Shown here: positions 1 through 54,048 of the stretch, piece after piece | Position numbering within the stretch: the first letter of the stretch is position 1 | How the letters are laid out: each line of letters begins with the position of its first letter | IMG/VR virus record: IMGVR_UViG_3300032173_000540 | Coordinates: 1-54,048 of that record | Source of the DNA: a virus | Length of the DNA: 54,048 nucleotides | Strand: one strand, 5' to 3' | Made by a program: the position numbers and the translations under genes | Notes under the pieces: model-generated | The model's database searches: none | Seen by the model: only the letters and a program-made list of their open reading frames with translations | Told to the model about the DNA's origin: nothing

Positions 1-707
1 CACCATGAGAATGTACTATTAGCTATAATAAAATGGTCACAAAGACTTTGAGCAATAAAATCTGTAATAAAATCATCACTATAGTCAAAATAAACAACAT
101 TAACTTCAAATTTTTTGAATTTACCTGTAATAAATTCTTTTGTATCTGTATTATCTGTAAAAACTAAAATCTCATCAATTTTTGTTTGACTAAGAACATA
201 CTCTAAAGCATTTTCATAATATTTTAATGTCATTACAGGATGATAATTTTCAACACCCTTATGTCCTCCCCCTGTCTTTCTATCGTAGACATCTCCCCAT
301 CTTACGTGAATACAAAGTTTAACCGTGTCTTTAGACATTCTTGAAGACGCTTTTTCAATTGACTCATCTGAAAATGTTAAGTCATTTCTAACTTCACTTT
401 CAAACCCATCAAAAAATTTCCATGATTGGAAATAACCAACTATTTCAAGGATATTAGAAGTGTCAGGTATATTATGATATGCAAACGTTGGTTCACTATG
501 TGTTTTACTTATTTGTTCTTTTATTTCGTTTGATGAAATAACGTTTTTTAAATTTGGAAATAATTTTGAATGTTCCCATTCATTCGGGATAAAATATTCA
601 ACATTTCTTTTTAATGACTCTCCAATTATGGTACCGAGTCTAAACAATTGATTTCCAAACCTACCTTTTTGGTGGTGTAGTATCTCTAAACTAGTTAATC
701 CTTTCAT
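1..707 (-). CDS. GT11-type fucosyltransferase-like protein, 3' end cut by window edge
   Basis: The frame opens at an ATG at 705-707 and stays open to base 1, giving about 235 residues without the C-terminus. Near the N-terminus is GRFGNQLF, which matches the G-G-x-G-N-Q-x-F signature of family 11 alpha-1,2-fucosyltransferases. In the middle is CIHVRWGDVY, the H-x-R-x-G-D-Y donor-binding motif, and at the cut end is NSTFSWW, the third conserved block of the family. The likely reaction is transfer of fucose from GDP-fucose to a sugar acceptor. The start overlaps the end of the upstream glycosyltransferase gene by 17 bases, so it is the last visible member of the minus-strand glycan operon. Family assignment is from motifs; the sugar is inferred. 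Confidence 0.85.
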   Translation of the reverse strand, partial: MKGLTSLEILHHQKGRFGNQLFRLGTIIGESLKRNVEYFIPNEWEHSKLFPNLKNVISSNEIKEQISKTHSEPTFAYHNIPDTSNILEIVGYFQSWKFFDGFESEVRNDLTFSDESIEKASSRMSKDTVKLCIHVRWGDVYDRKTGGGHKGVENYHPVMTLKYYENALEYVLSQTKIDEILVFTDNTDTKEFITGKFKKFEVNVVYFDYSDDFITDFIAQSLCDHFIIANSTFSW

Positions 708-1404
708 AAGGTGTTTTATTTCTAATTATATTTACAATTGAATTTACCGTTGGCATATTAACCTTATGGTCATTCAATGGATTATTTTCGTTATAAATGT
801 AAGTTATAGTTGGAATATGTCTATAATGTTTTTCACCTGACATTTCAAACATTGGAAACATAAATGATAAATCGCCAGCAACACTCCAATAGTTTCCTTC
901 AGAGTCTTTTAAATCTTCTTCTTTTATTTTTTTCCATAACCAAGATTTCCAAGTTCTTAAGTGTGATAATGTAAACCCTTGTTTTCTAATACCGTCAAAA
1001 TTTGCTGGTGGTGATGAGAATCCCTGAGCTCCGTTACTATATTTAAATGAACCACTTGTCATCCAAACATTTTCATCTTGGTACGTGTCGTTAATTAACC
1101 CCAATACGTTTGAATTCGGTAACCAATCATCCCCATCAACCTCAACACAAATTTTATCATCAGGAATATTAAGACCACGAATAACTTGGTCATAGTTTCC
1201 TGGTTGGAACATTTTTATTTTATTTTCAATTAAAATAAAACGGTCATCTCCTTTGATTATTTTTTTAATAATTTCAACTGTATTATCTGTAGATAAATCA
1301 TCTGTAATGTAACAAGTAAAATCTTTAAATCTTTGAGTCATAATTGTCATCAAAGATTTTTCAATAAAATTTTCACAGTTATATGATGTAGTTAAGATTA
1401 TCAT
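691..1404 (-). CDS. Family 2 (GT-A) glycosyltransferase
   Basis: This 237-residue protein begins with a typical GT2 strand-loop (MIILTTSYNCENFIEKSL), followed by a nucleotide-binding DDLSTDNT block. At about residues 88-93 is VEVDGDDW, the D-x-D metal and nucleotide-sugar site. It lacks any membrane segment, so it is a soluble cytoplasmic enzyme. It is short for the family (often 250-350 residues) but has all N-terminal hallmarks. Its start overlaps the stop of the dehydrogenase gene by one base, which suggests translational coupling. Donor and acceptor cannot be told from sequence. Confidence 0.85.
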   Translation of the reverse strand: MIILTTSYNCENFIEKSLMTIMTQRFKDFTCYITDDLSTDNTVEIIKKIIKGDDRFILIENKIKMFQPGNYDQVIRGLNIPDDKICVEVDGDDWLPNSNVLGLINDTYQDENVWMTSGSFKYSNGAQGFSSPPANFDGIRKQGFTLSHLRTWKSWLWKKIKEEDLKDSEGNYWSVAGDLSFMFPMFEMSGEKHYRHIPTITYIYNENNPLNDHKVNMPTVNSIVNIIRNKTPYERIN

Positions 1405-2561
1405 TATAAATCAATTTTGTATCCTTGTGGTTTGGTACCTGTTTTAAAGAATTTTAATCTTCCGTTATATGACTCACTCATTTGTTGTAATTTATTTGCG
1501 ATTGCGTCAATTTCAATAACATGTAAAGTATAACCTTCATTTAGTAAATCAACACACAATTGAAATTGTTGAGACTCTTCAATAATATCAGTACCTTTTT
1601 TATATGTAATATAGTCCATTACAAATGGTAACGTTTTATCAGGGTTCTTTTGAATATAGTAGTTCTTAATAAAATTCGCATGTTCTTTATTGAAGTTATC
1701 TACGGTCAATGGTAAATTTAATTCCATTCCAAGATTGTTCGCAAAATGACCTAAGGCTCTGTTGTCTCTTGGTAAACAAGGACCACCAAAACCAAACCCA
1801 TATTTTAAGTATTTTTTACCAACTCTTGAGTCTCCTCCAATAGCGCTTAACACCATATCAATTTCATCTTGAATACCAGCTTTAATCATTATTTCCCCCA
1901 TCATGTTAGCATAACTAATTTTTGTGGTTAAGAAACAATTTACGCCTATTTTTGTTATTTCTGCAGCCTTTGTAGACATAACATAAGCATTTACTGGAGT
2001 TGTTTGAATTTTATTGTAAATTTTAATCAATTCATTTGATAGTTCAGTATATTCGGTACCAATTAAAACAATATCAGACTGTTCTATACCTTTTACAATT
2101 TCACCTTGAGCAATAAATTCAGGGTTATACGCAACTTGAATGTTGAACATGTTTAACCTTGTTTGAATTTGTTCTACATCACCAGGGTTAGTTGTACAAC
2201 CCACAATAAATTTCTTGTCATATAATGGAATGTTTAATGACGATGCGGTGTAAAAATCACCAACAACATCAAACACTTTTGTTGTATCGTAATTACCATC
2301 TATTGTTGATGGTGTTGCAACAAATGTAAAAATAATGTCTGAATTTTCAATAATATCAATATTACTTGTTGTTGCACTAAAATTTTTAACATCAAACAAC
2401 ATTGATTGAATCAATGGTTCGTTTGTTAAACAAATTTTTTGGTTTAAGTTAAAGACATAATCTTCTCTAACATCTGATACAATAACATCGTATCCATTTT
2501 TTTCACATAATAGAGCAAAGGTTAGACCTAATCTACCCGCCCCAATAATTCCTATTTTCAT
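1404..2561 (-). CDS. UDP-glucose/GDP-mannose dehydrogenase family protein
   Basis: The 385-residue protein starts with a Rossmann fold whose dinucleotide loop is GAGRLG (residues 7-12). It has the family's middle helix with Lys204 (AEITKIGVNCFLTTKISYAN) and the catalytic cysteine Cys262 in FGFGGPCLPRD, equivalent to the GGSCFPKD block. Known members oxidise a nucleotide-sugar C6 alcohol to the uronic acid using two NAD+. The final ~90 residues form the usual C-terminal UDP-binding domain, here diverged. NAD synthetase is encoded immediately upstream with a 4-base overlap, which would fit NAD supply for this enzyme. The exact substrate is not determinable. Confidence 0.88.
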   Translation of the reverse strand: MKIGIIGAGRLGLTFALLCEKNGYDVIVSDVREDYVFNLNQKICLTNEPLIQSMLFDVKNFSATTSNIDIIENSDIIFTFVATPSTIDGNYDTTKVFDVVGDFYTASSLNIPLYDKKFIVGCTTNPGDVEQIQTRLNMFNIQVAYNPEFIAQGEIVKGIEQSDIVLIGTEYTELSNELIKIYNKIQTTPVNAYVMSTKAAEITKIGVNCFLTTKISYANMMGEIMIKAGIQDEIDMVLSAIGGDSRVGKKYLKYGFGFGGPCLPRDNRALGHFANNLGMELNLPLTVDNFNKEHANFIKNYYIQKNPDKTLPFVMDYITYKKGTDIIEESQQFQLCVDLLNEGYTLHVIEIDAIANKLQQMSESYNGRLKFFKTGTKPQGYKIDL

Positions 2562-3337
2562 ATAATTTCGTTTTCTTTTAAATCAAAAATTGGTATTGGT
2601 ACCATTTTATGTTTGTTTTTTTTATTAAAACTTTCATATATTCCTAATATATTAAATTCTTTTTCAGTGTAAACTTCTTTGTGAATACCATATTCCATAA
2701 CCCATTCTAATTCTTCATAAGTTGCCCCAATTTGTTCTTCGTCATTTCTATCGTCATCCCATAAACCGTCTGTTGGTGTTGCATCAATAATTTCTTGTGG
2801 TATACCTAAGTAACGAGCAAGTTCTCTAACTTCTGTTTTATATAAATCAGCGATAGGTGAAATATCAACACCACCGTCACCATACTTAGTAAAAAAACCA
2901 ACACCAAAATCCTCAACTTTGTTACCTGTCCCAACAACAATACCATTTACTACCGTTGCTATGTGGTATAATGTCATCATTCTTAATCTTGATTTACTAT
3001 TAGCATTTGCCAATTGAGATACAAAAGTATTAGATATTAGGGTTTCAAATGATTTAAATGTTTCTGTCAATTCAATTTCAGTTGTTGTAACATTTAAATT
3101 TGATAAAAAATCTAATTGTAATTGTGATAATTTTGTATTTACAGGTTTTGAATTTAATGGCATACCTACTGCAATAGTTTGGATACCTGTTCTTGAACAT
3201 AAAGTTGATACAACGGCAGAATCAATTCCGCCTGATACACCAATTACTAAAGTTTCAATATTGTTTTTGTTAACATAGTCTACAATCCAATTTTGGATTT
3301 GTTCTGATAATTTTTTGTAGTCAAGTATTCTATTCAT
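2558..3337 (-). CDS. nadE: NH3-dependent NAD+ synthetase
   Basis: The 259-residue protein is a full-length ammonia-dependent NAD synthetase. It has the PP-loop SGGIDS at 35-40, GTGNKVED at 136-143 and the KYGDGGVD block at 151-158, all of which shape the ATP and deamido-NAD sites. There is no glutaminase domain. The reaction is deamido-NAD + ATP + NH3 to NAD+. It overlaps the dehydrogenase gene by 4 bases and the glycosyltransferase gene upstream by one base. The role could be cofactor supply for sugar oxidation or restoring NAD+ during infection. Family call is secure; role is inferred. Confidence 0.93.
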   Translation of the reverse strand: MNRILDYKKLSEQIQNWIVDYVNKNNIETLVIGVSGGIDSAVVSTLCSRTGIQTIAVGMPLNSKPVNTKLSQLQLDFLSNLNVTTTEIELTETFKSFETLISNTFVSQLANANSKSRLRMMTLYHIATVVNGIVVGTGNKVEDFGVGFFTKYGDGGVDISPIADLYKTEVRELARYLGIPQEIIDATPTDGLWDDDRNDEEQIGATYEELEWVMEYGIHKEVYTEKEFNILGIYESFNKKNKHKMVPIPIFDLKENEII

Positions 3338-4974
3338 TATAATAATTTTAAATATTCGTCTTTTATTTGTTGTGCCACTTTTAAAGTGTGGTATTTTTCA
3401 ATATCTGATGGGGGATTAAACTTTTCTTTAGATAAAATAAAACCATTTGAATCTACTTTATAAATCCAACTTGGTTTTCCACACATCCATCCTTCAATTG
3501 TTGTTCTACCTAATTGAATTCCAGCAGTTTCAAAAGATTTTGTAATGTAACTTTCAATATTCCATGTTGATGGGAAATGTTTAACATGAGATTCTAATAA
3601 AATATTTTCTAAATAATTTCCGTTGTTTTCTCCAACTAACCATAATTCTTTACCAATTTCTCTGGTATATTCAATTAAATCCAATATTGAATCTTTTCTT
3701 AGATAATCAATTGTACCAACAAATAATACGTAATTTTCTGAAGGTATATTTTTTGGTTTAAATTTTTCATTATCAATTGGATTATATATAACCTCAATCA
3801 TACTTTTAGGAATATCAAAATTTTCAATTAAATGAGTTTCAATCTCAGGTCTAATTGCTATAAATTTTTTAATTGTGTCGTTCATGATTGGGTTTTCCAA
3901 TTCTTTAGACATTACTTCAGAATGAATAGTACAAATCTTATCTAATTCAGGATACATGTTTAATATTCTTTCTGCTACAGGTTTGTGTTGAATGTGAACA
4001 ATATCGTAATCAACTTCTGATGTTTTATAAAGTGCGTTAGGGGTTGATACTTGTTCTCCGTTTGGAGTTTGGAAAGACCACTGACCGTCACCAAGTTTAA
4101 ATCCTGGAGCATTTTCAAATGAAACACATTTAATTCCTAATTTTTTTGCCATTTCAGTTAATGGACCACCAATTTGTGATAGGACTGTCACACTACAATT
4201 TAGTTTTGTTAAACTTTTTGCAAGTTCGTAAACATATAATTCAGAACCAGTAAATCCTCTAAAAAATAAACATGAGATTAATACTTTTAATCGTCTACTT
4301 GGGTCAAAAGGAACTTTGTTTGGTAAATTCTTACCGTACTTTTGAACAAAAAATTCTTTATTTGATTCCCATTGTTCATTGGTTTGACCTATAGATTTAT
4401 GAGTTATTCTAATATTGGTAATAACACCAACTTTGACACCCTCTAAATGATTTCTAAAACAAAATGCAATGTCATAAAAGTGAAATCCTTTAAATTCTTC
4501 ATCAAAAGTTTGTTTAATTTTTGATTTGCTTAACGCAATAAAAAGACCATCAACAATAACTGATTGTCTAATTGATTTACCAAAATCTTCAGAATATTTT
4601 GATGTCCATTTTTTTCCACCACTTTCGTGATTAACAATTCCAATCATATTTTTTTTACGATTAGTTTCCCACCATCTACCAGTTTCAGACATATGTGTGG
4701 TTCCAGCAACACCTAAAATACCATAATCACTGCTTTCAAAGTGAGTCTTTAATTTGTAATACCAACTTGTCGTATCAAAGTAAATGTCGTCATGGCACAA
4801 TACAACTATGTCAGTTTTTGCCTCGTCAAGTATTTCATTATAAACTTGAGAAAGGGATTTCTCCCCATTATTAATTTTTTCTATAACCTCAATTTTTTTA
4901 AATCCTGAACTTTTTTTCAAGTATTCAATAAATTTTGGATTATGTTCTCTTGTTGAGTATCCTATTGTTATCAT
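3337..4974 (-). CDS. Two-domain glycosyltransferase (GT-A plus GT-B)
   Basis: Residues 1 to about 220 form a GT-A domain with the strand IVVLCHDDIYFD, whose paired Asp match a metal-binding D-x-D-like site. Residues about 230-545 form a GT-B domain. It starts with a glycine-rich acceptor-side motif (CLFFRGFTGSELYVYELA) and has the donor-side strand YVLFVGTIDYLRKDSI and a late RTTIEGWMCGKPSW block with the conserved acidic residue. Such fusions build two successive linkages on one glycan in capsule or LPS clusters. No transmembrane helix is seen. It is coupled to neighbours on both sides (4-base and 1-base overlaps). Specificity is unknown. Confidence 0.82.
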   Translation of the reverse strand: MITIGYSTREHNPKFIEYLKKSSGFKKIEVIEKINNGEKSLSQVYNEILDEAKTDIVVLCHDDIYFDTTSWYYKLKTHFESSDYGILGVAGTTHMSETGRWWETNRKKNMIGIVNHESGGKKWTSKYSEDFGKSIRQSVIVDGLFIALSKSKIKQTFDEEFKGFHFYDIAFCFRNHLEGVKVGVITNIRITHKSIGQTNEQWESNKEFFVQKYGKNLPNKVPFDPSRRLKVLISCLFFRGFTGSELYVYELAKSLTKLNCSVTVLSQIGGPLTEMAKKLGIKCVSFENAPGFKLGDGQWSFQTPNGEQVSTPNALYKTSEVDYDIVHIQHKPVAERILNMYPELDKICTIHSEVMSKELENPIMNDTIKKFIAIRPEIETHLIENFDIPKSMIEVIYNPIDNEKFKPKNIPSENYVLFVGTIDYLRKDSILDLIEYTREIGKELWLVGENNGNYLENILLESHVKHFPSTWNIESYITKSFETAGIQLGRTTIEGWMCGKPSWIYKVDSNGFILSKEKFNPPSDIEKYHTLKVAQQIKDEYLKLL

Positions 4975-5357
4975 TTAAAAACTTCTATTTTGTGTTCTTT
5001 TTTTATTAATTCACTCCATCTACCATCATAACGAGTTGCTCTTACAATATGATTATCAATCCAATGGTAATTACCTCCTCTTGGTTTGTTAAACAAGATA
5101 TTATGGTATTTAAATCCATGTTCATCTAACCATTGTTTAGTTACTATTTCATGTTCATCAGTTCTTGATGTAAAGAAAGTCACAATATGACCATCATTAT
5201 ACCAAGTATTAATCATCTCAGCCGAACCGTCATATGGTTCTGATGTTTCCATTCTCCAAGGTTCTTCGTTTGGAATGTCGTCGGTAATTGTACCATCTAT
5301 GTCAATTAAATAATTTTTGACACCATCGGATAATTTAGGACTAATATTGTTTTCCAT
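4971..5357 (-). CDS. Small HAD-superfamily phosphatase
   Basis: This 128-residue protein has the HAD nucleophile motif D19-I-D21-G-T, a motif II Ser/Thr in the strand VTFFTSRTDEHE, and a late acidic strand (YHWIDNHIV). It is a minimal HAD core without a cap domain, similar in size to the phosphatase half of phage polynucleotide kinases and to sugar-phosphate phosphatases. Its position between dUTPase and a glycosyltransferase does not decide between a nucleotide and a sugar substrate. A conserved Lys may lie in the LFNKPRGG segment (motif III). Confidence 0.75.
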   Translation of the reverse strand: MENNISPKLSDGVKNYLIDIDGTITDDIPNEEPWRMETSEPYDGSAEMINTWYNDGHIVTFFTSRTDEHEIVTKQWLDEHGFKYHNILFNKPRGGNYHWIDNHIVRATRYDGRWSELIKKEHKIEVFK

Positions 5358-5977
5358 TATATTCCTGTACTCCCAAAACCGTTATTTCCTCTATCCTTAT
5401 CTTCAACCTTTTCAACAGTTTCAATCATAACAAATTTACCTTGAACTACAGGACACAAAACACCTTGACCTACTTTCATCCCTTTTGGGATTGTTACTGT
5501 TGTGTTGTTGGTGTTAAATACAATAACTTGTATTTCACCTGTATATCCTTGGTCTACAGTCCCTGGTGTATTAAGAACTGTTAATCCTTGTTTAATCGCC
5601 AACCCACTTTTAGGTCTAACTTGTATTTCATATCCTTCTTCAAAAGAAACTTTTAATCCTGTTGGGACTAACGCTCTACCAAATGGACCAATAATAACTT
5701 CTTCAGTTGCATGTAAATCAAATCCTGAATCAGAAGGATATGCGTATTTTGGAAGAACCGCATTTTCATGAGTTAACTCAACTTTAATTGTTCTTAATTT
5801 AGCGATATTGTTAATTTCGGTTTCCATTTCATGAAATGAAAGTCCTAACATTTCTTCTATTTCTTTTTGATAGTCATCATCGGGTTCAATACCCATTTCA
5901 GATTGAATTTTTTTAAATTGTTTTTCAATCTCTTCTCTAATTTTTGGGTCAAAATGACCAAGTTGTTTTAAATCCAT
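5357..5977 (-). CDS. dut: dUTP diphosphatase with N-terminal extension
   Basis: All five dUTPase motifs are present in order: SDSGFDLHA (82-90), RPKSGLA (121-127), GTVDQGYTGEI (139-149), KGMKVGQGVLCPV (165-177) and RGNNGFGSTG (196-205). The enzyme hydrolyses dUTP to dUMP and keeps uracil out of phage DNA. It is normally a trimer with shared active sites. Residues 1-63 are an added charged, helical N-terminal segment not found in the ~145-residue core enzyme; its function is unknown. The gene abuts the exonuclease gene by one base, placing it with DNA metabolism functions. Confidence 0.95.
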   Translation of the reverse strand: MDLKQLGHFDPKIREEIEKQFKKIQSEMGIEPDDDYQKEIEEMLGLSFHEMETEINNIAKLRTIKVELTHENAVLPKYAYPSDSGFDLHATEEVIIGPFGRALVPTGLKVSFEEGYEIQVRPKSGLAIKQGLTVLNTPGTVDQGYTGEIQVIVFNTNNTTVTIPKGMKVGQGVLCPVVQGKFVMIETVEKVEDKDRGNNGFGSTGI

Positions 5978-6678
5978 TATTTTAATTCGTTTAATTTTTT
6001 AATTACATCAATTAAGACTTCAACGTCTTTTTCACAATATTTTACAATACCATCAATATCTTTTTTTATCCAAAAGGCTTCGTGAACTTTATTACCTGTA
6101 ATCTCCATTGTTTTAGATGACTCAACACCTAAACAAACACACATAAGTTCTAATGAAGCAATTGAACCATAACCACCGTATTGCCACACTTCTTTGGTGT
6201 CTAATGCTTTAATTTCCCATGGTTTTGTATCATGACCTGGTAAAATCTTAGGTGGCATAACACCATTCATAATCATTCTTTTTGCCATCATTGGGATGTC
6301 AAATCCTTTTACGTTGTGACCACATAAATAAAACCCAAGTTCACCAACTCTATATAGAAGTTTTTGAACTTCTTGTAATAGTTTTTTTTCATCAGGGTCA
6401 CTGAATGATTGCATCTTAATATCACCTTTATCTGTTACAAACGCAACGCTAACACATACAATTCTTGCGAATTCAGGAACTAACGCTGCTCTATTAACAA
6501 ACATATCACCAACAGGTTTGTCTGCATCTTCAGGAAATCTTTTTTGAAACCAATCATGGTAGTTTTGAAATTGGAATGCTAATTCAGGTCTGTTTTCCTC
6601 AAGAGACTTCCAATCAGGTTGAATACCTACAGTTTCAATGTCTAAGAATAATAATTTAGTAATTGGTATGTTTATCAT
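5977..6678 (-). CDS. DEDDy 3'-5' exonuclease (DnaQ/PolB-exo type)
   Basis: The 233-residue protein has the DEDD metal-binding set: D13-I-E15 (exo I), HNVKGFD with Asp127 (exo II) and Tyr214/Asp218 in YCEKDV (exo III). The Tyr makes it a DEDDy enzyme, related to the proofreading domain of family B polymerases. It would remove nucleotides 3'-5' from DNA or RNA. T4 encodes a comparable separate exonuclease, DexA; orthology is not claimed. It overlaps the upstream glycosyltransferase gene by 4 bases and dut by one. Confidence 0.85.
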   Translation of the reverse strand: MINIPITKLLFLDIETVGIQPDWKSLEENRPELAFQFQNYHDWFQKRFPEDADKPVGDMFVNRAALVPEFARIVCVSVAFVTDKGDIKMQSFSDPDEKKLLQEVQKLLYRVGELGFYLCGHNVKGFDIPMMAKRMIMNGVMPPKILPGHDTKPWEIKALDTKEVWQYGGYGSIASLELMCVCLGVESSKTMEITGNKVHEAFWIKKDIDGIVKYCEKDVEVLIDVIKKLNELK

Positions 6679-7883
6679 TTGATTATTGATTTATAAAATT
6701 CTGCTCTATCTTTTGTTACGTTATTTAAATCATATTTGTCTTTAACGGTTTCGTACAATCTTTCACCCATATCTTTTGCCATGTTTGGATTTTTAACCAA
6801 TTTTTCAATGTATTTAGACCAATCAGAGTGATTTCTTCTTTCTTCTACTAACATGGCGTTTCCATCAACAAACTCACCATTTTTTAAACAATGTTTTAAA
6901 TCAATAGTGTAAGGACCAATGTTTGATGCAATGACAGCTTTTTTATAGAAACCAGCTTCAATCACTTTTAATTGAGATTTTACTCTATTAAACATAGTGT
7001 CTTTAATTGGTGCCAAAGATACATCAAATTTTGAATAATTCTTAGCATAAGATGTAACAGGTTTTGTCCACACTCTTAAATAAGGTTCATTCATTTCATT
7101 TGGATATGACTCTTGAGTGTAATTTAATAAGAATTTTTTATAATCTTCAGAAACAGTTGTTAAGTTTTTTGTAAATATTTTTTCGTATTGAGCCCAAACA
7201 GTTTCATGTGGTAGAATGTTTCTTTTCTTATGCTCACCTGTTTGTTGATTAATTTCGGTAACAGAACCTCTTGTGTCAAAACCACATAGTACAAACTGTA
7301 ATTTATCGTTATGTTGACCCAATCTTCCAAAATCTAATAATTGTAGGTCATGTAAGTGAGAAGAACCGCCTAACCATCCAACTCTTAATCGGTCTGATTC
7401 AGGTGTTGGTTCTTTAAATTGTGGTTCATTAGGATTAATTGCGTTAGGAAATACAATAACATTTTTGTTTAACTTTTTAATTTCATCTGCAAATATTGTT
7501 GTTGTAGTTGTAACATATTTGGAAACCTTAAGGTTTGCCATAATTTTTTCGTTAATCTTGTTAACTCTAATAATATCATGGATTGGGTGTTCTTTACCTG
7601 GCATCCAATAATCGTCAATATCACAAATTGTGATAACACCCATTTCATTTAATTTTTGGATTAAATCGTGAGCTCTTTCAAAATCAGAACCAATACTTCT
7701 ATGGAATGCAACTATTTGATATTCTTTCCAAAAGTTCATATCATCATATGATGGTTCATAGATAATATCTACGTGGAAATCGTCACCGTAAAGATTTTGT
7801 AAAAAGACGTGAGGGTCGACAGACCTAAATTTACCCACACCAGTTCTATCAGAGGGGACTACTAATACTTTGATTTTTGACAT
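6675..7883 (-). CDS. GT-B fold glycosyltransferase
   Basis: The 402-residue protein opens with a strand-loop (KVLVVPSDRTGVGKFRSVDP) typical of GT-B enzymes. It contains ITICDIDDYWMPG in the N-terminal half and RVGWLGGSSHLHDL, the start of the donor-binding half. The SNIGPYTIDLKH region near residue 330 sits where GT4 enzymes bind the nucleotide sugar. It is soluble, with no signal peptide. It is the first gene after a 56-base gap that contains a candidate promoter. Donor and acceptor are unknown. Confidence 0.8.
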   Translation of the reverse strand: MSKIKVLVVPSDRTGVGKFRSVDPHVFLQNLYGDDFHVDIIYEPSYDDMNFWKEYQIVAFHRSIGSDFERAHDLIQKLNEMGVITICDIDDYWMPGKEHPIHDIIRVNKINEKIMANLKVSKYVTTTTTIFADEIKKLNKNVIVFPNAINPNEPQFKEPTPESDRLRVGWLGGSSHLHDLQLLDFGRLGQHNDKLQFVLCGFDTRGSVTEINQQTGEHKKRNILPHETVWAQYEKIFTKNLTTVSEDYKKFLLNYTQESYPNEMNEPYLRVWTKPVTSYAKNYSKFDVSLAPIKDTMFNRVKSQLKVIEAGFYKKAVIASNIGPYTIDLKHCLKNGEFVDGNAMLVEERRNHSDWSKYIEKLVKNPNMAKDMGERLYETVKDKYDLNNVTKDRAEFYKSIIK

Positions 7884-7926
7884 AATAAATTAATATATTT
7901 TTTAAAAATATAGTAATTCACGACTA

Positions 7927-7934
7927 ATAAATAA
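7927..7934 (-). promoter_or_regulatory. NTATTTAT motif (TTATTTAT) upstream of the GT-B gene
   Basis: Read on the minus strand this is TTATTTAT, 43 bases before the ATG at 7883. It belongs to a set of similar 8-base motifs that precede most transcription-unit starts in this window. The first base differs from the commoner G, A or C. Confidence 0.35.
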
Positions 7935-7939
7935 AGCGG

Positions 7940-8575
7940 TTAGGATAATTTTTTAATTTTGGTGACTTTACCCTCAAAGATGTGTTTGCCAACTTTGAAA
8001 CTAAAAACTTCGTTTGATTTTTCAGAACTTTCGGTTATTAAACCATTTTCATATAATGCATCGTTAACTGCCTCATTAATCATTTTTTTGATTAATTTAT
8101 AGTCAATACCGTTAGATTGTTGTGGTGTTGCAACTGGTGATTGTTTTGGTTTTGCAGATTCTGGAATGTATCCTTCTTTATTTACATTCATTAATCTTGT
8201 TGCCCTTTCAATTACATCGTTAGATATTGTGGTTGGCTGTTGTTGAGGTTGTCCAATTGGGTGTTCCATCATCAATCTTTTAATCTCATCAGGTAATTTA
8301 GAGTTTTTAATAGCGTCTACCGTTGGAACTCCAACTGGCTTGGTGTTTTCTCTTGGTATATTTGAAAGGTAAGGTTGTTGTGTTTGTTCTGATTCCTGTA
8401 AAAATTCTGCAGGAATATTGTATTTTGCCGTTGGCATATTAAATGATTCTGGAGAATTCATTTGTTGTAATGATGTTGGAGGTAATCCTCCATTCATAGA
8501 ATTACTATTTTTAATTCCGTCCGCTTTATCCATAATTGCTTTTGATAAAGCTAATTTTTCCATTAAATTGCTCAT
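7940..8575 (-). CDS. Hypothetical protein, low-complexity Gln/Pro-rich middle
   Basis: This 211-residue protein is not recognised. It begins with a short predicted helix (SNLMEKLALSKAIMDKADG), followed by ~110 residues rich in Pro, Gln, Asn and Ser that are likely disordered. A C-terminal part contains a helix (YKLIKKMINEAVNDALYENG) and a short beta segment (FSFKVGKHIFEGKVTKI). The pattern resembles phage structural or assembly proteins with flexible linkers, but no function can be assigned. Its ATG lies one base after the stop of the WYL-like gene, so the two are probably translated together. Confidence 0.7.
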   Translation of the reverse strand: MSNLMEKLALSKAIMDKADGIKNSNSMNGGLPPTSLQQMNSPESFNMPTAKYNIPAEFLQESEQTQQPYLSNIPRENTKPVGVPTVDAIKNSKLPDEIKRLMMEHPIGQPQQQPTTISNDVIERATRLMNVNKEGYIPESAKPKQSPVATPQQSNGIDYKLIKKMINEAVNDALYENGLITESSEKSNEVFSFKVGKHIFEGKVTKIKKLS

Positions 8576-8576
8576 A

Positions 8577-9032
8577 TTATGTTATATTTTCTTCTTCAGG
8601 TGTTTGAGGTTGAGTTGGTGGTGTTTGAGTTGGTGGTGTTTGAGGGTTATTATCAAACTTAGCATTTATTATAACACTGACCATACTTTTATCACCGTTA
8701 AAATTATAACCTGGTTTAGGTTCATTGTAAACCTCACCTGTAGGTTTGTTTGATAGTATTTTATCTAATCTAAAAAGTCTCCATCCAGGTAATGGTTGTT
8801 CACCTTTATACCCTGTATGTGACGCTCCTTCACTATCCCACGCCCTTAAAACTTTATTACCTGCCTTACTAACTCCTAAGCACACAGGTTCAATTTGACG
8901 TATACCTCTACCACCTGGTTCATCACCATCATAGTAAATAATAACAACCTTTCTTCCTTTAATAGCATCAATAATACTATCTAAAGAAGCGATTTCACAA
9001 ATTAAACCTTTTAATGCTCCTTGAAGTTTCAT
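8577..9032 (-). CDS. Stand-alone WYL-like domain protein
   Basis: Residues about 15-95 read as a WYL-type beta domain: RKVVIIYYDGDE, RQIEPVCLGVSKAGNKVLRAW, then GWRLFRLDKI. These match the family's R-x-IEP, gly-x-x-v-LRA and W-r-x-FRLDRI blocks. WYL domains usually sense nucleotides or nucleic acid in transcription factors, but this one has no helix-turn-helix. The last ~40 residues are a Pro/Thr/Gln tail with a TPPTQ repeat. It overlaps the next gene by one base. Domain similarity is moderate; the role in a phage operon is open. Confidence 0.65.
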   Translation of the reverse strand: MKLQGALKGLICEIASLDSIIDAIKGRKVVIIYYDGDEPGGRGIRQIEPVCLGVSKAGNKVLRAWDSEGASHTGYKGEQPLPGWRLFRLDKILSNKPTGEVYNEPKPGYNFNGDKSMVSVIINAKFDNNPQTPPTQTPPTQPQTPEEENIT

Positions 9033-9325
9033 TAGAAATTAGGATATACTTTTGACGAGTTAAATTTATTAATTTTTATTTCACTTTTTCTTTCAACAAC
9101 GTCTTCAATTGTTCCTGCAGCCGCGTTATAGACATCTAAGAATGAACCAGTTCCTCTACCTAAAGAGTCTCCATCCGCAACGGCATCTTTATTAACTACG
9201 GAATATTCGTTGCCGATTTTATTATAATCGTTCTTTGGGATTAATTTAGTTCTTTCTTGGTCTGCAACCGCAGTAAGTGTGTTTGGTACGTTTTGAGATA
9301 AGTCTACATTAATTTGAGTAGGCAT
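9032..9325 (-). CDS. Hypothetical protein (97 residues)
   Basis: Not recognised. The sequence is polar with no Cys, signal peptide or membrane segment. It contains a central small-residue stretch (SLGRGTGSFLDVYNAAAGTIED) and ends in an aromatic tail (VYPNF). It sits between the WYL-like gene (1-base overlap) and another unknown gene 4 bases away, so it belongs to the same transcript. A minor virion component is possible from context only. Confidence 0.65.
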   Translation of the reverse strand: MPTQINVDLSQNVPNTLTAVADQERTKLIPKNDYNKIGNEYSVVNKDAVADGDSLGRGTGSFLDVYNAAAGTIEDVVERKSEIKINKFNSSKVYPNF

Positions 9326-9329
9326 AGTT

Positions 9330-9797
9330 TTATATTTTTGATATTAGTTCGTTTATTCTCTTAACACTTTCATTAACCGATGGATTATACTTATCCACTG
9401 TTTTTGAATGTTCTTGAGATGTTCTTACATTTGTAAAATCTTTTTTTTCGTGAGGGTCAATAAATTGGTTCATCATACCCGCATTCATTTTATTTGTTTT
9501 GGTATTTTTAACATAATCCCTCATTTTTCTTAATTCATCGTTAACCCAATTTTTAATTTCAACACCACCATTTAAAATAAATGACGGTTCTTTTTGGTTT
9601 CCTATAAACGAATCAAAAAAGTTTTTAATTCTTTTTAATTGTTTATATGTGATGAATTTTTGAGATTGTAATTCTTTGTTTCTATTATAACCTTCAGTAT
9701 TCTCATCCGCATTTTTAACCATATGAAAACATTTTTTCATATGTTCCCTTTTATCGGACGGGAATTCTATTTCGTTATCGTATAAACCTTTATTCAC
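9330..9797 (-). CDS. Hypothetical protein (155 residues)
   Basis: Not recognised. The protein is highly charged and probably mostly helical, with Lys/Asn-rich segments (ITYKQLKRIKNFFDSF, WVNDELRKMRDYVKN). It ends in a short helix, VNESVKRINELI. Its start overlaps the end of the preceding gene by 8 bases, indicating co-translation. No catalytic motif is seen. Confidence 0.65.
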   Translation of the reverse strand: MNKGLYDNEIEFPSDKREHMKKCFHMVKNADENTEGYNRNKELQSQKFITYKQLKRIKNFFDSFIGNQKEPSFILNGGVEIKNWVNDELRKMRDYVKNTKTNKMNAGMMNQFIDPHEKKDFTNVRTSQEHSKTVDKYNPSVNESVKRINELISKI

Positions 9798-10620
9798 CTT
9801 TTTTTATGAGTTTAATTAAATCTTCTTTTGAATAACCATTTTTTTCAACATGATTTAAAAGAGACTTTAAATTTTTTCTAATTAATAATGGTAATTCATC
9901 AATGCTTTTACCCATTTCTTTTTTACCAACTTCAGAATTATCTGAATTTTTTTTATTCATTAAAATATCTTCTACAACTTTAATCATCTTTTGTTTTTGA
10001 ATTTCAGATAGAGTTGCTCTTGTTACAAAGTTTTTATCTTTATAGTATTTTGATTTTTTATCTTTATTGCCTGTTGGGTCTTGACCTTTTTGTTTTGTTC
10101 TTTCTTTTGCCTCGTCAGGTTCCATTCCCATCTTTTTAACTAAATATTTGTAAGTTTCAGCTCCGTCCATATCTTCAGTCTCTTCATAACCAAAAGCTCC
10201 AGACATATCAATCTCACTTACTTCTTCAACTGACTCACCATAGTATGTTCTATAACCACGAGAAATAGGGTCATTTGTAATTCTTGCCGCCGCAACAGTT
10301 TGGTCCATGGTTTTCTTTGGGTGAAGTTTTGGGTCAAGAATTGGAATTTTAGAGTTGGATAATGCTCCATCTAAATTGACTAATTCTTCCAAATCCTTCT
10401 TAAGACCTTTAGTTGTTTTAATTTTTTTCTCTTTGGCAACTTTCTTAAGATGGTTTTTAACTTTTGTACCCTTACTTTTTTCAAAGTGAATTACCTCATC
10501 TTTTTCACGAGCTTCTGTCAAATTTCCCTCTACAGAGAAATATAATGAGTATTTATCACCCTTATCTCTTAAAAGAAAATAGTATGGTGATGAATAAAAT
10601 TCTGTATCTGTTGTAATCAT
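9790..10620 (-). CDS. Hypothetical protein, first gene of the minus-strand run
   Basis: Not recognised. This 276-residue protein has a beta-rich N-terminus (SSPYYFLLRDKGDKYSLYF) and a Lys-rich middle. An acidic region contains SEIDMSGAFGYEETEDMDG, and the C-terminus is helical and ends NGYSKEDLIKLIKKGE. The alternating charge and lack of Cys resemble phage scaffold or internal head proteins, but this is only an impression. It starts 16 bases after a candidate promoter in the divergent region shared with the lectin-like gene at 10673, so it probably heads the whole minus-strand run. Confidence 0.65.
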   Translation of the reverse strand: MITTDTEFYSSPYYFLLRDKGDKYSLYFSVEGNLTEAREKDEVIHFEKSKGTKVKNHLKKVAKEKKIKTTKGLKKDLEELVNLDGALSNSKIPILDPKLHPKKTMDQTVAAARITNDPISRGYRTYYGESVEEVSEIDMSGAFGYEETEDMDGAETYKYLVKKMGMEPDEAKERTKQKGQDPTGNKDKKSKYYKDKNFVTRATLSEIQKQKMIKVVEDILMNKKNSDNSEVGKKEMGKSIDELPLLIRKNLKSLLNHVEKNGYSKEDLIKLIKKGE

Positions 10621-10636
10621 CTCTTATTTTTATAAT

Positions 10637-10644
10637 ATAAATAC
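10637..10644 (-). promoter_or_regulatory. GTATTTAT motif driving the minus-strand run
   Basis: On the minus strand this reads AGTATTTATATTA, ending 16 bases before the ATG at 10620. A matching motif faces the other way 11 bases further on. Two head-to-head copies in a 52-base divergent gap are the clearest sign that the motif is a promoter element and not chance AT-richness. Confidence 0.55.
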
Positions 10645-10655
10645 TAGCTCACAAG

Positions 10656-10663
10656 GTATTTAT
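10656..10663 (+). promoter_or_regulatory. GTATTTAT motif driving the lectin-like virion gene
   Basis: The sequence GGTATTTATCATT ends 9 bases before the ATG at 10673. It is the plus-strand partner of the motif at 10637-10644. If it acts as a -10 element, the transcript would be nearly leaderless. Confidence 0.55.
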
Positions 10664-10672
10664 CATTGTAAT

Positions 10673-12628
10673 ATGGCATATCAAAACATTAATCAATATA
10701 ATTTTAGAAGATTTGGTCTAAAACCTTTAAATGAAGTGACTGACTTATGTTTGGCTTCAGATGAAAAGGATTATGACCAAGAGGTAATCTTTTCACCACT
10801 GTTAATAGGTGAAAACGATGGAAATAGAATGCCATTTAAATTTGATTTTAATAGTAGTGGTACCACATTATGTCAAGTTTCACCTTGTGTTTTTAGTGCG
10901 GATACTATTGTATCGGAAAATTATTGGAACCCAACTGATACTGACCCAAATTTTTGTCCTATAGTTACTAACTTATGTGATGTTGGTCTGACAGGTATTG
11001 ATAACGGACTTGTTCAAAACATGTCGGGAGAAACCATAGAAATAACCACAGGGTTATACACAAATATTACAGATAAGTTTAGTAGATACAAGTATGATAG
11101 GAGAATGAAGCTTCACCCTATCACAGGTTTTACTACAACTCAAAATAGATTATGGAATGATAACTCATACACTTATGATTTGTCATACACAAATGTTGGT
11201 GGCGATATTGGATATGTTGCAAACCTACAAGGTGGGTTTTACCAAGGATTTTATAAGATTGCAGGATATGATTATCAAGTTTTCCCTGAAAGAGTTAGTT
11301 TAGGTTGGACAACTGAATTCATGTTAAAATACAGATGGACTGGTGATACTTCAGTTGGTCTAAATGCAAGGTACCCTAATAATAAAGGAACATTCTTTTA
11401 TATGGGGGCAAGAGCCGAAAACAAATTTTACCATTATGCGGATGGTAGTCCAATTCAAGATACTGGTTATACAAGAGTTACATCAGGTTTAACTTGTATG
11501 CACACTTGTGGTTGTGCAAGTAGTGCCAACACATCTTCAGAATGTCTTCAAATCTACCAACCATCAGGAGGAACAATAACAACATGTACTTGTGGATGTG
11601 CGTGTGATTGTACAACCAAGGCACAATACCCTGAAAAAGACCCATTGTATGATGAAGTTTCAAACGCTCTATCATTAAGATTAAGTGGTGATACGGGTAG
11701 TCCAAGATTATGTGTTAAGACATATAGAATAACTGGCGGATGTGAAAGTACTGGAACTTGTTTAACAGGTATAACTTATGTTACAGGTACTTCGGTAACT
11801 GAATGGTGTTCAACAAGAGGTATCTTTGATGATTGTTCTGGTACAACTTATCCAAATGTAGAACATTGGGTTCAAATTGATGCCGTATTCCAAAGATATG
11901 AATGGTTAGATACTTGCGACCTATATGATAAAGGTGGATTAGGTCTGCTTGTTAAAGATGTATATTTTGCAACAATTGAAGGTCGAAGTGTTAGTTTAAT
12001 TGAACCTCCCATTACGAGGGAAACTCCTTATGACCCACCTTCAACTGAAGTTGTGACATTCACAGATATGTGGACCGAAGAACAAAAATATAGATTAGGA
12101 ACACTTAAGTTTTATGTGAATGGAAAGTTATTCATGGTTGTTGAAAACTTTGAAGAAATCATTCCAAGATTATTGAATACTCCAAAAGAAAAACAAATTG
12201 GTGTTGGATATAACATTTCAATTGGTGGTGGTACTCAAGGTCTTCACGATAACTTAACATTCTCAGGTGGATGTCCAGTTGATTTAAGTGGATTACAATA
12301 TCAACAAGACCCTGAATGTTTAACAACTTATGATTTAGACAATACAATTTATTCAGGGTTAACTACTCAAATTAGATTAGAAGAATTGTTTGGTGGTAGT
12401 ATGATTGGTGATATTAGTGCGTTTAGAATGTATACCGAACCATTAAACGCCGCTCAGATTAAACATAATTTTAAAATATTAAAAAACACTTACAATTTAT
12501 TAAACCCTGATTGTCTTAATTGTAGAATTGTTATACCATCAAACGATTTGTATTATATAACAATACCTGATAATGATTTGTCGTACATTAGTATACCCGC
12601 AAATGATTTGTATTATGAAACACTATAA
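10673..12628 (+). CDS. Large virion protein with ConA/LamG-like domain and Cys cluster
   Basis: The 651-residue protein has no signal peptide and reads as a beta-rich structural or receptor-binding protein. Residues about 273-316 hold a dense Cys cluster (MHTCGCASS, then TCTCGCACDC) that could bind metal or form disulfides. The C-terminal third has LamG/concanavalin-like features: GTLKFYVNGKLFMVVENF, then IGDISAFRMYTEPLNAAQI, the usual end of such domains. The last 31 residues are three 10-residue repeats. It is followed after 3 bases by the first Thr/Pro-linker protein. A tail fibre or capsid decoration role is inferred from fold and neighbours. Confidence 0.7.
   Translation: MAYQNINQYNFRRFGLKPLNEVTDLCLASDEKDYDQEVIFSPLLIGENDGNRMPFKFDFNSSGTTLCQVSPCVFSADTIVSENYWNPTDTDPNFCPIVTNLCDVGLTGIDNGLVQNMSGETIEITTGLYTNITDKFSRYKYDRRMKLHPITGFTTTQNRLWNDNSYTYDLSYTNVGGDIGYVANLQGGFYQGFYKIAGYDYQVFPERVSLGWTTEFMLKYRWTGDTSVGLNARYPNNKGTFFYMGARAENKFYHYADGSPIQDTGYTRVTSGLTCMHTCGCASSANTSSECLQIYQPSGGTITTCTCGCACDCTTKAQYPEKDPLYDEVSNALSLRLSGDTGSPRLCVKTYRITGGCESTGTCLTGITYVTGTSVTEWCSTRGIFDDCSGTTYPNVEHWVQIDAVFQRYEWLDTCDLYDKGGLGLLVKDVYFATIEGRSVSLIEPPITRETPYDPPSTEVVTFTDMWTEEQKYRLGTLKFYVNGKLFMVVENFEEIIPRLLNTPKEKQIGVGYNISIGGGTQGLHDNLTFSGGCPVDLSGLQYQQDPECLTTYDLDNTIYSGLTTQIRLEELFGGSMIGDISAFRMYTEPLNAAQIKHNFKILKNTYNLLNPDCLNCRIVIPSNDLYYITIPDNDLSYISIPANDLYYETL
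12533..12622 (+). repeat. Three tandem 30-base repeats encoding a C-terminal decapeptide
   Basis: The units are IPSNDLYYIT, IPDNDLSYIS and IPANDLYYET, immediately before the final Leu and stop of the lectin-like protein. The spacing of Ile-Pro and Asn-Asp-Leu is exact. Such short repeats often form a beta-helix or a docking tail. Confidence 0.85.
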
Positions 12629-12631
12629 AAT

Positions 12632-13201
12632 ATGAACATAACAGATTGTAATTATTTTAGAATAACAAATTATAATAATGTCCAAGAAGGATATTATAGT
12701 TGGACTGGTTGTACTGATATAATTGGTGTTAACCCTGTTGACCCACTTCAGACAAGTTATTTTTGTGCTAAAGACATTTCTGTTGAAGAATATGGCGCAC
12801 CGCTTGATGTGGTCTTTATTGGTTTATGTCCGTCAAATACTCCAACACCAACATTAACTCCAACCCCAACACAAACTTCTGTAACTCCAACACCTACACC
12901 AACACCTGTTACACCAACCCAAACGCCAACCCCAAGTGCAACGCCAACTGTTATTTATATGTATAATTTATGGTCAGGTGGATATTATCAAAATGCTTGT
13001 GAAGCTGCGGGTATGTTTGCAAATCCTGCTAACGTAACAATCTATACAACAAAACCATATAATCTTTTAGTTCCTGGTGATAATGTATTTGGTAATTCAA
13101 CATTATCAATACCACCTGTAAACGCTAATTTTACAATTTCAAATGGTAATAGATTTATTCAAATAAGCGGAACGTTAGTAATTAATGCTGGAGTGTGTTA
13201 A
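12632..13201 (+). CDS. Modular virion protein with Thr/Pro linker (189 residues)
   Basis: Residues 1-67 form a small domain with four Cys (ITDCNYF, WTGCTDI, YFCAKDI, GLCPSN). Residues about 68-107 are a mucin-like linker of TPTPT, TPTQT and similar units. Residues about 108-189 form a second domain with Cys near both ends (YYQNACEAAG, then NAGVC at the terminus). The latter resembles, loosely, the terminal domains of the next two proteins. The start codon is 3 bases after the stop of the lectin-like gene, so the two are co-transcribed. It is probably exposed on the virion. Confidence 0.75.
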   Translation: MNITDCNYFRITNYNNVQEGYYSWTGCTDIIGVNPVDPLQTSYFCAKDISVEEYGAPLDVVFIGLCPSNTPTPTLTPTPTQTSVTPTPTPTPVTPTQTPTPSATPTVIYMYNLWSGGYYQNACEAAGMFANPANVTIYTTKPYNLLVPGDNVFGNSTLSIPPVNANFTISNGNRFIQISGTLVINAGVC

Positions 13202-13215
13202 TTTAAAATAATTAA

Positions 13216-13223
13216 GTATTTAT
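13216..13223 (+). promoter_or_regulatory. GTATTTAT motif before the second Thr/Pro-linker gene
   Basis: The sequence AGTATTTATTGAT ends only 4 bases before the ATG at 13228. Such a short leader agrees with Shine-Dalgarno-independent starts in this genome, although the start-to-element distance is unusually small for a -10 box. Confidence 0.45.
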
Positions 13224-13227
13224 TGAT

Positions 13228-14328
13228 ATGTCAATTGGAGTAAGAATTTTAAGTAATAATTTAAGTGGTCAGACCACAAATGTTACGTATTTCCCAGACA
13301 CGGGAGGTACGATTGATTTGGGGGCACAAGTATTCCCATTTAATTATATATCAAGTTACTATTATGGTAACTACGATTGTTATGTTCCAACTTATGGATA
13401 CAACTACATTGTTAATGTACCAGGACCAACACCCACACCTACACCCACAACAACCCCAACAGGTATTACACCAACAGTTACTTCAACTCCAACAAATACT
13501 CCTACTCCAACATTAACCCAAACTCCAACTAATACTCCAACATTAACCCAAACTCCAACCAATACGCCAACACCAACTATAACTCCAACAATAACTCAAA
13601 CACCAACCATAACTTCAACAAATACTCCAACGCCAACTATAACACCAACAATAACCCAAACATCATTTAATAATTTTGCGGCGTTTTCAGGAGTAACACC
13701 AAACGAAGCTTGTGTTAGTGGTGTCGCGGTAACATTATATGCTGCGGATAGTGTGTTTGAACAAAACAGTCAATTTTATAATAATCCAAATGGTACTGTG
13801 TCTATTAATATGTCAGGTTTCTATAGTTATGGTGGAGATGTTGTTCAATTAACTTCAGGTGGTACTGAAACAGGTGGATTTGGTTTATGTAGTAATTTAC
13901 CATCTCCAACTCCAACGCCTACTCAAACACCAACTCTAACGCCTACTCAAACACCAACTGAAACGCCTACTCAAACACCAACTAGCAGTAAAACACCTAC
14001 ACCGACACCAACAAATACTGAAACACCAACTAATACTCCAACAAATACTGAAACGCCAACTAACACTCCAACATTAACGCCAACTAACAGTGAAACACCA
14101 ACTAACACTCCAACACCAACTTTAACTCCAACACCAACAAATCCTTTCTGTAAACGATATACATTCTTTGGTGGAACTGGCGTTGACAATACAGTTTTTG
14201 TGGGTAAAGATTGTGGTGGATTTGATTATCTTATATCTTTACAACCTTTTGATAGTGAAACATCATGTGTTTCAACATATGAAATAGTTAGTGGTAATGG
14301 TTCTGCGACATATATAAATGGTTGTTAA
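13228..14328 (+). CDS. Modular virion protein with two mucin-like Thr/Pro linkers (366 residues)
   Basis: The order is: a Tyr/Gly-rich N-terminal domain (1-67); a linker of TPT-type repeats (about 68-147); a ~75-residue domain ([14 protein letters not shown] to ETGGFGLC); a second linker rich in TPTQTPT, TPTNTET and TPTLTPT (about 226-306); and a final Cys-containing domain ending YINGC. The middle domain is a close paralogue of one in the next gene, including at the DNA level. The linkers are made of Thr, Pro and a few Asn, Gln, Glu and Ser, so they are extended and rich in potential O-glycosylation sites. Function as a fibre or surface decoration is inferred. Confidence 0.78.
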
Positions 14329-14372
14329 TAAAAATAATTTAAAATTTATAGATAATAATAAACAATATTGTA

Positions 14373-14380
14373 GTATTTAT
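14373..14380 (+). promoter_or_regulatory. GTATTTAT motif before the third Thr/Pro-linker gene
   Basis: The sequence AGTATTTATATTT ends 18 bases before the ATG at 14399, in a 70-base AT-rich gap without any clear terminator. Confidence 0.5.
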
Positions 14381-14398
14381 ATTTAAATAGAAATTAAG

Positions 14399-15454
14399 AT
14401 GGCATGTAGCAAATATACTTTAACAAATACGGGTACAACCGCAGTGAACTTCAACTATAGAAGATGCGATGACTCTATGTGGGAATATCAAGTAAATCTT
14501 GACCCAAATCAAACTAAAAATATTTGGTTAATTGACGGAACCTATGATGCTGCTCAAATTTTTGAGGCGAGCATTATTTTGGTTAATAACGGAGTATATC
14601 CGTTAACTCCAACACCAACAAGAACTCCAACTCAAACTCCAACACCAACCTCAAGTGTAACTCCAACACCAAGTATAACACCGACAAATACGGTTACTCC
14701 GACAAATACGGTTACTCCGACAAATACGGTTACTCCGACACCAACTCAAACACCAACTCAAACTCAGACCCCAACTCAAACTCAGACCCCAACTCAAACT
14801 CAGACCCCAACAAATAGTCAAACTCCAACTAATACTCCAACACCAACTATTACTCCAACAAATGCCTATGATTCGTTTTTTGTAGCGTCAGGTTCAACTG
14901 CTAATAATGCATGTAATGGTGTAGGTGGTTCAGGAACTATTTATGCGGAAATTTCAACGTTTGACCAAAACAATCAATTCTATAATAATTCAAATGGTAC
15001 TGTTTCAGGTAGTATGTTAGGATTCTATAGCTTTGGTGGACAAGTTGTTCAATTAACATCTGGTGGTACTGAAACAGGTGGATTTAGTTTATGTTCTGTA
15101 GTTCCTACACCAACACAAACACCAACAACAACTCAAACACCGACACCAACACAAACAAATACACCAACACAAACAAGTACACCAACAACAACACCAACAC
15201 CGACTCAATCGTTCTTTGCAACCTATAGTTTAGGTACAGGCTCAACAGCAAATGATGCTTGTTTAGCAACACCTCAAACAATTTACGGAGCGTATGTTGA
15301 CAGACCACAACCAAACCTTGGTGAAATTTTATATACCAATAATATCCTAACAATTACAGCACCAAATGGTTATTATTCTAATGGAACCGCATGGTGGCAA
15401 ATTACGGGAGGTTCTGGTGAAGTCACCGCAACTGACCCTAATGGATGTATTTAA
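14399..15454 (+). CDS. Modular virion protein with mucin-like Thr/Pro linkers (351 residues)
   Basis: The N-terminal domain (1-70) has YTLTNTGTTAVNFNYRRCDD and a conserved-looking LDPNQTKNIWLIDGTYD segment. A long linker follows (about 71-158), built of TPTQT, TNTVTP and TQTQTP repeats. Next is a domain (FFVASGSTANNACN to TGGFSLC) paralogous to the middle domain of the previous protein, then a second linker (about 236-272). A last domain begins TYSLGTGSTANDACL and ends DPNGCI. The conserved pattern A-N-x-A-C near the domain start and G-x-C at the end suggests one disulfide per domain. Directly downstream are a terminator and the GT60-type gene. Confidence 0.78.
   Translation: MACSKYTLTNTGTTAVNFNYRRCDDSMWEYQVNLDPNQTKNIWLIDGTYDAAQIFEASIILVNNGVYPLTPTPTRTPTQTPTPTSSVTPTPSITPTNTVTPTNTVTPTNTVTPTPTQTPTQTQTPTQTQTPTQTQTPTNSQTPTNTPTPTITPTNAYDSFFVASGSTANNACNGVGGSGTIYAEISTFDQNNQFYNNSNGTVSGSMLGFYSFGGQVVQLTSGGTETGGFSLCSVVPTPTQTPTTTQTPTPTQTNTPTQTSTPTTTPTPTQSFFATYSLGTGSTANDACLATPQTIYGAYVDRPQPNLGEILYTNNILTITAPNGYYSNGTAWWQITGGSGEVTATDPNGCI
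14681..14740 (+). repeat. Perfect 18-base tandem repeat, three copies plus a partial
   Basis: The unit CCGACAAATACGGTTACT is repeated without change at 14681, 14699 and 14717, then begins again. It encodes Thr-Asn-Thr-Val-Thr-Pro. Perfect identity including wobble bases implies recent expansion by slippage or recombination. Confidence 0.95.
14759..14812 (+). repeat. 18-base tandem repeat, three copies
   Basis: The unit CAAACTCAGACCCCAACT occurs at 14759, 14777 and 14795, the last with one changed final base. It encodes Gln-Thr-Gln-Thr-Pro-Thr. It is a second, independent expansion in the same linker. Confidence 0.95.
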
Positions 15455-15477
15455 AAATTTACTACAAATATATTTTA

Positions 15478-15513
15478 GAAAACCCTTCACCTTCGTGGAG
15501 GGTTTTTTATTTT
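15478..15513 (+). terminator. Rho-independent terminator after the Thr/Pro-linker genes
   Basis: AAAACCCTTCAC pairs with GTGGAGGGTTTT across a CTTC loop (one G-T pair) and runs into a T-rich tail. It closes the virion-protein unit that starts at 10673 and separates it from the glycan cassette. Confidence 0.88.
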
Positions 15514-15534
15514 TATATATAAAATATATTATAT

Positions 15535-16800
15535 ATGAAAATATTCGTTCAAATAGCATCTTACAGAGACCCACAACTGGTTCCAACAATTAAAGACATG
15601 TTGGCAAATGCCAAAAAACCAAATAACATAGTTATTGGTATTGCAAGACAATATAGTCCTGAAGACGGGTTTGATAATTTAGATGAATACAAAGATGACA
15701 AAAGATTTAGAATTTTAGATATTCCTTATCAAGACGCTAAAGGTGTATGTTGGGCAAGACACCAAGTTCAACAACTTTATAAAGGTGAAACATATACACT
15801 ACAAATTGATTCTCACATGAGATTTGTTAAGGATTGGGATGATATCCTTATCAAAATGATAAAGGGGTTACAGAAGGACGGGTATAAGAAACCTTTACTT
15901 ACGGGTTACGTTCCTTCTTTTGACCCCGAAAATGAACCAGCAGGAAGAGCACAAGAGGCTTGGAGAATGGCGTTTGACCGTTTTATCCCTGAAGGTGCAG
16001 TATTCTTCTTACCTGAAACAATTCCAGGTTGGAAAGAATTAAAAAAACCTGTAACCGCAAGATTCTACTCGGCTCACTTCTGTTTTACATTAGGACAATT
16101 TTCAACTGAAGTTCAACACAACCCTGAATATTATTTCCACGGAGAAGAGATTTCAATCGCAGCAAGAGCTTACACTTGGGGTTATGATTTATTCCATACA
16201 CACATTCCTGTTGTTTACCATGAATACACTCGTAAGGGTAGAACAAAACAATGGGATGATGACAAAACTTGGGGACAAAAGAATAGTCACTCACATTTAA
16301 CAAATAGAAAATTGTTTGGTATGGATGGTGAAACTCAAGAAGGTCATGATGGTCCTTATGGTTTTGGTCCTGTTAGAACTTTAACTGAGTATGAAAAATA
16401 TGCGGGTATTCTTTTTTCAAAAAGAGCGATTGACAAATATACTTTAGATAAAAATTATCCACCAAACCCATATACTTTTGAAACAGAACAAGAGTGGAAA
16501 GATAGTTTCTGTATGATGTTCAAACATTGTATTGATATTGGATATTCTCAAGTAACTGAAACTGATTACGATTTTTGGGTTGTTGCATTCCACGGTAAAG
16601 ACGACAAAACTTTATTCCGTAAAGATGCCGATAAAAACGAAATTGCAGGTTTTATGAGAGACCCTGACAAATATTGTAAAGTATGGAGAGAATTTCAAAC
16701 TGACGAATTACCAACACATTGGGTTGTTTGGCCTCACTCAGAATCAAAAGGATGGTGTGATAGAATCACGGGTCAATTAACACATAATACCGTGAGTTAA
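15535..16800 (+). CDS. GT60/Skp1-type GlcNAc-transferase homologue
   Basis: The 421-residue protein starts with IFVQIASYRDPQLVPTI and has LQIDSHMRFVKDWDD with the family's D-x-H site at Asp92-Ser-His94. It continues with the TARFYSAHFCFTLGQF and HGEEISIAARAYTWGYD acceptor-side blocks, all typical of the GlcNAc glycosyltransferase family. Characterised GT60 members transfer GlcNAc from UDP-GlcNAc onto hydroxyproline of Dictyostelium Skp1 or onto Thr of trypanosome mucins. Residues about 325-421 are an extra C-terminal region. It lies immediately after three Thr/Pro-rich virion proteins, which suggests, but does not prove, that those linkers are the acceptor. Confidence 0.85.
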   Translation: MKIFVQIASYRDPQLVPTIKDMLANAKKPNNIVIGIARQYSPEDGFDNLDEYKDDKRFRILDIPYQDAKGVCWARHQVQQLYKGETYTLQIDSHMRFVKDWDDILIKMIKGLQKDGYKKPLLTGYVPSFDPENEPAGRAQEAWRMAFDRFIPEGAVFFLPETIPGWKELKKPVTARFYSAHFCFTLGQFSTEVQHNPEYYFHGEEISIAARAYTWGYDLFHTHIPVVYHEYTRKGRTKQWDDDKTWGQKNSHSHLTNRKLFGMDGETQEGHDGPYGFGPVRTLTEYEKYAGILFSKRAIDKYTLDKNYPPNPYTFETEQEWKDSFCMMFKHCIDIGYSQVTETDYDFWVVAFHGKDDKTLFRKDADKNEIAGFMRDPDKYCKVWREFQTDELPTHWVVWPHSESKGWCDRITGQLTHNTVS

Positions 16801-17234
16801 TGATATTAATTTCACATAGGGGAAATTTAAACGGTCCTAATGAGGTCAGAGAAAACTCACCATATTATATTATGGAAGCGATTGCTGAAGGATATGATGT
16901 TGAAGTTGACTTATGGTGGGTTAATGGTAGAGTTTATTTGGGGCACGATGAGCCACAATATGAAGTTAGTGATGAGTGGTTAGGTGAACGAATTGATAAA
17001 TTATGGGTTCATTGTAAAAATGTTGAATCTTTAAATTGGATTAGAAGTACCTCATTAAATTATTTTTGGCACGAACAAGATACACTAACATTAACATCTA
17101 AAAATTATATGTGGGTGTATCCTGGTAAACAACCGATAACTGGAAGTATTGCAGTTATGCCCGAAATACATAATGACGACATTTCAAAATGTTTGGGTGT
17201 TTGCTCAGACTTTATAAAAAGATATGATGATTAA
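16800..17234 (+). CDS. GDPD-like (glycerophosphodiesterase fold) protein
   Basis: The 144-residue protein begins ISHRGNLNGP, followed by YDVEVDLWWVNGRVYLGHDEP. These are the H-R-G, E-x-D (Glu35, Asp37) and G-H-D (His49, Asp50) active-site blocks of glycerophosphodiester phosphodiesterases. It is only about half the usual ~240-residue length and lacks the later barrel strands. Small versions of this type are known beside capsule-synthesis genes. It overlaps the GT60-type stop by one base and the next gene by 11 bases, so it is part of the glycan cassette. Substrate unknown. Confidence 0.72.
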   Translation: MILISHRGNLNGPNEVRENSPYYIMEAIAEGYDVEVDLWWVNGRVYLGHDEPQYEVSDEWLGERIDKLWVHCKNVESLNWIRSTSLNYFWHEQDTLTLTSKNYMWVYPGKQPITGSIAVMPEIHNDDISKCLGVCSDFIKRYDD

Positions 17235-18585
17235 AACAATAATATTTGATTTAGATGGTGTATTGGTTGATGCCAAAGAAATTCATTACGAATCTTTAAA
17301 TAAAGCGTTAAGGGATTATTCTATCACTTGGGATGAACATTTATCAATTTATGATGGTTTAAAAACCAATCAAAAATTAGATATGTTACATGAACGAAAA
17401 GGTTTACCTAAAGAAAAATTTAAAGAGATTTGGGACAATAAACAAACCTATACATTACAATCATTAAGAAATTTAAAATACAACCCCGATTTGGTAACAA
17501 CAATGACTATGTTGGTTAATGAAGGGTATAAATTAGCAGTATGTTCTAATAGTATTAGAAAAACTGTTTTAACCGTTTTGAGTAAGCTGGGTATTATTGA
17601 GTTTTTTGATTTAATACTTTCTAATGAAGATGTAAAAAATTCAAAGCCACATCCTGAAATTTATTGGAAAGCAATATCTATGGTAGGGTGTTTACCTGAA
17701 GAAACATTAATTATTGAGGACTCTCCTTACGGTTTATTAGCGGCATCAAGAAGTAAGTCACATGTTTTTAGAGTAAAATCACCAATTGAAGTTACTTACA
17801 TTAACATAACAAAAAAAATATTAGAAATAAAATCAGGACACAATATTATGACACCAAAATGGGAAGATAATAATTTAAATGTACTAATCCCAATGGCGGG
17901 TGCGGGTTCAAGATTTCAACAAGCTGGTTACACATTTCCAAAACCTCTTATTGAAGTTCATAATAAACCAATGATTCAAGTGGTTGTTGATAATCTAAAC
18001 ATAAATGCAAATTACATTTATGTTGTTCAAAAATCACATCGTGAAAAATATAATTTAGATACACTCTTAAATTTAATAACCCCAAATTGTAAAATTGTTG
18101 AGGTTGATGGTATTACAGAAGGTGCTGCGTGTACCGCATTATTGGCTAAAGAATACATTAACAATAACTCACCTTTGTTTTTTGCAAACTCAGACCAGTT
18201 TGTTGAATGGGATTCAAATGAATTTATGTATAAAATGAATGAGACTGATGCGGATGGTGGTATTGTAACTTTTAAAGCGACTCACCCTAAATGGTCTTTT
18301 GCAAAAGTAGATGACAATGGATACGTTAGTGAAGTTGCTGAAAAAAATCCAATTTCAGATAACGCAACAGTTGGTTTTTATTATTGGAAACATGGTTTAG
18401 ATTTTGTAAAATATGCCGAACAAATGATTCAAAAAAATGTTAGAGTCAATAATGAATTTTATGTATGCCCTGTTTTCAATCAAGCGGTAGAAGACAATAA
18501 AAAAATAAGAGTTTACGAAGTTAATAATATGTGGGGTTTAGGTACTCCAGAAGACTTAAACTTTTATTTAGAAAATAAAAAATAA
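17224..18585 (+). CDS. HAD phosphatase / sugar nucleotidyltransferase fusion
   Basis: Residues 1 to about 205 are a HAD phosphatase of the beta-phosphoglucomutase type: D9-L-D11-G nucleophile motif, VCSNSIRKTV (motif II), and SKPHPEIYWKA with EDSPYGLLAA (motifs III/IV). Residues about 217-453 are a nucleotidyltransferase: LIPMAGAGSRFQQAGYTFPKP is the G-x-G-x-R nucleotide loop with the downstream PKP. FANSDQFVEW carries the metal Asp and WGLGTPEDLNFY ends the domain. Together they could dephosphorylate a sugar phosphate and activate another as NDP-sugar. The fusion is plausible for capsule-type sugar synthesis. Confidence 0.85.
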   Translation: MMIKTIIFDLDGVLVDAKEIHYESLNKALRDYSITWDEHLSIYDGLKTNQKLDMLHERKGLPKEKFKEIWDNKQTYTLQSLRNLKYNPDLVTTMTMLVNEGYKLAVCSNSIRKTVLTVLSKLGIIEFFDLILSNEDVKNSKPHPEIYWKAISMVGCLPEETLIIEDSPYGLLAASRSKSHVFRVKSPIEVTYINITKKILEIKSGHNIMTPKWEDNNLNVLIPMAGAGSRFQQAGYTFPKPLIEVHNKPMIQVVVDNLNINANYIYVVQKSHREKYNLDTLLNLITPNCKIVEVDGITEGAACTALLAKEYINNNSPLFFANSDQFVEWDSNEFMYKMNETDADGGIVTFKATHPKWSFAKVDDNGYVSEVAEKNPISDNATVGFYYWKHGLDFVKYAEQMIQKNVRVNNEFYVCPVFNQAVEDNKKIRVYEVNNMWGLGTPEDLNFYLENKK

Positions 18586-18587
18586 AT

Positions 18588-19457
18588 ATGAAAGACATAT
18601 CATTTGTAGTTTTCACCAATGAAAACTATTTCAACTTATTGTATCTAACACTACCATATACAATAGAGAACACAAAACATTTAAACAAGATAATTAATAT
18701 TGTTTCAAATAAAATACCTCAACATGAAAAATTTGAGGGGGTAAATTATATTGATTCAAATGTTAATTTTTCAGGTGATGGTTCACATTTTAGAGATAGT
18801 TTATTATTCGCATTAAATCAAATACCTGAAGATTATATATTATTCTTGTGTGATGATTATTTAATTAAATCACCAATAAATAAAAATAGATTTGATAATA
18901 TTATTAATATTTTAGATAAAATTAATGGTGATTATTTGGCATTGGGTACACAAAAACACATTGAAAATTTTGTGGTTAATTGGGAAAAACCAAACATAAC
19001 ATTATCGGAATATGGGTTTCCTGATGGATGTTTTTATAAATTTGATGTGACCGCAAGACATATGTATTCAGTACAACCATGTGTTTGGAAAAAATCTTCT
19101 TTAATAGAATTATTAACCAACAACCCATCGCTTACTTTACATCAATTAGATAATACCAATATCTTAAACAAGAAAGGTGAAAATAGACAATTAAGTGAGT
19201 TTTTTAATTTTTCTTTTTACGAAAACAAAGAAAACTTTTTTGATTATGAATTTAATAATTTTTGTTATCATTACCCACCAATCAGTTACCACGTTGATGA
19301 AAAACCATTATCTACAGATTTTTTATTAATTGATTATATTGAAATTGTTAGACATGGTAAATTTTTAGATGCTAATGTTAATTCTAAAGATATTCTTAAT
19401 AACATATTAAATTCAAACGAAAATATAAAAAATAAACTAAAAAAATTTATAAATTAA
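18588..19457 (+). CDS. Putative GT-A glycosyltransferase (289 residues)
   Basis: The N-terminal strand ISFVVFTNENYFNLLYLTLPYTIEN and the later strand DYILFLCDDYLIKSP, with its paired Asp in the D-x-D position, suggest a GT-A glycosyltransferase. No signal peptide or membrane helix is visible. The C-terminal third is Asn-rich and diverged. The gene is 2 bases after the fusion gene and 4 bases before the methyltransferase, consistent with one transcript. Motif support is partial, so another nucleotide-sugar enzyme is possible. Confidence 0.65.
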   Translation: MKDISFVVFTNENYFNLLYLTLPYTIENTKHLNKIINIVSNKIPQHEKFEGVNYIDSNVNFSGDGSHFRDSLLFALNQIPEDYILFLCDDYLIKSPINKNRFDNIINILDKINGDYLALGTQKHIENFVVNWEKPNITLSEYGFPDGCFYKFDVTARHMYSVQPCVWKKSSLIELLTNNPSLTLHQLDNTNILNKKGENRQLSEFFNFSFYENKENFFDYEFNNFCYHYPPISYHVDEKPLSTDFLLIDYIEIVRHGKFLDANVNSKDILNNILNSNENIKNKLKKFIN

Positions 19458-19461
19458 AACT

Positions 19462-20013
19462 ATGATGCCAGGAAATTGGGGCTATTTAGGTCCAGATGTC
19501 AAACAATACTTAACCGAAAACTTTGAACCAACATGTTCTATATTAGACATTGGTTGTGGTCACGGATTCTATATTAAACTATTAGGTGATTACTTCAAAA
19601 AATTTGACGCTGTTGAGGTTTGGGAACCTTACATTAAAGAATACAAATTAACCGAAATGTACAATAACGTATTCAACGTTAATATATTAGATTTTGAATT
19701 TGAATATTACGACATTATTATTATGGGGGATATTCTTGAACACTTATCAAGGGAAGACGCTAAAAATCTTTTAAATAAATTAAAAGACAAGTGTAGAGAA
19801 CTAATCGTTGTTGTTCCATATTACTTACCTCAAGATGAAGTTTTTGGTAATAAATATGAAATTCACTTACAACCAGACTTGGATGACTCCATTATGTCAG
19901 AACATTATCCAATGTTAGAAATGATTAATCTTAATGGTAAAGAATTAAAAATTCCAATTGATATGGGTACTCACTATTACTATTACTGTGCGTTCAAGAA
20001 AAAAACTAATTAA
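19462..20013 (+). CDS. Class I SAM-dependent methyltransferase
   Basis: The 183-residue protein has motif I ILDIGCGHGFYIKLL (about residues 27-41). VEVWEPY follows with its acidic residue for the SAM ribose, and then YYDIIIMGDILEHLSREDA, the usual motif IV and helix. It is a compact Rossmann methyltransferase, probably acting on a sugar or small molecule given its place in the glycan cassette. Two adjacent ATGs (19462 and 19465) could start it. Its stop overlaps the next ATG by one base. Confidence 0.85.
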   Translation: MMPGNWGYLGPDVKQYLTENFEPTCSILDIGCGHGFYIKLLGDYFKKFDAVEVWEPYIKEYKLTEMYNNVFNVNILDFEFEYYDIIIMGDILEHLSREDAKNLLNKLKDKCRELIVVVPYYLPQDEVFGNKYEIHLQPDLDDSIMSEHYPMLEMINLNGKELKIPIDMGTHYYYYCAFKKKTN

Positions 20014-20900
20014 TGAATAATAAAATCTTATTTAAATTCAGTTTTGAAAATGGATGGGGAGACACATTTTTAAGTGTGTTTGATATCGTTAATTGTGTCG
20101 ATTTTTTAAAAAATCAATACCCAAATTTTCAATTCATTTTACTCATAAATGACAAATACAATGTTAAAACTTTAGAGGAAGTATTAAATATTAATTTTTT
20201 CACTGAGTTTTTTGACGAATTTAAAATTTTAAATAAAGATAATTTATTTGTGTCCATAAATGGACTTTCAACATATGGCGATATTGAATATAAAAGATTG
20301 TATTCAGGTAGAAATAATGACCTATTCAATGACATTAACGGCATTTTTGATGTGTATGTACCAACAAATAACTATGATGAGGTTAAAAATTTAAACATAC
20401 CATTTATTGATTTTACATTTAACGATAATGACGACAGAGCAAAAGATTTTGACGTATTTAATAAAAATATTGTAAATAATGTTAATAAATTTATTTCCGA
20501 TAATTTTGAAGGGGATTTTGAATCTATATATTATCGCTCGTTACCCCCGCTGAATTCTGAAAAAATTTTGAATTTTAAAAATAGTTTAGTTGAAACTTTA
20601 AATCCAAACAAAAAATATTTTATATGTTCAAATTCTAGTTTTGTGAAAAAAATATTTTCAGAAACTAATTTAGACATTAAAATGTATCGTAATTTAGAGA
20701 ACCATAACCCAAATCACATATCAACTGGATTTGTTAGGTTTGGACAAACTATTGATGAAGCATTGTATGTTGTTGGAGAATTAATGATATTAAGTAAATG
20801 TAAAAACATATACTATTGTGGAGATATGAGTTATACAAGTCTATTTAATTGGTATCCTATAAACATAAAAAAAGTTAAACTAACAAATATTGTAATATGA
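20013..20900 (+). CDS. Uncharacterised glycan-cassette protein (295 residues)
   Basis: Not confidently recognised. It starts with KILFKFSFENGWGDTFLSVFDIVNC, a Gly-rich loop after the first strand as in GT-B enzymes. It has YFICSNSSFVKKIF in the middle, similar to a second Rossmann start, and a late ELMILSKCKNIYYCGDMSYTSL, reminiscent of the donor-site end of fucosyltransferase-like folds. A GT-B glycosyltransferase is a reasonable guess. It overlaps both neighbours by 1-4 bases. Confidence 0.6.
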   Translation: MNNKILFKFSFENGWGDTFLSVFDIVNCVDFLKNQYPNFQFILLINDKYNVKTLEEVLNINFFTEFFDEFKILNKDNLFVSINGLSTYGDIEYKRLYSGRNNDLFNDINGIFDVYVPTNNYDEVKNLNIPFIDFTFNDNDDRAKDFDVFNKNIVNNVNKFISDNFEGDFESIYYRSLPPLNSEKILNFKNSLVETLNPNKKYFICSNSSFVKKIFSETNLDIKMYRNLENHNPNHISTGFVRFGQTIDEALYVVGELMILSKCKNIYYCGDMSYTSLFNWYPINIKKVKLTNIVI

Positions 20901-21757
20901 AAATAATAATAACAACTTTAAGCTTTGGTGAAAATTACACTAAAGATTACACACTACGAATGATTGAAGATGTTTTATCTTTAACTGATATTGAAATGTA
21001 CATAACTACTGACTGTAGACATTTAATTGAAGAAAAATATGGTAATTCAGATAGAATCAAATATAACGAAATTAAACGCGAAGATTTAAAAGTTTCATTA
21101 CCTATTGGACCAAACAAAGGTGCCCGTGATTTTAATTTTAACATGAGATATTTGTGTTTAGACCACGTAAAAGATATTGACGATGCAATTATTATTTTTA
21201 CGGATTGTGATAATTCTTTTGATTGGTGGGATAAAGAGCAGGTTTTAAACTTTGTTAAAACAAGTTTTGAAAATGGTCATGACTATTTTGCGCCAAGAAC
21301 AGGTCTCAAGTTTAAAAATTTAATATCAAGATACAATACATTTTGTAAGAAAAATCCACATACAGATTCATTAGATTATGATTTATGTACACTTGCTTGG
21401 CATAAATTATTTAACTATGATTTGGTAGATGTGAATATTAATCAGGTAGTTGAAGGTGAAAACCATAAATGGGGTGAAGCTTCTTTTCCATCCGAATATC
21501 TTATAATTTTCTATAATAATAACGGTAAATTAAATAAGATGGTTGAACAATGGAAATGGTTTTACGATTACTTAAATAATAAGGATTATACATTTGGTAC
21601 TTGGGCGGAAGGGTTTGAAATTGGTGTTTCAGCATTAACTGCAGGGTTTAAAGATTTAGACATTTCATATTCACATCCTATATGGAGTAAGGTTTTTACA
21701 CCTAATGGATATAAAACAGGACCTAGAGCGGGTACGGTACACGCAACTGAAAAATAA
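20897..21757 (+). CDS. Putative GT-A glycosyltransferase (286 residues)
   Basis: The protein begins MKIIITTLSFGENYTKDYTL and has DDAIIIFTDCDNSFDWW, a strand followed by a D-x-D motif (Asp-Cys-Asp). The later WGEASFPSEYLIIFYNN and WAEGFEIGVSAL segments resemble the acceptor-side region of GT6/GT8-like enzymes. No membrane segment is seen. It overlaps the previous gene by 4 bases and the next by one. Confidence 0.7.
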   Translation: MKIIITTLSFGENYTKDYTLRMIEDVLSLTDIEMYITTDCRHLIEEKYGNSDRIKYNEIKREDLKVSLPIGPNKGARDFNFNMRYLCLDHVKDIDDAIIIFTDCDNSFDWWDKEQVLNFVKTSFENGHDYFAPRTGLKFKNLISRYNTFCKKNPHTDSLDYDLCTLAWHKLFNYDLVDVNINQVVEGENHKWGEASFPSEYLIIFYNNNGKLNKMVEQWKWFYDYLNNKDYTFGTWAEGFEIGVSALTAGFKDLDISYSHPIWSKVFTPNGYKTGPRAGTVHATEK

Positions 21758-22704
21758 TGAATAAATTAATCATATCATACGAACAAGGGTATAACAATTG
21801 GTACGTTAGTGAATTTTATAAATATTTTCACAAACAACTATCAGAAATAACAAATATTCAATTTGAATACATCTCTTTACAAGATTTATCAAAAAAATTT
21901 GGTAAAGAATATACTAACCAAACTGGTAGTATTTTTAATTGGTATAACCTTGTAATATACAATCAAACTACAGATAAGTTTTTTGTTCATAGTTGGTATG
22001 ATTACGCTCCTGAAATATTAAAATATTCAGTTAACAACAATTTTAATGTTGTTAAATTTTCTTGCGTTTCTAATTTAACGGATTCAATAATTGAGGAATA
22101 TAAAGACAAGATTATTGTACAACCTTCGGTATATTATGTTGAAAATTGGAAAGACATTGAATACATACTTTCAACCGAAAAGTCGTCATTTAAAGATGAT
22201 AGAATTTATTTTAATGGATTAAATCACGGTATTAGAGAAAATGTTTTAAATTCATTATCAAATAATTCATTTTTTAATATTAGAACAAAAGGTAATCCCG
22301 AACACTTTAGACAAAAGAAAGACTATTACGATGAAGTTTCTAAACACAAATTTGGCCTAAGTTTAAATGGTGCTGCAAATATTTGTTATAGAGATTTGGA
22401 ATTATTTGGTCTTGGGGTAATAAACTTGAGACAACCTCTTAATTCTAAAACATACGAGCCACTTGTAAAAGATATTCATTATGTTGAATTCATAAACGAA
22501 GACTTGGTTAATAAAATTTTAATCAAAGAAAACGTTGATACAATTATTAATGATAAAGTTAATGAAATTTTAGAATTTAGTATGACTAACCAATATAATG
22601 ATATGATTCAGGAATCAAAAAAGTGGTTTAATAATAATTGTCTACCTGAAAATCAATTTAAAACAATCGTTTCTTTTCTTGACGATTTTAATATTTTTTT
22701 ATAA
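21757..22704 (+). CDS. Putative GT-B glycosyltransferase (315 residues)
   Basis: An N-terminal strand-helix (LIISYEQGYNNWYVSEFYKYF) and a C-terminal segment, YYDEVSKHKFGLSLNGAANICYRDLELFGLG, resemble the donor-binding end of GT90-like enzymes, where a disc of Gly-Ala residues and an Arg contact the nucleotide. The middle has NGLNHGIRENVL, a likely second-domain start. Assignment is by weak motif resemblance plus context in a glycosyltransferase run. Confidence 0.6.
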   Translation: MNKLIISYEQGYNNWYVSEFYKYFHKQLSEITNIQFEYISLQDLSKKFGKEYTNQTGSIFNWYNLVIYNQTTDKFFVHSWYDYAPEILKYSVNNNFNVVKFSCVSNLTDSIIEEYKDKIIVQPSVYYVENWKDIEYILSTEKSSFKDDRIYFNGLNHGIRENVLNSLSNNSFFNIRTKGNPEHFRQKKDYYDEVSKHKFGLSLNGAANICYRDLELFGLGVINLRQPLNSKTYEPLVKDIHYVEFINEDLVNKILIKENVDTIINDKVNEILEFSMTNQYNDMIQESKKWFNNNCLPENQFKTIVSFLDDFNIFL

Positions 22705-22723
22705 AACACATATACAATAATTT

Positions 22724-24394
22724 ATGGGAATAACATTAGTAACGGGACTTTGGAATATTAAACGAGATGGGCTCACTCAAGGGTGGTCTCGCTCATTTCA
22801 ACACTATTTAGATAAATTTGAACAACTTTTAAAAGTTGATAATCCAATGATTATTTTTGGTGATTCTGAATTAGAATCATTTGTATTTGAAAGAAGAAGT
22901 CGTGAAAATACTTTATTTGTTAATAGAAGTCAGGAATGGTTTAAAAATGAATTATATGGTAAGATTCAAGAAATAAGAACCAACCCTGAGTGGTTCAATC
23001 TTGCGGGATGGTTATCTGAATCAACTCAAGCAAGATTAGAAATGTATAATCCTTTGGTGATGTCAAAAGTTTTTTTATTAAACGACGCTAGAATTATGGA
23101 CCCGTTTGAATCTGAAATGATGTTTTGGATTGATGCTGGATTAACAAATACGGTACATCCAGGATACTTTACCCATGATAAGGTTTTAGATAATTTATCT
23201 AAATATATTTCAAAATTTTCTTTTGTGTGTTTTCCTTATGAGGCAGAAAATGAAATTCATGGATTTGAATTTAACAAATTAAACTCAATTGCGGGAGCAA
23301 AGGTTAATAAAGTTGCAAGAGGTGGATTTTTTGGTGGGCCAAAACATACTATTAGCGATATTAATGGAATCTATTATAATTTTTTAAAAAACACATTAGA
23401 TGAAGGTTATATGGGAACCGAAGAATCAATTTTTAGTATTATGTGTTATACTCATTCGGATTTAATTAATTATTTTGAAATTGAGTCAAACGGATTATTT
23501 GGTAAATTCTTTGAGGATTTAAAAAATGATGATTTAAAACCTAAATCTGAAAGTAAAATATCTGTCGTTAACAATTTAGATACAAATAAGGTTGGTTTAT
23601 ATGTGATAACATTTAATAGTCCAAATCAATTTAGAACCTTAATTGATTCTATGATTGCATACGATAAAGATTACATATACAAAACAAAAAAGTTTTTATT
23701 AGATAACTCAAGTGACTTAACAACTACCGAGGAATACTCGGTAATTTGTGAAGAGTATGGTTTTGAACACATTAAAAAAGATAATTTAGGTATTTGTGGT
23801 GGTCGTCAATGGATTGCAGAACATTTCCAAAATGAAACTGATTTAGATTTTTATTTGTTTTTTGAAGATGATATGTTTTTTTATCCAAACGAAGGAGAAG
23901 TGTGTAGGAATGGATTTAATAGATATGTTCCAAACTTATATTCAAAGACATTACAAATTGTTAAAAAAGAAAATTTTGATTTCCTTAAACTTAATTTTAG
24001 TGAGTTTTTTGGGGATAACGGAACTCAATGGGCTTGGTATAATGTTCCCCAAAATGTTAGACAAAAATATTGGCCAGGTAAAAATAGATTACCTGAACAA
24101 GGTTTAGACCCAAATGCACCAAAAGCTCTATATGATTCAGTTAGAACATATCAAGGTGTACCATATGTAACAGGTGATGTTTATTATTGCAATTGGCCTC
24201 AAATCGTAAGTAGAACTGGTAATCAAAAAATGTTCTTAGATACAACATGGGCTCACCCGTTTGAACAAACATGGATGAGTCACATGTATCAGTTAGTTAA
24301 AGAAGGTGAATTATATCCTGGGTTATTGCTTATGACACCAACTGAACACGATAGATTTGACCATTATGAAAGAAGTTTAAGAAAAGAGTCATAA
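22724..24394 (+). CDS. HtrL/YibB-like domain plus GT2-like glycosyltransferase
   Basis: Residues 1 to about 270 match the HtrL/YibB/WlaTC type: TLVTGLWNIKRDG, then NPMIIFGDSEL, then NPLVMSKVFLLNDA and MMFWIDAGLTNTVHPGYF. This family is glycosyltransferase-related and found in LPS loci. Residues about 290-556 begin VGLYVITFNSPNQFRTLIDSM and include FYLFFEDDMFFYPNEG with a metal-binding D-D motif, so this half is a GT2-type domain. A two-enzyme fusion is likely. It is the last gene of the cassette and begins 19 bases after its neighbour without a clear promoter. Confidence 0.75.
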   Translation: MGITLVTGLWNIKRDGLTQGWSRSFQHYLDKFEQLLKVDNPMIIFGDSELESFVFERRSRENTLFVNRSQEWFKNELYGKIQEIRTNPEWFNLAGWLSESTQARLEMYNPLVMSKVFLLNDARIMDPFESEMMFWIDAGLTNTVHPGYFTHDKVLDNLSKYISKFSFVCFPYEAENEIHGFEFNKLNSIAGAKVNKVARGGFFGGPKHTISDINGIYYNFLKNTLDEGYMGTEESIFSIMCYTHSDLINYFEIESNGLFGKFFEDLKNDDLKPKSESKISVVNNLDTNKVGLYVITFNSPNQFRTLIDSMIAYDKDYIYKTKKFLLDNSSDLTTTEEYSVICEEYGFEHIKKDNLGICGGRQWIAEHFQNETDLDFYLFFEDDMFFYPNEGEVCRNGFNRYVPNLYSKTLQIVKKENFDFLKLNFSEFFGDNGTQWAWYNVPQNVRQKYWPGKNRLPEQGLDPNAPKALYDSVRTYQGVPYVTGDVYYCNWPQIVSRTGNQKMFLDTTWAHPFEQTWMSHMYQLVKEGELYPGLLLMTPTEHDRFDHYERSLRKES

Positions 24395-24398
24395 CAAT

Positions 24399-24406
24399 AT
24401 ATTTAT
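24399..24406 (+). promoter_or_regulatory. ATATTTAT motif before the 125-residue protein gene
   Basis: ATATTTAT ends 4 bases before the ATG at 24411, inside a short AT inverted repeat (AACAATA, loop TATT, TATTGTT). It lies in the 16-base gap after the glycan cassette. Confidence 0.4.
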
Positions 24407-24410
24407 TGTT

Positions 24411-24788
24411 ATGGAATTTTACATAAAACAAAACGCGACTCTTCCTGTATTAAAAATGCAGGTTGTTAAAGATGGTAGAGCAGGGTTTCTACAACTAATG
24501 GAAGATTTGGCGGTTTCTACTATTTTTTTCACAATGATAGATGTGGAGACGGGAATTCCTAAAATAGTTTCAGCTCCATGCGGTATTGTACCTTTAATAT
24601 TACCTGTCGGAGCATCCCCAGAATATTACGTATATTTCCAATTCACCGCAAGGGATACAAACACACCAGGTAGATATCAAGGTCAATTCTTAATTAGGAA
24701 TGATGAAGGTAATTTAATTCTTCCAATTAGAGAAGAACTATATATTAATATCCAAGAAAGTTTTATTTCAGAAACTGCGTGTTGTTAA
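24411..24788 (+). CDS. Small beta protein resembling BppU N-terminal domain
   Basis: This 125-residue protein has the layout of the N-terminal domain of phage baseplate upper proteins. A first strand is followed by FFTMIDVETGIPKI, then YYVYFQFTARDTNTPGRYQGQFLIRN, where an Asp-Thr-x-x-x-Gly-x-Tyr turn precedes the next strand. ILPIREELYINIQESF follows. It ends in a Cys-Cys pair. The similarity is by pattern only, but a small virion or baseplate accessory role fits. It lies between the glycan cassette and the polymerase gene. Confidence 0.6.
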   Translation: MEFYIKQNATLPVLKMQVVKDGRAGFLQLMEDLAVSTIFFTMIDVETGIPKIVSAPCGIVPLILPVGASPEYYVYFQFTARDTNTPGRYQGQFLIRNDEGNLILPIREELYINIQESFISETACC

Positions 24789-24819
24789 TTTGATTACTAA
24801 GTTTTTTATTTTATATTTG
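24789..24819 (+). promoter_or_regulatory. Bacteroidota-type promoter for the DNA polymerase gene
   Basis: TTTG at 24789-24792 and TATATTTG at 24812-24819 are separated by 19 bases. This matches the Bacteroidota housekeeping promoter (TTTG, about 19-20 bases, TAnnTTTG) with no mismatch. It lies about 57 bases before the ATG at 24876. It implies transcription of the polymerase by unmodified host RNA polymerase early in infection, and is the main host clue in the window. Confidence 0.75.
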
Positions 24820-24833
24820 CATTAGAAGGTAAA

Positions 24834-24851
24834 TTTCACGATGGTGTGAAA
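24834..24851 (+). other. Small hairpin in the polymerase leader
   Basis: TTTCAC at 24834-24839 pairs with GTGAAA at 24846-24851 around a 6-base loop. It lies about 25 bases before the polymerase start codon, within the presumed 5' leader. The T4 polymerase represses its own translation by binding a leader hairpin, so a similar role is conceivable, but the sequence differs and does not cover the start. Confidence 0.3.
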
Positions 24852-24875
24852 GCTAATAAACCAACTGTTTAAATT

Positions 24876-27605
24876 ATGATATCAAACGAAGAAATTGAAT
24901 CGTTCTTACACGGGAATGACCCTGAAGAATTTATAGTCGCAATAGAATACGACTATCGTGAAAACTGCATTTACAAAATTAAAGAGATTCCTGGTAAAGG
25001 AAAAGAAATCCGTAAGGATACATTTACCCCATTTGCTTGGGTAGGTGACCTACGTGGTATTAACTTTTACGGTAACTCTAAAGCAGCTCAAAAAGAAGCC
25101 ATGACCAAACATGGTATAATGATTGACAAATTGGAAACCCATGGTAATGAAAGATTAGAAAATGGTATGACCTTTATGGTTAAATCACTTAAAGGATATA
25201 GAGAACTTATCCAATTCTTCAGAGAAGGTGGTTGTGACCCATGGGGTGAAAAAACAAAAGACAAAGTAATGGTTCTACCTCCTGTAGAACAATATTTAAT
25301 ATCCAAAGAAAAAAGATTATTTAAAGGGTTTGAAAACTATCAAGAAGTAACCAGACTTGTATATGACTTAGAGACGACTGCTCTTGAACCAAAAGACGGT
25401 CGTATCTTCATGATTGGAATTAAAACAAATAAAGGATATCACCGAGTTATTGAGTGTGTGGATGAGGCAGAAGAAAAGAATGCAATCATTGAATTCTTTA
25501 ATGTTATTAATGAATTAAAACCAAGTATTATTGGTGGTTATAACTCAGCAAACTTTGACTGGCATTGGATTTTTGAAAGATGTAACATATTAGGAATTGA
25601 CCCTAAAAAGATTTGTAAATCATTACACCCCCAACATTCGTTCACAAGAAAAGATAGTATGTTAAAACTTGCAAATGAGGTTGAGACATTTACTCAAACT
25701 TCAATTTGGGGTTATAACGTAATTGATATTATCCATGCGGTTCGTAGAGCTCAGGCAATTAATTCAAGTATTAAATCTGCGGGTTTGAAATACATTACCC
25801 AATATATTAACGCAGAAGCTCCTGACCGTGTTTACATTGACCACTTAGATATTGGACCATTCTATACAAAGAAAGAAGATTTTTGGTTAAATACTAAAAA
25901 TGGTAACTATAAGAAAGTTGGTGTAGATTCTAAGATTGATGAAATCTGTGAAAAACGTAATGACATTTATACTAAAATTAGTGGTGATAAGTTAGTTGAG
26001 ATGTATCTTGACGATGACTTAGATGAAACCCTAAAGGTTGACCAAGAGTTCAATCAAGGTTCATTCTTGTTGGCTGCGATGATTCCAACAACATATGAAA
26101 GGGTTTCAACGATGGGTACTGCAACATTATGGAAAATGTTGATGTTGGCTTGGTCTTATAAACATGGACTTGCCATCCCCGCGAAACAGGGTAAGACAGA
26201 CTTCGTAGGAGGTCTCTCACGACTACTTAAGGTTGGTTACTCTAAAGATGTACTTAAGCTTGACTTCTCGTCTCTATACCCCTCTATTCAACTCGTACAC
26301 GATGTATTTCCTGACTGTGATGTAACAGGGGCAATGAAAGGAATGTTAAAGTGGTTCCGTGATACTCGTATCAGATACAAAGAACTTGCTGAAGAGTTTT
26401 ATGATACTGACCGTAAAAAATCTGAATCATATGGTAATAAACAATTACCGATTAAAATATTCATTAACTCCATGTTTGGAGCATTGTCTGCCCCACAGGT
26501 TTATGCTTGGGGTGACATGTATATGGGAGAACAGATTACTTGTACGGGTAGACAATACCTTCGTCAAATGATTAAATTCTTCATGACAAAAGGTTATGTT
26601 CCGTTGGTAATGGATACGGACGGTGTGAACTTTTCAACACCATCTGACGCAAAAGACAGAGTTTATGTTGGTCGTGGTTTGAATTGGAAAGTTAAGTTAG
26701 GTAAAGAATACTATGGTCCTGAAGCTGATGTTGCCGAGTATAACGATATCTTCATGAGAGGTGAGATGGCTTTAGATACGGATGGTGTTTGGCCTTCATG
26801 TATTAACTTGGCTCGTAAGAATTATGCTGTTATGGACGCTAAAGGTAAAATCAAATTAACGGGTAATAGTATTAAGTCAAAAAAACTTCCACTATATATT
26901 GAGACGTTTTTGGATAAAGGAGTTAAAATGTTACTTCAAGGAGACGGTAAAGCGTTTGTAGAATATTATTATGAATACCTACAAATTATTTTTGATAAAA
27001 AAATTCCATTAAGTAAGATTGCTCAAAGAGCAAAAGTTAAGTTATCAATGGAAGATTATAAAAAACGTTTAACTGAAAAAACCAAATCAGGTAATAGTAT
27101 GAGTCGCATGGCACATATGGAATTGGCTATTCAATCAAATTTGAATGTGAGTTTAGGTGATGTTATTTTGTACGTAAACAACGGACTTAAGTCATCTCAT
27201 GGTGATGTTCAGAAAAAAGGTGATGGTGTCCAAATTAATTGTTATATGTTAGATAAAGATATTTTAGATAACGACCCTAACTTAACTGGTGATTATAATG
27301 TTCCAAGAGCAATAACAACATTTAACAAAAGGATTGAGCCGTTATTGGTTTGTTTTAAAGACGAGGTTAGAAACGCTTTGATTGTTAATGACCCAGAACA
27401 AAGAGGTATTTTTACAACCGCACAATGTGAGTTAATAAATGGACAACCATTTGATGAGTCAGGTCAAGATAAATTGGAAGATGTATTAACAATTACAGAC
27501 CTTGAAATGTTGTATTGGGAAAAACGAGGAATAAGTCCTGATTATATGTATGACTTAGCGGAAGAAGGGTGGAAAGAAAAATTAGGAATTCTTGAGACCG
27601 TCTGA
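24876..27605 (+). CDS. Family B DNA polymerase (T4 gp43-like)
   Basis: The 909-residue protein is close to T4 gp43 in length (898). It has a 3'-5' exonuclease domain with YDLETTAL (about 163), GGYNSANFDWHWIFER (exo II) and MYLDDDLDET (exo III). The polymerase domain has LDFSSLYPSI (motif A, about 461), a motif B region ending NSMFGALSAP (about 530) and MDTDGVNFS (motif C, about 578), where the usual YGDTDS is altered to M-DTDG. It replicates phage DNA. It has its own host-type promoter. Its 3' end overlaps a convergent gene by 24 bases. Confidence 0.96.
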   Translation: MISNEEIESFLHGNDPEEFIVAIEYDYRENCIYKIKEIPGKGKEIRKDTFTPFAWVGDLRGINFYGNSKAAQKEAMTKHGIMIDKLETHGNERLENGMTFMVKSLKGYRELIQFFREGGCDPWGEKTKDKVMVLPPVEQYLISKEKRLFKGFENYQEVTRLVYDLETTALEPKDGRIFMIGIKTNKGYHRVIECVDEAEEKNAIIEFFNVINELKPSIIGGYNSANFDWHWIFERCNILGIDPKKICKSLHPQHSFTRKDSMLKLANEVETFTQTSIWGYNVIDIIHAVRRAQAINSSIKSAGLKYITQYINAEAPDRVYIDHLDIGPFYTKKEDFWLNTKNGNYKKVGVDSKIDEICEKRNDIYTKISGDKLVEMYLDDDLDETLKVDQEFNQGSFLLAAMIPTTYERVSTMGTATLWKMLMLAWSYKHGLAIPAKQGKTDFVGGLSRLLKVGYSKDVLKLDFSSLYPSIQLVHDVFPDCDVTGAMKGMLKWFRDTRIRYKELAEEFYDTDRKKSESYGNKQLPIKIFINSMFGALSAPQVYAWGDMYMGEQITCTGRQYLRQMIKFFMTKGYVPLVMDTDGVNFSTPSDAKDRVYVGRGLNWKVKLGKEYYGPEADVAEYNDIFMRGEMALDTDGVWPSCINLARKNYAVMDAKGKIKLTGNSIKSKKLPLYIETFLDKGVKMLLQGDGKAFVEYYYEYLQIIFDKKIPLSKIAQRAKVKLSMEDYKKRLTEKTKSGNSMSRMAHMELAIQSNLNVSLGDVILYVNNGLKSSHGDVQKKGDGVQINCYMLDKDILDNDPNLTGDYNVPRAITTFNKRIEPLLVCFKDEVRNALIVNDPEQRGIFTTAQCELINGQPFDESGQDKLEDVLTITDLEMLYWEKRGISPDYMYDLAEEGWKEKLGILETV

Positions 27606-27917
27606 AGATAAAATATACCAATTACCTGTGCAGAATCTAAATTCAATACAAGCGTATTTGTCGGCAACGATTTCATCGTAGTCCTCATCAATCTTACCTG
27701 TGTCAGGTTTGATAATAATTCTTGTCATTGCCTTTACCACAACGTGGTCAGTTGTTTTAGAATCTAAAATAACTGTAGATTCTCCCACGTTTCTTATAAT
27801 GATACACTCTTCACCATTTGTTCTGTATTCTCTTTCAGATACAATTGAAATTTCTGATGTTTCTAATATTTCCCCGTTGATTAATCTTGTAGATGGGATT
27901 GTTCTTATAATTGCCAT
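27582..27917 (-). CDS. Small beta-rich hypothetical protein (111 residues)
   Basis: Not recognised by name. The alternating hydrophobic pattern (EECIIIRNVGESTVILDSK, then HVVVKAMTRIIIKPD, and FRFCTGNWYILSSDG) suggests a compact beta-sandwich such as small virion proteins have. It lies 4 bases downstream of the neck-like gene and is probably co-transcribed with it. Its C-terminal coding end overlaps the polymerase gene tail by 24 bases on the opposite strand. Confidence 0.65.
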   Translation of the reverse strand: MAIIRTIPSTRLINGEILETSEISIVSEREYRTNGEECIIIRNVGESTVILDSKTTDHVVVKAMTRIIIKPDTGKIDEDYDEIVADKYACIEFRFCTGNWYILSSDGLKNS

Positions 27918-27921
27918 AATT

Positions 27922-29043
27922 TTAAATTACATATATTTGACGAGGCATTGCTCTGAACTTCATTTGTTTGTTTAAATTCTCTGCGAGTAAAGCTTCTCGT
28001 TCCATAACTTTCTCAGGTCTTAATCTTGTTAACCAACCTTCAGCACCTGTAAGTTCTTCTATTAATTTTGTTTTTTCGTCTTTACCTTCGGTCAACAAAC
28101 TTGTGTAGTCCATGGTTAATTCTGAATCGGGAACTTTTAAGTTTCCGCTATATTTTCCTCTAACTCTACCTAATGTTTCTTTAACGTAAGCGGTAAACCA
28201 TCTTCTAACCCATTGTTGTGCAGGTACGTTTAAGTCAGTCCAAGTCATTTCTTCTAATGGAACATCGTTTGGCATCTTAATTACATCAGGATTGTTTTTT
28301 AAACAATCGGCTCTACTATCAGGTGTTGTTTCATAATACCAATACCAAACAGCTTTACCAACATATTGACTATAATTTCCCCAATTAAAACGAGCACCAG
28401 GTGCATTATAAAGTTGTAAATCTTTTTTACCGTCAGGTAATGCAGTGATTCTGTAAGTTAAAGAACCTCCAAGAATTCTATTTAAGATGTTAGATTCTTG
28501 CATTCTTATCAGATAATCAAACCCTGACATCATATAATAAGAACCTTGATATCCCATTTGAGCGAATCCCGCTTCATTAGCCCCAAGTCCAGCCCCACCA
28601 AATCCACCAATACCACCCATACCAAATGCGGTAATAGGTTGATTACTGAACCACAATACTTCGTTAATTTCACGACCAGCAGGAATTTCGTAGTTTTGTT
28701 TGTTCTGTTCAAGAATAATATAATCTTTCTTTAACACCCAAGGACCTTCAGCCTGAAGACCAACAATTTTAGAATATGAATATGAGAATTGTTGTTCAAA
28801 ATCCATTGTTCTTGTAATCAATGCGTTTGCCACAGACTTTTCAGTCATGTTTAAGTTAACTAAGTTAACCCATTGGCTATCAATTAACCAATTTAGAATG
28901 TATTGTTCATAATCTTGAATAGAAAGCTCCATTAAAGAATCCATCATTTCATCTTCAATCTCAACACTTCTAATTGGTGCCCCCAACAAGTGTTTAACTC
29001 TTGTATAAATTTTTGACCTTTCTGGTTCTGGAATAACTGCCAT
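27922..29043 (-). CDS. Probable neck / head-tail connector protein (gp13-like)
   Basis: The 373-residue protein has an N-terminal helical region (MDSLMELSIQDYEQYILNWL) and a Gly-rich insert (GMGGIGGFGGAGLGANEAGF). A C-terminal part contains WVRRWFTAYVKETLGRVRGKYS, followed by LTMDYTSLLTEGKDEKTKL. This last pattern, an alpha segment with LGRVRGKY then a Leu-rich beta turn, is what I recall from gp13-type neck proteins of T4-like phages. The guess is supported by a connector-like gene set starting at 32450. A motif ATATTTAT precedes the start by 5 bases. Function is provisional. Confidence 0.55.
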   Translation of the reverse strand: MAVIPEPERSKIYTRVKHLLGAPIRSVEIEDEMMDSLMELSIQDYEQYILNWLIDSQWVNLVNLNMTEKSVANALITRTMDFEQQFSYSYSKIVGLQAEGPWVLKKDYIILEQNKQNYEIPAGREINEVLWFSNQPITAFGMGGIGGFGGAGLGANEAGFAQMGYQGSYYMMSGFDYLIRMQESNILNRILGGSLTYRITALPDGKKDLQLYNAPGARFNWGNYSQYVGKAVWYWYYETTPDSRADCLKNNPDVIKMPNDVPLEEMTWTDLNVPAQQWVRRWFTAYVKETLGRVRGKYSGNLKVPDSELTMDYTSLLTEGKDEKTKLIEELTGAEGWLTRLRPEKVMEREALLAENLNKQMKFRAMPRQIYVI

Positions 29044-29048
29044 ATCTA

Positions 29049-29056
29049 ATAAATAT
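29049..29056 (-). promoter_or_regulatory. ATATTTAT motif before the neck-like gene
   Basis: Read on the minus strand as GATATTTATTAGA, it ends 5 bases before the ATG at 29043, within a 24-base gap. Confidence 0.45.
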
Positions 29057-29067
29057 CAATTAGTTTA

Positions 29068-30600
29068 TTATTGTATATTATACATTAGTGAATCAATAGG
29101 AAAAACAAAATTACCTCTAACAATTTTAGGTTTCTTATTAAATATTAAAACATTCTTACTTTTTTGAAAAATCATTAGGTCGGTTTTATAAATCTTAACA
29201 CTTGCGGTACCTTCTAAAGTAATTCCATCTTCACCCATAACCATTTGTCTGAATGGTTTAATTTGACCAGTTAAAACTTCACCATCTTTTGTAATTTCTA
29301 AATCAACACCTTGTATTGCGTCTCTTTTACTACCTAATTCACCAACAACTTCAACTTTAACATCTTTACCAAAATGTCTTTTAAGGATTGATGCCGTAAT
29401 TTCTTCTCTTTTTGAACCAGCATTATTTTTATCAGTTAAGGTTCTTAATAAGTTGTGAAGGGTTGCACTATCCTTATCAAAGATTCTATATTTGAAGTGG
29501 TCAATCGCTTTAATAAATCTTTCAACCTCTTTTTTTTGTTCCATAGGTTTTTTATCCATGAAACTAATTGGTTTTTTATTAGGGATTTTTGAAATGACTT
29601 GGTTTAAATCTTTTAATAAAATACAAAAAGACGTGTAGTTTGTGTTTAACTTATTAATAACAGACCTGCCAGGACCTTCAAGGTCATAAACACCAGGTAA
29701 TTGGTCGTTTTCAGGTTTTAAAATATAATTTTCAGGAAAAACTTCTTTCATGATTTTATTAATACCGTTCATATAAGTCCACTTAATATCTGAATTTACA
29801 TTAAACAACATTCTATAAAATTCATTCTCTGATTGAGAACACATTTCAGATTTACCTTCACTTAAAACTTGTTTCATTTTTATAGATTCGGTTAATTTGG
29901 TTTCAACTTTCATTTCATACATCTTGGTAACAAAATCCCAATTAACTACTTTCCAAAAGTTCGTGATGTATTCATCTCTTTTGTTTCTATATTTTAAATA
30001 ATAGGCATGTTCCCACAGGTCTAAACCTAATAAAGGAAATCCCCCACCTTCAATCACATTCATTAATGGATTGTCTTGGTTTGGAGTTGACATAATTTTT
30101 AAAGTGTTATTTGAGGTTAGAATTAACCACACCCAACCTGAACCGAAACGGTCTTTGGCTTGTTTCTCAAATTCTTTTTTGAAATTTGTGAAGGTACCCC
30201 ATTGTTTGGTTATCTTTTTATAAAGTTCACCATCCAATTTTTTTGGTTCGGGTGTTAACATGTTCCAAAACAGTGCGTGGTTAAATGCCCCACCTGCGTT
30301 GTTTCTTATTGTCTTATCAAAACGACTTATGGTCTTGATAATTTTTTCTAAATCTAAATCTCCGTATTTCTTTTTAGCTAATGCGTCGTTTAGTTTATCC
30401 ACATACCCTTTATAATGTTTGTTATAATGAAAGTTCATTGTCTCTGGGTCAATAAACTGTTTGAGGGCTGTATAGGAGTAAGGTAATTTTTCTATTCCTA
30501 TTTTTTTCATTTCGGTAATCAACAACTCTTTTTCTTGGTTAACGTGGTTTTCAAGTATTTGGTTTTCTAGTTGTTGGATTTTCTCTTGTGTTTTTTTCAT
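29068..30600 (-). CDS. Fe/Mn superoxide dismutase fused to a possible PD-(D/E)xK nuclease domain
   Basis: Residues 36-228 are a complete Fe/Mn SOD: KLPYSYTALKQFIDP, His58 in FHYNKHYKGYV, His108 in GGAFNHALFW, the GSGWVWL strand, and Asp194/His198 in DLWEHAYYLKYRNKRDEYI. All four metal ligands are present. Residues about 255-510 are an added domain not found in SODs. In it, GSKREEITASILKRHFG, Asp433 in GVDLEI and Gln446-x-Lys448 in GQIKPF are spaced as in PD-(D/E)xK nucleases, with Gln in place of Glu. The N-terminal 35 residues form a coiled coil. The SOD call is firm; the nuclease call is weak. Confidence 0.85.
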   Translation of the reverse strand: MKKTQEKIQQLENQILENHVNQEKELLITEMKKIGIEKLPYSYTALKQFIDPETMNFHYNKHYKGYVDKLNDALAKKKYGDLDLEKIIKTISRFDKTIRNNAGGAFNHALFWNMLTPEPKKLDGELYKKITKQWGTFTNFKKEFEKQAKDRFGSGWVWLILTSNNTLKIMSTPNQDNPLMNVIEGGGFPLLGLDLWEHAYYLKYRNKRDEYITNFWKVVNWDFVTKMYEMKVETKLTESIKMKQVLSEGKSEMCSQSENEFYRMLFNVNSDIKWTYMNGINKIMKEVFPENYILKPENDQLPGVYDLEGPGRSVINKLNTNYTSFCILLKDLNQVISKIPNKKPISFMDKKPMEQKKEVERFIKAIDHFKYRIFDKDSATLHNLLRTLTDKNNAGSKREEITASILKRHFGKDVKVEVVGELGSKRDAIQGVDLEITKDGEVLTGQIKPFRQMVMGEDGITLEGTASVKIYKTDLMIFQKSKNVLIFNKKPKIVRGNFVFPIDSLMYNIQ

Positions 30601-30622
30601 AATTTTGGATTATCCGTTATAT

Positions 30623-30630
30623 ATAAATAA
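30623..30630 (-). promoter_or_regulatory. TTATTTAT motif before the SOD-fusion gene
   Basis: On the minus strand it reads ATTATTTATATAT, 22 bases before the ATG at 30600. It overlaps an imperfect inverted repeat (GGATTAT at 30607-30613 with ATAATCC at 30627-30633) that might also end the upstream helicase transcript. Confidence 0.35.
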
Positions 30631-30641
30631 TCCGTAGTTGA

Positions 30642-32393
30642 CTAATTTCGCAAATTATTAATTCTTTGTAATATTTCTTCTGCGGCGTCGGCGGGGTGTT
30701 GGTCATCACCCATTACTGTTGCGATGACTTGTTTTTTGTTGTTTAGGATATCGTAAATGACACCTTCAATTGTGTTTTCAAATATTGGGTAGTAAACTAA
30801 TACGTTATTTTTTTGACCGTAACGATATGCTCTGTCTTCGGATTGTGCGTGGTCTGACGGTAAAAATGATAGGTCATTCATGATTACAGCTTCAGCTGCG
30901 GTTAATGTGATACCGACACCTGCCGCTTTAATATTACCCACAAATACTTTAACTTTTGGATTATCCTGAAACTCATCAACACTTCTTTGTCTTTCAGGTT
31001 TTGACATTGAACCATCAAGTTTAACCGCCGCTTTTCCAAAGTGTTCGGTAATTTTATTTAATGAATCGGTAAAGTTACAGAATATAATAACCTTCTTATC
31101 TTGTTCTAAAATGTTTTCAGCAAGTTCAATTGTTTGAGCAATTTTTTCATCAGCAATAATTTGTCTAACTTTTGTTAATTTTGAGAATTGAACCGTAAGT
31201 GATTTTGATTCTTCAGGGTTTTTGTCATACCAATCGTAGTATTCACCCATTACTTCTTCGTATTGTTTTGATTTTAATCTCAAGTAAACAGGTGTGATAA
31301 TTTTGTCAGGTAGGTCAAGAACATTTTCTTTTAATCTTCTTAATGTTAATCCTAATGTTCGGTCTCTTAATTCTTCTAAGTTTGAGGCTCCTGTTACGTT
31401 CCAAACTTTTCTCCCTCCAACATTAAACTGATAACCTTGACAATATCTGATGGCATACGCCATCCAATTTTTTGCCACAGGTGAATCAATTAAACTTAAT
31501 AGGTTGAAATAGTCAATTGGTCGTGATGTCATTGGTGTTCCTGATAATAACCAAAGTCGGTCAATATTTTTAACAATGTCATTAATTAATTTTGTTCTTT
31601 GAGCCGTAACATTTTTAATATAGTGTGCCTCGTCAATAATAACCAAATCAAAATTTGAAGCAAGAACTTGAGATTCATTTTTCTTTTTGGGGTCATGGAA
31701 ATTTTTTAATATATCGTAGTTTATGATTACATAATCCGCTTCAGTATTAAAGTTTTTACTTTCAGCAATGTAAATTGTTTTATCCGAATAGTTTTCAATT
31801 TCACGTTTCCAGTTAATCTTTAAAGTTGCTGGACAAATGATTAAAACTTTTTTGGAACCTGACTCTAACGCGGCAATAATAGTTGAGGTTGTTTTACCAA
31901 GACCCATATCATCAGCCAAGATAAACTTTTTATTTTCAACTAATTTTTGGATTGCTTCTTTTTGATGTTCAAGTGGTGGACGATGAGAGTATTTTGAATA
32001 ATCAATAACAACATCTTTAACAGAGTTATCTTTTATAATTGCAGCTTTTGGTAACCAAAAATCATGAAGTTCTTCACTATCAAAAACTTTACCCCAAATG
32101 TGGTAAGCCTTTTCTTTATCCGCCAATAGCTTCTCAACCCAAACTTTTTGTGGTATTTCGGTGTATAGTTTATCGTCTGCTAACTTCTGTGCAAAATAGG
32201 CGTCAAGAATCACCCACTTCTTGGCAACCTTTGGTTGCTTATCGTGGAACGATATAATATATTCCGATTGACTCCTTGTCGGGTAGAATTTTTTGTTAAT
32301 TTTAGATTTACGTTTCAATTCTAAAAGGTAGTTATTACCACCTTCATAACCCTCAAGAATAGTCATCGCTTTTGACTCCAAACTTATTTCCAT
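30642..32393 (-). CDS. SNF2-type (SMARCAL1/UvsW-like) DNA helicase or translocase
   Basis: The 583-residue protein has the Walker A loop LADDMGLGKTTST (about 159-171), whose D-x-MGLGKT form is SNF2-like, and DEAHYIKN (254-261). Motif III is LSGTPMTSRPIDYFNLL, and motif VI is SEDRAYRYGQ (518-527), the R-x-x-R-x-G-Q of SNF2 enzymes. GNIKAAGVGITLTAA is motif V. The first ~135 residues are a separate N-terminal domain. SMARCAL1-type enzymes and T4 UvsW remodel stalled forks and branched DNA, so a role in replication or recombination is likely. It starts close to the divergent promoter region at 32400. Confidence 0.9.
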   Translation of the reverse strand: MEISLESKAMTILEGYEGGNNYLLELKRKSKINKKFYPTRSQSEYIISFHDKQPKVAKKWVILDAYFAQKLADDKLYTEIPQKVWVEKLLADKEKAYHIWGKVFDSEELHDFWLPKAAIIKDNSVKDVVIDYSKYSHRPPLEHQKEAIQKLVENKKFILADDMGLGKTTSTIIAALESGSKKVLIICPATLKINWKREIENYSDKTIYIAESKNFNTEADYVIINYDILKNFHDPKKKNESQVLASNFDLVIIDEAHYIKNVTAQRTKLINDIVKNIDRLWLLSGTPMTSRPIDYFNLLSLIDSPVAKNWMAYAIRYCQGYQFNVGGRKVWNVTGASNLEELRDRTLGLTLRRLKENVLDLPDKIITPVYLRLKSKQYEEVMGEYYDWYDKNPEESKSLTVQFSKLTKVRQIIADEKIAQTIELAENILEQDKKVIIFCNFTDSLNKITEHFGKAAVKLDGSMSKPERQRSVDEFQDNPKVKVFVGNIKAAGVGITLTAAEAVIMNDLSFLPSDHAQSEDRAYRYGQKNNVLVYYPIFENTIEGVIYDILNNKKQVIATVMGDDQHPADAAEEILQRINNLRN

Positions 32394-32435
32394 TCTTTTT
32401 AATAAAAGTTTGTATTAAATATAGTTGAAGTTTGA

Positions 32436-32443
32436 GTATTTAT
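32436..32443 (+). promoter_or_regulatory. GTATTTAT motif at the head of the tail module
   Basis: AGTATTTATCAAT ends 6 bases before the ATG at 32450. It decides that start: an upstream TTG at 32432 would put the motif inside the coding region. Confidence 0.5.
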
Positions 32444-32449
32444 CAATAT

Positions 32450-32962
32450 ATGCAGAAATTAGTTCCAATTACAAGATTAGGTAAGTTCTTTGGTGGAGAA
32501 GACTACGCCTTGGATACCAATATGGGCCAAGAGTGGTTAGAAGGTGATATGAACTTCACGGTTGTATTATATCGTATTGACCGATATAAAACAAAGACTG
32601 ATAGTGTATATGGTGAGGTTTTGGAAGACGGGATACAATTTTTGGTTCCTGTTGAATTAAAGGGACTTGTTCAAGTCATGGCACCTGCTCAGAAATTTTT
32701 GGGTAGTTCTAAAGTTGAACAACAAGAACCAGGTAATATGAAATTCTCCGTTTATCAAAAACAACTTGATGAATTGGGTGTTGAAATATTCATGGGCGAT
32801 TACCTTGGTTATTATGAAACCGAAGACCGAGTTAGATATTATTCGGTTAGTGATGACGGATATGTAAGGTCCGACAATAAACATACATATGCAGGATACA
32901 AACCATTTTATAGAACGGTTGTTGCAACATATGTAAGTGAAAATGAATTTAGAGGAATTTAA
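32450..32962 (+). CDS. Probable head-tail connector or neck protein (170 residues)
   Basis: The sequence (MQKLVPITRLGKFFGG onward) is a compact alpha/beta protein without Cys. It has IQFLVPVELKGLVQVMAPAQKF in the middle and YVRSDNKHTYAGYKPFYRTVVATYV near the end. Its place as first gene of a unit that continues to a terminator-like protein and then the sheath suggests a neck or connector subunit, like T4 gp14, though no sequence match is claimed. A TTG 18 bases upstream was rejected as start. It overlaps the next ATG by one base. Confidence 0.6.
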   Translation: MQKLVPITRLGKFFGGEDYALDTNMGQEWLEGDMNFTVVLYRIDRYKTKTDSVYGEVLEDGIQFLVPVELKGLVQVMAPAQKFLGSSKVEQQEPGNMKFSVYQKQLDELGVEIFMGDYLGYYETEDRVRYYSVSDDGYVRSDNKHTYAGYKPFYRTVVATYVSENEFRGI

Positions 32963-33372
32963 TGAATGTTGTTATAACAGAGTCACAATTTGATTCTTTA
33001 TTTGTTGGTAAAAAAGTTATGGTGTATTATAATTTACACAAACACACCTTTTCGGTAACATACGACAGTAAAGTAATTATGCATGCTGACTATGTTAAAT
33101 TGGGTGATGTTGAATTTAGAGTTAGAAAAGGTGGTAAAGAGAGAGTTCGTTCAGAAAAATCAAAAAACGTTCACGCATTTGTAATAGGAAAATTATTGGA
33201 CTATTGTGAATATCCTTGTGATGGAATACCAACACCATCATCAGATAAAGTTGTAACGTATAATCCATACAAAAACGACACATTTGTATTTAAGAATACT
33301 GAAGAGCCTGTTTATCACGCACAAGAAGTTGATATGATAAACTCAAAAAATAAACTATTTGTTGTAAAATAA
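32962..33372 (+). CDS. Conserved phage protein of unknown function (136 residues)
   Basis: The protein contains KKVMVYYNLHKHTFSVTYDSK, then VEFRVRKGGKERVRSEKSKNVHAFVIGKL. I recall a similar block (YYNLHK, then R-x-R-V-x-x-E-K-x-KNVHAFV) from many phage hypothetical proteins, but I do not know its function. The basic patch and small size might suit nucleic acid binding. It overlaps the connector-like gene by one base and precedes the tail-terminator-like gene by 4 bases. Confidence 0.65.
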   Translation: MNVVITESQFDSLFVGKKVMVYYNLHKHTFSVTYDSKVIMHADYVKLGDVEFRVRKGGKERVRSEKSKNVHAFVIGKLLDYCEYPCDGIPTPSSDKVVTYNPYKNDTFVFKNTEEPVYHAQEVDMINSKNKLFVVK

Positions 33373-33376
33373 AATA

Positions 33377-34423
33377 ATGCCATTACCTAAAACCATAGTT
33401 AAACCAACTTTGCCTTTAGTGCCAAGAAAAGTTTTATCTGAAAGAAGAGAACAACTTTTAGAGTATATTAAAGAAGACGGAACTTATTTACCTAAGTCAG
33501 TATTACATGCTGATTTGGATAGGGGTATGTTGGATTTTGTTAAAACAGAACTTGAAGTTGTAACTGCAGGTAAAATTGTTCCAATGTTGGATATTATTAT
33601 TACAACACAAAACTGGTCACAATATTTAGAAACTTGGAAGTTTGTGGATTTAGATTATAATCCATCTCCACCATTTATAACAGTTGTTAGAACTCCTGAA
33701 GTTAAGTATGGTACAAACCCATCACTTCAATATACAATTCCAAATAGAAAACAATTTTATTATGCATCTGTTCCAACTTGGAATGGTAATGAGCAAGGTA
33801 TGGACATTTATACAATTCCACAACCTGTTCCTGTTGATATCAAATATAGTGTTAAAATCATTTGTAATAGAATGAGAGAACTTAACCAATTAAATAAGAT
33901 TGTTATGCAAACATTTGCATCAAGACAAGCCTATACTTTTATTAAAGGTCAATACGTCCCAATTATTTTAGATAACGTTTCAGACGAATCTCAAATGACA
34001 ATAGAATCAAGAAAATACTACGTTCAGAATTATGACTTTACAATGTTAGGATATCTAATTGATGAAAATGAGTTTGAAGTTAAGCCAGCAATTCAAAGAA
34101 TAACACAATTAATTGAATTAGATACAACAACAACAAGAAGACAAAAAATAGACAGGTATCCAAAAAATCCTAACGAGTTTCCTTCTGAATTTGTTTTTGT
34201 TTCAGGTAATACCACTTTAGTTGATATGATTGATTTTACTGCAAACATGTCTTTAGTGGGTACAGACAATATTAATACTTATGATGTTTACATCAATGAT
34301 GATTATTATGGTAGTGATGTTTCAGTAATTCAAATTACAACTAACGACATTTTAAGGATTGAAGTTACAAAAATTGATAACACTCAGGAATCAAAAATAA
34401 CCTTTAATAGTGGGTTAGTTTAA
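33377..34423 (+). CDS. Probable tail terminator / sheath stabiliser (gp15-like)
   Basis: The 348-residue protein has a central domain with VPVDIKYSVKIICNRMRELNQLNKIVMQTF, then YYVQNYDFTMLGYLIDENEFEVKPAIQRI. The alternation of strand and helix, with the YxVQxYDFTMLGYLID strand, is the pattern of tail-terminator proteins that cap tube and sheath. It lies just before the sheath gene, matching the T4 order 13-14-15-18-19 once unrelated genes are set aside. It ends in an Asn/Asp-rich beta domain (about 270-348). Call by context and pattern. Confidence 0.6.
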   Translation: MPLPKTIVKPTLPLVPRKVLSERREQLLEYIKEDGTYLPKSVLHADLDRGMLDFVKTELEVVTAGKIVPMLDIIITTQNWSQYLETWKFVDLDYNPSPPFITVVRTPEVKYGTNPSLQYTIPNRKQFYYASVPTWNGNEQGMDIYTIPQPVPVDIKYSVKIICNRMRELNQLNKIVMQTFASRQAYTFIKGQYVPIILDNVSDESQMTIESRKYYVQNYDFTMLGYLIDENEFEVKPAIQRITQLIELDTTTTRRQKIDRYPKNPNEFPSEFVFVSGNTTLVDMIDFTANMSLVGTDNINTYDVYINDDYYGSDVSVIQITTNDILRIEVTKIDNTQESKITFNSGLV

Positions 34424-34581
34424 TCTTCTCCGTATATATCTTTCTTTTCTTTACATTTTTCAATAATTAAATTTTCTAAAAACTTATAAATCTTTATCCC
34501 ACGTTTATCACAGTACTTTTTCAGTATATCATGTGATTCAGGGGATATTTTTATGTTCTTGATTTCTTTCTTTGTTTTCAT
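34420..34581 (-). CDS. Small ribbon-helix-helix-like DNA-binding protein (53 residues)
   Basis: The frame from ATG at 34579-34581 to TAA at 34420-34422 encodes a basic 53-residue protein. A beta-strand-like segment (IKNIKISPESHDILKKYCDK) is followed by RGIKIYKFLENLIIEKC. This strand, helix, turn, helix arrangement is that of Arc/MetJ-type repressors. It is the only reverse gene inside the tail module and starts 35 bases from a minus-strand GTATTTAT copy, facing the sheath promoter. Its stop overlaps the tail-terminator stop on the other strand by 3 bases. A local regulator is a reasonable inference. Confidence 0.7.
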   Translation of the reverse strand: MKTKKEIKNIKISPESHDILKKYCDKRGIKIYKFLENLIIEKCKEKKDIYGED

Positions 34582-34616
34582 GGTGAGAAAAAAGGCAGAA
34601 TTAATTCCTACCGTTT

Positions 34617-34624
34617 ATAAATAC
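34617..34624 (-). promoter_or_regulatory. GTATTTAT motif before the small reverse gene
   Basis: Read on the minus strand as GTATTTATAAACGG, it lies 35 bases before the ATG at 34581 and is part of a divergent pair with 34660-34667. Confidence 0.45.
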
Positions 34625-34659
34625 TTACCTAAAAGTAAAGTTTTTTCATATAATAATGA

Positions 34660-34667
34660 ATATTTAT
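34660..34667 (+). promoter_or_regulatory. ATATTTAT motif before the tail sheath gene
   Basis: AATATTTATCTAT lies 34 bases before the sheath ATG at 34702 and faces away from the GTATTTAT copy at 34617-34624. Confidence 0.5.
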
Positions 34668-34701
34668 CTATAAAATAAATCTGTAACAGAATAATTTAAT
34701 A

Positions 34702-37700
34702 ATGGCAACAGCACAAGCAAATCAAAAAGTATTCGTATCACCAGGCGTATACACATCTGAAACCGACTTATCATTCGTAGCCCAAAGTGTGGGTGTAACG
34801 ACTTTAGGTCTTGTTGGAGAAACTTTAAAAGGTCCAGCATTCGAACCAGTATTCATAACTAACTATGATGAGTTCCAAGCTTATTTCGGGGGAACAGAAC
34901 CCGTTAAGTTTTATAATACTCAAATACCAAAGTATGAGGCGGCATATATTGCTAAATCATATTTACAACAATCTAACCAATTGTTTGTTACCAGAGTTTT
35001 AGGTTTATCGGGTTATGACGCAGGACCATCATGGACTCTTAACGTCACAGCCAATGTAGACCCAACAACTATCGGTAACCCATCTGTTGGTGTCGCATTT
35101 ACTGCTGGCTTTACAGGAAGCTCAACAGGTAATACAATTACATTTATTAGTGGAGCATTACCTCTTGAAGTTGATGCAAATTTAAATGTTGAGTATAGAT
35201 TACAAGACGGCACAACATCAACATTACAAGATGACTTTAATACTTATTTAGACGGTATTATGGATATACCATCAACATCCGCAACTACTGCGGTTATATA
35301 TGGTGCGATACCTGAAGCTGACTACCAAACTTTAGTTGGAACATATACAACAGATTATAGTCCATATGGTTGTGAAAATAATTTCACACAGAACGAATTA
35401 ACTGAAGGTGCTAACGATTCTTGGTATTATGCTAACTTTGAATTTGAAAACAATGACTCATTAACAGGTAATTATACAGGTTATTCATTCTATTACACTG
35501 TTTCTAATTTAGTTTCAGGAGCGTCTAGTACATTTACGGGAACTATTGTTGGTAATTCATACACATTTACTGGTACTGCGTATTCAGAATTTAACAACAT
35601 GGTTGTCGGAACTATTCGTTCAAGAGGAATTTCTCTTTTTGATAATAGTAGTGCTAGTGAAAACCACGGTCCTGTTTATCAAGTAAGTGGACTTACAGAT
35701 TTACAATTAATATGTACTGGTCAATATTCTGGTATTACAAAATCACCTTACGCTACTTTCTTATTATCAGGGGTAACAAGAGAATTAGATACATTCTCAT
35801 TTGAGACTTCATTATTAGCTTCATCGGCAAAATATATTACTAAAGTATTGGGTGTTGATAATTTTGGTAAATCAAGATTTGAAGTACCAATTTATGTTGA
35901 GGAAGCATATCAAGCGTCTTTAAATTATGCATATAACCAAGGTTATATTCGTGGGTTAGCGTGTGATTTAATTGCATTACCTGATGCTAGAAGTGAAAAT
36001 AGTTCATCAATAGCATATAATTTAGAGCAGTATCAATCACCTGAAACACCTTATTTAGTTTCAGAATTAAGAGGTAACAAGGTTTACAAATTATTTAAAT
36101 TTATCTCAATCTCTGATGGTGATTCGGCAAATACTGAAATTAAAGTGTCTATAGCTAACTTATCATATAATAATATGTCATTTGATGTATTAGTTAGAAA
36201 TTTCTTTGATACTGATGCAAACCCTATTGTAATTGAAAAATTCACAAATTGTAATATGGACCCAGCAACAAATAACTTTGTGGCTAAAAAAATAGGTTCA
36301 TCTAACGGTGAGTTTGCGTTAATTTCAAAATACATTATGGTTGAACTGGCTGATGAGGCACCAATAGATGCGTTACCTTGTGGTTTCTATGGTTATACTC
36401 AAAGAGAATATGAAGATTACGCTCTTTACCCATCACCATATCCTAAATTTAAAACAAAATATTATTTTCCAGGTGAGGTTGTTTCTAACCCACCATTTGG
36501 TTCTGCTGCAGGAGGAGCTCCAGTTCAGTCTGCAGGAGATATTGTTAGAAGAAATTATCTAGGTTTTTCAAGTCAATTTGGTATTGATGAATCTTTCTTA
36601 ACATATAAAGGTAAACAAAATCCTTCAAATTGGATTTCAAATCCTTTGGCGGTTGGTCAACCTTGGAATGTGGTAAGTAAAGGTTTCCACATGGACTCAG
36701 GAGCAACTGTTGTTACACTTGGTAATCTTGTAGCTGATAGTGGTCAAACTGCATTTGAATGTGGTGTCGCTGAATTTAGAGAAGACCCAGGAACACAAGA
36801 TAACCCATACTACTTTATTTACTCAAGAAAATACACAATATGTTTCGCGGGTGGATTTGACGGATGGGACATTTACAGAGAGTGGAGAACTAACCAAGAT
36901 AGATTCCAATTAGGTTCTTCAGGTTATTTAGCAGGAGCGTCAGCTTCTTCAAGATATCCAACTGCAACAGGTGACGGTTTATTCAAAAGAATTGTAGTTC
37001 AAAATAACACACAAGACTTTGCAAACACTGACTACTATGCGTACTTACTTGGTATCTTAACATTTGCTAACCCTGAATCTACAAACATTAACGTTTTTGC
37101 AACAACAGCGATTGATTATGTTAATAACTCAAACTTAGTAGAAGAAGCAATTGACATGATTCAATACTCAAGAGCTGACTCGGTTTATATTGCAACAACT
37201 CCTGACTACCAAATGTTTACTCCTGACTCAACTAACTCTTTAGATATCATCTACTCACAAGAAGCGGTTGATAACTTAGATAACACAGGAATTGATTCTA
37301 ACTATACTGCAACTTATTATCCTTGGATTTTAACAAGAGATACAGTAAACAATACTCAAATTTACTTACCACCAACAGGTGAGGTTTGTAGAAACTTAGC
37401 GTTGACAGATAACATTTCATTCCCTTGGTTCGCATCAGCGGGTTACACAAGAGGTCTTGTAAACTCAATCAAAGCTAGACAAAAACTTACACAAACAGAC
37501 AGAGATACATTGTATCAAGGTAGAATTAACCCTATCGCAACTTTCTCTGATGTTGGAACTGTAATTTGGGGTAACAAAACATTACAAGTTGCTGACACAG
37601 CACTTAACAGATTGAACGTAAGAAGATTATTACTTCAAGCTCGTAAGTTAATTTCAGCGGTAGCGGTAAGATTATTGTTTGAACAAAACGACCAAGTTGT

Positions 37701-37917
37701 TAGACAACAATTCTTGGATAGTGTTAATCCTATCTTAGATTCAATCAGAAGAGATAGAGGTTTATACGATTTCCGTGTAACCGTATCTTCAACACCTGAA
37801 GATTTAGATGCTAACAGACTTGTAGGTAAAATCTACTTAAAACCAACGAAGGCTTTAGAATTCATTGACATTGAGTTCTTTATTACTCCAACAGGAGCTT
37901 CGTTTGAAAATATCTAA
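34702..37917 (+). CDS. Contractile tail sheath protein (T4 gp18-like)
   Basis: The C-terminal ~350 residues are characteristic of phage sheath proteins: YTRGLVNSIKARQKLTQTDR, then NVRRLLLQARKLISAVAVRLLFEQND, and YDFRVTVSSTPEDLDANRLV with a closing KALEFIDIEFFITPTG. The N-terminus (KVFVSPGVYTSETDLSFV) is the usual sheath opening. At 1071 residues it is ~400 longer than T4 gp18 (659). The excess includes Ser/Thr-rich beta segments at about 110-330, probably surface-exposed. It assembles around the tube and contracts on infection. It has its own candidate promoter and ends before a strong hairpin. Confidence 0.95.
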   Translation: MATAQANQKVFVSPGVYTSETDLSFVAQSVGVTTLGLVGETLKGPAFEPVFITNYDEFQAYFGGTEPVKFYNTQIPKYEAAYIAKSYLQQSNQLFVTRVLGLSGYDAGPSWTLNVTANVDPTTIGNPSVGVAFTAGFTGSSTGNTITFISGALPLEVDANLNVEYRLQDGTTSTLQDDFNTYLDGIMDIPSTSATTAVIYGAIPEADYQTLVGTYTTDYSPYGCENNFTQNELTEGANDSWYYANFEFENNDSLTGNYTGYSFYYTVSNLVSGASSTFTGTIVGNSYTFTGTAYSEFNNMVVGTIRSRGISLFDNSSASENHGPVYQVSGLTDLQLICTGQYSGITKSPYATFLLSGVTRELDTFSFETSLLASSAKYITKVLGVDNFGKSRFEVPIYVEEAYQASLNYAYNQGYIRGLACDLIALPDARSENSSSIAYNLEQYQSPETPYLVSELRGNKVYKLFKFISISDGDSANTEIKVSIANLSYNNMSFDVLVRNFFDTDANPIVIEKFTNCNMDPATNNFVAKKIGSSNGEFALISKYIMVELADEAPIDALPCGFYGYTQREYEDYALYPSPYPKFKTKYYFPGEVVSNPPFGSAAGGAPVQSAGDIVRRNYLGFSSQFGIDESFLTYKGKQNPSNWISNPLAVGQPWNVVSKGFHMDSGATVVTLGNLVADSGQTAFECGVAEFREDPGTQDNPYYFIYSRKYTICFAGGFDGWDIYREWRTNQDRFQLGSSGYLAGASASSRYPTATGDGLFKRIVVQNNTQDFANTDYYAYLLGILTFANPESTNINVFATTAIDYVNNSNLVEEAIDMIQYSRADSVYIATTPDYQMFTPDSTNSLDIIYSQEAVDNLDNTGIDSNYTATYYPWILTRDTVNNTQIYLPPTGEVCRNLALTDNISFPWFASAGYTRGLVNSIKARQKLTQTDRDTLYQGRINPIATFSDVGTVIWGNKTLQVADTALNRLNVRRLLLQARKLISAVAVRLLFEQNDQVVRQQFLDSVNPILDSIRRDRGLYDFRVTVSSTPEDLDANRLVGKIYLKPTKALEFIDIEFFITPTGASFENI

Positions 37918-37928
37918 TAAAAATTTAT

Positions 37929-37949
37929 GGGGGTACATACAGTACCCCC
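37929..37949 (+). terminator. Strong GC hairpin after the sheath gene
   Basis: GGGGGTAC (37929-37936) and GTACCCCC (37942-37949) form a perfect 8-base-pair stem with a 5-base loop, beginning 12 bases after the sheath stop. No long T-tract follows, so it may be a weak terminator or an mRNA-stabilising end. Its run of G and C stands out in this AT-rich genome. Confidence 0.6.
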
Positions 37950-37962
37950 TAATTGCCAAAGT

Positions 37963-38790
37963 ATGAAAAGACAAATTAAAGAGGGATTTAAAGGAGAGGG
38001 TACTCCAGACATGAAATATTATGCGTTTGATTGGGATGACAACATTGTTCATATGCCAACAAAAATAATGTTAAAGACTGAAGACGGAGATGAAATTGGT
38101 ATGAGTACTGATGACTTTGCGGAATACAGACATGATTTGGGTAAAAAATCTTTTAAATATAAAGGTGAAACTATTGTTGGTTTAGCAGACGACGCTTTTA
38201 GAAACTTTAGAACTGATGGAGACAAAGATTTTTTAATTGACACAATGAGAGCTAAAGAAGGTCCAGCATTTGGAGACTTTAGAGAAGCGATTAATAACGG
38301 TTCAATATTTTCAATTGTTACTGCAAGAGGTCACAAACCTGAAACATTAAAACAAGCCGTTTACAATTACATTGTTAGTGGATATAATGGTATAGATAAA
38401 GACCAACTAATTAAAAACCTTAAAAAATATAGGACGTTTGTCGGTGAAGAAGATATGAGTGATGACGATTTAATTAAATCATATTTAGAACTCAACAAAT
38501 ACCATCCAGTTACGTTTGGAGAGGGAAGTGCCGCCAATCCTGAAGAATTAAAAGTTAAAGCTATGGATGAATTTGTTTCCTATATAAAAGGAATTGCTGG
38601 TATACTTAATAAAAAAGCATATATAAAAAATGATATATCTAATAACTTTATACCAGAGCAACCTAGTATTGGATTTTCAGATGATGATATTAAGAATGTA
38701 GAAGTAATGAATAAACATTTTAAAAATAAACCAGATAATATAGTTAAGACTTATTCTACTGCTGGAGGTATTAAAAAGGAATATAAATAA
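37963..38790 (+). CDS. HAD-like protein with D-W-D-D motif
   Basis: The protein (275 residues from this start) has MKYYAFDWDDNIVHMPTK, a HAD-like nucleophile motif D-x-D-D, and FSIVTARGHKPETLKQAV as motif II. The remaining ~150 residues are helical and charged. HAD proteins of this kind occur between structural genes in several large phages, with unknown role. An ATG at 37927 is in frame but lies in the hairpin that ends the sheath transcript. The ATG at 37963 is preferred, and 38011, which follows an AGGAGAGG run, cannot be excluded. Confidence 0.75.
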   Translation: MKRQIKEGFKGEGTPDMKYYAFDWDDNIVHMPTKIMLKTEDGDEIGMSTDDFAEYRHDLGKKSFKYKGETIVGLADDAFRNFRTDGDKDFLIDTMRAKEGPAFGDFREAINNGSIFSIVTARGHKPETLKQAVYNYIVSGYNGIDKDQLIKNLKKYRTFVGEEDMSDDDLIKSYLELNKYHPVTFGEGSAANPEELKVKAMDEFVSYIKGIAGILNKKAYIKNDISNNFIPEQPSIGFSDDDIKNVEVMNKHFKNKPDNIVKTYSTAGGIKKEYK

Positions 38791-38841
38791 AGAATAATCT
38801 CATCAAATTAAAAGTAAAGAGAAAAATTTTTTAACAAGACT

Positions 38842-38849
38842 ATATTTAT
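38842..38849 (+). promoter_or_regulatory. ATATTTAT motif before the tail tube gene
   Basis: CTATATTTATATG lies 40 bases before the ATG at 38890 in a 99-base AT-rich gap. A separate promoter for the highly expressed tube protein would be expected. Confidence 0.45.
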
Positions 38850-38889
38850 ATGTATAAACAACAAAGAAACTAAAAAAAATTAAAATAAC

Positions 38890-39378
38890 ATGGCTGATTT
38901 ATTAATGAAAATGCCGATACCTTACGAACCAAAACGTCAAAATCGTTTTATCCTAAGGTTTCCATCAAGTTTGGGTATAAACGAATGGTTTGTAGAATCA
39001 ACGGCTAGACCACACATCACAATTGCTGCAACGGAAATACCGTTTTTAAACACATCTACTTACGTTGCAGGTAGATTCAACTGGCAAACAATTCCAGTTA
39101 AATTCCGTGACCCTATTGGACCTTCAGCGGCTCAAGCTCTTATGGAGTGGGTTCGTTTACATGCTGAATCAGTAACAGGTCGTATGGGTTATGCTGCGGG
39201 TTACAAAAAAGACATTGACCTTGAAATGTTGGACCCAACAGGAGTTGTTGTTGAGAAATGGATTCTTTATGGAACATTCTTAACAGACGTTAACTTTGAT
39301 TCGTTGGCGTACAATACTGATGGATTAGCAACAATATCTGCGACATTGAGAATGGATAGATGTGTGTTAGTTTACTAA
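38890..39378 (+). CDS. Tail tube protein (T4 gp19-like)
   Basis: At 162 residues it matches T4 gp19 (163) in length. It opens PYEPKRQNRFILRFPSSLGI, a typical tube-protein start. It goes on with VPVKF-like strands (NWQTIPVKFRDPIG), AALMEWVRLHAESVTGRMGY, YKKDIDLEMLDPTGVVVEKW and a final ISATLRMDRC. It polymerises as hexamer rings to form the inner tail tube inside the sheath. The gene has its own candidate promoter and a terminator, as suits a product needed in many copies. Confidence 0.93.
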   Translation: MADLLMKMPIPYEPKRQNRFILRFPSSLGINEWFVESTARPHITIAATEIPFLNTSTYVAGRFNWQTIPVKFRDPIGPSAAQALMEWVRLHAESVTGRMGYAAGYKKDIDLEMLDPTGVVVEKWILYGTFLTDVNFDSLAYNTDGLATISATLRMDRCVLVY

Positions 39379-39410
39379 TACTATTTAAAAATTTTTAAAT
39401 CTAATTATAT

Positions 39411-39448
39411 TTAACCGTAAGGCAATAAACTTTACGGTTAATTTTTTT
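39411..39448 (+). terminator. Rho-independent terminator after the tail tube gene
   Basis: TTAACCGTAA (39411-39420) pairs with TTACGGTTAA (39432-39441) over an 11-base loop and runs into seven T residues. It ends just before the ATG at 39451, so the next gene must be read from readthrough or from a start site within or close to the hairpin. Confidence 0.88.
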
Positions 39449-39450
39449 AT

Positions 39451-40194
39451 ATGGATACACAATCAAACGACTACGGTCAACAAAATTTTACACTACCACA
39501 CGATGTGGTACCATTACCTTCACAAGGTATTTTCTACAAAAATAAAAAGAAATCACTCAAAGTCGGATATCTTACAGCCTCTGATGAAAATATTTTAATG
39601 GGTGGTGGAAATGATTTAACACTTAATTTATTAAGGGGAAAAATTTATGAACCAGATATTAGGGTTGAAGACCTTATTGAAGGAGATGTTGAAGCAATTT
39701 TAATCTTTTTAAGAAATACTGCGTTTGGACCTGAAATAAGTTTAAATCTTACAGACCCAAAAGATAATAAATCATTTAGAACGTCGGTAACGTTAGACCA
39801 ATTAGCCATTATTAATGGTCAACAACCAAATGAAGATGGTACATTTACTACAATGTTACCAAAATCACAATCAACTATTAAAATTAAACCATTAAGTTAT
39901 GGTGAAATTTTAGAAATTGGTAAAATGGCGGAAACATATCCTCAAGGTAGAGTAGTTCCAAGAATTACATGGAGAATGCAAAAAGAGATTATTGAAATTG
40001 ATGGCTCAACCGATAAAGCGGTAATTGCTAAATTTATTGAATCAATGCCAATCGCAGATTCAAAACACATTAGAAAGTTCATGAATGAAAATGAACCAAG
40101 ACTTGATATGAATAAAACGTTAATAGCCCCGTCAGGAGAACGTCTAACAGTGAATGTTGGGTTTGGGGCGGACTTTTTTCGTCCTTTCTTCTGA
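39451..40194 (+). CDS. gp26-like baseplate hub / tail assembly chaperone protein
   Basis: The 247-residue protein has LPHDVVPLPSQGIFY, a Pro-rich opening, and LKVGYLTASDENILMGG, the conserved start of the T4 gp26-type baseplate family. IKIKPLSYGEILEIGKMAETYP and the final SGERLTVNVGFGADFFRPFF also fit. It lies directly before the tape-measure candidate, the position of tail assembly chaperones in other tailed phages. Its last codons overlap a second reading frame at 40154-40333, reachable at the run of six T (40174-40179) by a +1 or -2 shift. Family call is good; chaperone role is inferred from place. Confidence 0.8.
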   Translation: MDTQSNDYGQQNFTLPHDVVPLPSQGIFYKNKKKSLKVGYLTASDENILMGGGNDLTLNLLRGKIYEPDIRVEDLIEGDVEAILIFLRNTAFGPEISLNLTDPKDNKSFRTSVTLDQLAIINGQQPNEDGTFTTMLPKSQSTIKIKPLSYGEILEIGKMAETYPQGRVVPRITWRMQKEIIEIDGSTDKAVIAKFIESMPIADSKHIRKFMNENEPRLDMNKTLIAPSGERLTVNVGFGADFFRPFF

Positions 40195-40333
40195 TTATAG
40201 AAAAGGACAGATAGACGAGTTTTACTATCTTAACACTTTAATGAAAATAACGTATCAAGATTTTGAAAGGATGCCTGTTTTTGTTAGAAAATATTTATTA
40301 GATAAATGGATTGAAGATAATCAGAAGGACTAA
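40154..40333 (+). CDS. Overlapping second-frame segment: recoded C-terminus of the gp26-like protein or separate 59-residue gene
   Basis: In the +1 frame relative to the gp26-like gene, an ATG at 40154 and an open frame to TAA at 40331-40333 encode about 59 residues. They include SSDYRKGQIDEFYYLNTLM, then KITYQDFERMPVFVRKYLL and DKWIEDNQKD. This has normal amino-acid composition and helical pattern, unlike a chance frame. It can be read as an independent T4 gp51-like gene overlapping the end of gene 26. It can also be a frameshift extension from the six-T run, giving a long form of the chaperone. The downstream hairpin covers its stop. Which mechanism applies cannot be settled from sequence. 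Confidence 0.6.
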   Translation: MLGLGRTFFVLSSDYRKGQIDEFYYLNTLMKITYQDFERMPVFVRKYLLDKWIEDNQKD

Positions 40334-40350
40334 AAATTTTAGTCCTTCTT
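40323..40350 (+). terminator. Perfect 13-base-pair hairpin between chaperone and tape measure genes
   Basis: AGAAGGACTAAAA (40323-40335) is exactly complementary to TTTTAGTCCTTCT (40337-40349) with a single-base centre. It contains the TAA that stops the overlapping frame. The following sequence is only moderately T-rich, so termination may be partial. Confidence 0.75.
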
Positions 40351-40358
40351 CTATTTAT
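40351..40358 (+). promoter_or_regulatory. CTATTTAT motif before the tape measure gene
   Basis: TCTATTTATATAA starts directly after the hairpin and ends 19 bases before the ATG at 40378. A promoter element immediately behind a terminator hairpin is a compact unit boundary. Confidence 0.45.
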
Positions 40359-40377
40359 ATAAAAACCTAAAAAACTT

Positions 40378-42201
40378 ATGGCAAAAGACGATAACCAAGA
40401 AGGTAGTTTTAAAGAAATCAAGAAAGAACTTGATAGTTATGCTAGTCCTTTAGAAAAAATCACAATTTCTTTGGACGAAATGTTTAAACATGCGGACAAA
40501 ATTAATAGGGCGTTTGTTGCTGGCAGAGTTAGAATCCAAGAAATGGATTTGGCGGTTGCAAATTCGGCATCAGGTATAATAAGATTAGGGGGAAGTCTTG
40601 AAGATGTATCTACAACTATTACCCAAATAGCCGCTGGCTCAAGAAGAAATGTTATTGCTACCGAAGAGCAGGTTAGTAAATTATACGCATCATCTAAAAT
40701 CTTAAACACAGATGCAAATCTTTTAGTTGATACATTTGCTAAAGTTGGATATGAAACTTCTCAGATAGGACCTAATATAGAAGAATCTATTGGATATATT
40801 CAAAGTATTGGGTTAAATGCAACAACAGTAATGAAAGACGTTACCGCCAATATGGAACAAATGAATCGTTTCCAATTTGAAGGTGGTGTTGCTGGTTTAG
40901 CTAAAATGGCCGCACAAGCCTCAATGTTAAGGTTTGATATGAAACAAACTTTTGATTTGGCTAATAGAGTTTTAGACCCTGAAGGAGCTATTGATACTGC
41001 GGCGGCGTTTCAAAGATTAGGAGTGTCTGTCGGTAATTTAGCAGACCCATTTGCTTTAATGAATCAATCTATTAACGACCCATCTGGGTTACAAAATAGT
41101 TTAGCTGAAGTATCAAAACAATTCACATATTTTGATGAAGAGACAAAATCATTTAAAATAAATCCTCAAGGTGTTTTAACATTGAGAGAAATGGAAAAAC
41201 AAACAGGTGTTAGTGCTGCGGAAATGAGTAAAATGGGATTAGCCGCTGCGGAATTGGACAAAAGATTGTCTGAAGTTAGTTTGGCGGGTTTAAAGTTTGA
41301 AAATGAGGAAGACAAACAATATTTGGCTAACATATCCAAAATGGGTAAAGGTGGAAAATATGAGGTTGAATTAAAAGACGGAACCAAAAAAGAATTACAA
41401 AATCTTAATCAAGAAGAGTTTAATGAGTTAATTGAACAACAAAAGAATGCTCCAAAAACTGTTGAAGATATACAAAAAAGTCAATTAGGTGTTCAAAAAG
41501 ACATATTGTCAAATATGCAATCTGCAGCCGCAAAGGTGACTTTTGGGGTTGCATCTTCAAAGTATGTTGAAGGTAACACTAGAGGGGCGGAAAGAATTGC
41601 AAGAGCGGTTAGTTCTTCTGTTGAAGGCGAAGTACCTGAAAGTAGAGTTATTTCCGAAAAAGTAACAGGAGCTATTGATAAAATGCGTGATTTATTTACT
41701 GGTAAAGACCAAGGTAAAATTGATAACGCAACATTTACTAAAAACTTAGAATCAATTCAATCTGACCTTAAAGCTCAAGCAACAAGTTTAGGTCCAAAAG
41801 GTATGGATGCTTTAAGAGACATATTAGTTAAAAGTAATGAAAAAATTAAAGGTGATAGTGGTATTGAAAAAGAGTTTAGAAAATATACTTCAGATATTTT
41901 AACAGGTATTGGTGGGAATACAACAACAAAAGTTGCGGGAATTACAGGAACACAAAAATCAGAACCATTATCAAGAAGTGCGGTTTTTGGTAAAGGAAGT
42001 TCAGCGATTGCCCAAGAAAATAAAACAAAGACAACAAATGTTAATTCACAAGTAGATTTTGGTGGCACAATTACAATTAAAGTAGATGCTCCTCCAGGTG
42101 TTAGTGAACAACAATTTAAAACATTTTTTGAATCAGATGAATTCAAAAGAAAAATTTACGAATACTATAATCAGAAAGCAAAAGAGTTAGAAAGAAGATA
42201 A
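40378..42201 (+). CDS. Probable tape measure protein (gp29-like)
   Basis: The 607-residue protein is near T4 gp29 in length (590). It is Ala/Gln/Ser-rich and mostly helical: ITQIAAGSRRNVIATEEQVS, VAGLAKMAAQASMLRFDMK, MGLAAAELDKRL. Long amphipathic helices like these, with no Cys, match tape measure proteins. It follows the gp26-like chaperone and precedes large baseplate genes, the usual place of a tape measure. A C-terminal Gly/Val-rich beta segment (VDFGGTITIKVDAPPGVS) precedes a final helix. If tape length scales with tail length, the tail should be about T4-sized. Confidence 0.75.
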   Translation: MAKDDNQEGSFKEIKKELDSYASPLEKITISLDEMFKHADKINRAFVAGRVRIQEMDLAVANSASGIIRLGGSLEDVSTTITQIAAGSRRNVIATEEQVSKLYASSKILNTDANLLVDTFAKVGYETSQIGPNIEESIGYIQSIGLNATTVMKDVTANMEQMNRFQFEGGVAGLAKMAAQASMLRFDMKQTFDLANRVLDPEGAIDTAAAFQRLGVSVGNLADPFALMNQSINDPSGLQNSLAEVSKQFTYFDEETKSFKINPQGVLTLREMEKQTGVSAAEMSKMGLAAAELDKRLSEVSLAGLKFENEEDKQYLANISKMGKGGKYEVELKDGTKKELQNLNQEEFNELIEQQKNAPKTVEDIQKSQLGVQKDILSNMQSAAAKVTFGVASSKYVEGNTRGAERIARAVSSSVEGEVPESRVISEKVTGAIDKMRDLFTGKDQGKIDNATFTKNLESIQSDLKAQATSLGPKGMDALRDILVKSNEKIKGDSGIEKEFRKYTSDILTGIGGNTTTKVAGITGTQKSEPLSRSAVFGKGSSAIAQENKTKTTNVNSQVDFGGTITIKVDAPPGVSEQQFKTFFESDEFKRKIYEYYNQKAKELERR

Positions 42202-42227
42202 ATGTCTAACAAAAAAACATCATCAAC

Positions 42228-42235
42228 CTATTTAT
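42228..42235 (+). promoter_or_regulatory. CTATTTAT motif before the giant baseplate gene
   Basis: CCTATTTATTAAT ends 14 bases before the ATG at 42250, in a 48-base gap. Confidence 0.45.
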
Positions 42236-42249
42236 TAATAAAAGTATAA

Positions 42250-45200
42250 ATGGGTAGTCCATTAGATTATATAAGCTCAGAGGGTTTTAGAAAAAAACTA
42301 ATAACAAGGAATTTAGTACCATATGCTAAGTCCCCTACCAAAGTTACGCCCCCAACAACTTATGAGGTTATTCAATCAGATTATTCTGTAGTTGATAGTC
42401 CTGATGGTCTTATTGATACAACTTTTTTTGCCGACAAACAATACCCACTTAATAAGTGGGGTAACGACGGAGGTTATAAACAAGCACCTGATATTAGTGG
42501 AAATTTAAATACTGTCTCAAATAAAGGTGAATATGGCCCTGGTCAACAAGATGCTCACATTATTGACCAAGCCAAGATTGCAGCACAAACAGGGTTTAAT
42601 GGTATTACTGGACCTTATTTGTCGGTTAATGCTTTTGGTAATGGAGGGTTAGAACAATATGATGCTGGTGTTTATATTACAACACCAGATACAATATCAA
42701 GTACACTTCCTGGTGGAGCAATACAACTATATAATAATCAACCTTATCCCACAACCTTTAATTCTTCTTCATATAGTCCACTATCAATTTTATTAAGTCC
42801 CGACCCAACAGGTAGTAATGGATTATTAAGTCAAGATTCATTTATAGCTCGTTTAGGTGCAAAGACACTTAAAAAAGAATTTGAAGAAAGAATTGGTAGA
42901 GCGATTATTAGAGAAACTATTGGTCGTGCCAACTTTTTAAATGTTAATAGTAGCACCAATCTTGTTAATATTTTAACAGGTAGAGTTCCTTTAATTGAAC
43001 CTAATTATCAGATTACCGTTCCTTCTAATCCTATAACAGCAGCTGCGGATTTTGGACTTAGATTAGGTGGTAGTCTTTTACCGTTTTCATTAATACCTGG
43101 TTCATACTTTGACCCAAATATTAATCCTGGCCAACCAACAACAATTGGACAGTCTTTGTTAGCAAATCCAATTGCTGCCGTAGGTAACTTTGTTAGTAAT
43201 TTATTAGGTGCTGGTAAAACAGGTACACAGATATTTTACAATAATACAGGTGCTGGACAAAAATCTATATTGTGGAAAAACATTAACTACAATAGATATA
43301 AACCAAATTACGATAGAACATTACTTGATAGATTAGGAGGGGCTATTGTAGGTACCGAAACAAATAATTCTAACTTCTATGTTGGGTCAATAAGTTCTGA
43401 CCCGTCAAGAGTATTTTCACCAAGTAGAGCGTTACCTACAGATGCCTTTGGTAACGAACAACAATCACCTGTATACGGACCACATGAGTTAGCTCAATTA
43501 TATGAAGGTCCAAGTAAAGAAATTCGTTTAGGTGCTAACGGTCCAATCTATAGTAATGGTGGTGGTATTGAAGGTGGATTCACTTGGGTGTCTCCAAAAT
43601 ACAAAGGAAATGCGGGTAAGAAAGTAGGCGTGGGTGGGGTTATATTAGACCAAGATGAAGATTTTAAACCCTCATCATATAATACAACCGAATCTACAGA
43701 AAGGAAATTTAAACAAGGTTCCATACTTGACGACACCCAAAGACTTATTGATAGTCAACCAGAAGGTGGTAAAAGATTACAACACGTTGGTAATGCGATT
43801 GACCAAGTTAGTAAGGTATTCCATGATGGTTACAAAGAATTAACTAAGGGTTCAAGGGTTATACAATATACGGGTTCTATTGGACAAGAAGTTGGAACTG
43901 AATATTGTAGAGTTTTTACTAAAGACGTACCATATCTTCAATTTAACGACCTTCAAAAAACCGATGGTATCGTAACCGAAGGTAGAAGATTTTCATATTC
44001 AGTATTAGATAAAACATATAATCTTAATATTGCTCCAAACAAACAAGAGGGTGGACAAGATTCAACAAATTTGATTGGAAGTTATAATAATGCATATGCT
44101 AAAAAATATATGTTCTCACTTGAAAATTTGGCATGGGCAACTTCAAACACACCAGGATTTGCTGTTGCGGATTTACCAGTTTGTGAACGAGGACCAAACG
44201 GAGGTAGAGTTATGTGGTTCCCACCTTATGGTTTAACTTTTAGTGAAACTGTTACTGCTAATTGGAATGCCAATGAATTTATAGGTAGACCAGAACCAAT
44301 ATACACTTATAAGAGTACAAATAGGTCTGGTAGTTTAACTTGGAAAATAGTTGTTGACCATCCGTCTGTTTTAAATGTTATTGTTAATAAAGTGTTAGCT
44401 AATGAAACAAATAAAGTTAGAGTTGATAGTATTTTAGAATCATTTTTTGCTGGATGTAGAAAATATGATTTATATGAACTTGCAAAAAAATATTATACAA
44501 TATCACCTAATGATTTATTTGAGATACAACAAGCTATTTCATCAAAAGAATTAACAAGAGAACAGTTAGAATATACTATTAGTACAATCAAAACAACTCC
44601 TGAGTTATCTAGTGATACAGGAACTGGTGGTTCTCCTGAAGCAACACTTAATGTTTACAAACAAAGTGGTTTTTACTTTGATAATGATATACCAAAACAA
44701 CTTAATCAAAATTTTGGTCAATTATATGGCCCATATATTTCGCAAAAAACCAATTATCAAAAAAAATCGCCAAGTACTGCTGAGCAAACAACCTCATTCT
44801 TTGATAGTGTGGTTACACCAAACAAAGATAATATTGATAAGTTAATTAACGAATTAGATAAACAATTTACTAATAACCCCGAAGGTACGGTAACTATTAT
44901 TATTAGTAGTAGTACATCACCCGCAGCCAAAAAGGAATATAACGATAAGTTATCTGCAAGAAGAATTAATTCTGCCGCGATATACATTACGGGTAACACT
45001 AAGATGAAAAAATATGTCACTGGTACTCCACAAAGATTAATTGTCAAAGTTGGAGCGGCGTTAGGTGAAAACGCTCAAGTACTAAAGTATGACGATAAAA
45101 CTAAAAGTTTTGTGCCAGGAAGCAGTGTTTCTTGTGGTGATGGTGATGGGGCTGACAGTCAAGCGTTAAATAAAGAAATTTATACAACAAATGCAATGGC

Positions 45201-47256
45201 TTGTAGAAGGGCGTATATTTCTGACATTCAATCAACATTAAAGGCGCCAAAAGTTGTACCAACCCCTAAAGAAACTACTGTAATTACAGGTAATGTTGTT
45301 ACAAAAACAGAAACGCAGAAAACAACAACAAATGTAGAAGTACCAAGAGATAATATTAGTAAAAGGGTGTTAAGGTCGTTATTATCTGAGTGTGATTATT
45401 TTGAAACAATTAAAGAAGAAACTCCTATGGTTTATGATAATCTTAGAGACAAATTAAAATTCTTCCAACCATCATTCCACTCAATTACTCCAGAAGGCCT
45501 TAATTCAAGATTAACGTTCTTACAACAATGTATGAGACCTGGTGATACAATACCAACAATTAAAACTATTGACGGAGCACCAACACCCGTATATAATGAT
45601 GCAACAAACACGTCTTTTGGTGCACCACCTGTTTTAATTTTAAGAGTTGGAGATTTTTACAATACAAAGATAATTCCAAACAACCTATCTATTACCTATG
45701 AAAACTTGGATATTAATCCTGAAGGTATTGGGGTTCAACCTATGATTGCTAATGTTACTTTATCATTTAATTTTGTTGGTGGTAGTGGATTAAAAGAATC
45801 GGTTGATAAATTACAAAATGCGTTAACGTTTAACTATTATGCTAATACTGAAATATATGATGATAGGGCGGACGCAACCGATTTAAGTTATAAAGTAATT
45901 GACGCTGAATTTTTAAAATTGGCGCCAAGCAATGTCGGGCCTCCAACTATTAATCAATCAACACCTAATAATGGTCAAAGTAATGATAAACCAATTGGTA
46001 CTGTAACAAGTAATGTTATAAGTGATACAGGTCAAACAGGTACAATTAACTATAGTATCTTCATGGATAAAGTTGTAACAGAGACTCAATCATATTTTAC
46101 AAATGTTGTTAATAAAAATAGAGAAACGGTTAACCAATATAATAATGCCGTTCGTCAACAATGGATGATGGAACGAGTATATACTGAGGGTAAATTTGAG
46201 ATAACTAAAGATAATAAAACAATACTTTTTGGTAAGTCTTACAATTTAGAAAAAAGAACCGATGATTTATTTGCACAACTTGTTAAAGACATTAAAGACG
46301 GTGACGAAGGATTTATAACGTTTATCTCGGATAGTTCTAAATTATTTTCAAACAAACTTATAAGACAAGTTAAGGAAAACTATTCAAACTTTGTTGGTGG
46401 TAAAAGAAGTTCATTTCAAAGTGCGATAACTAATATTACAAATAGTATGGTTGCAGTACAACAAAGTTATATTGGATATATTGGAAGAATTAATACTATA
46501 ACATATAGTGTAAACCCTAATACAGGAACTGATGGGTATCAACAAAGTAACGGTAAAGTGTTTTCATATATATTATATCCAACAACAGAGGTTGATACTA
46601 GTTCATCACCAGCAACAGATACTTTAGTTGAACTTGAAAATGATGTTAAAAAAATAAACAGCGGAATTACTGAATTTAATACGATTGTAGAAACTGAACA
46701 AGAATTTACTTATTCTGGTAAAAAATATAAAGGAACTTTAGTTTTACCTTTACCTTATAAATTACCTTCAGGTGAAAAAGTATTCGTACCTTTTAGTGAA
46801 AATACTTTATTTGAAAATGATATTTTTAGAAATGTTTATATGATTGTTTCTGACGATGTTACCGATAGTAAAAAATATGAAACATTTAAAAATGCATTAA
46901 TTGGTAATATACTTGGTAACACGGGATTAATAGGTAACGGTGCTGATAATATTAGTGAAGTTTTTGATGCTTATTGGGATAAAATTGCAAAACCTGCATT
47001 TGTTGAAGAAAACAACATCACTAAAGAATTTATAAATTATATGGAAAAAGAAAAATTAAAAGATTTCTTAAAATACACTCCATTCACACTTAAAAAGAAA
47101 AGAACGTTTACTTATGATACTGAAAACGCAAATACTGAAGCACAACAACAATTGATAAAAGGTTTAGGTTGGGTTGAAAACCAAAACACAAATAATAAAA
47201 CGTGGAATGACGAAAAGCCTGCAAACGTATTTATATCTAAAGCAAAACTTAGCTAA
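42250..47256 (+). CDS. Large baseplate protein with an internal OmpA-like domain
   Basis: The 1668-residue protein has a long Asn/Gly-rich N-terminal part. A region around residues 640-740 follows: LAWATSNTPGFAVADLPVCE, then FIGRPEPIYTYKSTNRSGSLTWKIVVDHPS, typical of tube-capping baseplate proteins (gp48/gp54 type). At about 850-940 is an OmpA-like domain with DKLINELDKQFTNNPEGTV, then KLSARRINSAAIYI, the helix that carries the peptidoglycan-contacting Arg. At about 1125-1240 comes VLILRVGDFYNTKIIPNNLS and VQPMIANVTLSFNFVGGS. The last third is a charged, mixed region. The size and mix of domains indicate a multi-domain baseplate hub or wedge protein. Confidence 0.8.
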   Translation: MGSPLDYISSEGFRKKLITRNLVPYAKSPTKVTPPTTYEVIQSDYSVVDSPDGLIDTTFFADKQYPLNKWGNDGGYKQAPDISGNLNTVSNKGEYGPGQQDAHIIDQAKIAAQTGFNGITGPYLSVNAFGNGGLEQYDAGVYITTPDTISSTLPGGAIQLYNNQPYPTTFNSSSYSPLSILLSPDPTGSNGLLSQDSFIARLGAKTLKKEFEERIGRAIIRETIGRANFLNVNSSTNLVNILTGRVPLIEPNYQITVPSNPITAAADFGLRLGGSLLPFSLIPGSYFDPNINPGQPTTIGQSLLANPIAAVGNFVSNLLGAGKTGTQIFYNNTGAGQKSILWKNINYNRYKPNYDRTLLDRLGGAIVGTETNNSNFYVGSISSDPSRVFSPSRALPTDAFGNEQQSPVYGPHELAQLYEGPSKEIRLGANGPIYSNGGGIEGGFTWVSPKYKGNAGKKVGVGGVILDQDEDFKPSSYNTTESTERKFKQGSILDDTQRLIDSQPEGGKRLQHVGNAIDQVSKVFHDGYKELTKGSRVIQYTGSIGQEVGTEYCRVFTKDVPYLQFNDLQKTDGIVTEGRRFSYSVLDKTYNLNIAPNKQEGGQDSTNLIGSYNNAYAKKYMFSLENLAWATSNTPGFAVADLPVCERGPNGGRVMWFPPYGLTFSETVTANWNANEFIGRPEPIYTYKSTNRSGSLTWKIVVDHPSVLNVIVNKVLANETNKVRVDSILESFFAGCRKYDLYELAKKYYTISPNDLFEIQQAISSKELTREQLEYTISTIKTTPELSSDTGTGGSPEATLNVYKQSGFYFDNDIPKQLNQNFGQLYGPYISQKTNYQKKSPSTAEQTTSFFDSVVTPNKDNIDKLINELDKQFTNNPEGTVTIIISSSTSPAAKKEYNDKLSARRINSAAIYITGNTKMKKYVTGTPQRLIVKVGAALGENAQVLKYDDKTKSFVPGSSVSCGDGDGADSQALNKEIYTTNAMACRRAYISDIQSTLKAPKVVPTPKETTVITGNVVTKTETQKTTTNVEVPRDNISKRVLRSLLSECDYFETIKEETPMVYDNLRDKLKFFQPSFHSITPEGLNSRLTFLQQCMRPGDTIPTIKTIDGAPTPVYNDATNTSFGAPPVLILRVGDFYNTKIIPNNLSITYENLDINPEGIGVQPMIANVTLSFNFVGGSGLKESVDKLQNALTFNYYANTEIYDDRADATDLSYKVIDAEFLKLAPSNVGPPTINQSTPNNGQSNDKPIGTVTSNVISDTGQTGTINYSIFMDKVVTETQSYFTNVVNKNRETVNQYNNAVRQQWMMERVYTEGKFEITKDNKTILFGKSYNLEKRTDDLFAQLVKDIKDGDEGFITFISDSSKLFSNKLIRQVKENYSNFVGGKRSSFQSAITNITNSMVAVQQSYIGYIGRINTITYSVNPNTGTDGYQQSNGKVFSYILYPTTEVDTSSSPATDTLVELENDVKKINSGITEFNTIVETEQEFTYSGKKYKGTLVLPLPYKLPSGEKVFVPFSENTLFENDIFRNVYMIVSDDVTDSKKYETFKNALIGNILGNTGLIGNGADNISEVFDAYWDKIAKPAFVEENNITKEFINYMEKEKLKDFLKYTPFTLKKKRTFTYDTENANTEAQQQLIKGLGWVENQNTNNKTWNDEKPANVFISKAKLS

Positions 47257-47579
47257 TGGCATATCAATATTCAAACAGATATAATGAATTTTTAATTAAT
47301 GGTGAACAAACTGTTGTGCCCTTTGTTAATATACCACAAAAGACAACAGATAAGACTTACATATATAAAGTTGGTAGAAGTAGGTTAGATATTGTTTCCC
47401 AAGAATTTTATAACTCTCCGTATTTTGGATGGTTAATTTTGCAAGCAAATCCTGAGTTTGGGGGTTTAGAAAATTATATATATGATGGTGCTATATTGAT
47501 TATTCCTTATCCTCTACTACCTTCATTACAAGACTATAAAGCGTCATTAGATAACTATTTTTATTATTATGGCAGGTAA
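47256..47579 (+). CDS. LysM-like baseplate wedge protein (gp53-like)
   Basis: The 107-residue protein reads KTYIYKVGRSRLDIVSQEFY, then YFGWLILQANPEFGGLENYIYDGAILIIPYP. This is the LysM fold (strand, helix around D-I-V-S-x-E-F, strand with x-I-x-I-P) found in T4 gp53 and other small baseplate proteins. T4 gp53 joins wedges into the ring. The ATG overlaps the previous stop by one base, and its own stop overlaps the following ATG at 47569 by 11 bases. Confidence 0.82.
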   Translation: MAYQYSNRYNEFLINGEQTVVPFVNIPQKTTDKTYIYKVGRSRLDIVSQEFYNSPYFGWLILQANPEFGGLENYIYDGAILIIPYPLLPSLQDYKASLDNYFYYYGR

Positions 47580-50500
47580 TGTACAAGGAGATAACAGTGG
47601 TAATGTTTTAGTAGAGTTTGATTACAATAATATTATTGTAGTTGACCCTAATAAAACCATTGATGCGTTTGGAAATATTCGTGAAAGATTAGTTGACCAT
47701 GAGAATTTGGTGATGTACGCCAATCTTGAGGCTGAAGTTGTGCCAAGAACAAAGTTGTCTGTGGGTGGTAGCCCCGAAGATAGGATTAGAATTCTATCCG
47801 TCGCTAAAATGAACTTTTTAAGACCTACCGAAGGTACTAATTTAACTACTGGTTATTATGATGAATTAACGGGTAAAAACTCAAGAAATGGTTTAGGTGT
47901 AAACCAAATGACGGAACAAATTATTGACCCAAAAAATGGTACCAAACCATATTCAAAAATGACTGTTAACAATCCAGGTCAAACCGCGACAGACAATGGA
48001 TTATTAGGTATTACAAGTATTTCAGTTAAAACTAATTCGTCTTTTGTACCACAAGTAACGATGGAATTGGAAGATATCCAAGGAAGAGCGTTGTTTCAAT
48101 TAGGAAATGACTCACCTTATTCGGCATTTTTTAATTTACCATATTGCCCTTTTTATTTAACCCTTAAAGGTTATTACGGACAAGCAATTAGATATCAATT
48201 AAATCTTAAAACATTTAATGCCAGATTCAACACGTTCAGTGGAAATTACCAAATAACATTAGAGTTTGTTGGATATAAATTCAACATTTTAAATGAAATT
48301 TCAATGGGTAGTTTATTTGCTACTCCACACATGTACAGTACAACTTTTGGTATTTCAAAATCGCCAACATCTCCTGAGGGGGCGGGAAATTCATCAATTC
48401 AAGCCCAATTGAATATAGTAGACCAAGCCTCTGGAAAACAATCCACAATATCGGCAGACAATCTTACAAGTGAATTAGTTACTGAGAGAGGATATCAAAA
48501 AATTACTGAAGTTTATAGTGAGTATAAAGCTAAAGGGTTACTTAGTCCAGATTTTCCAGAATGGACAGTGGCTCAACTAATGAATCAATTACAAACATTT
48601 GAACAAACAATTCAAAATGCATACCCGCCAGTTATTATTGAACCATTAACTAATATTAGAAATTATAAAGAAGGTTTAAAAAATTATTTTAATGAGATTT
48701 ATGGTAATAAAGATTCTTGGTTTAATACATACATTAATCCAAAACCAATAATATTAAAAGGAACTAATCAAGAAGTTTATATTTTCAAACAAGAGTTTAT
48801 TGATAATCCTACAAAAAAAGAAGAGGCTAAAAGTTTATTAAGTGCATATACTATTGATTTTAACGTTAATGTTTTGGGTCCTAACCCAACTTTAGGTACG
48901 TTAGGTAAAACACCAATTAAAAATAGTATAACATATAATACTATGGTTAAACAAGTTGCACCAACCGAAATAGACATAGTTAAAACAACAACATCACAAA
49001 CAGGTGTTTTATCACCAACAACCGCAGATACTAAAGCGGTTTTATTGTTGTTAGAAAAAGGGTTTAAACCAACTTTAGAAAAGGACACTTCTAATACTAC
49101 ATTTGAAAATCTGTTTGGGAATTTGGTTAAACCAGGTGCATTTATTTTTGATGAATTTCAAAATTTATTATCAAAGATGGAAACCGAAGCTAATAAAAAG
49201 TTATCTGAATATGAAACAGCAATAACCGCAGATTTGGCTAAAAAGATTGAAGACTCGTCTACAGGTCTTGGGTTTAAACCAACTGTTAGAAATATTTGTG
49301 CGGTAATTATGGCATCGGCTGAAGGATTCATTCGCTTACTTGATGAGGTTCATACTAATGCTTGGAATGTAAAATATGACCCTGTAAGAAAAAACGCCAT
49401 ACTTGATAACCCATCATCCGCTCAAGGTACAGATACAGAAGGTAATGTTAAAATTACTAATGCAGCTCAAAATGATAATCAAGGGTTAGTTAACGGACAA
49501 ATACCTGTTTACCCATGGCCTCAGTTTTTTGTTGAAACACCTGAAGATAAAAAAGGTAGATTTCAATTAAAGTATATTGCCGACCCTTCAGTAGTTAATT
49601 TAACTAAAGGATATCTTTATGACAAATGGCCTGAAGTTGAATTTGTTGAAGAGTATATGAAAGGGTTAACACAAAAATTTAATCTGCCTATAACTCAACC
49701 TACAATAGATAGTCAAAACACTACAAACATTATTAATGTAAATGCAATTGAATATCCTTCAGAAGGTATTGCCTATGTCAATAAAGAAGAAATTAAGTTT
49801 TTTTATGAAATATGGGAAAGACAATTTTTAACATCAAATTATTCTGGATTTATAAGAGCAAATAACAATCAGATAGACCAACTAACAAAATTAATTGTTA
49901 GTGCTGAAACAAATAACATTGTAACAGGTTTGGGTATAAGTTCACCATTTTTAACATTAAAACTTAAAAATTATAATATTACCGCGCAAAACTACCCTGC
50001 GTTTTTATCAAACATATCAAATCAAGGTACAGGTAGGGCATATCAAGATTACCTTAGAGATTTTTTTGTTACACCATATCTTAGAAATTTAACTCAAAAT
50101 TCTTTTAATATTTTAAGTTTAACTGATTTGGGTAAAGAACCTCAAACAGCTACAAACTCAGATGGACTATTACAATTAACCAAAAATGTAACTAACGACC
50201 CATTAATTATTGACACTTATCCATTCACGGACCCAACATGGGTTTCTAAAAATATGGCGAATAGTGTTAGTAGTACTAAAAATTCTGTGTATAACACAAA
50301 TAGAGTATTAACGGTTTTTGAAGATAGAGATGTTATTTCAAATTTTAATAGTGTTTACGATTACAGTAAAAATAGACCTGTTACTAATTTTTCATATTTA
50401 AATGTTTCTAATCCAGTAAATCAAATAACCTCAATTGGTTTGGATGGGTTTTACTTAATTAGAAAAGACCCCACTTATTTTATACCTACAGAAGGATATG

Positions 50501-53500
50501 TTAACTACCTTTCACCAAGTAAAAATATACCAATTGAAACAACAACCTCAATGTTGAACACACCTTATTTTGTTAATGCAATTCAAAATGGTGTTTATAA
50601 TTGGAGAAGGAAAGACCCGTATCCATACACACAAGCCGCTTATCTATTTATTAATTCTTTACCGTTAGCATCTCTAAAAGAAAAATATAAAACAAATGGT
50701 GTTTCAAGTGACTTAGATTATATTGCATCTTGTTTTAAAAAGTTTGGAGCGATTCACAAAATGCCATATGCTTGGGTATTAAAAATGGGTTCTGTGTGGT
50801 ATAGATATAAAACTTATGTTAATAGTAATGTTGATATTTTAGATTCGGCATGGAAAGATTTTAGTTACAAAACAAATTTTGACCCAGTAACAAGTTCCGA
50901 TACTAAAACATATACCTTTAATTTTGACGGTGTTAATAAGATTACACTACAAAGTTCTGCAAATAATATAACTAAAATTCAAACAGGATTTTATCCAAAA
51001 GTAATTAACGACTTTAATGTTTTTTATAATGGTTATGATTTATACAGTGGTTATACTGATACAGAAATACAGTCAAGTGTTGATGTTGGATTAAAAGTAT
51101 ATAATTTCACTGACTCAAACATTAATGCCCAAAGCGGTTCATCATATTCAAGTATACAAACGTGGTCTGTAGTGTTACCTAATAATACTTTTGACCCAAC
51201 AGACGTTGGAAATGCGTGTAACCCAAGTAATAATACAACTACTTTAAAATATTATGTGGTACCATCATTTGGTTCTGAGATTAATCAAGTAAAAAATGAA
51301 TGTTTAATTGCTAATGTTCCTGTTAGTACTGGATTTATTAACAACCCATCAATTTATAACGGTTCCGTTAGATTATTATGGTCATCACCAAATTATGGTT
51401 ATTTTAAAAATAGCGAGATTTCAAGGCCGCTGCCAGATTCTTATATAAATAAAATTGAAACTGGTACAAAACAACAATCATCTTTTAAACTCTTAAATGA
51501 TTTTGATTATTCAAAAATTGAAGAAATATTTTCTGTTTTTGATAAAACTATTTTAGATAAATTTGAACAGGAGTTTTTAAACTTTTCTAAACCAGTTGCC
51601 AATATTGATTTAGGTCCACAACTTGTTGTGCCTATTGGTGTTTCACCTGTTGACCAAAATGCCCTATTTAAAAATTTCCAATACTTGTTTAGAAATTTAA
51701 TGGAAATTGAAGGTAAAGGGGACTCTGTTACGACTGGAGAATATTTTAAAACTATTGGGGAATCACAATTAACAATATTTTCAAATACTATAAAATCGTT
51801 TTTAGAGTACGATGTGATTTTAAAATACGGTAACCCTGCAGAATATGATAGAAGGGTAATGGCGTCTTATTTGACTCAAGGTAATGGAGATTACCCAATA
51901 CAAGACCCAATTAACTTTGCGCCATATATTAAAGATAGTTTACCGTCAAAGGCCAATACAATTACTTTGGCATTGTCTAAGTCAAGATATCCACAAGCTT
52001 GGTTGTCATTAGAAACGGAAGTAGGATTTTCAACAATTGAAAATTTAATATATGATAATAATGGTTCATATATTACAGATTTTTTTATTGATAATAATAT
52101 TGAATTTACTTCCGATAATGTAGTACTGTTGGCGCCAATTATTAAAATGTATGCCACACAAAAATTGTATAATCCAAATTTAAATCCAGCTGATTTTAAA
52201 AACAGTCTTGAAACTTATTTAGGATTGACCTCACAGTTTCAAAACAATATATTAAATCAAATTCTAACAAAAGTAAGAGATAAATTACCTGACCAACAAC
52301 AATTACCTGAAAGAGTAATTCAAAGTACAATTGACGGGCAACAAAGTAAGGTAGAAAATTATGAAGTATTCAAAGGATTAAATGATAAGTGGATTGCTGG
52401 GTCAGATTATACTTCAAAAACTTTATTTGAAGATTTTATGTTTTTAGATAGAGCATCAAGAAATATTGGTGATACAATTATTATTGATATTTTTGACTTA
52501 AAAAATATGTTCAGTAAGAATTCTCTTAACATGGAAATGAGTGTATTCACATTTGTTAGTGGTTTATTAATTAAAAATAAATTTAATGTGATGCCGTTAC
52601 CTGCTTATGTTAATTTTTATAATATACAAGATGTGGATGGTACTACAATACCGCAACCTGAAGGTAAATTAGAATTTGCTGACAACATGTGGGGAACATT
52701 TTTAGATGTTGATTATAGAAAATCAGGACCTAAAATGATTTGTTTTTATGCTGGTCAACCATCAACACATTTAGATTTACCAAAAGGAAATTCAAGATTT
52801 AGGGACGACGCTTTTGAATTAAGGAGAGCATCGGATAACCCACTAATTGAAGACCCTGCAGGTAAAAAAGATTATGCGGTTTCAAATAAATGTGTTGGTT
52901 TTAATGTTGATGTTGGTATTAGAAACCAAAATATATTTTATTCGTTGCAGGTTGGAATGGATGGAGGAAGAGCAACTTCTGAAAGTATTCAAACCCAACT
53001 TAATATGGTTGACCAAGCGTCAGGTAGAAATGTTGCGACACAAAATGTTAGTCTATATAATTTATACAAACAGAGAAGTTATCAATGTAGTGTTGTTTGT
53101 TTAGGTAATGCTTTATTGCAACCAACAATGTATTTTAATCTTAGACATGTTCCAATGTTTAATGGGCCATATTTTATAACTGAAGTAGACCATAATATTA
53201 CACAAGGAAGTTTTCAAACAACGTTTAAAGGTACAAGACAAGGGATATATGATTTACCGTCAATAGACACTTATTTACAAAGTATTAATCAAAATTTATT
53301 GAGTAAAATTGAGGCTATTATTAAAAGTAAAAAAGATGATGTTTCAGGTAAGGCTATTACAAATATTAATAAATCTAAATATGTGAGTCAAACAGGTGAT
53401 AGTACTGCCGCGGCACAAAACTCGTGTCGTAATAATTTGGCAACCGCCTATAATAGTTTTGGTGACGCACAGACATCAAACACTGTTAGTCTTACCCCAT

Positions 53501-54048
53501 CTCAATTTGTTTCTGAACTTGAAAAGAAAACGAATAACCCTGATTTACAAGTTCTTATTTACATGATATGTTATGCTAAAATATTTAATGAAAATAAATT
53601 TTATGGTTATAATAACAATTATGCTAACGTAACATTAACAACAGATTACGGTGAAAGTAGTGGATTCTTTAGTCCTAAAAAATACTCTTGTGTTAATATT
53701 CCGAACTTAACAAGTGAAAAAACATCACAGCCTATTGCAAATTTTGATACTATTGGAAAATTCTTTGACTTTATGATATCTAAATTATCCGCAAATGTAA
53801 GTAGGGTATTTGGCGCAACTACAGGATTAGGTATTACTAAGTATTATGTTTGTTATTGGCCAGTTGCTGGAGTTACAGAAGAATATTTTGATTCTCATAT
53901 AACAGAATTTAAAACTTTAGAAGCGACATTTAATAAAGCGTTTAAATCGGCAGGAGATTTTGGGTTAAATGTTGAATCGACAACCCAACTTAAAGTTGCA
54001 AATGCAAACCAAAAGAAAAAAATTGCGAACACATATGCTGGCGTAGTT
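47569..54048 (+). CDS. Giant baseplate/hub protein, cut by the end of the window (>2160 residues)
   Basis: From ATG at 47569 the frame is open for 2160 codons to the last base. The first ~250 residues (FGNIRERLVDHENLVMYANL, then TLKGYYGQAIRYQLNLKTF) resemble hub-type beta domains. At about 1790-1900 is a hub-end pattern: YQCSVVCLGNALLQPTMYFN, then GPYFITEVDHNITQGSFQTTFKG, as in gpD/gp27-like proteins. A phrase SIQ-x-QLN-x-VDQASG occurs at about residue 276 and again at about 1806. After about 1940 a further alpha/beta domain (SQFVSELEKKTNN, YAKIFNENKFYGYNNNYANV) may be enzymatic. The main function is probably baseplate hub. Confidence 0.75.
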   Translation, partial: MAGNVQGDNSGNVLVEFDYNNIIVVDPNKTIDAFGNIRERLVDHENLVMYANLEAEVVPRTKLSVGGSPEDRIRILSVAKMNFLRPTEGTNLTTGYYDELTGKNSRNGLGVNQMTEQIIDPKNGTKPYSKMTVNNPGQTATDNGLLGITSISVKTNSSFVPQVTMELEDIQGRALFQLGNDSPYSAFFNLPYCPFYLTLKGYYGQAIRYQLNLKTFNARFNTFSGNYQITLEFVGYKFNILNEISMGSLFATPHMYSTTFGISKSPTSPEGAGNSSIQAQLNIVDQASGKQSTISADNLTSELVTERGYQKITEVYSEYKAKGLLSPDFPEWTVAQLMNQLQTFEQTIQNAYPPVIIEPLTNIRNYKEGLKNYFNEIYGNKDSWFNTYINPKPIILKGTNQEVYIFKQEFIDNPTKKEEAKSLLSAYTIDFNVNVLGPNPTLGTLGKTPIKNSITYNTMVKQVAPTEIDIVKTTTSQTGVLSPTTADTKAVLLLLEKGFKPTLEKDTSNTTFENLFGNLVKPGAFIFDEFQNLLSKMETEANKKLSEYETAITADLAKKIEDSSTGLGFKPTVRNICAVIMASAEGFIRLLDEVHTNAWNVKYDPVRKNAILDNPSSAQGTDTEGNVKITNAAQNDNQGLVNGQIPVYPWPQFFVETPEDKKGRFQLKYIADPSVVNLTKGYLYDKWPEVEFVEEYMKGLTQKFNLPITQPTIDSQNTTNIINVNAIEYPSEGIAYVNKEEIKFFYEIWERQFLTSNYSGFIRANNNQIDQLTKLIVSAETNNIVTGLGISSPFLTLKLKNYNITAQNYPAFLSNISNQGTGRAYQDYLRDFFVTPYLRNLTQNSFNILSLTDLGKEPQTATNSDGLLQLTKNVTNDPLIIDTYPFTDPTWVSKNMANSVSSTKNSVYNTNRVLTVFEDRDVISNFNSVYDYSKNRPVTNFSYLNVSNPVNQITSIGLDGFYLIRKDPTYFIPTEGYVNYLSPSKNIPIETTTSMLNTPYFVNAIQNGVYNWRRKDPYPYTQAAYLFINSLPLASLKEKYKTNGVSSDLDYIASCFKKFGAIHKMPYAWVLKMGSVWYRYKTYVNSNVDILDSAWKDFSYKTNFDPVTSSDTKTYTFNFDGVNKITLQSSANNITKIQTGFYPKVINDFNVFYNGYDLYSGYTDTEIQSSVDVGLKVYNFTDSNINAQSGSSYSSIQTWSVVLPNNTFDPTDVGNACNPSNNTTTLKYYVVPSFGSEINQVKNECLIANVPVSTGFINNPSIYNGSVRLLWSSPNYGYFKNSEISRPLPDSYINKIETGTKQQSSFKLLNDFDYSKIEEIFSVFDKTILDKFEQEFLNFSKPVANIDLGPQLVVPIGVSPVDQNALFKNFQYLFRNLMEIEGKGDSVTTGEYFKTIGESQLTIFSNTIKSFLEYDVILKYGNPAEYDRRVMASYLTQGNGDYPIQDPINFAPYIKDSLPSKANTITLALSKSRYPQAWLSLETEVGFSTIENLIYDNNGSYITDFFIDNNIEFTSDNVVLLAPIIKMYATQKLYNPNLNPADFKNSLETYLGLTSQFQNNILNQILTKVRDKLPDQQQLPERVIQSTIDGQQSKVENYEVFKGLNDKWIAGSDYTSKTLFEDFMFLDRASRNIGDTIIIDIFDLKNMFSKNSLNMEMSVFTFVSGLLIKNKFNVMPLPAYVNFYNIQDVDGTTIPQPEGKLEFADNMWGTFLDVDYRKSGPKMICFYAGQPSTHLDLPKGNSRFRDDAFELRRASDNPLIEDPAGKKDYAVSNKCVGFNVDVGIRNQNIFYSLQVGMDGGRATSESIQTQLNMVDQASGRNVATQNVSLYNLYKQRSYQCSVVCLGNALLQPTMYFNLRHVPMFNGPYFITEVDHNITQGSFQTTFKGTRQGIYDLPSIDTYLQSINQNLLSKIEAIIKSKKDDVSGKAITNINKSKYVSQTGDSTAAAQNSCRNNLATAYNSFGDAQTSNTVSLTPSQFVSELEKKTNNPDLQVLIYMICYAKIFNENKFYGYNNNYANVTLTTDYGESSGFFSPKKYSCVNIPNLTSEKTSQPIANFDTIGKFFDFMISKLSANVSRVFGATTGLGITKYYVCYWPVAGVTEEYFDSHITEFKTLEATFNKAFKSAGDFGLNVESTTQLKVANANQKKKIANTYAGVV

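Follow-up and report, generated by a model that had tools for sequence, protein, structure and literature searches.

Conserved candidate prohead-protease sites in a phage superoxide dismutase–nuclease fusion suggest a capsid-cargo polyprotein

A gene of freshwater phages, probably T4-type, encodes a superoxide dismutase (SOD) and a swappable, predicted nuclease in a single chain, which we think is probably a capsid-cargo polyprotein, packed in the prohead, cut into its parts and ejected. The gene lies in the window, the whole 54,048-nucleotide stretch analysed here (IMG/VR record IMGVR_UViG_3300032173_000540), and its parts are separated by conserved [L/I]-x-E sites (Table 1). The position of these sites points to cutting of the chain in the capsid rather than to one bifunctional enzyme, the form presupposed by the roles that an initial annotation of the sequence had proposed. 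New here are the conserved linker sites, the exchange of cassettes behind the SOD and the repeated loss of the SOD.

Table 1. Features of the fusion gene and its immediate neighbours, in window positions.
Feature	Position	Strand	Remarks
Fusion gene, 510 aa	29068..30600	-	leader + SOD + linker + PD-(D/E)xK nuclease (predicted); same architecture in hundreds of viral contigs
N-terminal leader, residues 1-30	30511..30600	-	helical; proposed capsid-targeting propeptide, ending in I-T-E30
Site 1, I28-T-E30/M31	30508..30519	-	predicted prohead-protease site, leader/SOD boundary
SOD, residues 31-238	29887..30510	-	ligands H58, H108, D194, H198; Mn-type NQDNP motif (presumed type)
Site 2a, L236-T-E238/S239	29884..29895	-	E238 invariant, 199/199
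Site 2b, L246-S-E248/G249	29854..29865	-	predicted SOD/nuclease cut
C-terminal cargo, residues 249-510	29071..29856	-	helical subdomain, then PD-(D/E)xK-type core from ~residue 379
Putative catalytic set E399, D427, D433, Q446, K448	29257..29406	-	invariant, 199/199
SNF2-type helicase, 583 aa	30642..32393	-	upstream, 41 bp away; phrog_62, E 1.6e-116
Head-tail adaptor (neck) protein, 373 aa	27922..29043	-	downstream, 24 bp away; phrog_211, E 3.6e-10

The open reading frame, which the initial annotation had given without a strand, is real, begins with ATG and lies on the minus strand. Two scans of IMG/VR yielded 157 complete homologous ORFs, every one with both halves; homologues with both ends within the contig measured 508-517 residues, and SOD and nuclease occurred together in 208 of the 228 distinct classified SOD ORFs, which came from many separate metagenomes. 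The protein search advised at the outset thus recovered the same architecture, and an assembly error joining two genes was rejected, the fusion occurring at one locus in hundreds of independent contigs. In one contig (L282:6944-8487) the SOD and the nuclease lie in separate ORFs, with an apparent frameshift between them in the linker, be it a contig error or real; this contig was excluded from the analysis on that account. Among named phages, a full-length match was absent from the 50,697 records of the GenBank collection. A UniProt/BFVD entry of 501 residues (A0A6J5L953) has the same architecture and was deposited unremarked as 'superoxide dismutase'. The earlier statement that no such fusion is known therefore stands for the papers searched, none of which describes one, and fails for the databases. 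No paper on a SOD–nuclease fusion or on an ejected SOD was found in the open-access literature searched. SODs of freshwater phages are themselves already published, and are proposed to shield the infected host against reactive oxygen (PMC6802176). The phage origin first assumed for the DNA is borne out by a virus record carrying a B-family polymerase, sheath, tail tube and neck, and is further supported by gp23 and gp21 homologues in relatives.

The SOD half matches the Pfam domains Sod_Fe_N (residues 36-115, E 1.1e-21) and Sod_Fe_C (residues 124-226, E 1.1e-39), and its best matches among solved structures in the PDB are Mn/Fe SODs (E 6e-58, residues 38-230). All four metal ligands are correct and invariant in 199 of 199 distinct relatives, as are the second-sphere residues H62, Y66 and E197, in agreement with the first reading of a complete Fe/Mn SOD. 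Through their Gly/Gln arrangement the NNAGG and NQDNP motifs are those that we take to mark an Mn-type enzyme. Like the Bacteroidota Mn/Fe SODs, to which it is ~50% identical, the phage SOD is a full domain with every ligand; unlike bacterial SODs it is fused, and has a leader and linkers. This similarity, together with matches of the polymerase to Salinibacter phages, makes Bacteroidota the suspected hosts.

Beyond about residue 240, profile searches gave no family match above the cut-off, and the PDB held no sequence match of the nuclease domain; weak sub-threshold matches were to DUF6602 (E 0.002, below the cut-off) and PADLOC PD_DExK (E 0.011). The assignment to the PD-(D/E)xK nucleases therefore rests on fold and residues. 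An AlphaFold model of the C-terminal domain, made with 34 aligned sequences, was confident (pLDDT 92.8, pTM 0.88), and the best solved structures in Foldseek were I-Ssp6803I (E 5e-3, probability 1.00) and then Hjc resolvases (2e-2), the matches 2ost, 4tkd and 1gef having probabilities of 0.98-1.00 at modest E values of 5e-3 to 4e-2. The D-x(n)-Q-x-K pattern that had been noticed in this part corresponds to D433...Q446-x-K448, to which E399 and D427 are added, and the set is invariant in all 199 distinct relatives. Because the fold matches agree and the catalytic set does not vary, a PD-(D/E)xK-type nuclease by fold is well supported despite the modest E values, and the structure prediction and fold search point to a predicted nuclease, as first suspected, rather than to an unrelated fold. 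The domain shares the core fold and E/D/QxK-type residues with I-Ssp6803I and archaeal Hjc and differs from both in an extra helical N-terminal subdomain of ~130 residues. A cellular origin of the domain was considered and set aside, one genome-contig scan with a close-pattern search having returned no relative, which is weak evidence on the point.

The 199 sequences share just four conserved [L/I]-x-E positions: 28-30, 195-197, 236-238 and 246-248. The second belongs to the SOD catalytic motif LWEH and has an invariant middle residue; the other three have very variable middles and are all confined to linkers. At site 1 the E is conserved at 97% and L/I two positions earlier at 91%, with a variable residue between them; among 228 distinct proteins, 207 have [L/I]xE and 221 have xE. 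The P1' residue here is mostly M rather than the usual small residue, which makes site 1 less canonical than site 2. Residue 237 of site 2a is among the most variable, though E238 itself never changes. At site 2b, E248 is conserved at 99%; of the 207 distinct proteins, 199 have [L/I]xE there, and the next residue is mostly G, S, Q or A. A full-length AlphaFold model drops below a pLDDT of 50 only at residues 23-32 and 240-250, and the three sites sit in or beside these two disordered segments; were they placed at random over the 510 positions, the chance of all three falling within the ~30 linker positions would be ~2e-4. A clear site 2 is missing in a few relatives (L147, L270), and the linkers of L487 and L506 are without a clear [L/I]xE. 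Several other cargo ends at the locus follow a similar linker ('KKLNESYMKILLE', 'KTLKESIKDKETLNE'), and forms ending after the SOD are without it. The motif was absent from the N-termini of the neck protein and p176, which served as a negative control; a similar string at the SNF2 N-terminus in the window was discarded as not conserved.

The linker sites fit the specificity of the T4 gp21 prohead protease (reviewed in PMC9026906). Characterised prohead proteases of this kind all cut after Glu; in T4 Alt the cleavage sites are ITE-6 and LTE-619 (PMC5694885). Neither gp21 nor gp23 is present in the window itself, a 54-kb fragment. Among partial records of relatives, a Peptidase_S77 of the gp21 type was found in 7 of 12 and 4 of 11, and the Gp23 capsid protein occurred in 11 of 14 relative records, each time with LINE/A[ST] near residue 60, the position at which T4 gp23 is cut, losing 65 residues (PMC9958956). 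A 182-kb relative (G001), the one genome tested, has [L/I]xE[GSA] within the first 20 residues of 15 of its 155 ORFs against 5.9 expected, a level reached in 2 of 2,000 shuffles. An autocleavage-like site at the start of its protease gene was dropped, as it is not conserved in relatives.

We infer a mechanism in three steps, with the domains packaged, then cut, then ejected. The gene would be expressed late and together with the neck gene in one unit; the leader would serve as a capsid-targeting signal that brings the chain into the prohead core. A gp21-type protease would then remove the leader and a 10-residue spacer, leaving a SOD of ~25 kDa (24.7) and a nuclease of ~30 kDa (30.1) in the head; for this step the sites give exact predictions, namely cuts after E30, E238 and E248. 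Finally, both enzymes would be ejected along with the genome, the SOD clearing superoxide near DNA that is packaged or entering, or within the cell under attack, and the nuclease acting on DNA at the start of infection, with host DNA, rival elements and DNA structures as its possible targets. Besides the irregular or missing sites and the lack of gp21 and gp23 in the window, two further points count against this proposal. No propeptide known to exit the head is as large as the 25-kDa SOD, which would therefore have to remain inside. Moreover, a fused nuclease can be packaged and delivered by T4 heads and, once activated by calcium, can cut the packaged genome (PMC9026906); restraint of the nuclease in the head is thus a problem for the model, and a metal-dependent nuclease packed with the genome would have to be specific, be kept inhibited or do the phage DNA no harm.

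It is unlikely, in our judgement, that the protein instead works uncut as a bifunctional enzyme in the infected cell, its SOD protecting replicating DNA or the nuclease, and its nuclease partnering the SNF2 helicase in recombination, repair or the destruction of foreign DNA. Gene order at the locus is constant with or without the SOD (SNF2 - X - neck - p111 - polymerase, where X is the fusion-locus gene). Consistent with an uncut enzyme, the SNF2 gene is always 5' of the fusion gene, its helicase matches ZorD (E 1e-42), a defence protein comprising a helicase plus an Mrr-like nuclease, and the fold matches of the C-terminal domain include the Holliday-junction enzyme Hjc. An uncut enzyme leaves unexplained, however, why three [L/I]xE sites occur in linkers alone, why SOD-less forms retain the leader and the site, and why the linker is missing where no cargo comes after it.

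When the window was compared with five relatives (L098, L110, L085, L113 and L118), DNA identity was mostly 70-95% across the helicase and SOD, dropped to ~40-73% between codon ~240 and the stop codon, and rose again in the neck gene. With such high flanks, the drop indicates that the nuclease is exchanged as a cassette behind the SOD. SOD-less X proteins of 278-309 residues are nested inside SOD-bearing ones in a pattern that needs at least three changes; on this nesting the SOD is lost at least three times, with leader, site and nuclease retained. The [L/I]xE site is kept in five of six SOD-less clusters, L189 having none. Divergent SOD queries also recovered 18 distinct proteins with an HE[WF]xH N-terminal domain before leader and SOD, 11 of which end after the SOD and 7 of which have other C-termini. 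Strings read by eye only, 'FDVIV...IQVKP' in the C-terminus of L535 and 'YDI...SCKV' in L458 and its kin, are suggestive of further PD-(D/E)xK domains. A wider form of the cargo proposal, to which we give tentative and lesser credence, is a delivery platform, shared at one locus by a large set of freshwater phages, in the form of a capsid polyprotein whose conserved SOD and swappable effectors (several nuclease types, an HExxH domain) would be freed by the protease and injected. On entry the SOD would then guard the DNA or counter an oxidative response; the nucleases, varying under diversifying exchange, would target host DNA or competing elements.

Block-wise swapping of the nuclease segment would also suit a host-protecting auxiliary gene whose working part is the SOD, with the nuclease inserted at its 3' end as a selfish or homing-type element, as would the fold similarity to the homing endonuclease I-Ssp6803I and the host-protecting role reported for freshwater-phage SODs (PMC6802176). 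We consider this improbable: the nuclease outlasts the SOD in at least three lineages, occurs in nearly all members at the same place rather than sporadically, and is under purifying selection (dN/dS about 0.1).

Among close relatives, dN/dS was 0.024 for the SOD, 0.038 for the helicase, 0.054 for the neck protein and 0.099 for the nuclease. The SOD thus has the lowest value of the locus and is its best conserved part; on these ratios it is intact and under strongly purifying selection, and a decayed domain is ruled out by the invariant ligands together with the value of 0.024. For the same two reasons a purely structural use of the SOD fold, one of the roles first entertained, is unlikely, and a non-catalytic module serving carriage or assembly (such as a dimeric handle bringing variable cargo into the head), which would agree with a conserved SOD standing before variable C-termini, is highly improbable given that the second-sphere residues are invariant too.

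As a capsid-cargo polyprotein, the fusion would resemble the T4 internal proteins IPI-III and Alt, capsid cargo that is cut by gp21 and ejected, in its leader ending in [L/I]-x-E, in the gp21 and gp23 homologues of its relatives and in cargo that varies among relatives. Unlike these proteins, it joins multiple cargo parts into a single chain that has internal sites, here known from sequence, and SOD and nuclease are not among the T4 cargo. Ejection proteins of the giant phages SPN3US and phiKZ likewise have long parts N-terminal of the cut, with propeptides of > 100 residues (PMC5694885), and several sites per protein, but their propeptides are not known enzymes and their motif is S/A/G-x-E rather than L/I-x-E. 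Polyvalent proteins, multidomain injected proteins of phages and conjugative elements in whose description superoxide is unmentioned (PMC5512222), also have several unrelated effector domains per chain, with HExxH domains in some members. They are injected, and proteolytic release is expected of them as of the fusion, for which it would be by the prohead protease; the fusion, whose multidomain make-up is read from its sequence and whose delivery we infer, is also smaller. If the cargo proposal is true, the phage head carries both an antioxidant enzyme and a nuclease, freed from one chain by the capsid protease, and the concept of T4 internal proteins would widen to include multi-enzyme polyproteins. 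An ejected SOD would then make it possible to test directly whether oxidative stress is important when a phage enters, and the locus would be one where the conserved carrier shows which of the variable effectors count.

Several further features were observed at and around the locus. An HExxH metallopeptidase-like domain stands before the SOD with nothing after it in L480, L491, L495, L498, L504, L505, L511, L520, L536 and L538. At the same locus, L512:5521-7044 (+) encodes HExxH, SOD and a short unrelated C-terminus, and L512 has 1.5 kb of extra sequence ahead of the neck gene. The SNF2 helicase of the window also resembles the helicase part of the DpdE and DrmD defence proteins. A 136-residue neighbour (window 32962-33372; phrog_586, PF25735-like) starts with MK-x-x-[ILV]-T-E-[SQ] in most relatives. 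Some of its counterparts (L165:3089-4570 (-); L170:3462-4940 (-)) have a zinc ribbon and a C-terminal domain related to the nuclease of the fusion (GGVDVTI...YQIKP), and there may be a second nuclease-bearing protein near the fusion locus. Three adjacent proteins at window 12632-15454 are rich in PTPTxTPT repeats and are probably tail-fibre or adhesin-like. Read by eye, window 1-8000 and 15535-24394 contain many glycosyltransferase- and sugar-metabolism-like genes, together with NAD-synthase-like and dUTPase-like ORFs.

What the first reader, a model, noticed from the sequence alone, without database searches (positions are those of the whole stretch)
40154..40333. Possible +1/-2 recoding of the tail-assembly chaperone before the tape measure gene
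The gp26-like gene ends at 40194, but a second frame is open from 40154 to 40333 and encodes a protein-like sequence. The two frames meet at GAC-TTT-TTT-CGT (40171-40182). Phe-tRNA could slip +1 from TTT to TTC, or the ribosome could slip -2 on the T run. A frameshift that extends a chaperone just before the tape measure gene is a classic feature of long-tailed phages, but usually -1 (the -1 frame here stops at 40198-40200). T4 instead has separate genes 26 and 51. This may be an intermediate arrangement.
Basis: partly seen in the sequence, partly recalled or inferred. Interest (0 to 1): 0.78.

Follow-up and report, generated by a model that had tools for sequence, protein, structure and literature searches.

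The report
Ribosome frame-slip in phage tail chaperone
A phage tail-building helper gene carries a conserved signal, a slippery UUU codon plus an RNA hairpin just upstream, that appears to make some ribosomes skip one base and produce a longer protein; this is a little-known version of a well-known phage trick, probably working in bacteria whose ribosomes ignore the usual helper sequence.

Summary
The 247-aa gp26-like gene (39451-40194) overlaps an open +1 frame (40154-40333), joined at GAC-TTT-TTT-CGT.

Comparison of hundreds of related contigs supports a programmed +1 frameshift: peptidyl-tRNA-Phe on UUU (40177-40179) slips to UUC, giving a 293-aa G-T fusion, the long tail assembly chaperone. 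In the window clade the slip codon TTT is invariant (60/60 junctions) while the TTT before it can be TTC, which rules out -2 there. The +1 ORF is under purifying selection. Many relatives have no start codon from which it could be made separately.

I also found an undescribed element: a covarying RNA hairpin (40126-40169) ending 4 nt before TTT_TTT. It may push ribosomes forward. Genes in this window lack Shine-Dalgarno sites (2/37), so the hairpin may replace the usual internal Shine-Dalgarno stimulator.

The G/GT principle is known. T4 gp26/gp51 as its non-frameshift version is also known (Vladimirov 2022, not readable here). New here: the +1 arm of the gp26 family at UUU_Y, and the upstream hairpin. 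Frameshifting itself is inferred from sequence.

The parts
39451..40194 (+). G gene: gp26-like short tail assembly chaperone, 247 aa, zero frame, ends TGA 40192-40194
   Evidence: PF12322 T4_baseplate 31.1 bits over cut-off 24.5; PHROG 150 baseplate hub E 4e-10; AlphaFold model pLDDT 86, best solved matches are chaperones YqbN Z 5.6 and HK97 TAC Z 4.9
40174..40182 (+). Frameshift site TTT-TTT-CGT; slip codon TTT 40177-40179 (P site), A-site codon CGT 40180-40182; +1 re-pairing on TTC 40178-40180
   Evidence: Codon 243 TTT invariant in 60/60 unique junctions, codon 242 TTT or TTC, codon 244 CGC/CGT/CTC; CGN is 17% of Arg codons in the window, CGC 0.9%
40181..40333 (+). T segment read after the shift (VLSSDYRKGQIDEFYYLNTLMKITYQDFERMPVFVRKYLLDKWIEDNQKD, stop TAA 40331-40333)
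   Evidence: Conserved in all relatives with substitutions biased to +1-frame third positions; predicted helical; homologous to cyanophage T ORFs and through them to the T4 gp51 C-terminus
40154..40180 (+). Upstream open part of the +1 frame with ATG at 40154; probably not translated as a separate start
   Evidence: TAG between this ATG and the slip site in L041, L042, L292; no SD at usual spacing; the ATG bases lie in and beside the hairpin's inner stem
40126..40169 (+). Upstream RNA hairpin: outer stem 40126-40131 with 40164-40169, inner stem within 40141-40149 and 40155-40163 (in the window 40144-40149 with 40155-40160); ends 4 nt before TTT_TTT
   Evidence: 0 of 660 pair cells broken in 60 unique window-clade junctions; 63 diverse members: 90 two-sided changes against 37.6 in shuffles, covariation score 0.334 against 0.190, 0/500; lower energy than synonymous-codon shuffles in 57/57, mean z -2.38, control window -0.05
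38890..39378 (+). Tail tube protein gene upstream
   Evidence: PHROG 4542 tail tube E 2e-24
40378..42201 (+). Next gene (607 aa), tape measure by position only
   Evidence: No family match and no clear phage relative; in relatives immuto and LIS04 the gene at this place is annotated tape measure
39411..39441 (+). Terminator-like hairpin before the G gene
40323..40349 (+). Terminator-like palindrome after the T stop

Best explanation
One mRNA makes two tail assembly chaperones. Most ribosomes stop at TGA 40192 and release the 247-aa G protein. When UUU (40177-40179) is in the P site and the seldom-used Arg codon CGU waits in the A site, some ribosomes move forward one base. The Phe tRNA then pairs with UUC and reading continues GUC CUU UCU... 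to TAA 40331, giving a 293-aa G-T fusion. An RNA hairpin (40126-40169) that refolds behind the ribosome, 4 nt before UUU_UUU, probably pushes it forward and so takes the place of the Shine-Dalgarno stimulator that Bacteroidia-type ribosomes do not recognise. By analogy with lambda gpG/gpGT, G coats the tape measure protein and the rarer G-T recruits the tube protein. Shown here by sequence: conserved layout, selection on both frames, +1 rather than -2, no alternative start in many relatives, hairpin covariation. Inferred: that the shift happens, its efficiency, the hairpin's action, the host, and the G/GT roles.
For: Conserved junction and +1 ORF in 80/80 relatives; 79/79 readable hits of a junction motif in IMG/VR have the open G frame. 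Slip codon 243 TTT 60/60 while 242 may be TTC, so -2 is excluded there. Other +1 members (81 unique junctions): the base after TTT is a pyrimidine in 80, the -2 codon is not TTT in 12, and 32 have no ATG/GTG/TTG in the +1 frame before the slip. Same layout in Flavobacterium phage immuto, Microcystis phage Mel-JY01, Bacillus SP-15, Streptococcus GXN1 and LR756508. Purifying selection on T. Hairpin; energy signal in other +1 clades mean z about -1.2 against +0.3 to +0.6 in -1 relatives. SD-like sites in 2/37 genes; Bacteroidia ribosomes do not use SD (PMC9976891); a stable upstream hairpin stimulates +1 shifts in a 70S system (PMC6321510). G fold resembles chaperones.
Against: No protein or ribosome-profiling data. 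The window-strain hairpin is only moderately stable against its own shuffles (z -0.94 over 131 nt; p 0.043 over 54 nt). Pairs at the tip of the inner stem hold in only 51-62% of diverse members. Relatives share ancestry, so shuffle counts are not probabilities. Hairpin-to-P-site spacing is 7 nt, against 3 nt for the prfB SD. Fold matches to chaperones are weak (Z under 6). The host is not identified. An ATG exists in the +1 frame of the window itself, so extra separate T protein cannot be excluded there.
Confidence: 0.88

Rival explanations
1. The +1 frame is reached by a -2 slip on the T run, as in phage Mu, adding one Phe.
For: In the window TTT at 40175-40177 would let Phe tRNA re-pair after -2; Mu uses -2 in the same kind of gene (PMC5009743).
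Against: L362, L364, L366 (GAT TTC TTT CGY), L169-L183 (TTC TTT TGG), L083 (AAC TTT CTA), L085 (TTC TTT CGT) and immuto (AGC TTT CTT) keep the layout without a TTT two bases back, while TTT followed by a pyrimidine is kept nearly everywhere.
Confidence: 0.05
2. T is a separate overlapping gene started at ATG 40154 (or translationally coupled), without frameshift.
For: ATG kept in 57 of 60 window-clade junctions; truly split genes exist in L180, L184 and Cygsa01.
Against: TAG between this ATG and the junction in L041, L042, L292; no start codon at all in 32/81 other +1 members and 5/57 pattern-found members, no ATG in 38/57. Split relatives have lost the TTT-Y site. The ATG bases are also explained by the hairpin.
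Confidence: 0.05
3. RNA polymerase slips on the T run and a share of mRNAs carries the T frame in phase.
For: Six T in a row here, seven in many relatives.
Against: Members with TTC TTT CGY, TTC TTT TGG, AAC TTT CTA have runs of only 3-4 T yet keep the layout; six T is short for bacterial slippage (general knowledge); an upstream hairpin tied to the +1 branch is not expected.
Confidence: 0.02
4. Frameshift as proposed, but the upstream hairpin is incidental or serves another role such as RNA stability or control of initiation.
For: Role is inferred; the start of the gene also shows a structure signal (mean z about -2.1); no experiment.
Against: Position fixed 4 nt before the shift site, two-sided covariation, codon GGG at 239 in 54/57 against 118 of 743 Gly codons overall, no such signal in -1 relatives, published +1 effect of upstream hairpins.
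Confidence: 0.35

Closest known systems
Lambda gpG/gpGT and other frameshifted tail assembly chaperones (TAC)
   Same: Short protein plus frameshift-extended protein from a gene between tail tube and tape measure genes (PMC5009743); weak fold match to solved chaperones
   Different: Direction is +1 at UUU_Y, not -1; sequence family is gp26/PF12322; stimulator seems to be an upstream hairpin
T4 gp26 and gp51; cyanophage gp26 and short gp51
   Same: Same G family; T belongs with the gp51 C-terminus through cyanophage T (hhalign E 5e-6 and 3e-11)
   Different: T4 keeps two full genes, one with T fused in frame (known: Vladimirov 2022 as cited in PMC10885494); cyanophages and Aeromonas phage 65 have a U_UUU_UUC -1 site
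Phage Mu tail chaperone -2 frameshift
   Same: Tail chaperone extended into the +1 frame
   Different: -2 excluded here by relatives without the upstream TTT
UUU_CGN +1 class (influenza PA-X, plant amalgaviruses)
   Same: UUU_CGU slip codon with a little-used CGN A-site codon (PMC3498833; PMC5052127)
   Different: Bacterial ribosome and dsDNA phage; relatives also use UGG, UAC, CUC, CAC in the A site; hairpin upstream
prfB +1 frameshift with internal Shine-Dalgarno; Listeria PSA +1
   Same: +1 P-site slip with a slow A-site codon and, for prfB, an upstream duplex
   Different: [quoted passage not shown] mRNA hairpin instead of SD:anti-SD

Membership tests
Frameshifted tail assembly chaperone (G/GT) | Gene lies between tail tube and tape measure genes | tested here: inconclusive
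   Tube gene upstream is clear; downstream 607-aa gene has no recognisable family, though relatives have a tape measure there
Frameshifted tail assembly chaperone (G/GT) | Second ORF in another frame overlapping the 3' end of G and conserved without its own start | tested here: met
Frameshifted tail assembly chaperone (G/GT) | Chaperone fold of the G protein | tested here: inconclusive
   YqbN Z 5.6, HK97 TAC Z 4.9 rank first but Z is modest
Frameshifted tail assembly chaperone (G/GT) | Both products made in fixed ratio, absent from virion, G binds tape measure, T binds tube | not testable with these tools
   needs expression and binding experiments
PF12322 T4_baseplate (gp26/gp51 family) | Score above curated cut-off | tested here: met
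   31.1 bits against 24.5
Mu-type -2 frameshift | Slip codon re-pairs two bases upstream in all members | tested here: not met
   TTC TTT CGY, TTC TTT TGG, AAC TTT CTA members
UUU_C(GN) +1 shift class | UUU in P site, next base C, little-used CGN in A site | tested here: met
   TTT CGT here; CGN 17% of Arg codons; clade CGC/CGT/CTC
UUU_C(GN) +1 shift class | Measured +1 frameshifting | not testable with these tools
   no expression data
Internal Shine-Dalgarno stimulated shift (prfB, dnaX) | SD-like sequence at 3 nt (for +1) upstream of the P-site codon, in a host that uses SD | tested here: not met
   GGGG ends 8 nt before the P-site codon and is paired in the hairpin; SD-like sites before 2/37 genes

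The most novel reading that the evidence does not exclude
A natural +1 programmed frameshift in phages of Shine-Dalgarno-blind bacteria (probably Bacteroidota) is stimulated by a conserved mRNA hairpin that refolds behind the ribosome. It would be a natural counterpart of the SD:anti-SD duplex of prfB, so far seen (in the literature held here) as a designed element in reporters, and it would mark a deep +1 branch of the T4 gp26 chaperone family.
Probability: 0.55. Interest if true: 0.75.

Novelty: new variant of a known kind. Interest (0 to 1): 0.58.

Why it matters
A 2016 review named T4 as the exception to G/GT frameshifting in long-tailed phages (PMC5009743), and a later paper explained T4 by duplicated genes (cited in PMC10885494). 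The data here suggest that within one family the same pair of products is made by +1 shift, -1 shift, split genes or duplicated genes, so the family shows how recoding can be replaced. The upstream hairpin makes a testable answer to how ribosomes that ignore Shine-Dalgarno sequences could be pushed forward, and UUU_CGN would extend a +1 motif known from eukaryotic viruses to bacteria. T segments are mis-annotated or missed in several public genomes, so annotation can be corrected.

Tried and rejected
Downstream hairpin GTCCTTTCTTCT/AGAAAAGGAC: strong in the window but not kept in relatives, rejected as a shared stimulator. -2 shift, separate start and transcription slippage: see rivals. Foldseek against PDB gave no significant match; the chaperone matches appear only at low rank and by VIA-align. 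Genome contigs: no relative in bacterial or archaeal genomes, so the host could not be read off. First covariation count on 20 close relatives was uninformative because the arms hardly vary; the wider set settled it. Direct HMM of +1-type T against T4 gp51 gave nothing (E 3.5); the link runs only through cyanophage T. Downstream gene against the immuto tape measure: no match. The paper Vladimirov 2022 is not held, so what it says on +1 sites is unknown to me. In one search the slip codon of the window clade was picked wrongly by the script (it took codon 238); only its result for the other clades is used, and one search replaces it for the window clade.

Full report
Observation. The G gene 39451-40194 (247 aa) and a +1 frame open from 40154 to 40333 (59 aa) are as described and meet at GAC-TTT-TTT-CGT 40171-40182. 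The TAG at 40198 is in the zero frame; the -1 frame first stops at 40212. Reading TTTC as one Phe step gives a 293-aa fusion ...NVGFGADFFVLSSDYRKGQ....

Setting. Sheath (34702-37917; Pfam), a 287-aa gene without a family match, tail tube (38890-39378) and G lie in this order. G matches PF12322 above its cut-off and PHROG 150. Terminator-like hairpins flank the G-T unit at 39411-39441 and 40323-40349. The next gene (607 aa) is the tape measure by position only.

Conservation. The first 80 viral-contig relatives (81-100% identical) all keep the junction and the +1 ORF. In 27 representatives differing by more than 3%, amino-acid-invariant sites are also codon-invariant in 7 of 10 cases within codons 235-247, against 8 of 103 in codons 13-221. 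Beyond the G stop the T ORF shows 143/55/337 substitutions at +1 codon positions 1/2/3 and 260 synonymous against 152 non-synonymous codon changes.

Direction. Over 60 unique window-clade junctions codon 243 is always TTT, codon 242 is TTT (57) or TTC (3), and codon 244 is CGC, CGT or CTC. With TTC before it, a -2 slip would put Phe tRNA on TCT. In other +1 members the base after the slip TTT is a pyrimidine in 80 of 81 unique junctions, and 12 of them have no TTT for a -2 slip. Cultured phages with the same layout are SP-15, LIS04, GXN1, Mel-JY01 and immuto; the uncultured LR756508 also has it. LIS04 (TTT TTT AGT) is the one case where the first TTT would have to slip. CGN makes up 79 of 460 Arg codons in the window, CGC only 4; TTT_CGN occurs in frame once in 37 genes, here.

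No separate start. L041, L042 and L292 have a stop between the +1 ATG and the slip site. Among other +1 members 32 of 81 have no ATG, GTG or TTG in the open +1 stretch before the slip, and among pattern-found members 5 of 57 (38 of 57 have no ATG).

Upstream hairpin. Codons 226-240 fold into an outer stem (40126-40131 with 40164-40169) and an inner stem (40141-40149 with 40155-40163) that ends 4 nt before TTT_TTT. In 60 unique close junctions none of 660 pair cells in the 11-pair core is broken and the four variable pairs change only between standard pairs. In 63 diverse members, chosen by the junction and not by the hairpin, 61 have the outer stem in the minimum-energy fold. Outer-stem pairs swap C-G for A-U, U-A and G-C; inner-stem pairs swap G-C for C-G and A-U. 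The count gives 90 two-sided changes against a shuffled mean of 37.6 and a covariation score of 0.334 against 0.190, with no shuffle of 500 reaching either; slid controls give 0.07-0.13. Against synonymous-codon shuffles the segment is more stable in 57 of 57 genes (mean z -2.38; control 150 nt upstream -0.05). The window strain alone is weaker (p 0.043). Other +1 clades show a weaker trend (mean z about -1.2) and the -1 cyanophage-type clade none (+0.3 to +0.6). Shuffles ignore shared ancestry, so these are strong indications rather than probabilities.

Why a hairpin. Only 2 of 37 window genes have an SD-like site, as in Bacteroidia, whose ribosomes do not recognise SD (PMC9976891). A Flavobacterium phage, immuto, is among the cultured phages with this layout. 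In a 70S system a stable upstream hairpin stimulates +1 shifting at a slow codon about 60% as well as an internal SD (PMC6321510). Putting these together is inference. F. johnsoniae prfB keeps an SD-like site (PMC8710568), so SD-blindness does not by itself forbid SD-type stimulation.

Family picture. T4 gp26 and gp51 both match PF12322. The gp51 C-terminus matches cyanophage T (hhalign 97%, E 3e-11), which matches the +1-type T (86%, E 5e-6); the direct link is weak (38%). S-RIM8, Aeromonas phage 65 and the cyanophage-type contigs listed share U_UUU_UUC with T in the -1 frame. Sullivan 2010 had already noted that cyanophage gp51 holds only the C-terminal part (PMC3037559). On a G tree one starred clade of 39 rows holds all +1 forms, with -1 forms (LR756511 group) and split forms (L180, L184) inside; the T4 duplicated forms group with -1 Aeromonas phage 65 (support 92). 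This is a quick tree with weak deep nodes. The T4 duplication is already published (Vladimirov 2022, as cited in PMC10885494 and PMC12846349).

Structure. G was predicted well (pLDDT 86) and, among Foldseek's top 1000 solved chains, YqbN, HK97 tail assembly chaperone and a PICI protein rank first (Z 5.6, 4.9, 4.5; next 2.7), a modest but specific signal. That YqbN is a tail chaperone relative is from general knowledge. T is predicted as helices.

Verdict. Most of the concept is known; the +1 UUU_Y arm with a covarying upstream hairpin is, as far as the held literature shows, not described. No step here proves expression.

Noticed in passing
L202 3232-3369 (S-RIM8), L194 3836-3946 (immuto), L087 3740-3859 (SP-15): T segments annotated as separate small genes from internal start codons (baseplate hub assembly catalyst or hypothetical protein); they look like the frameshifted ends of the gp26-like gene.
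   Followed up: partly
L180 and L184, just after the G stop: T is a separate ATG-started gene in the -1 frame and the slip site is lost; on the tree these sit beside immuto, which keeps the +1 site. A natural case of a frameshift replaced by split genes.
   Followed up: partly
L088, L190, L192: Relatives of huge-phage LR756511 carry T in the -1 frame with T-rich TTT TTC or TTT TTT TTC near the junction: a switch of direction inside the +1 clade.
   Followed up: partly
39451-39540: The start of the G gene also shows low folding energy against synonymous shuffles (mean z about -2.1) and several invariant codons.
   Followed up: no
window 1-54048: Start codons almost never have Shine-Dalgarno-like sequences (2 of 37) and GC is 31.7%, pointing to a Bacteroidota-type host; no tRNA genes found.
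   Followed up: partly
37927-38790: 287-aa gene between sheath and tube without a family match, an unusual insertion in the sheath-tube order.
   Followed up: no
40378-42201 and 42250-47256: Neither the 607-aa nor the 1668-aa gene downstream has a recognisable family; which one is the tape measure is not certain.
   Followed up: partly
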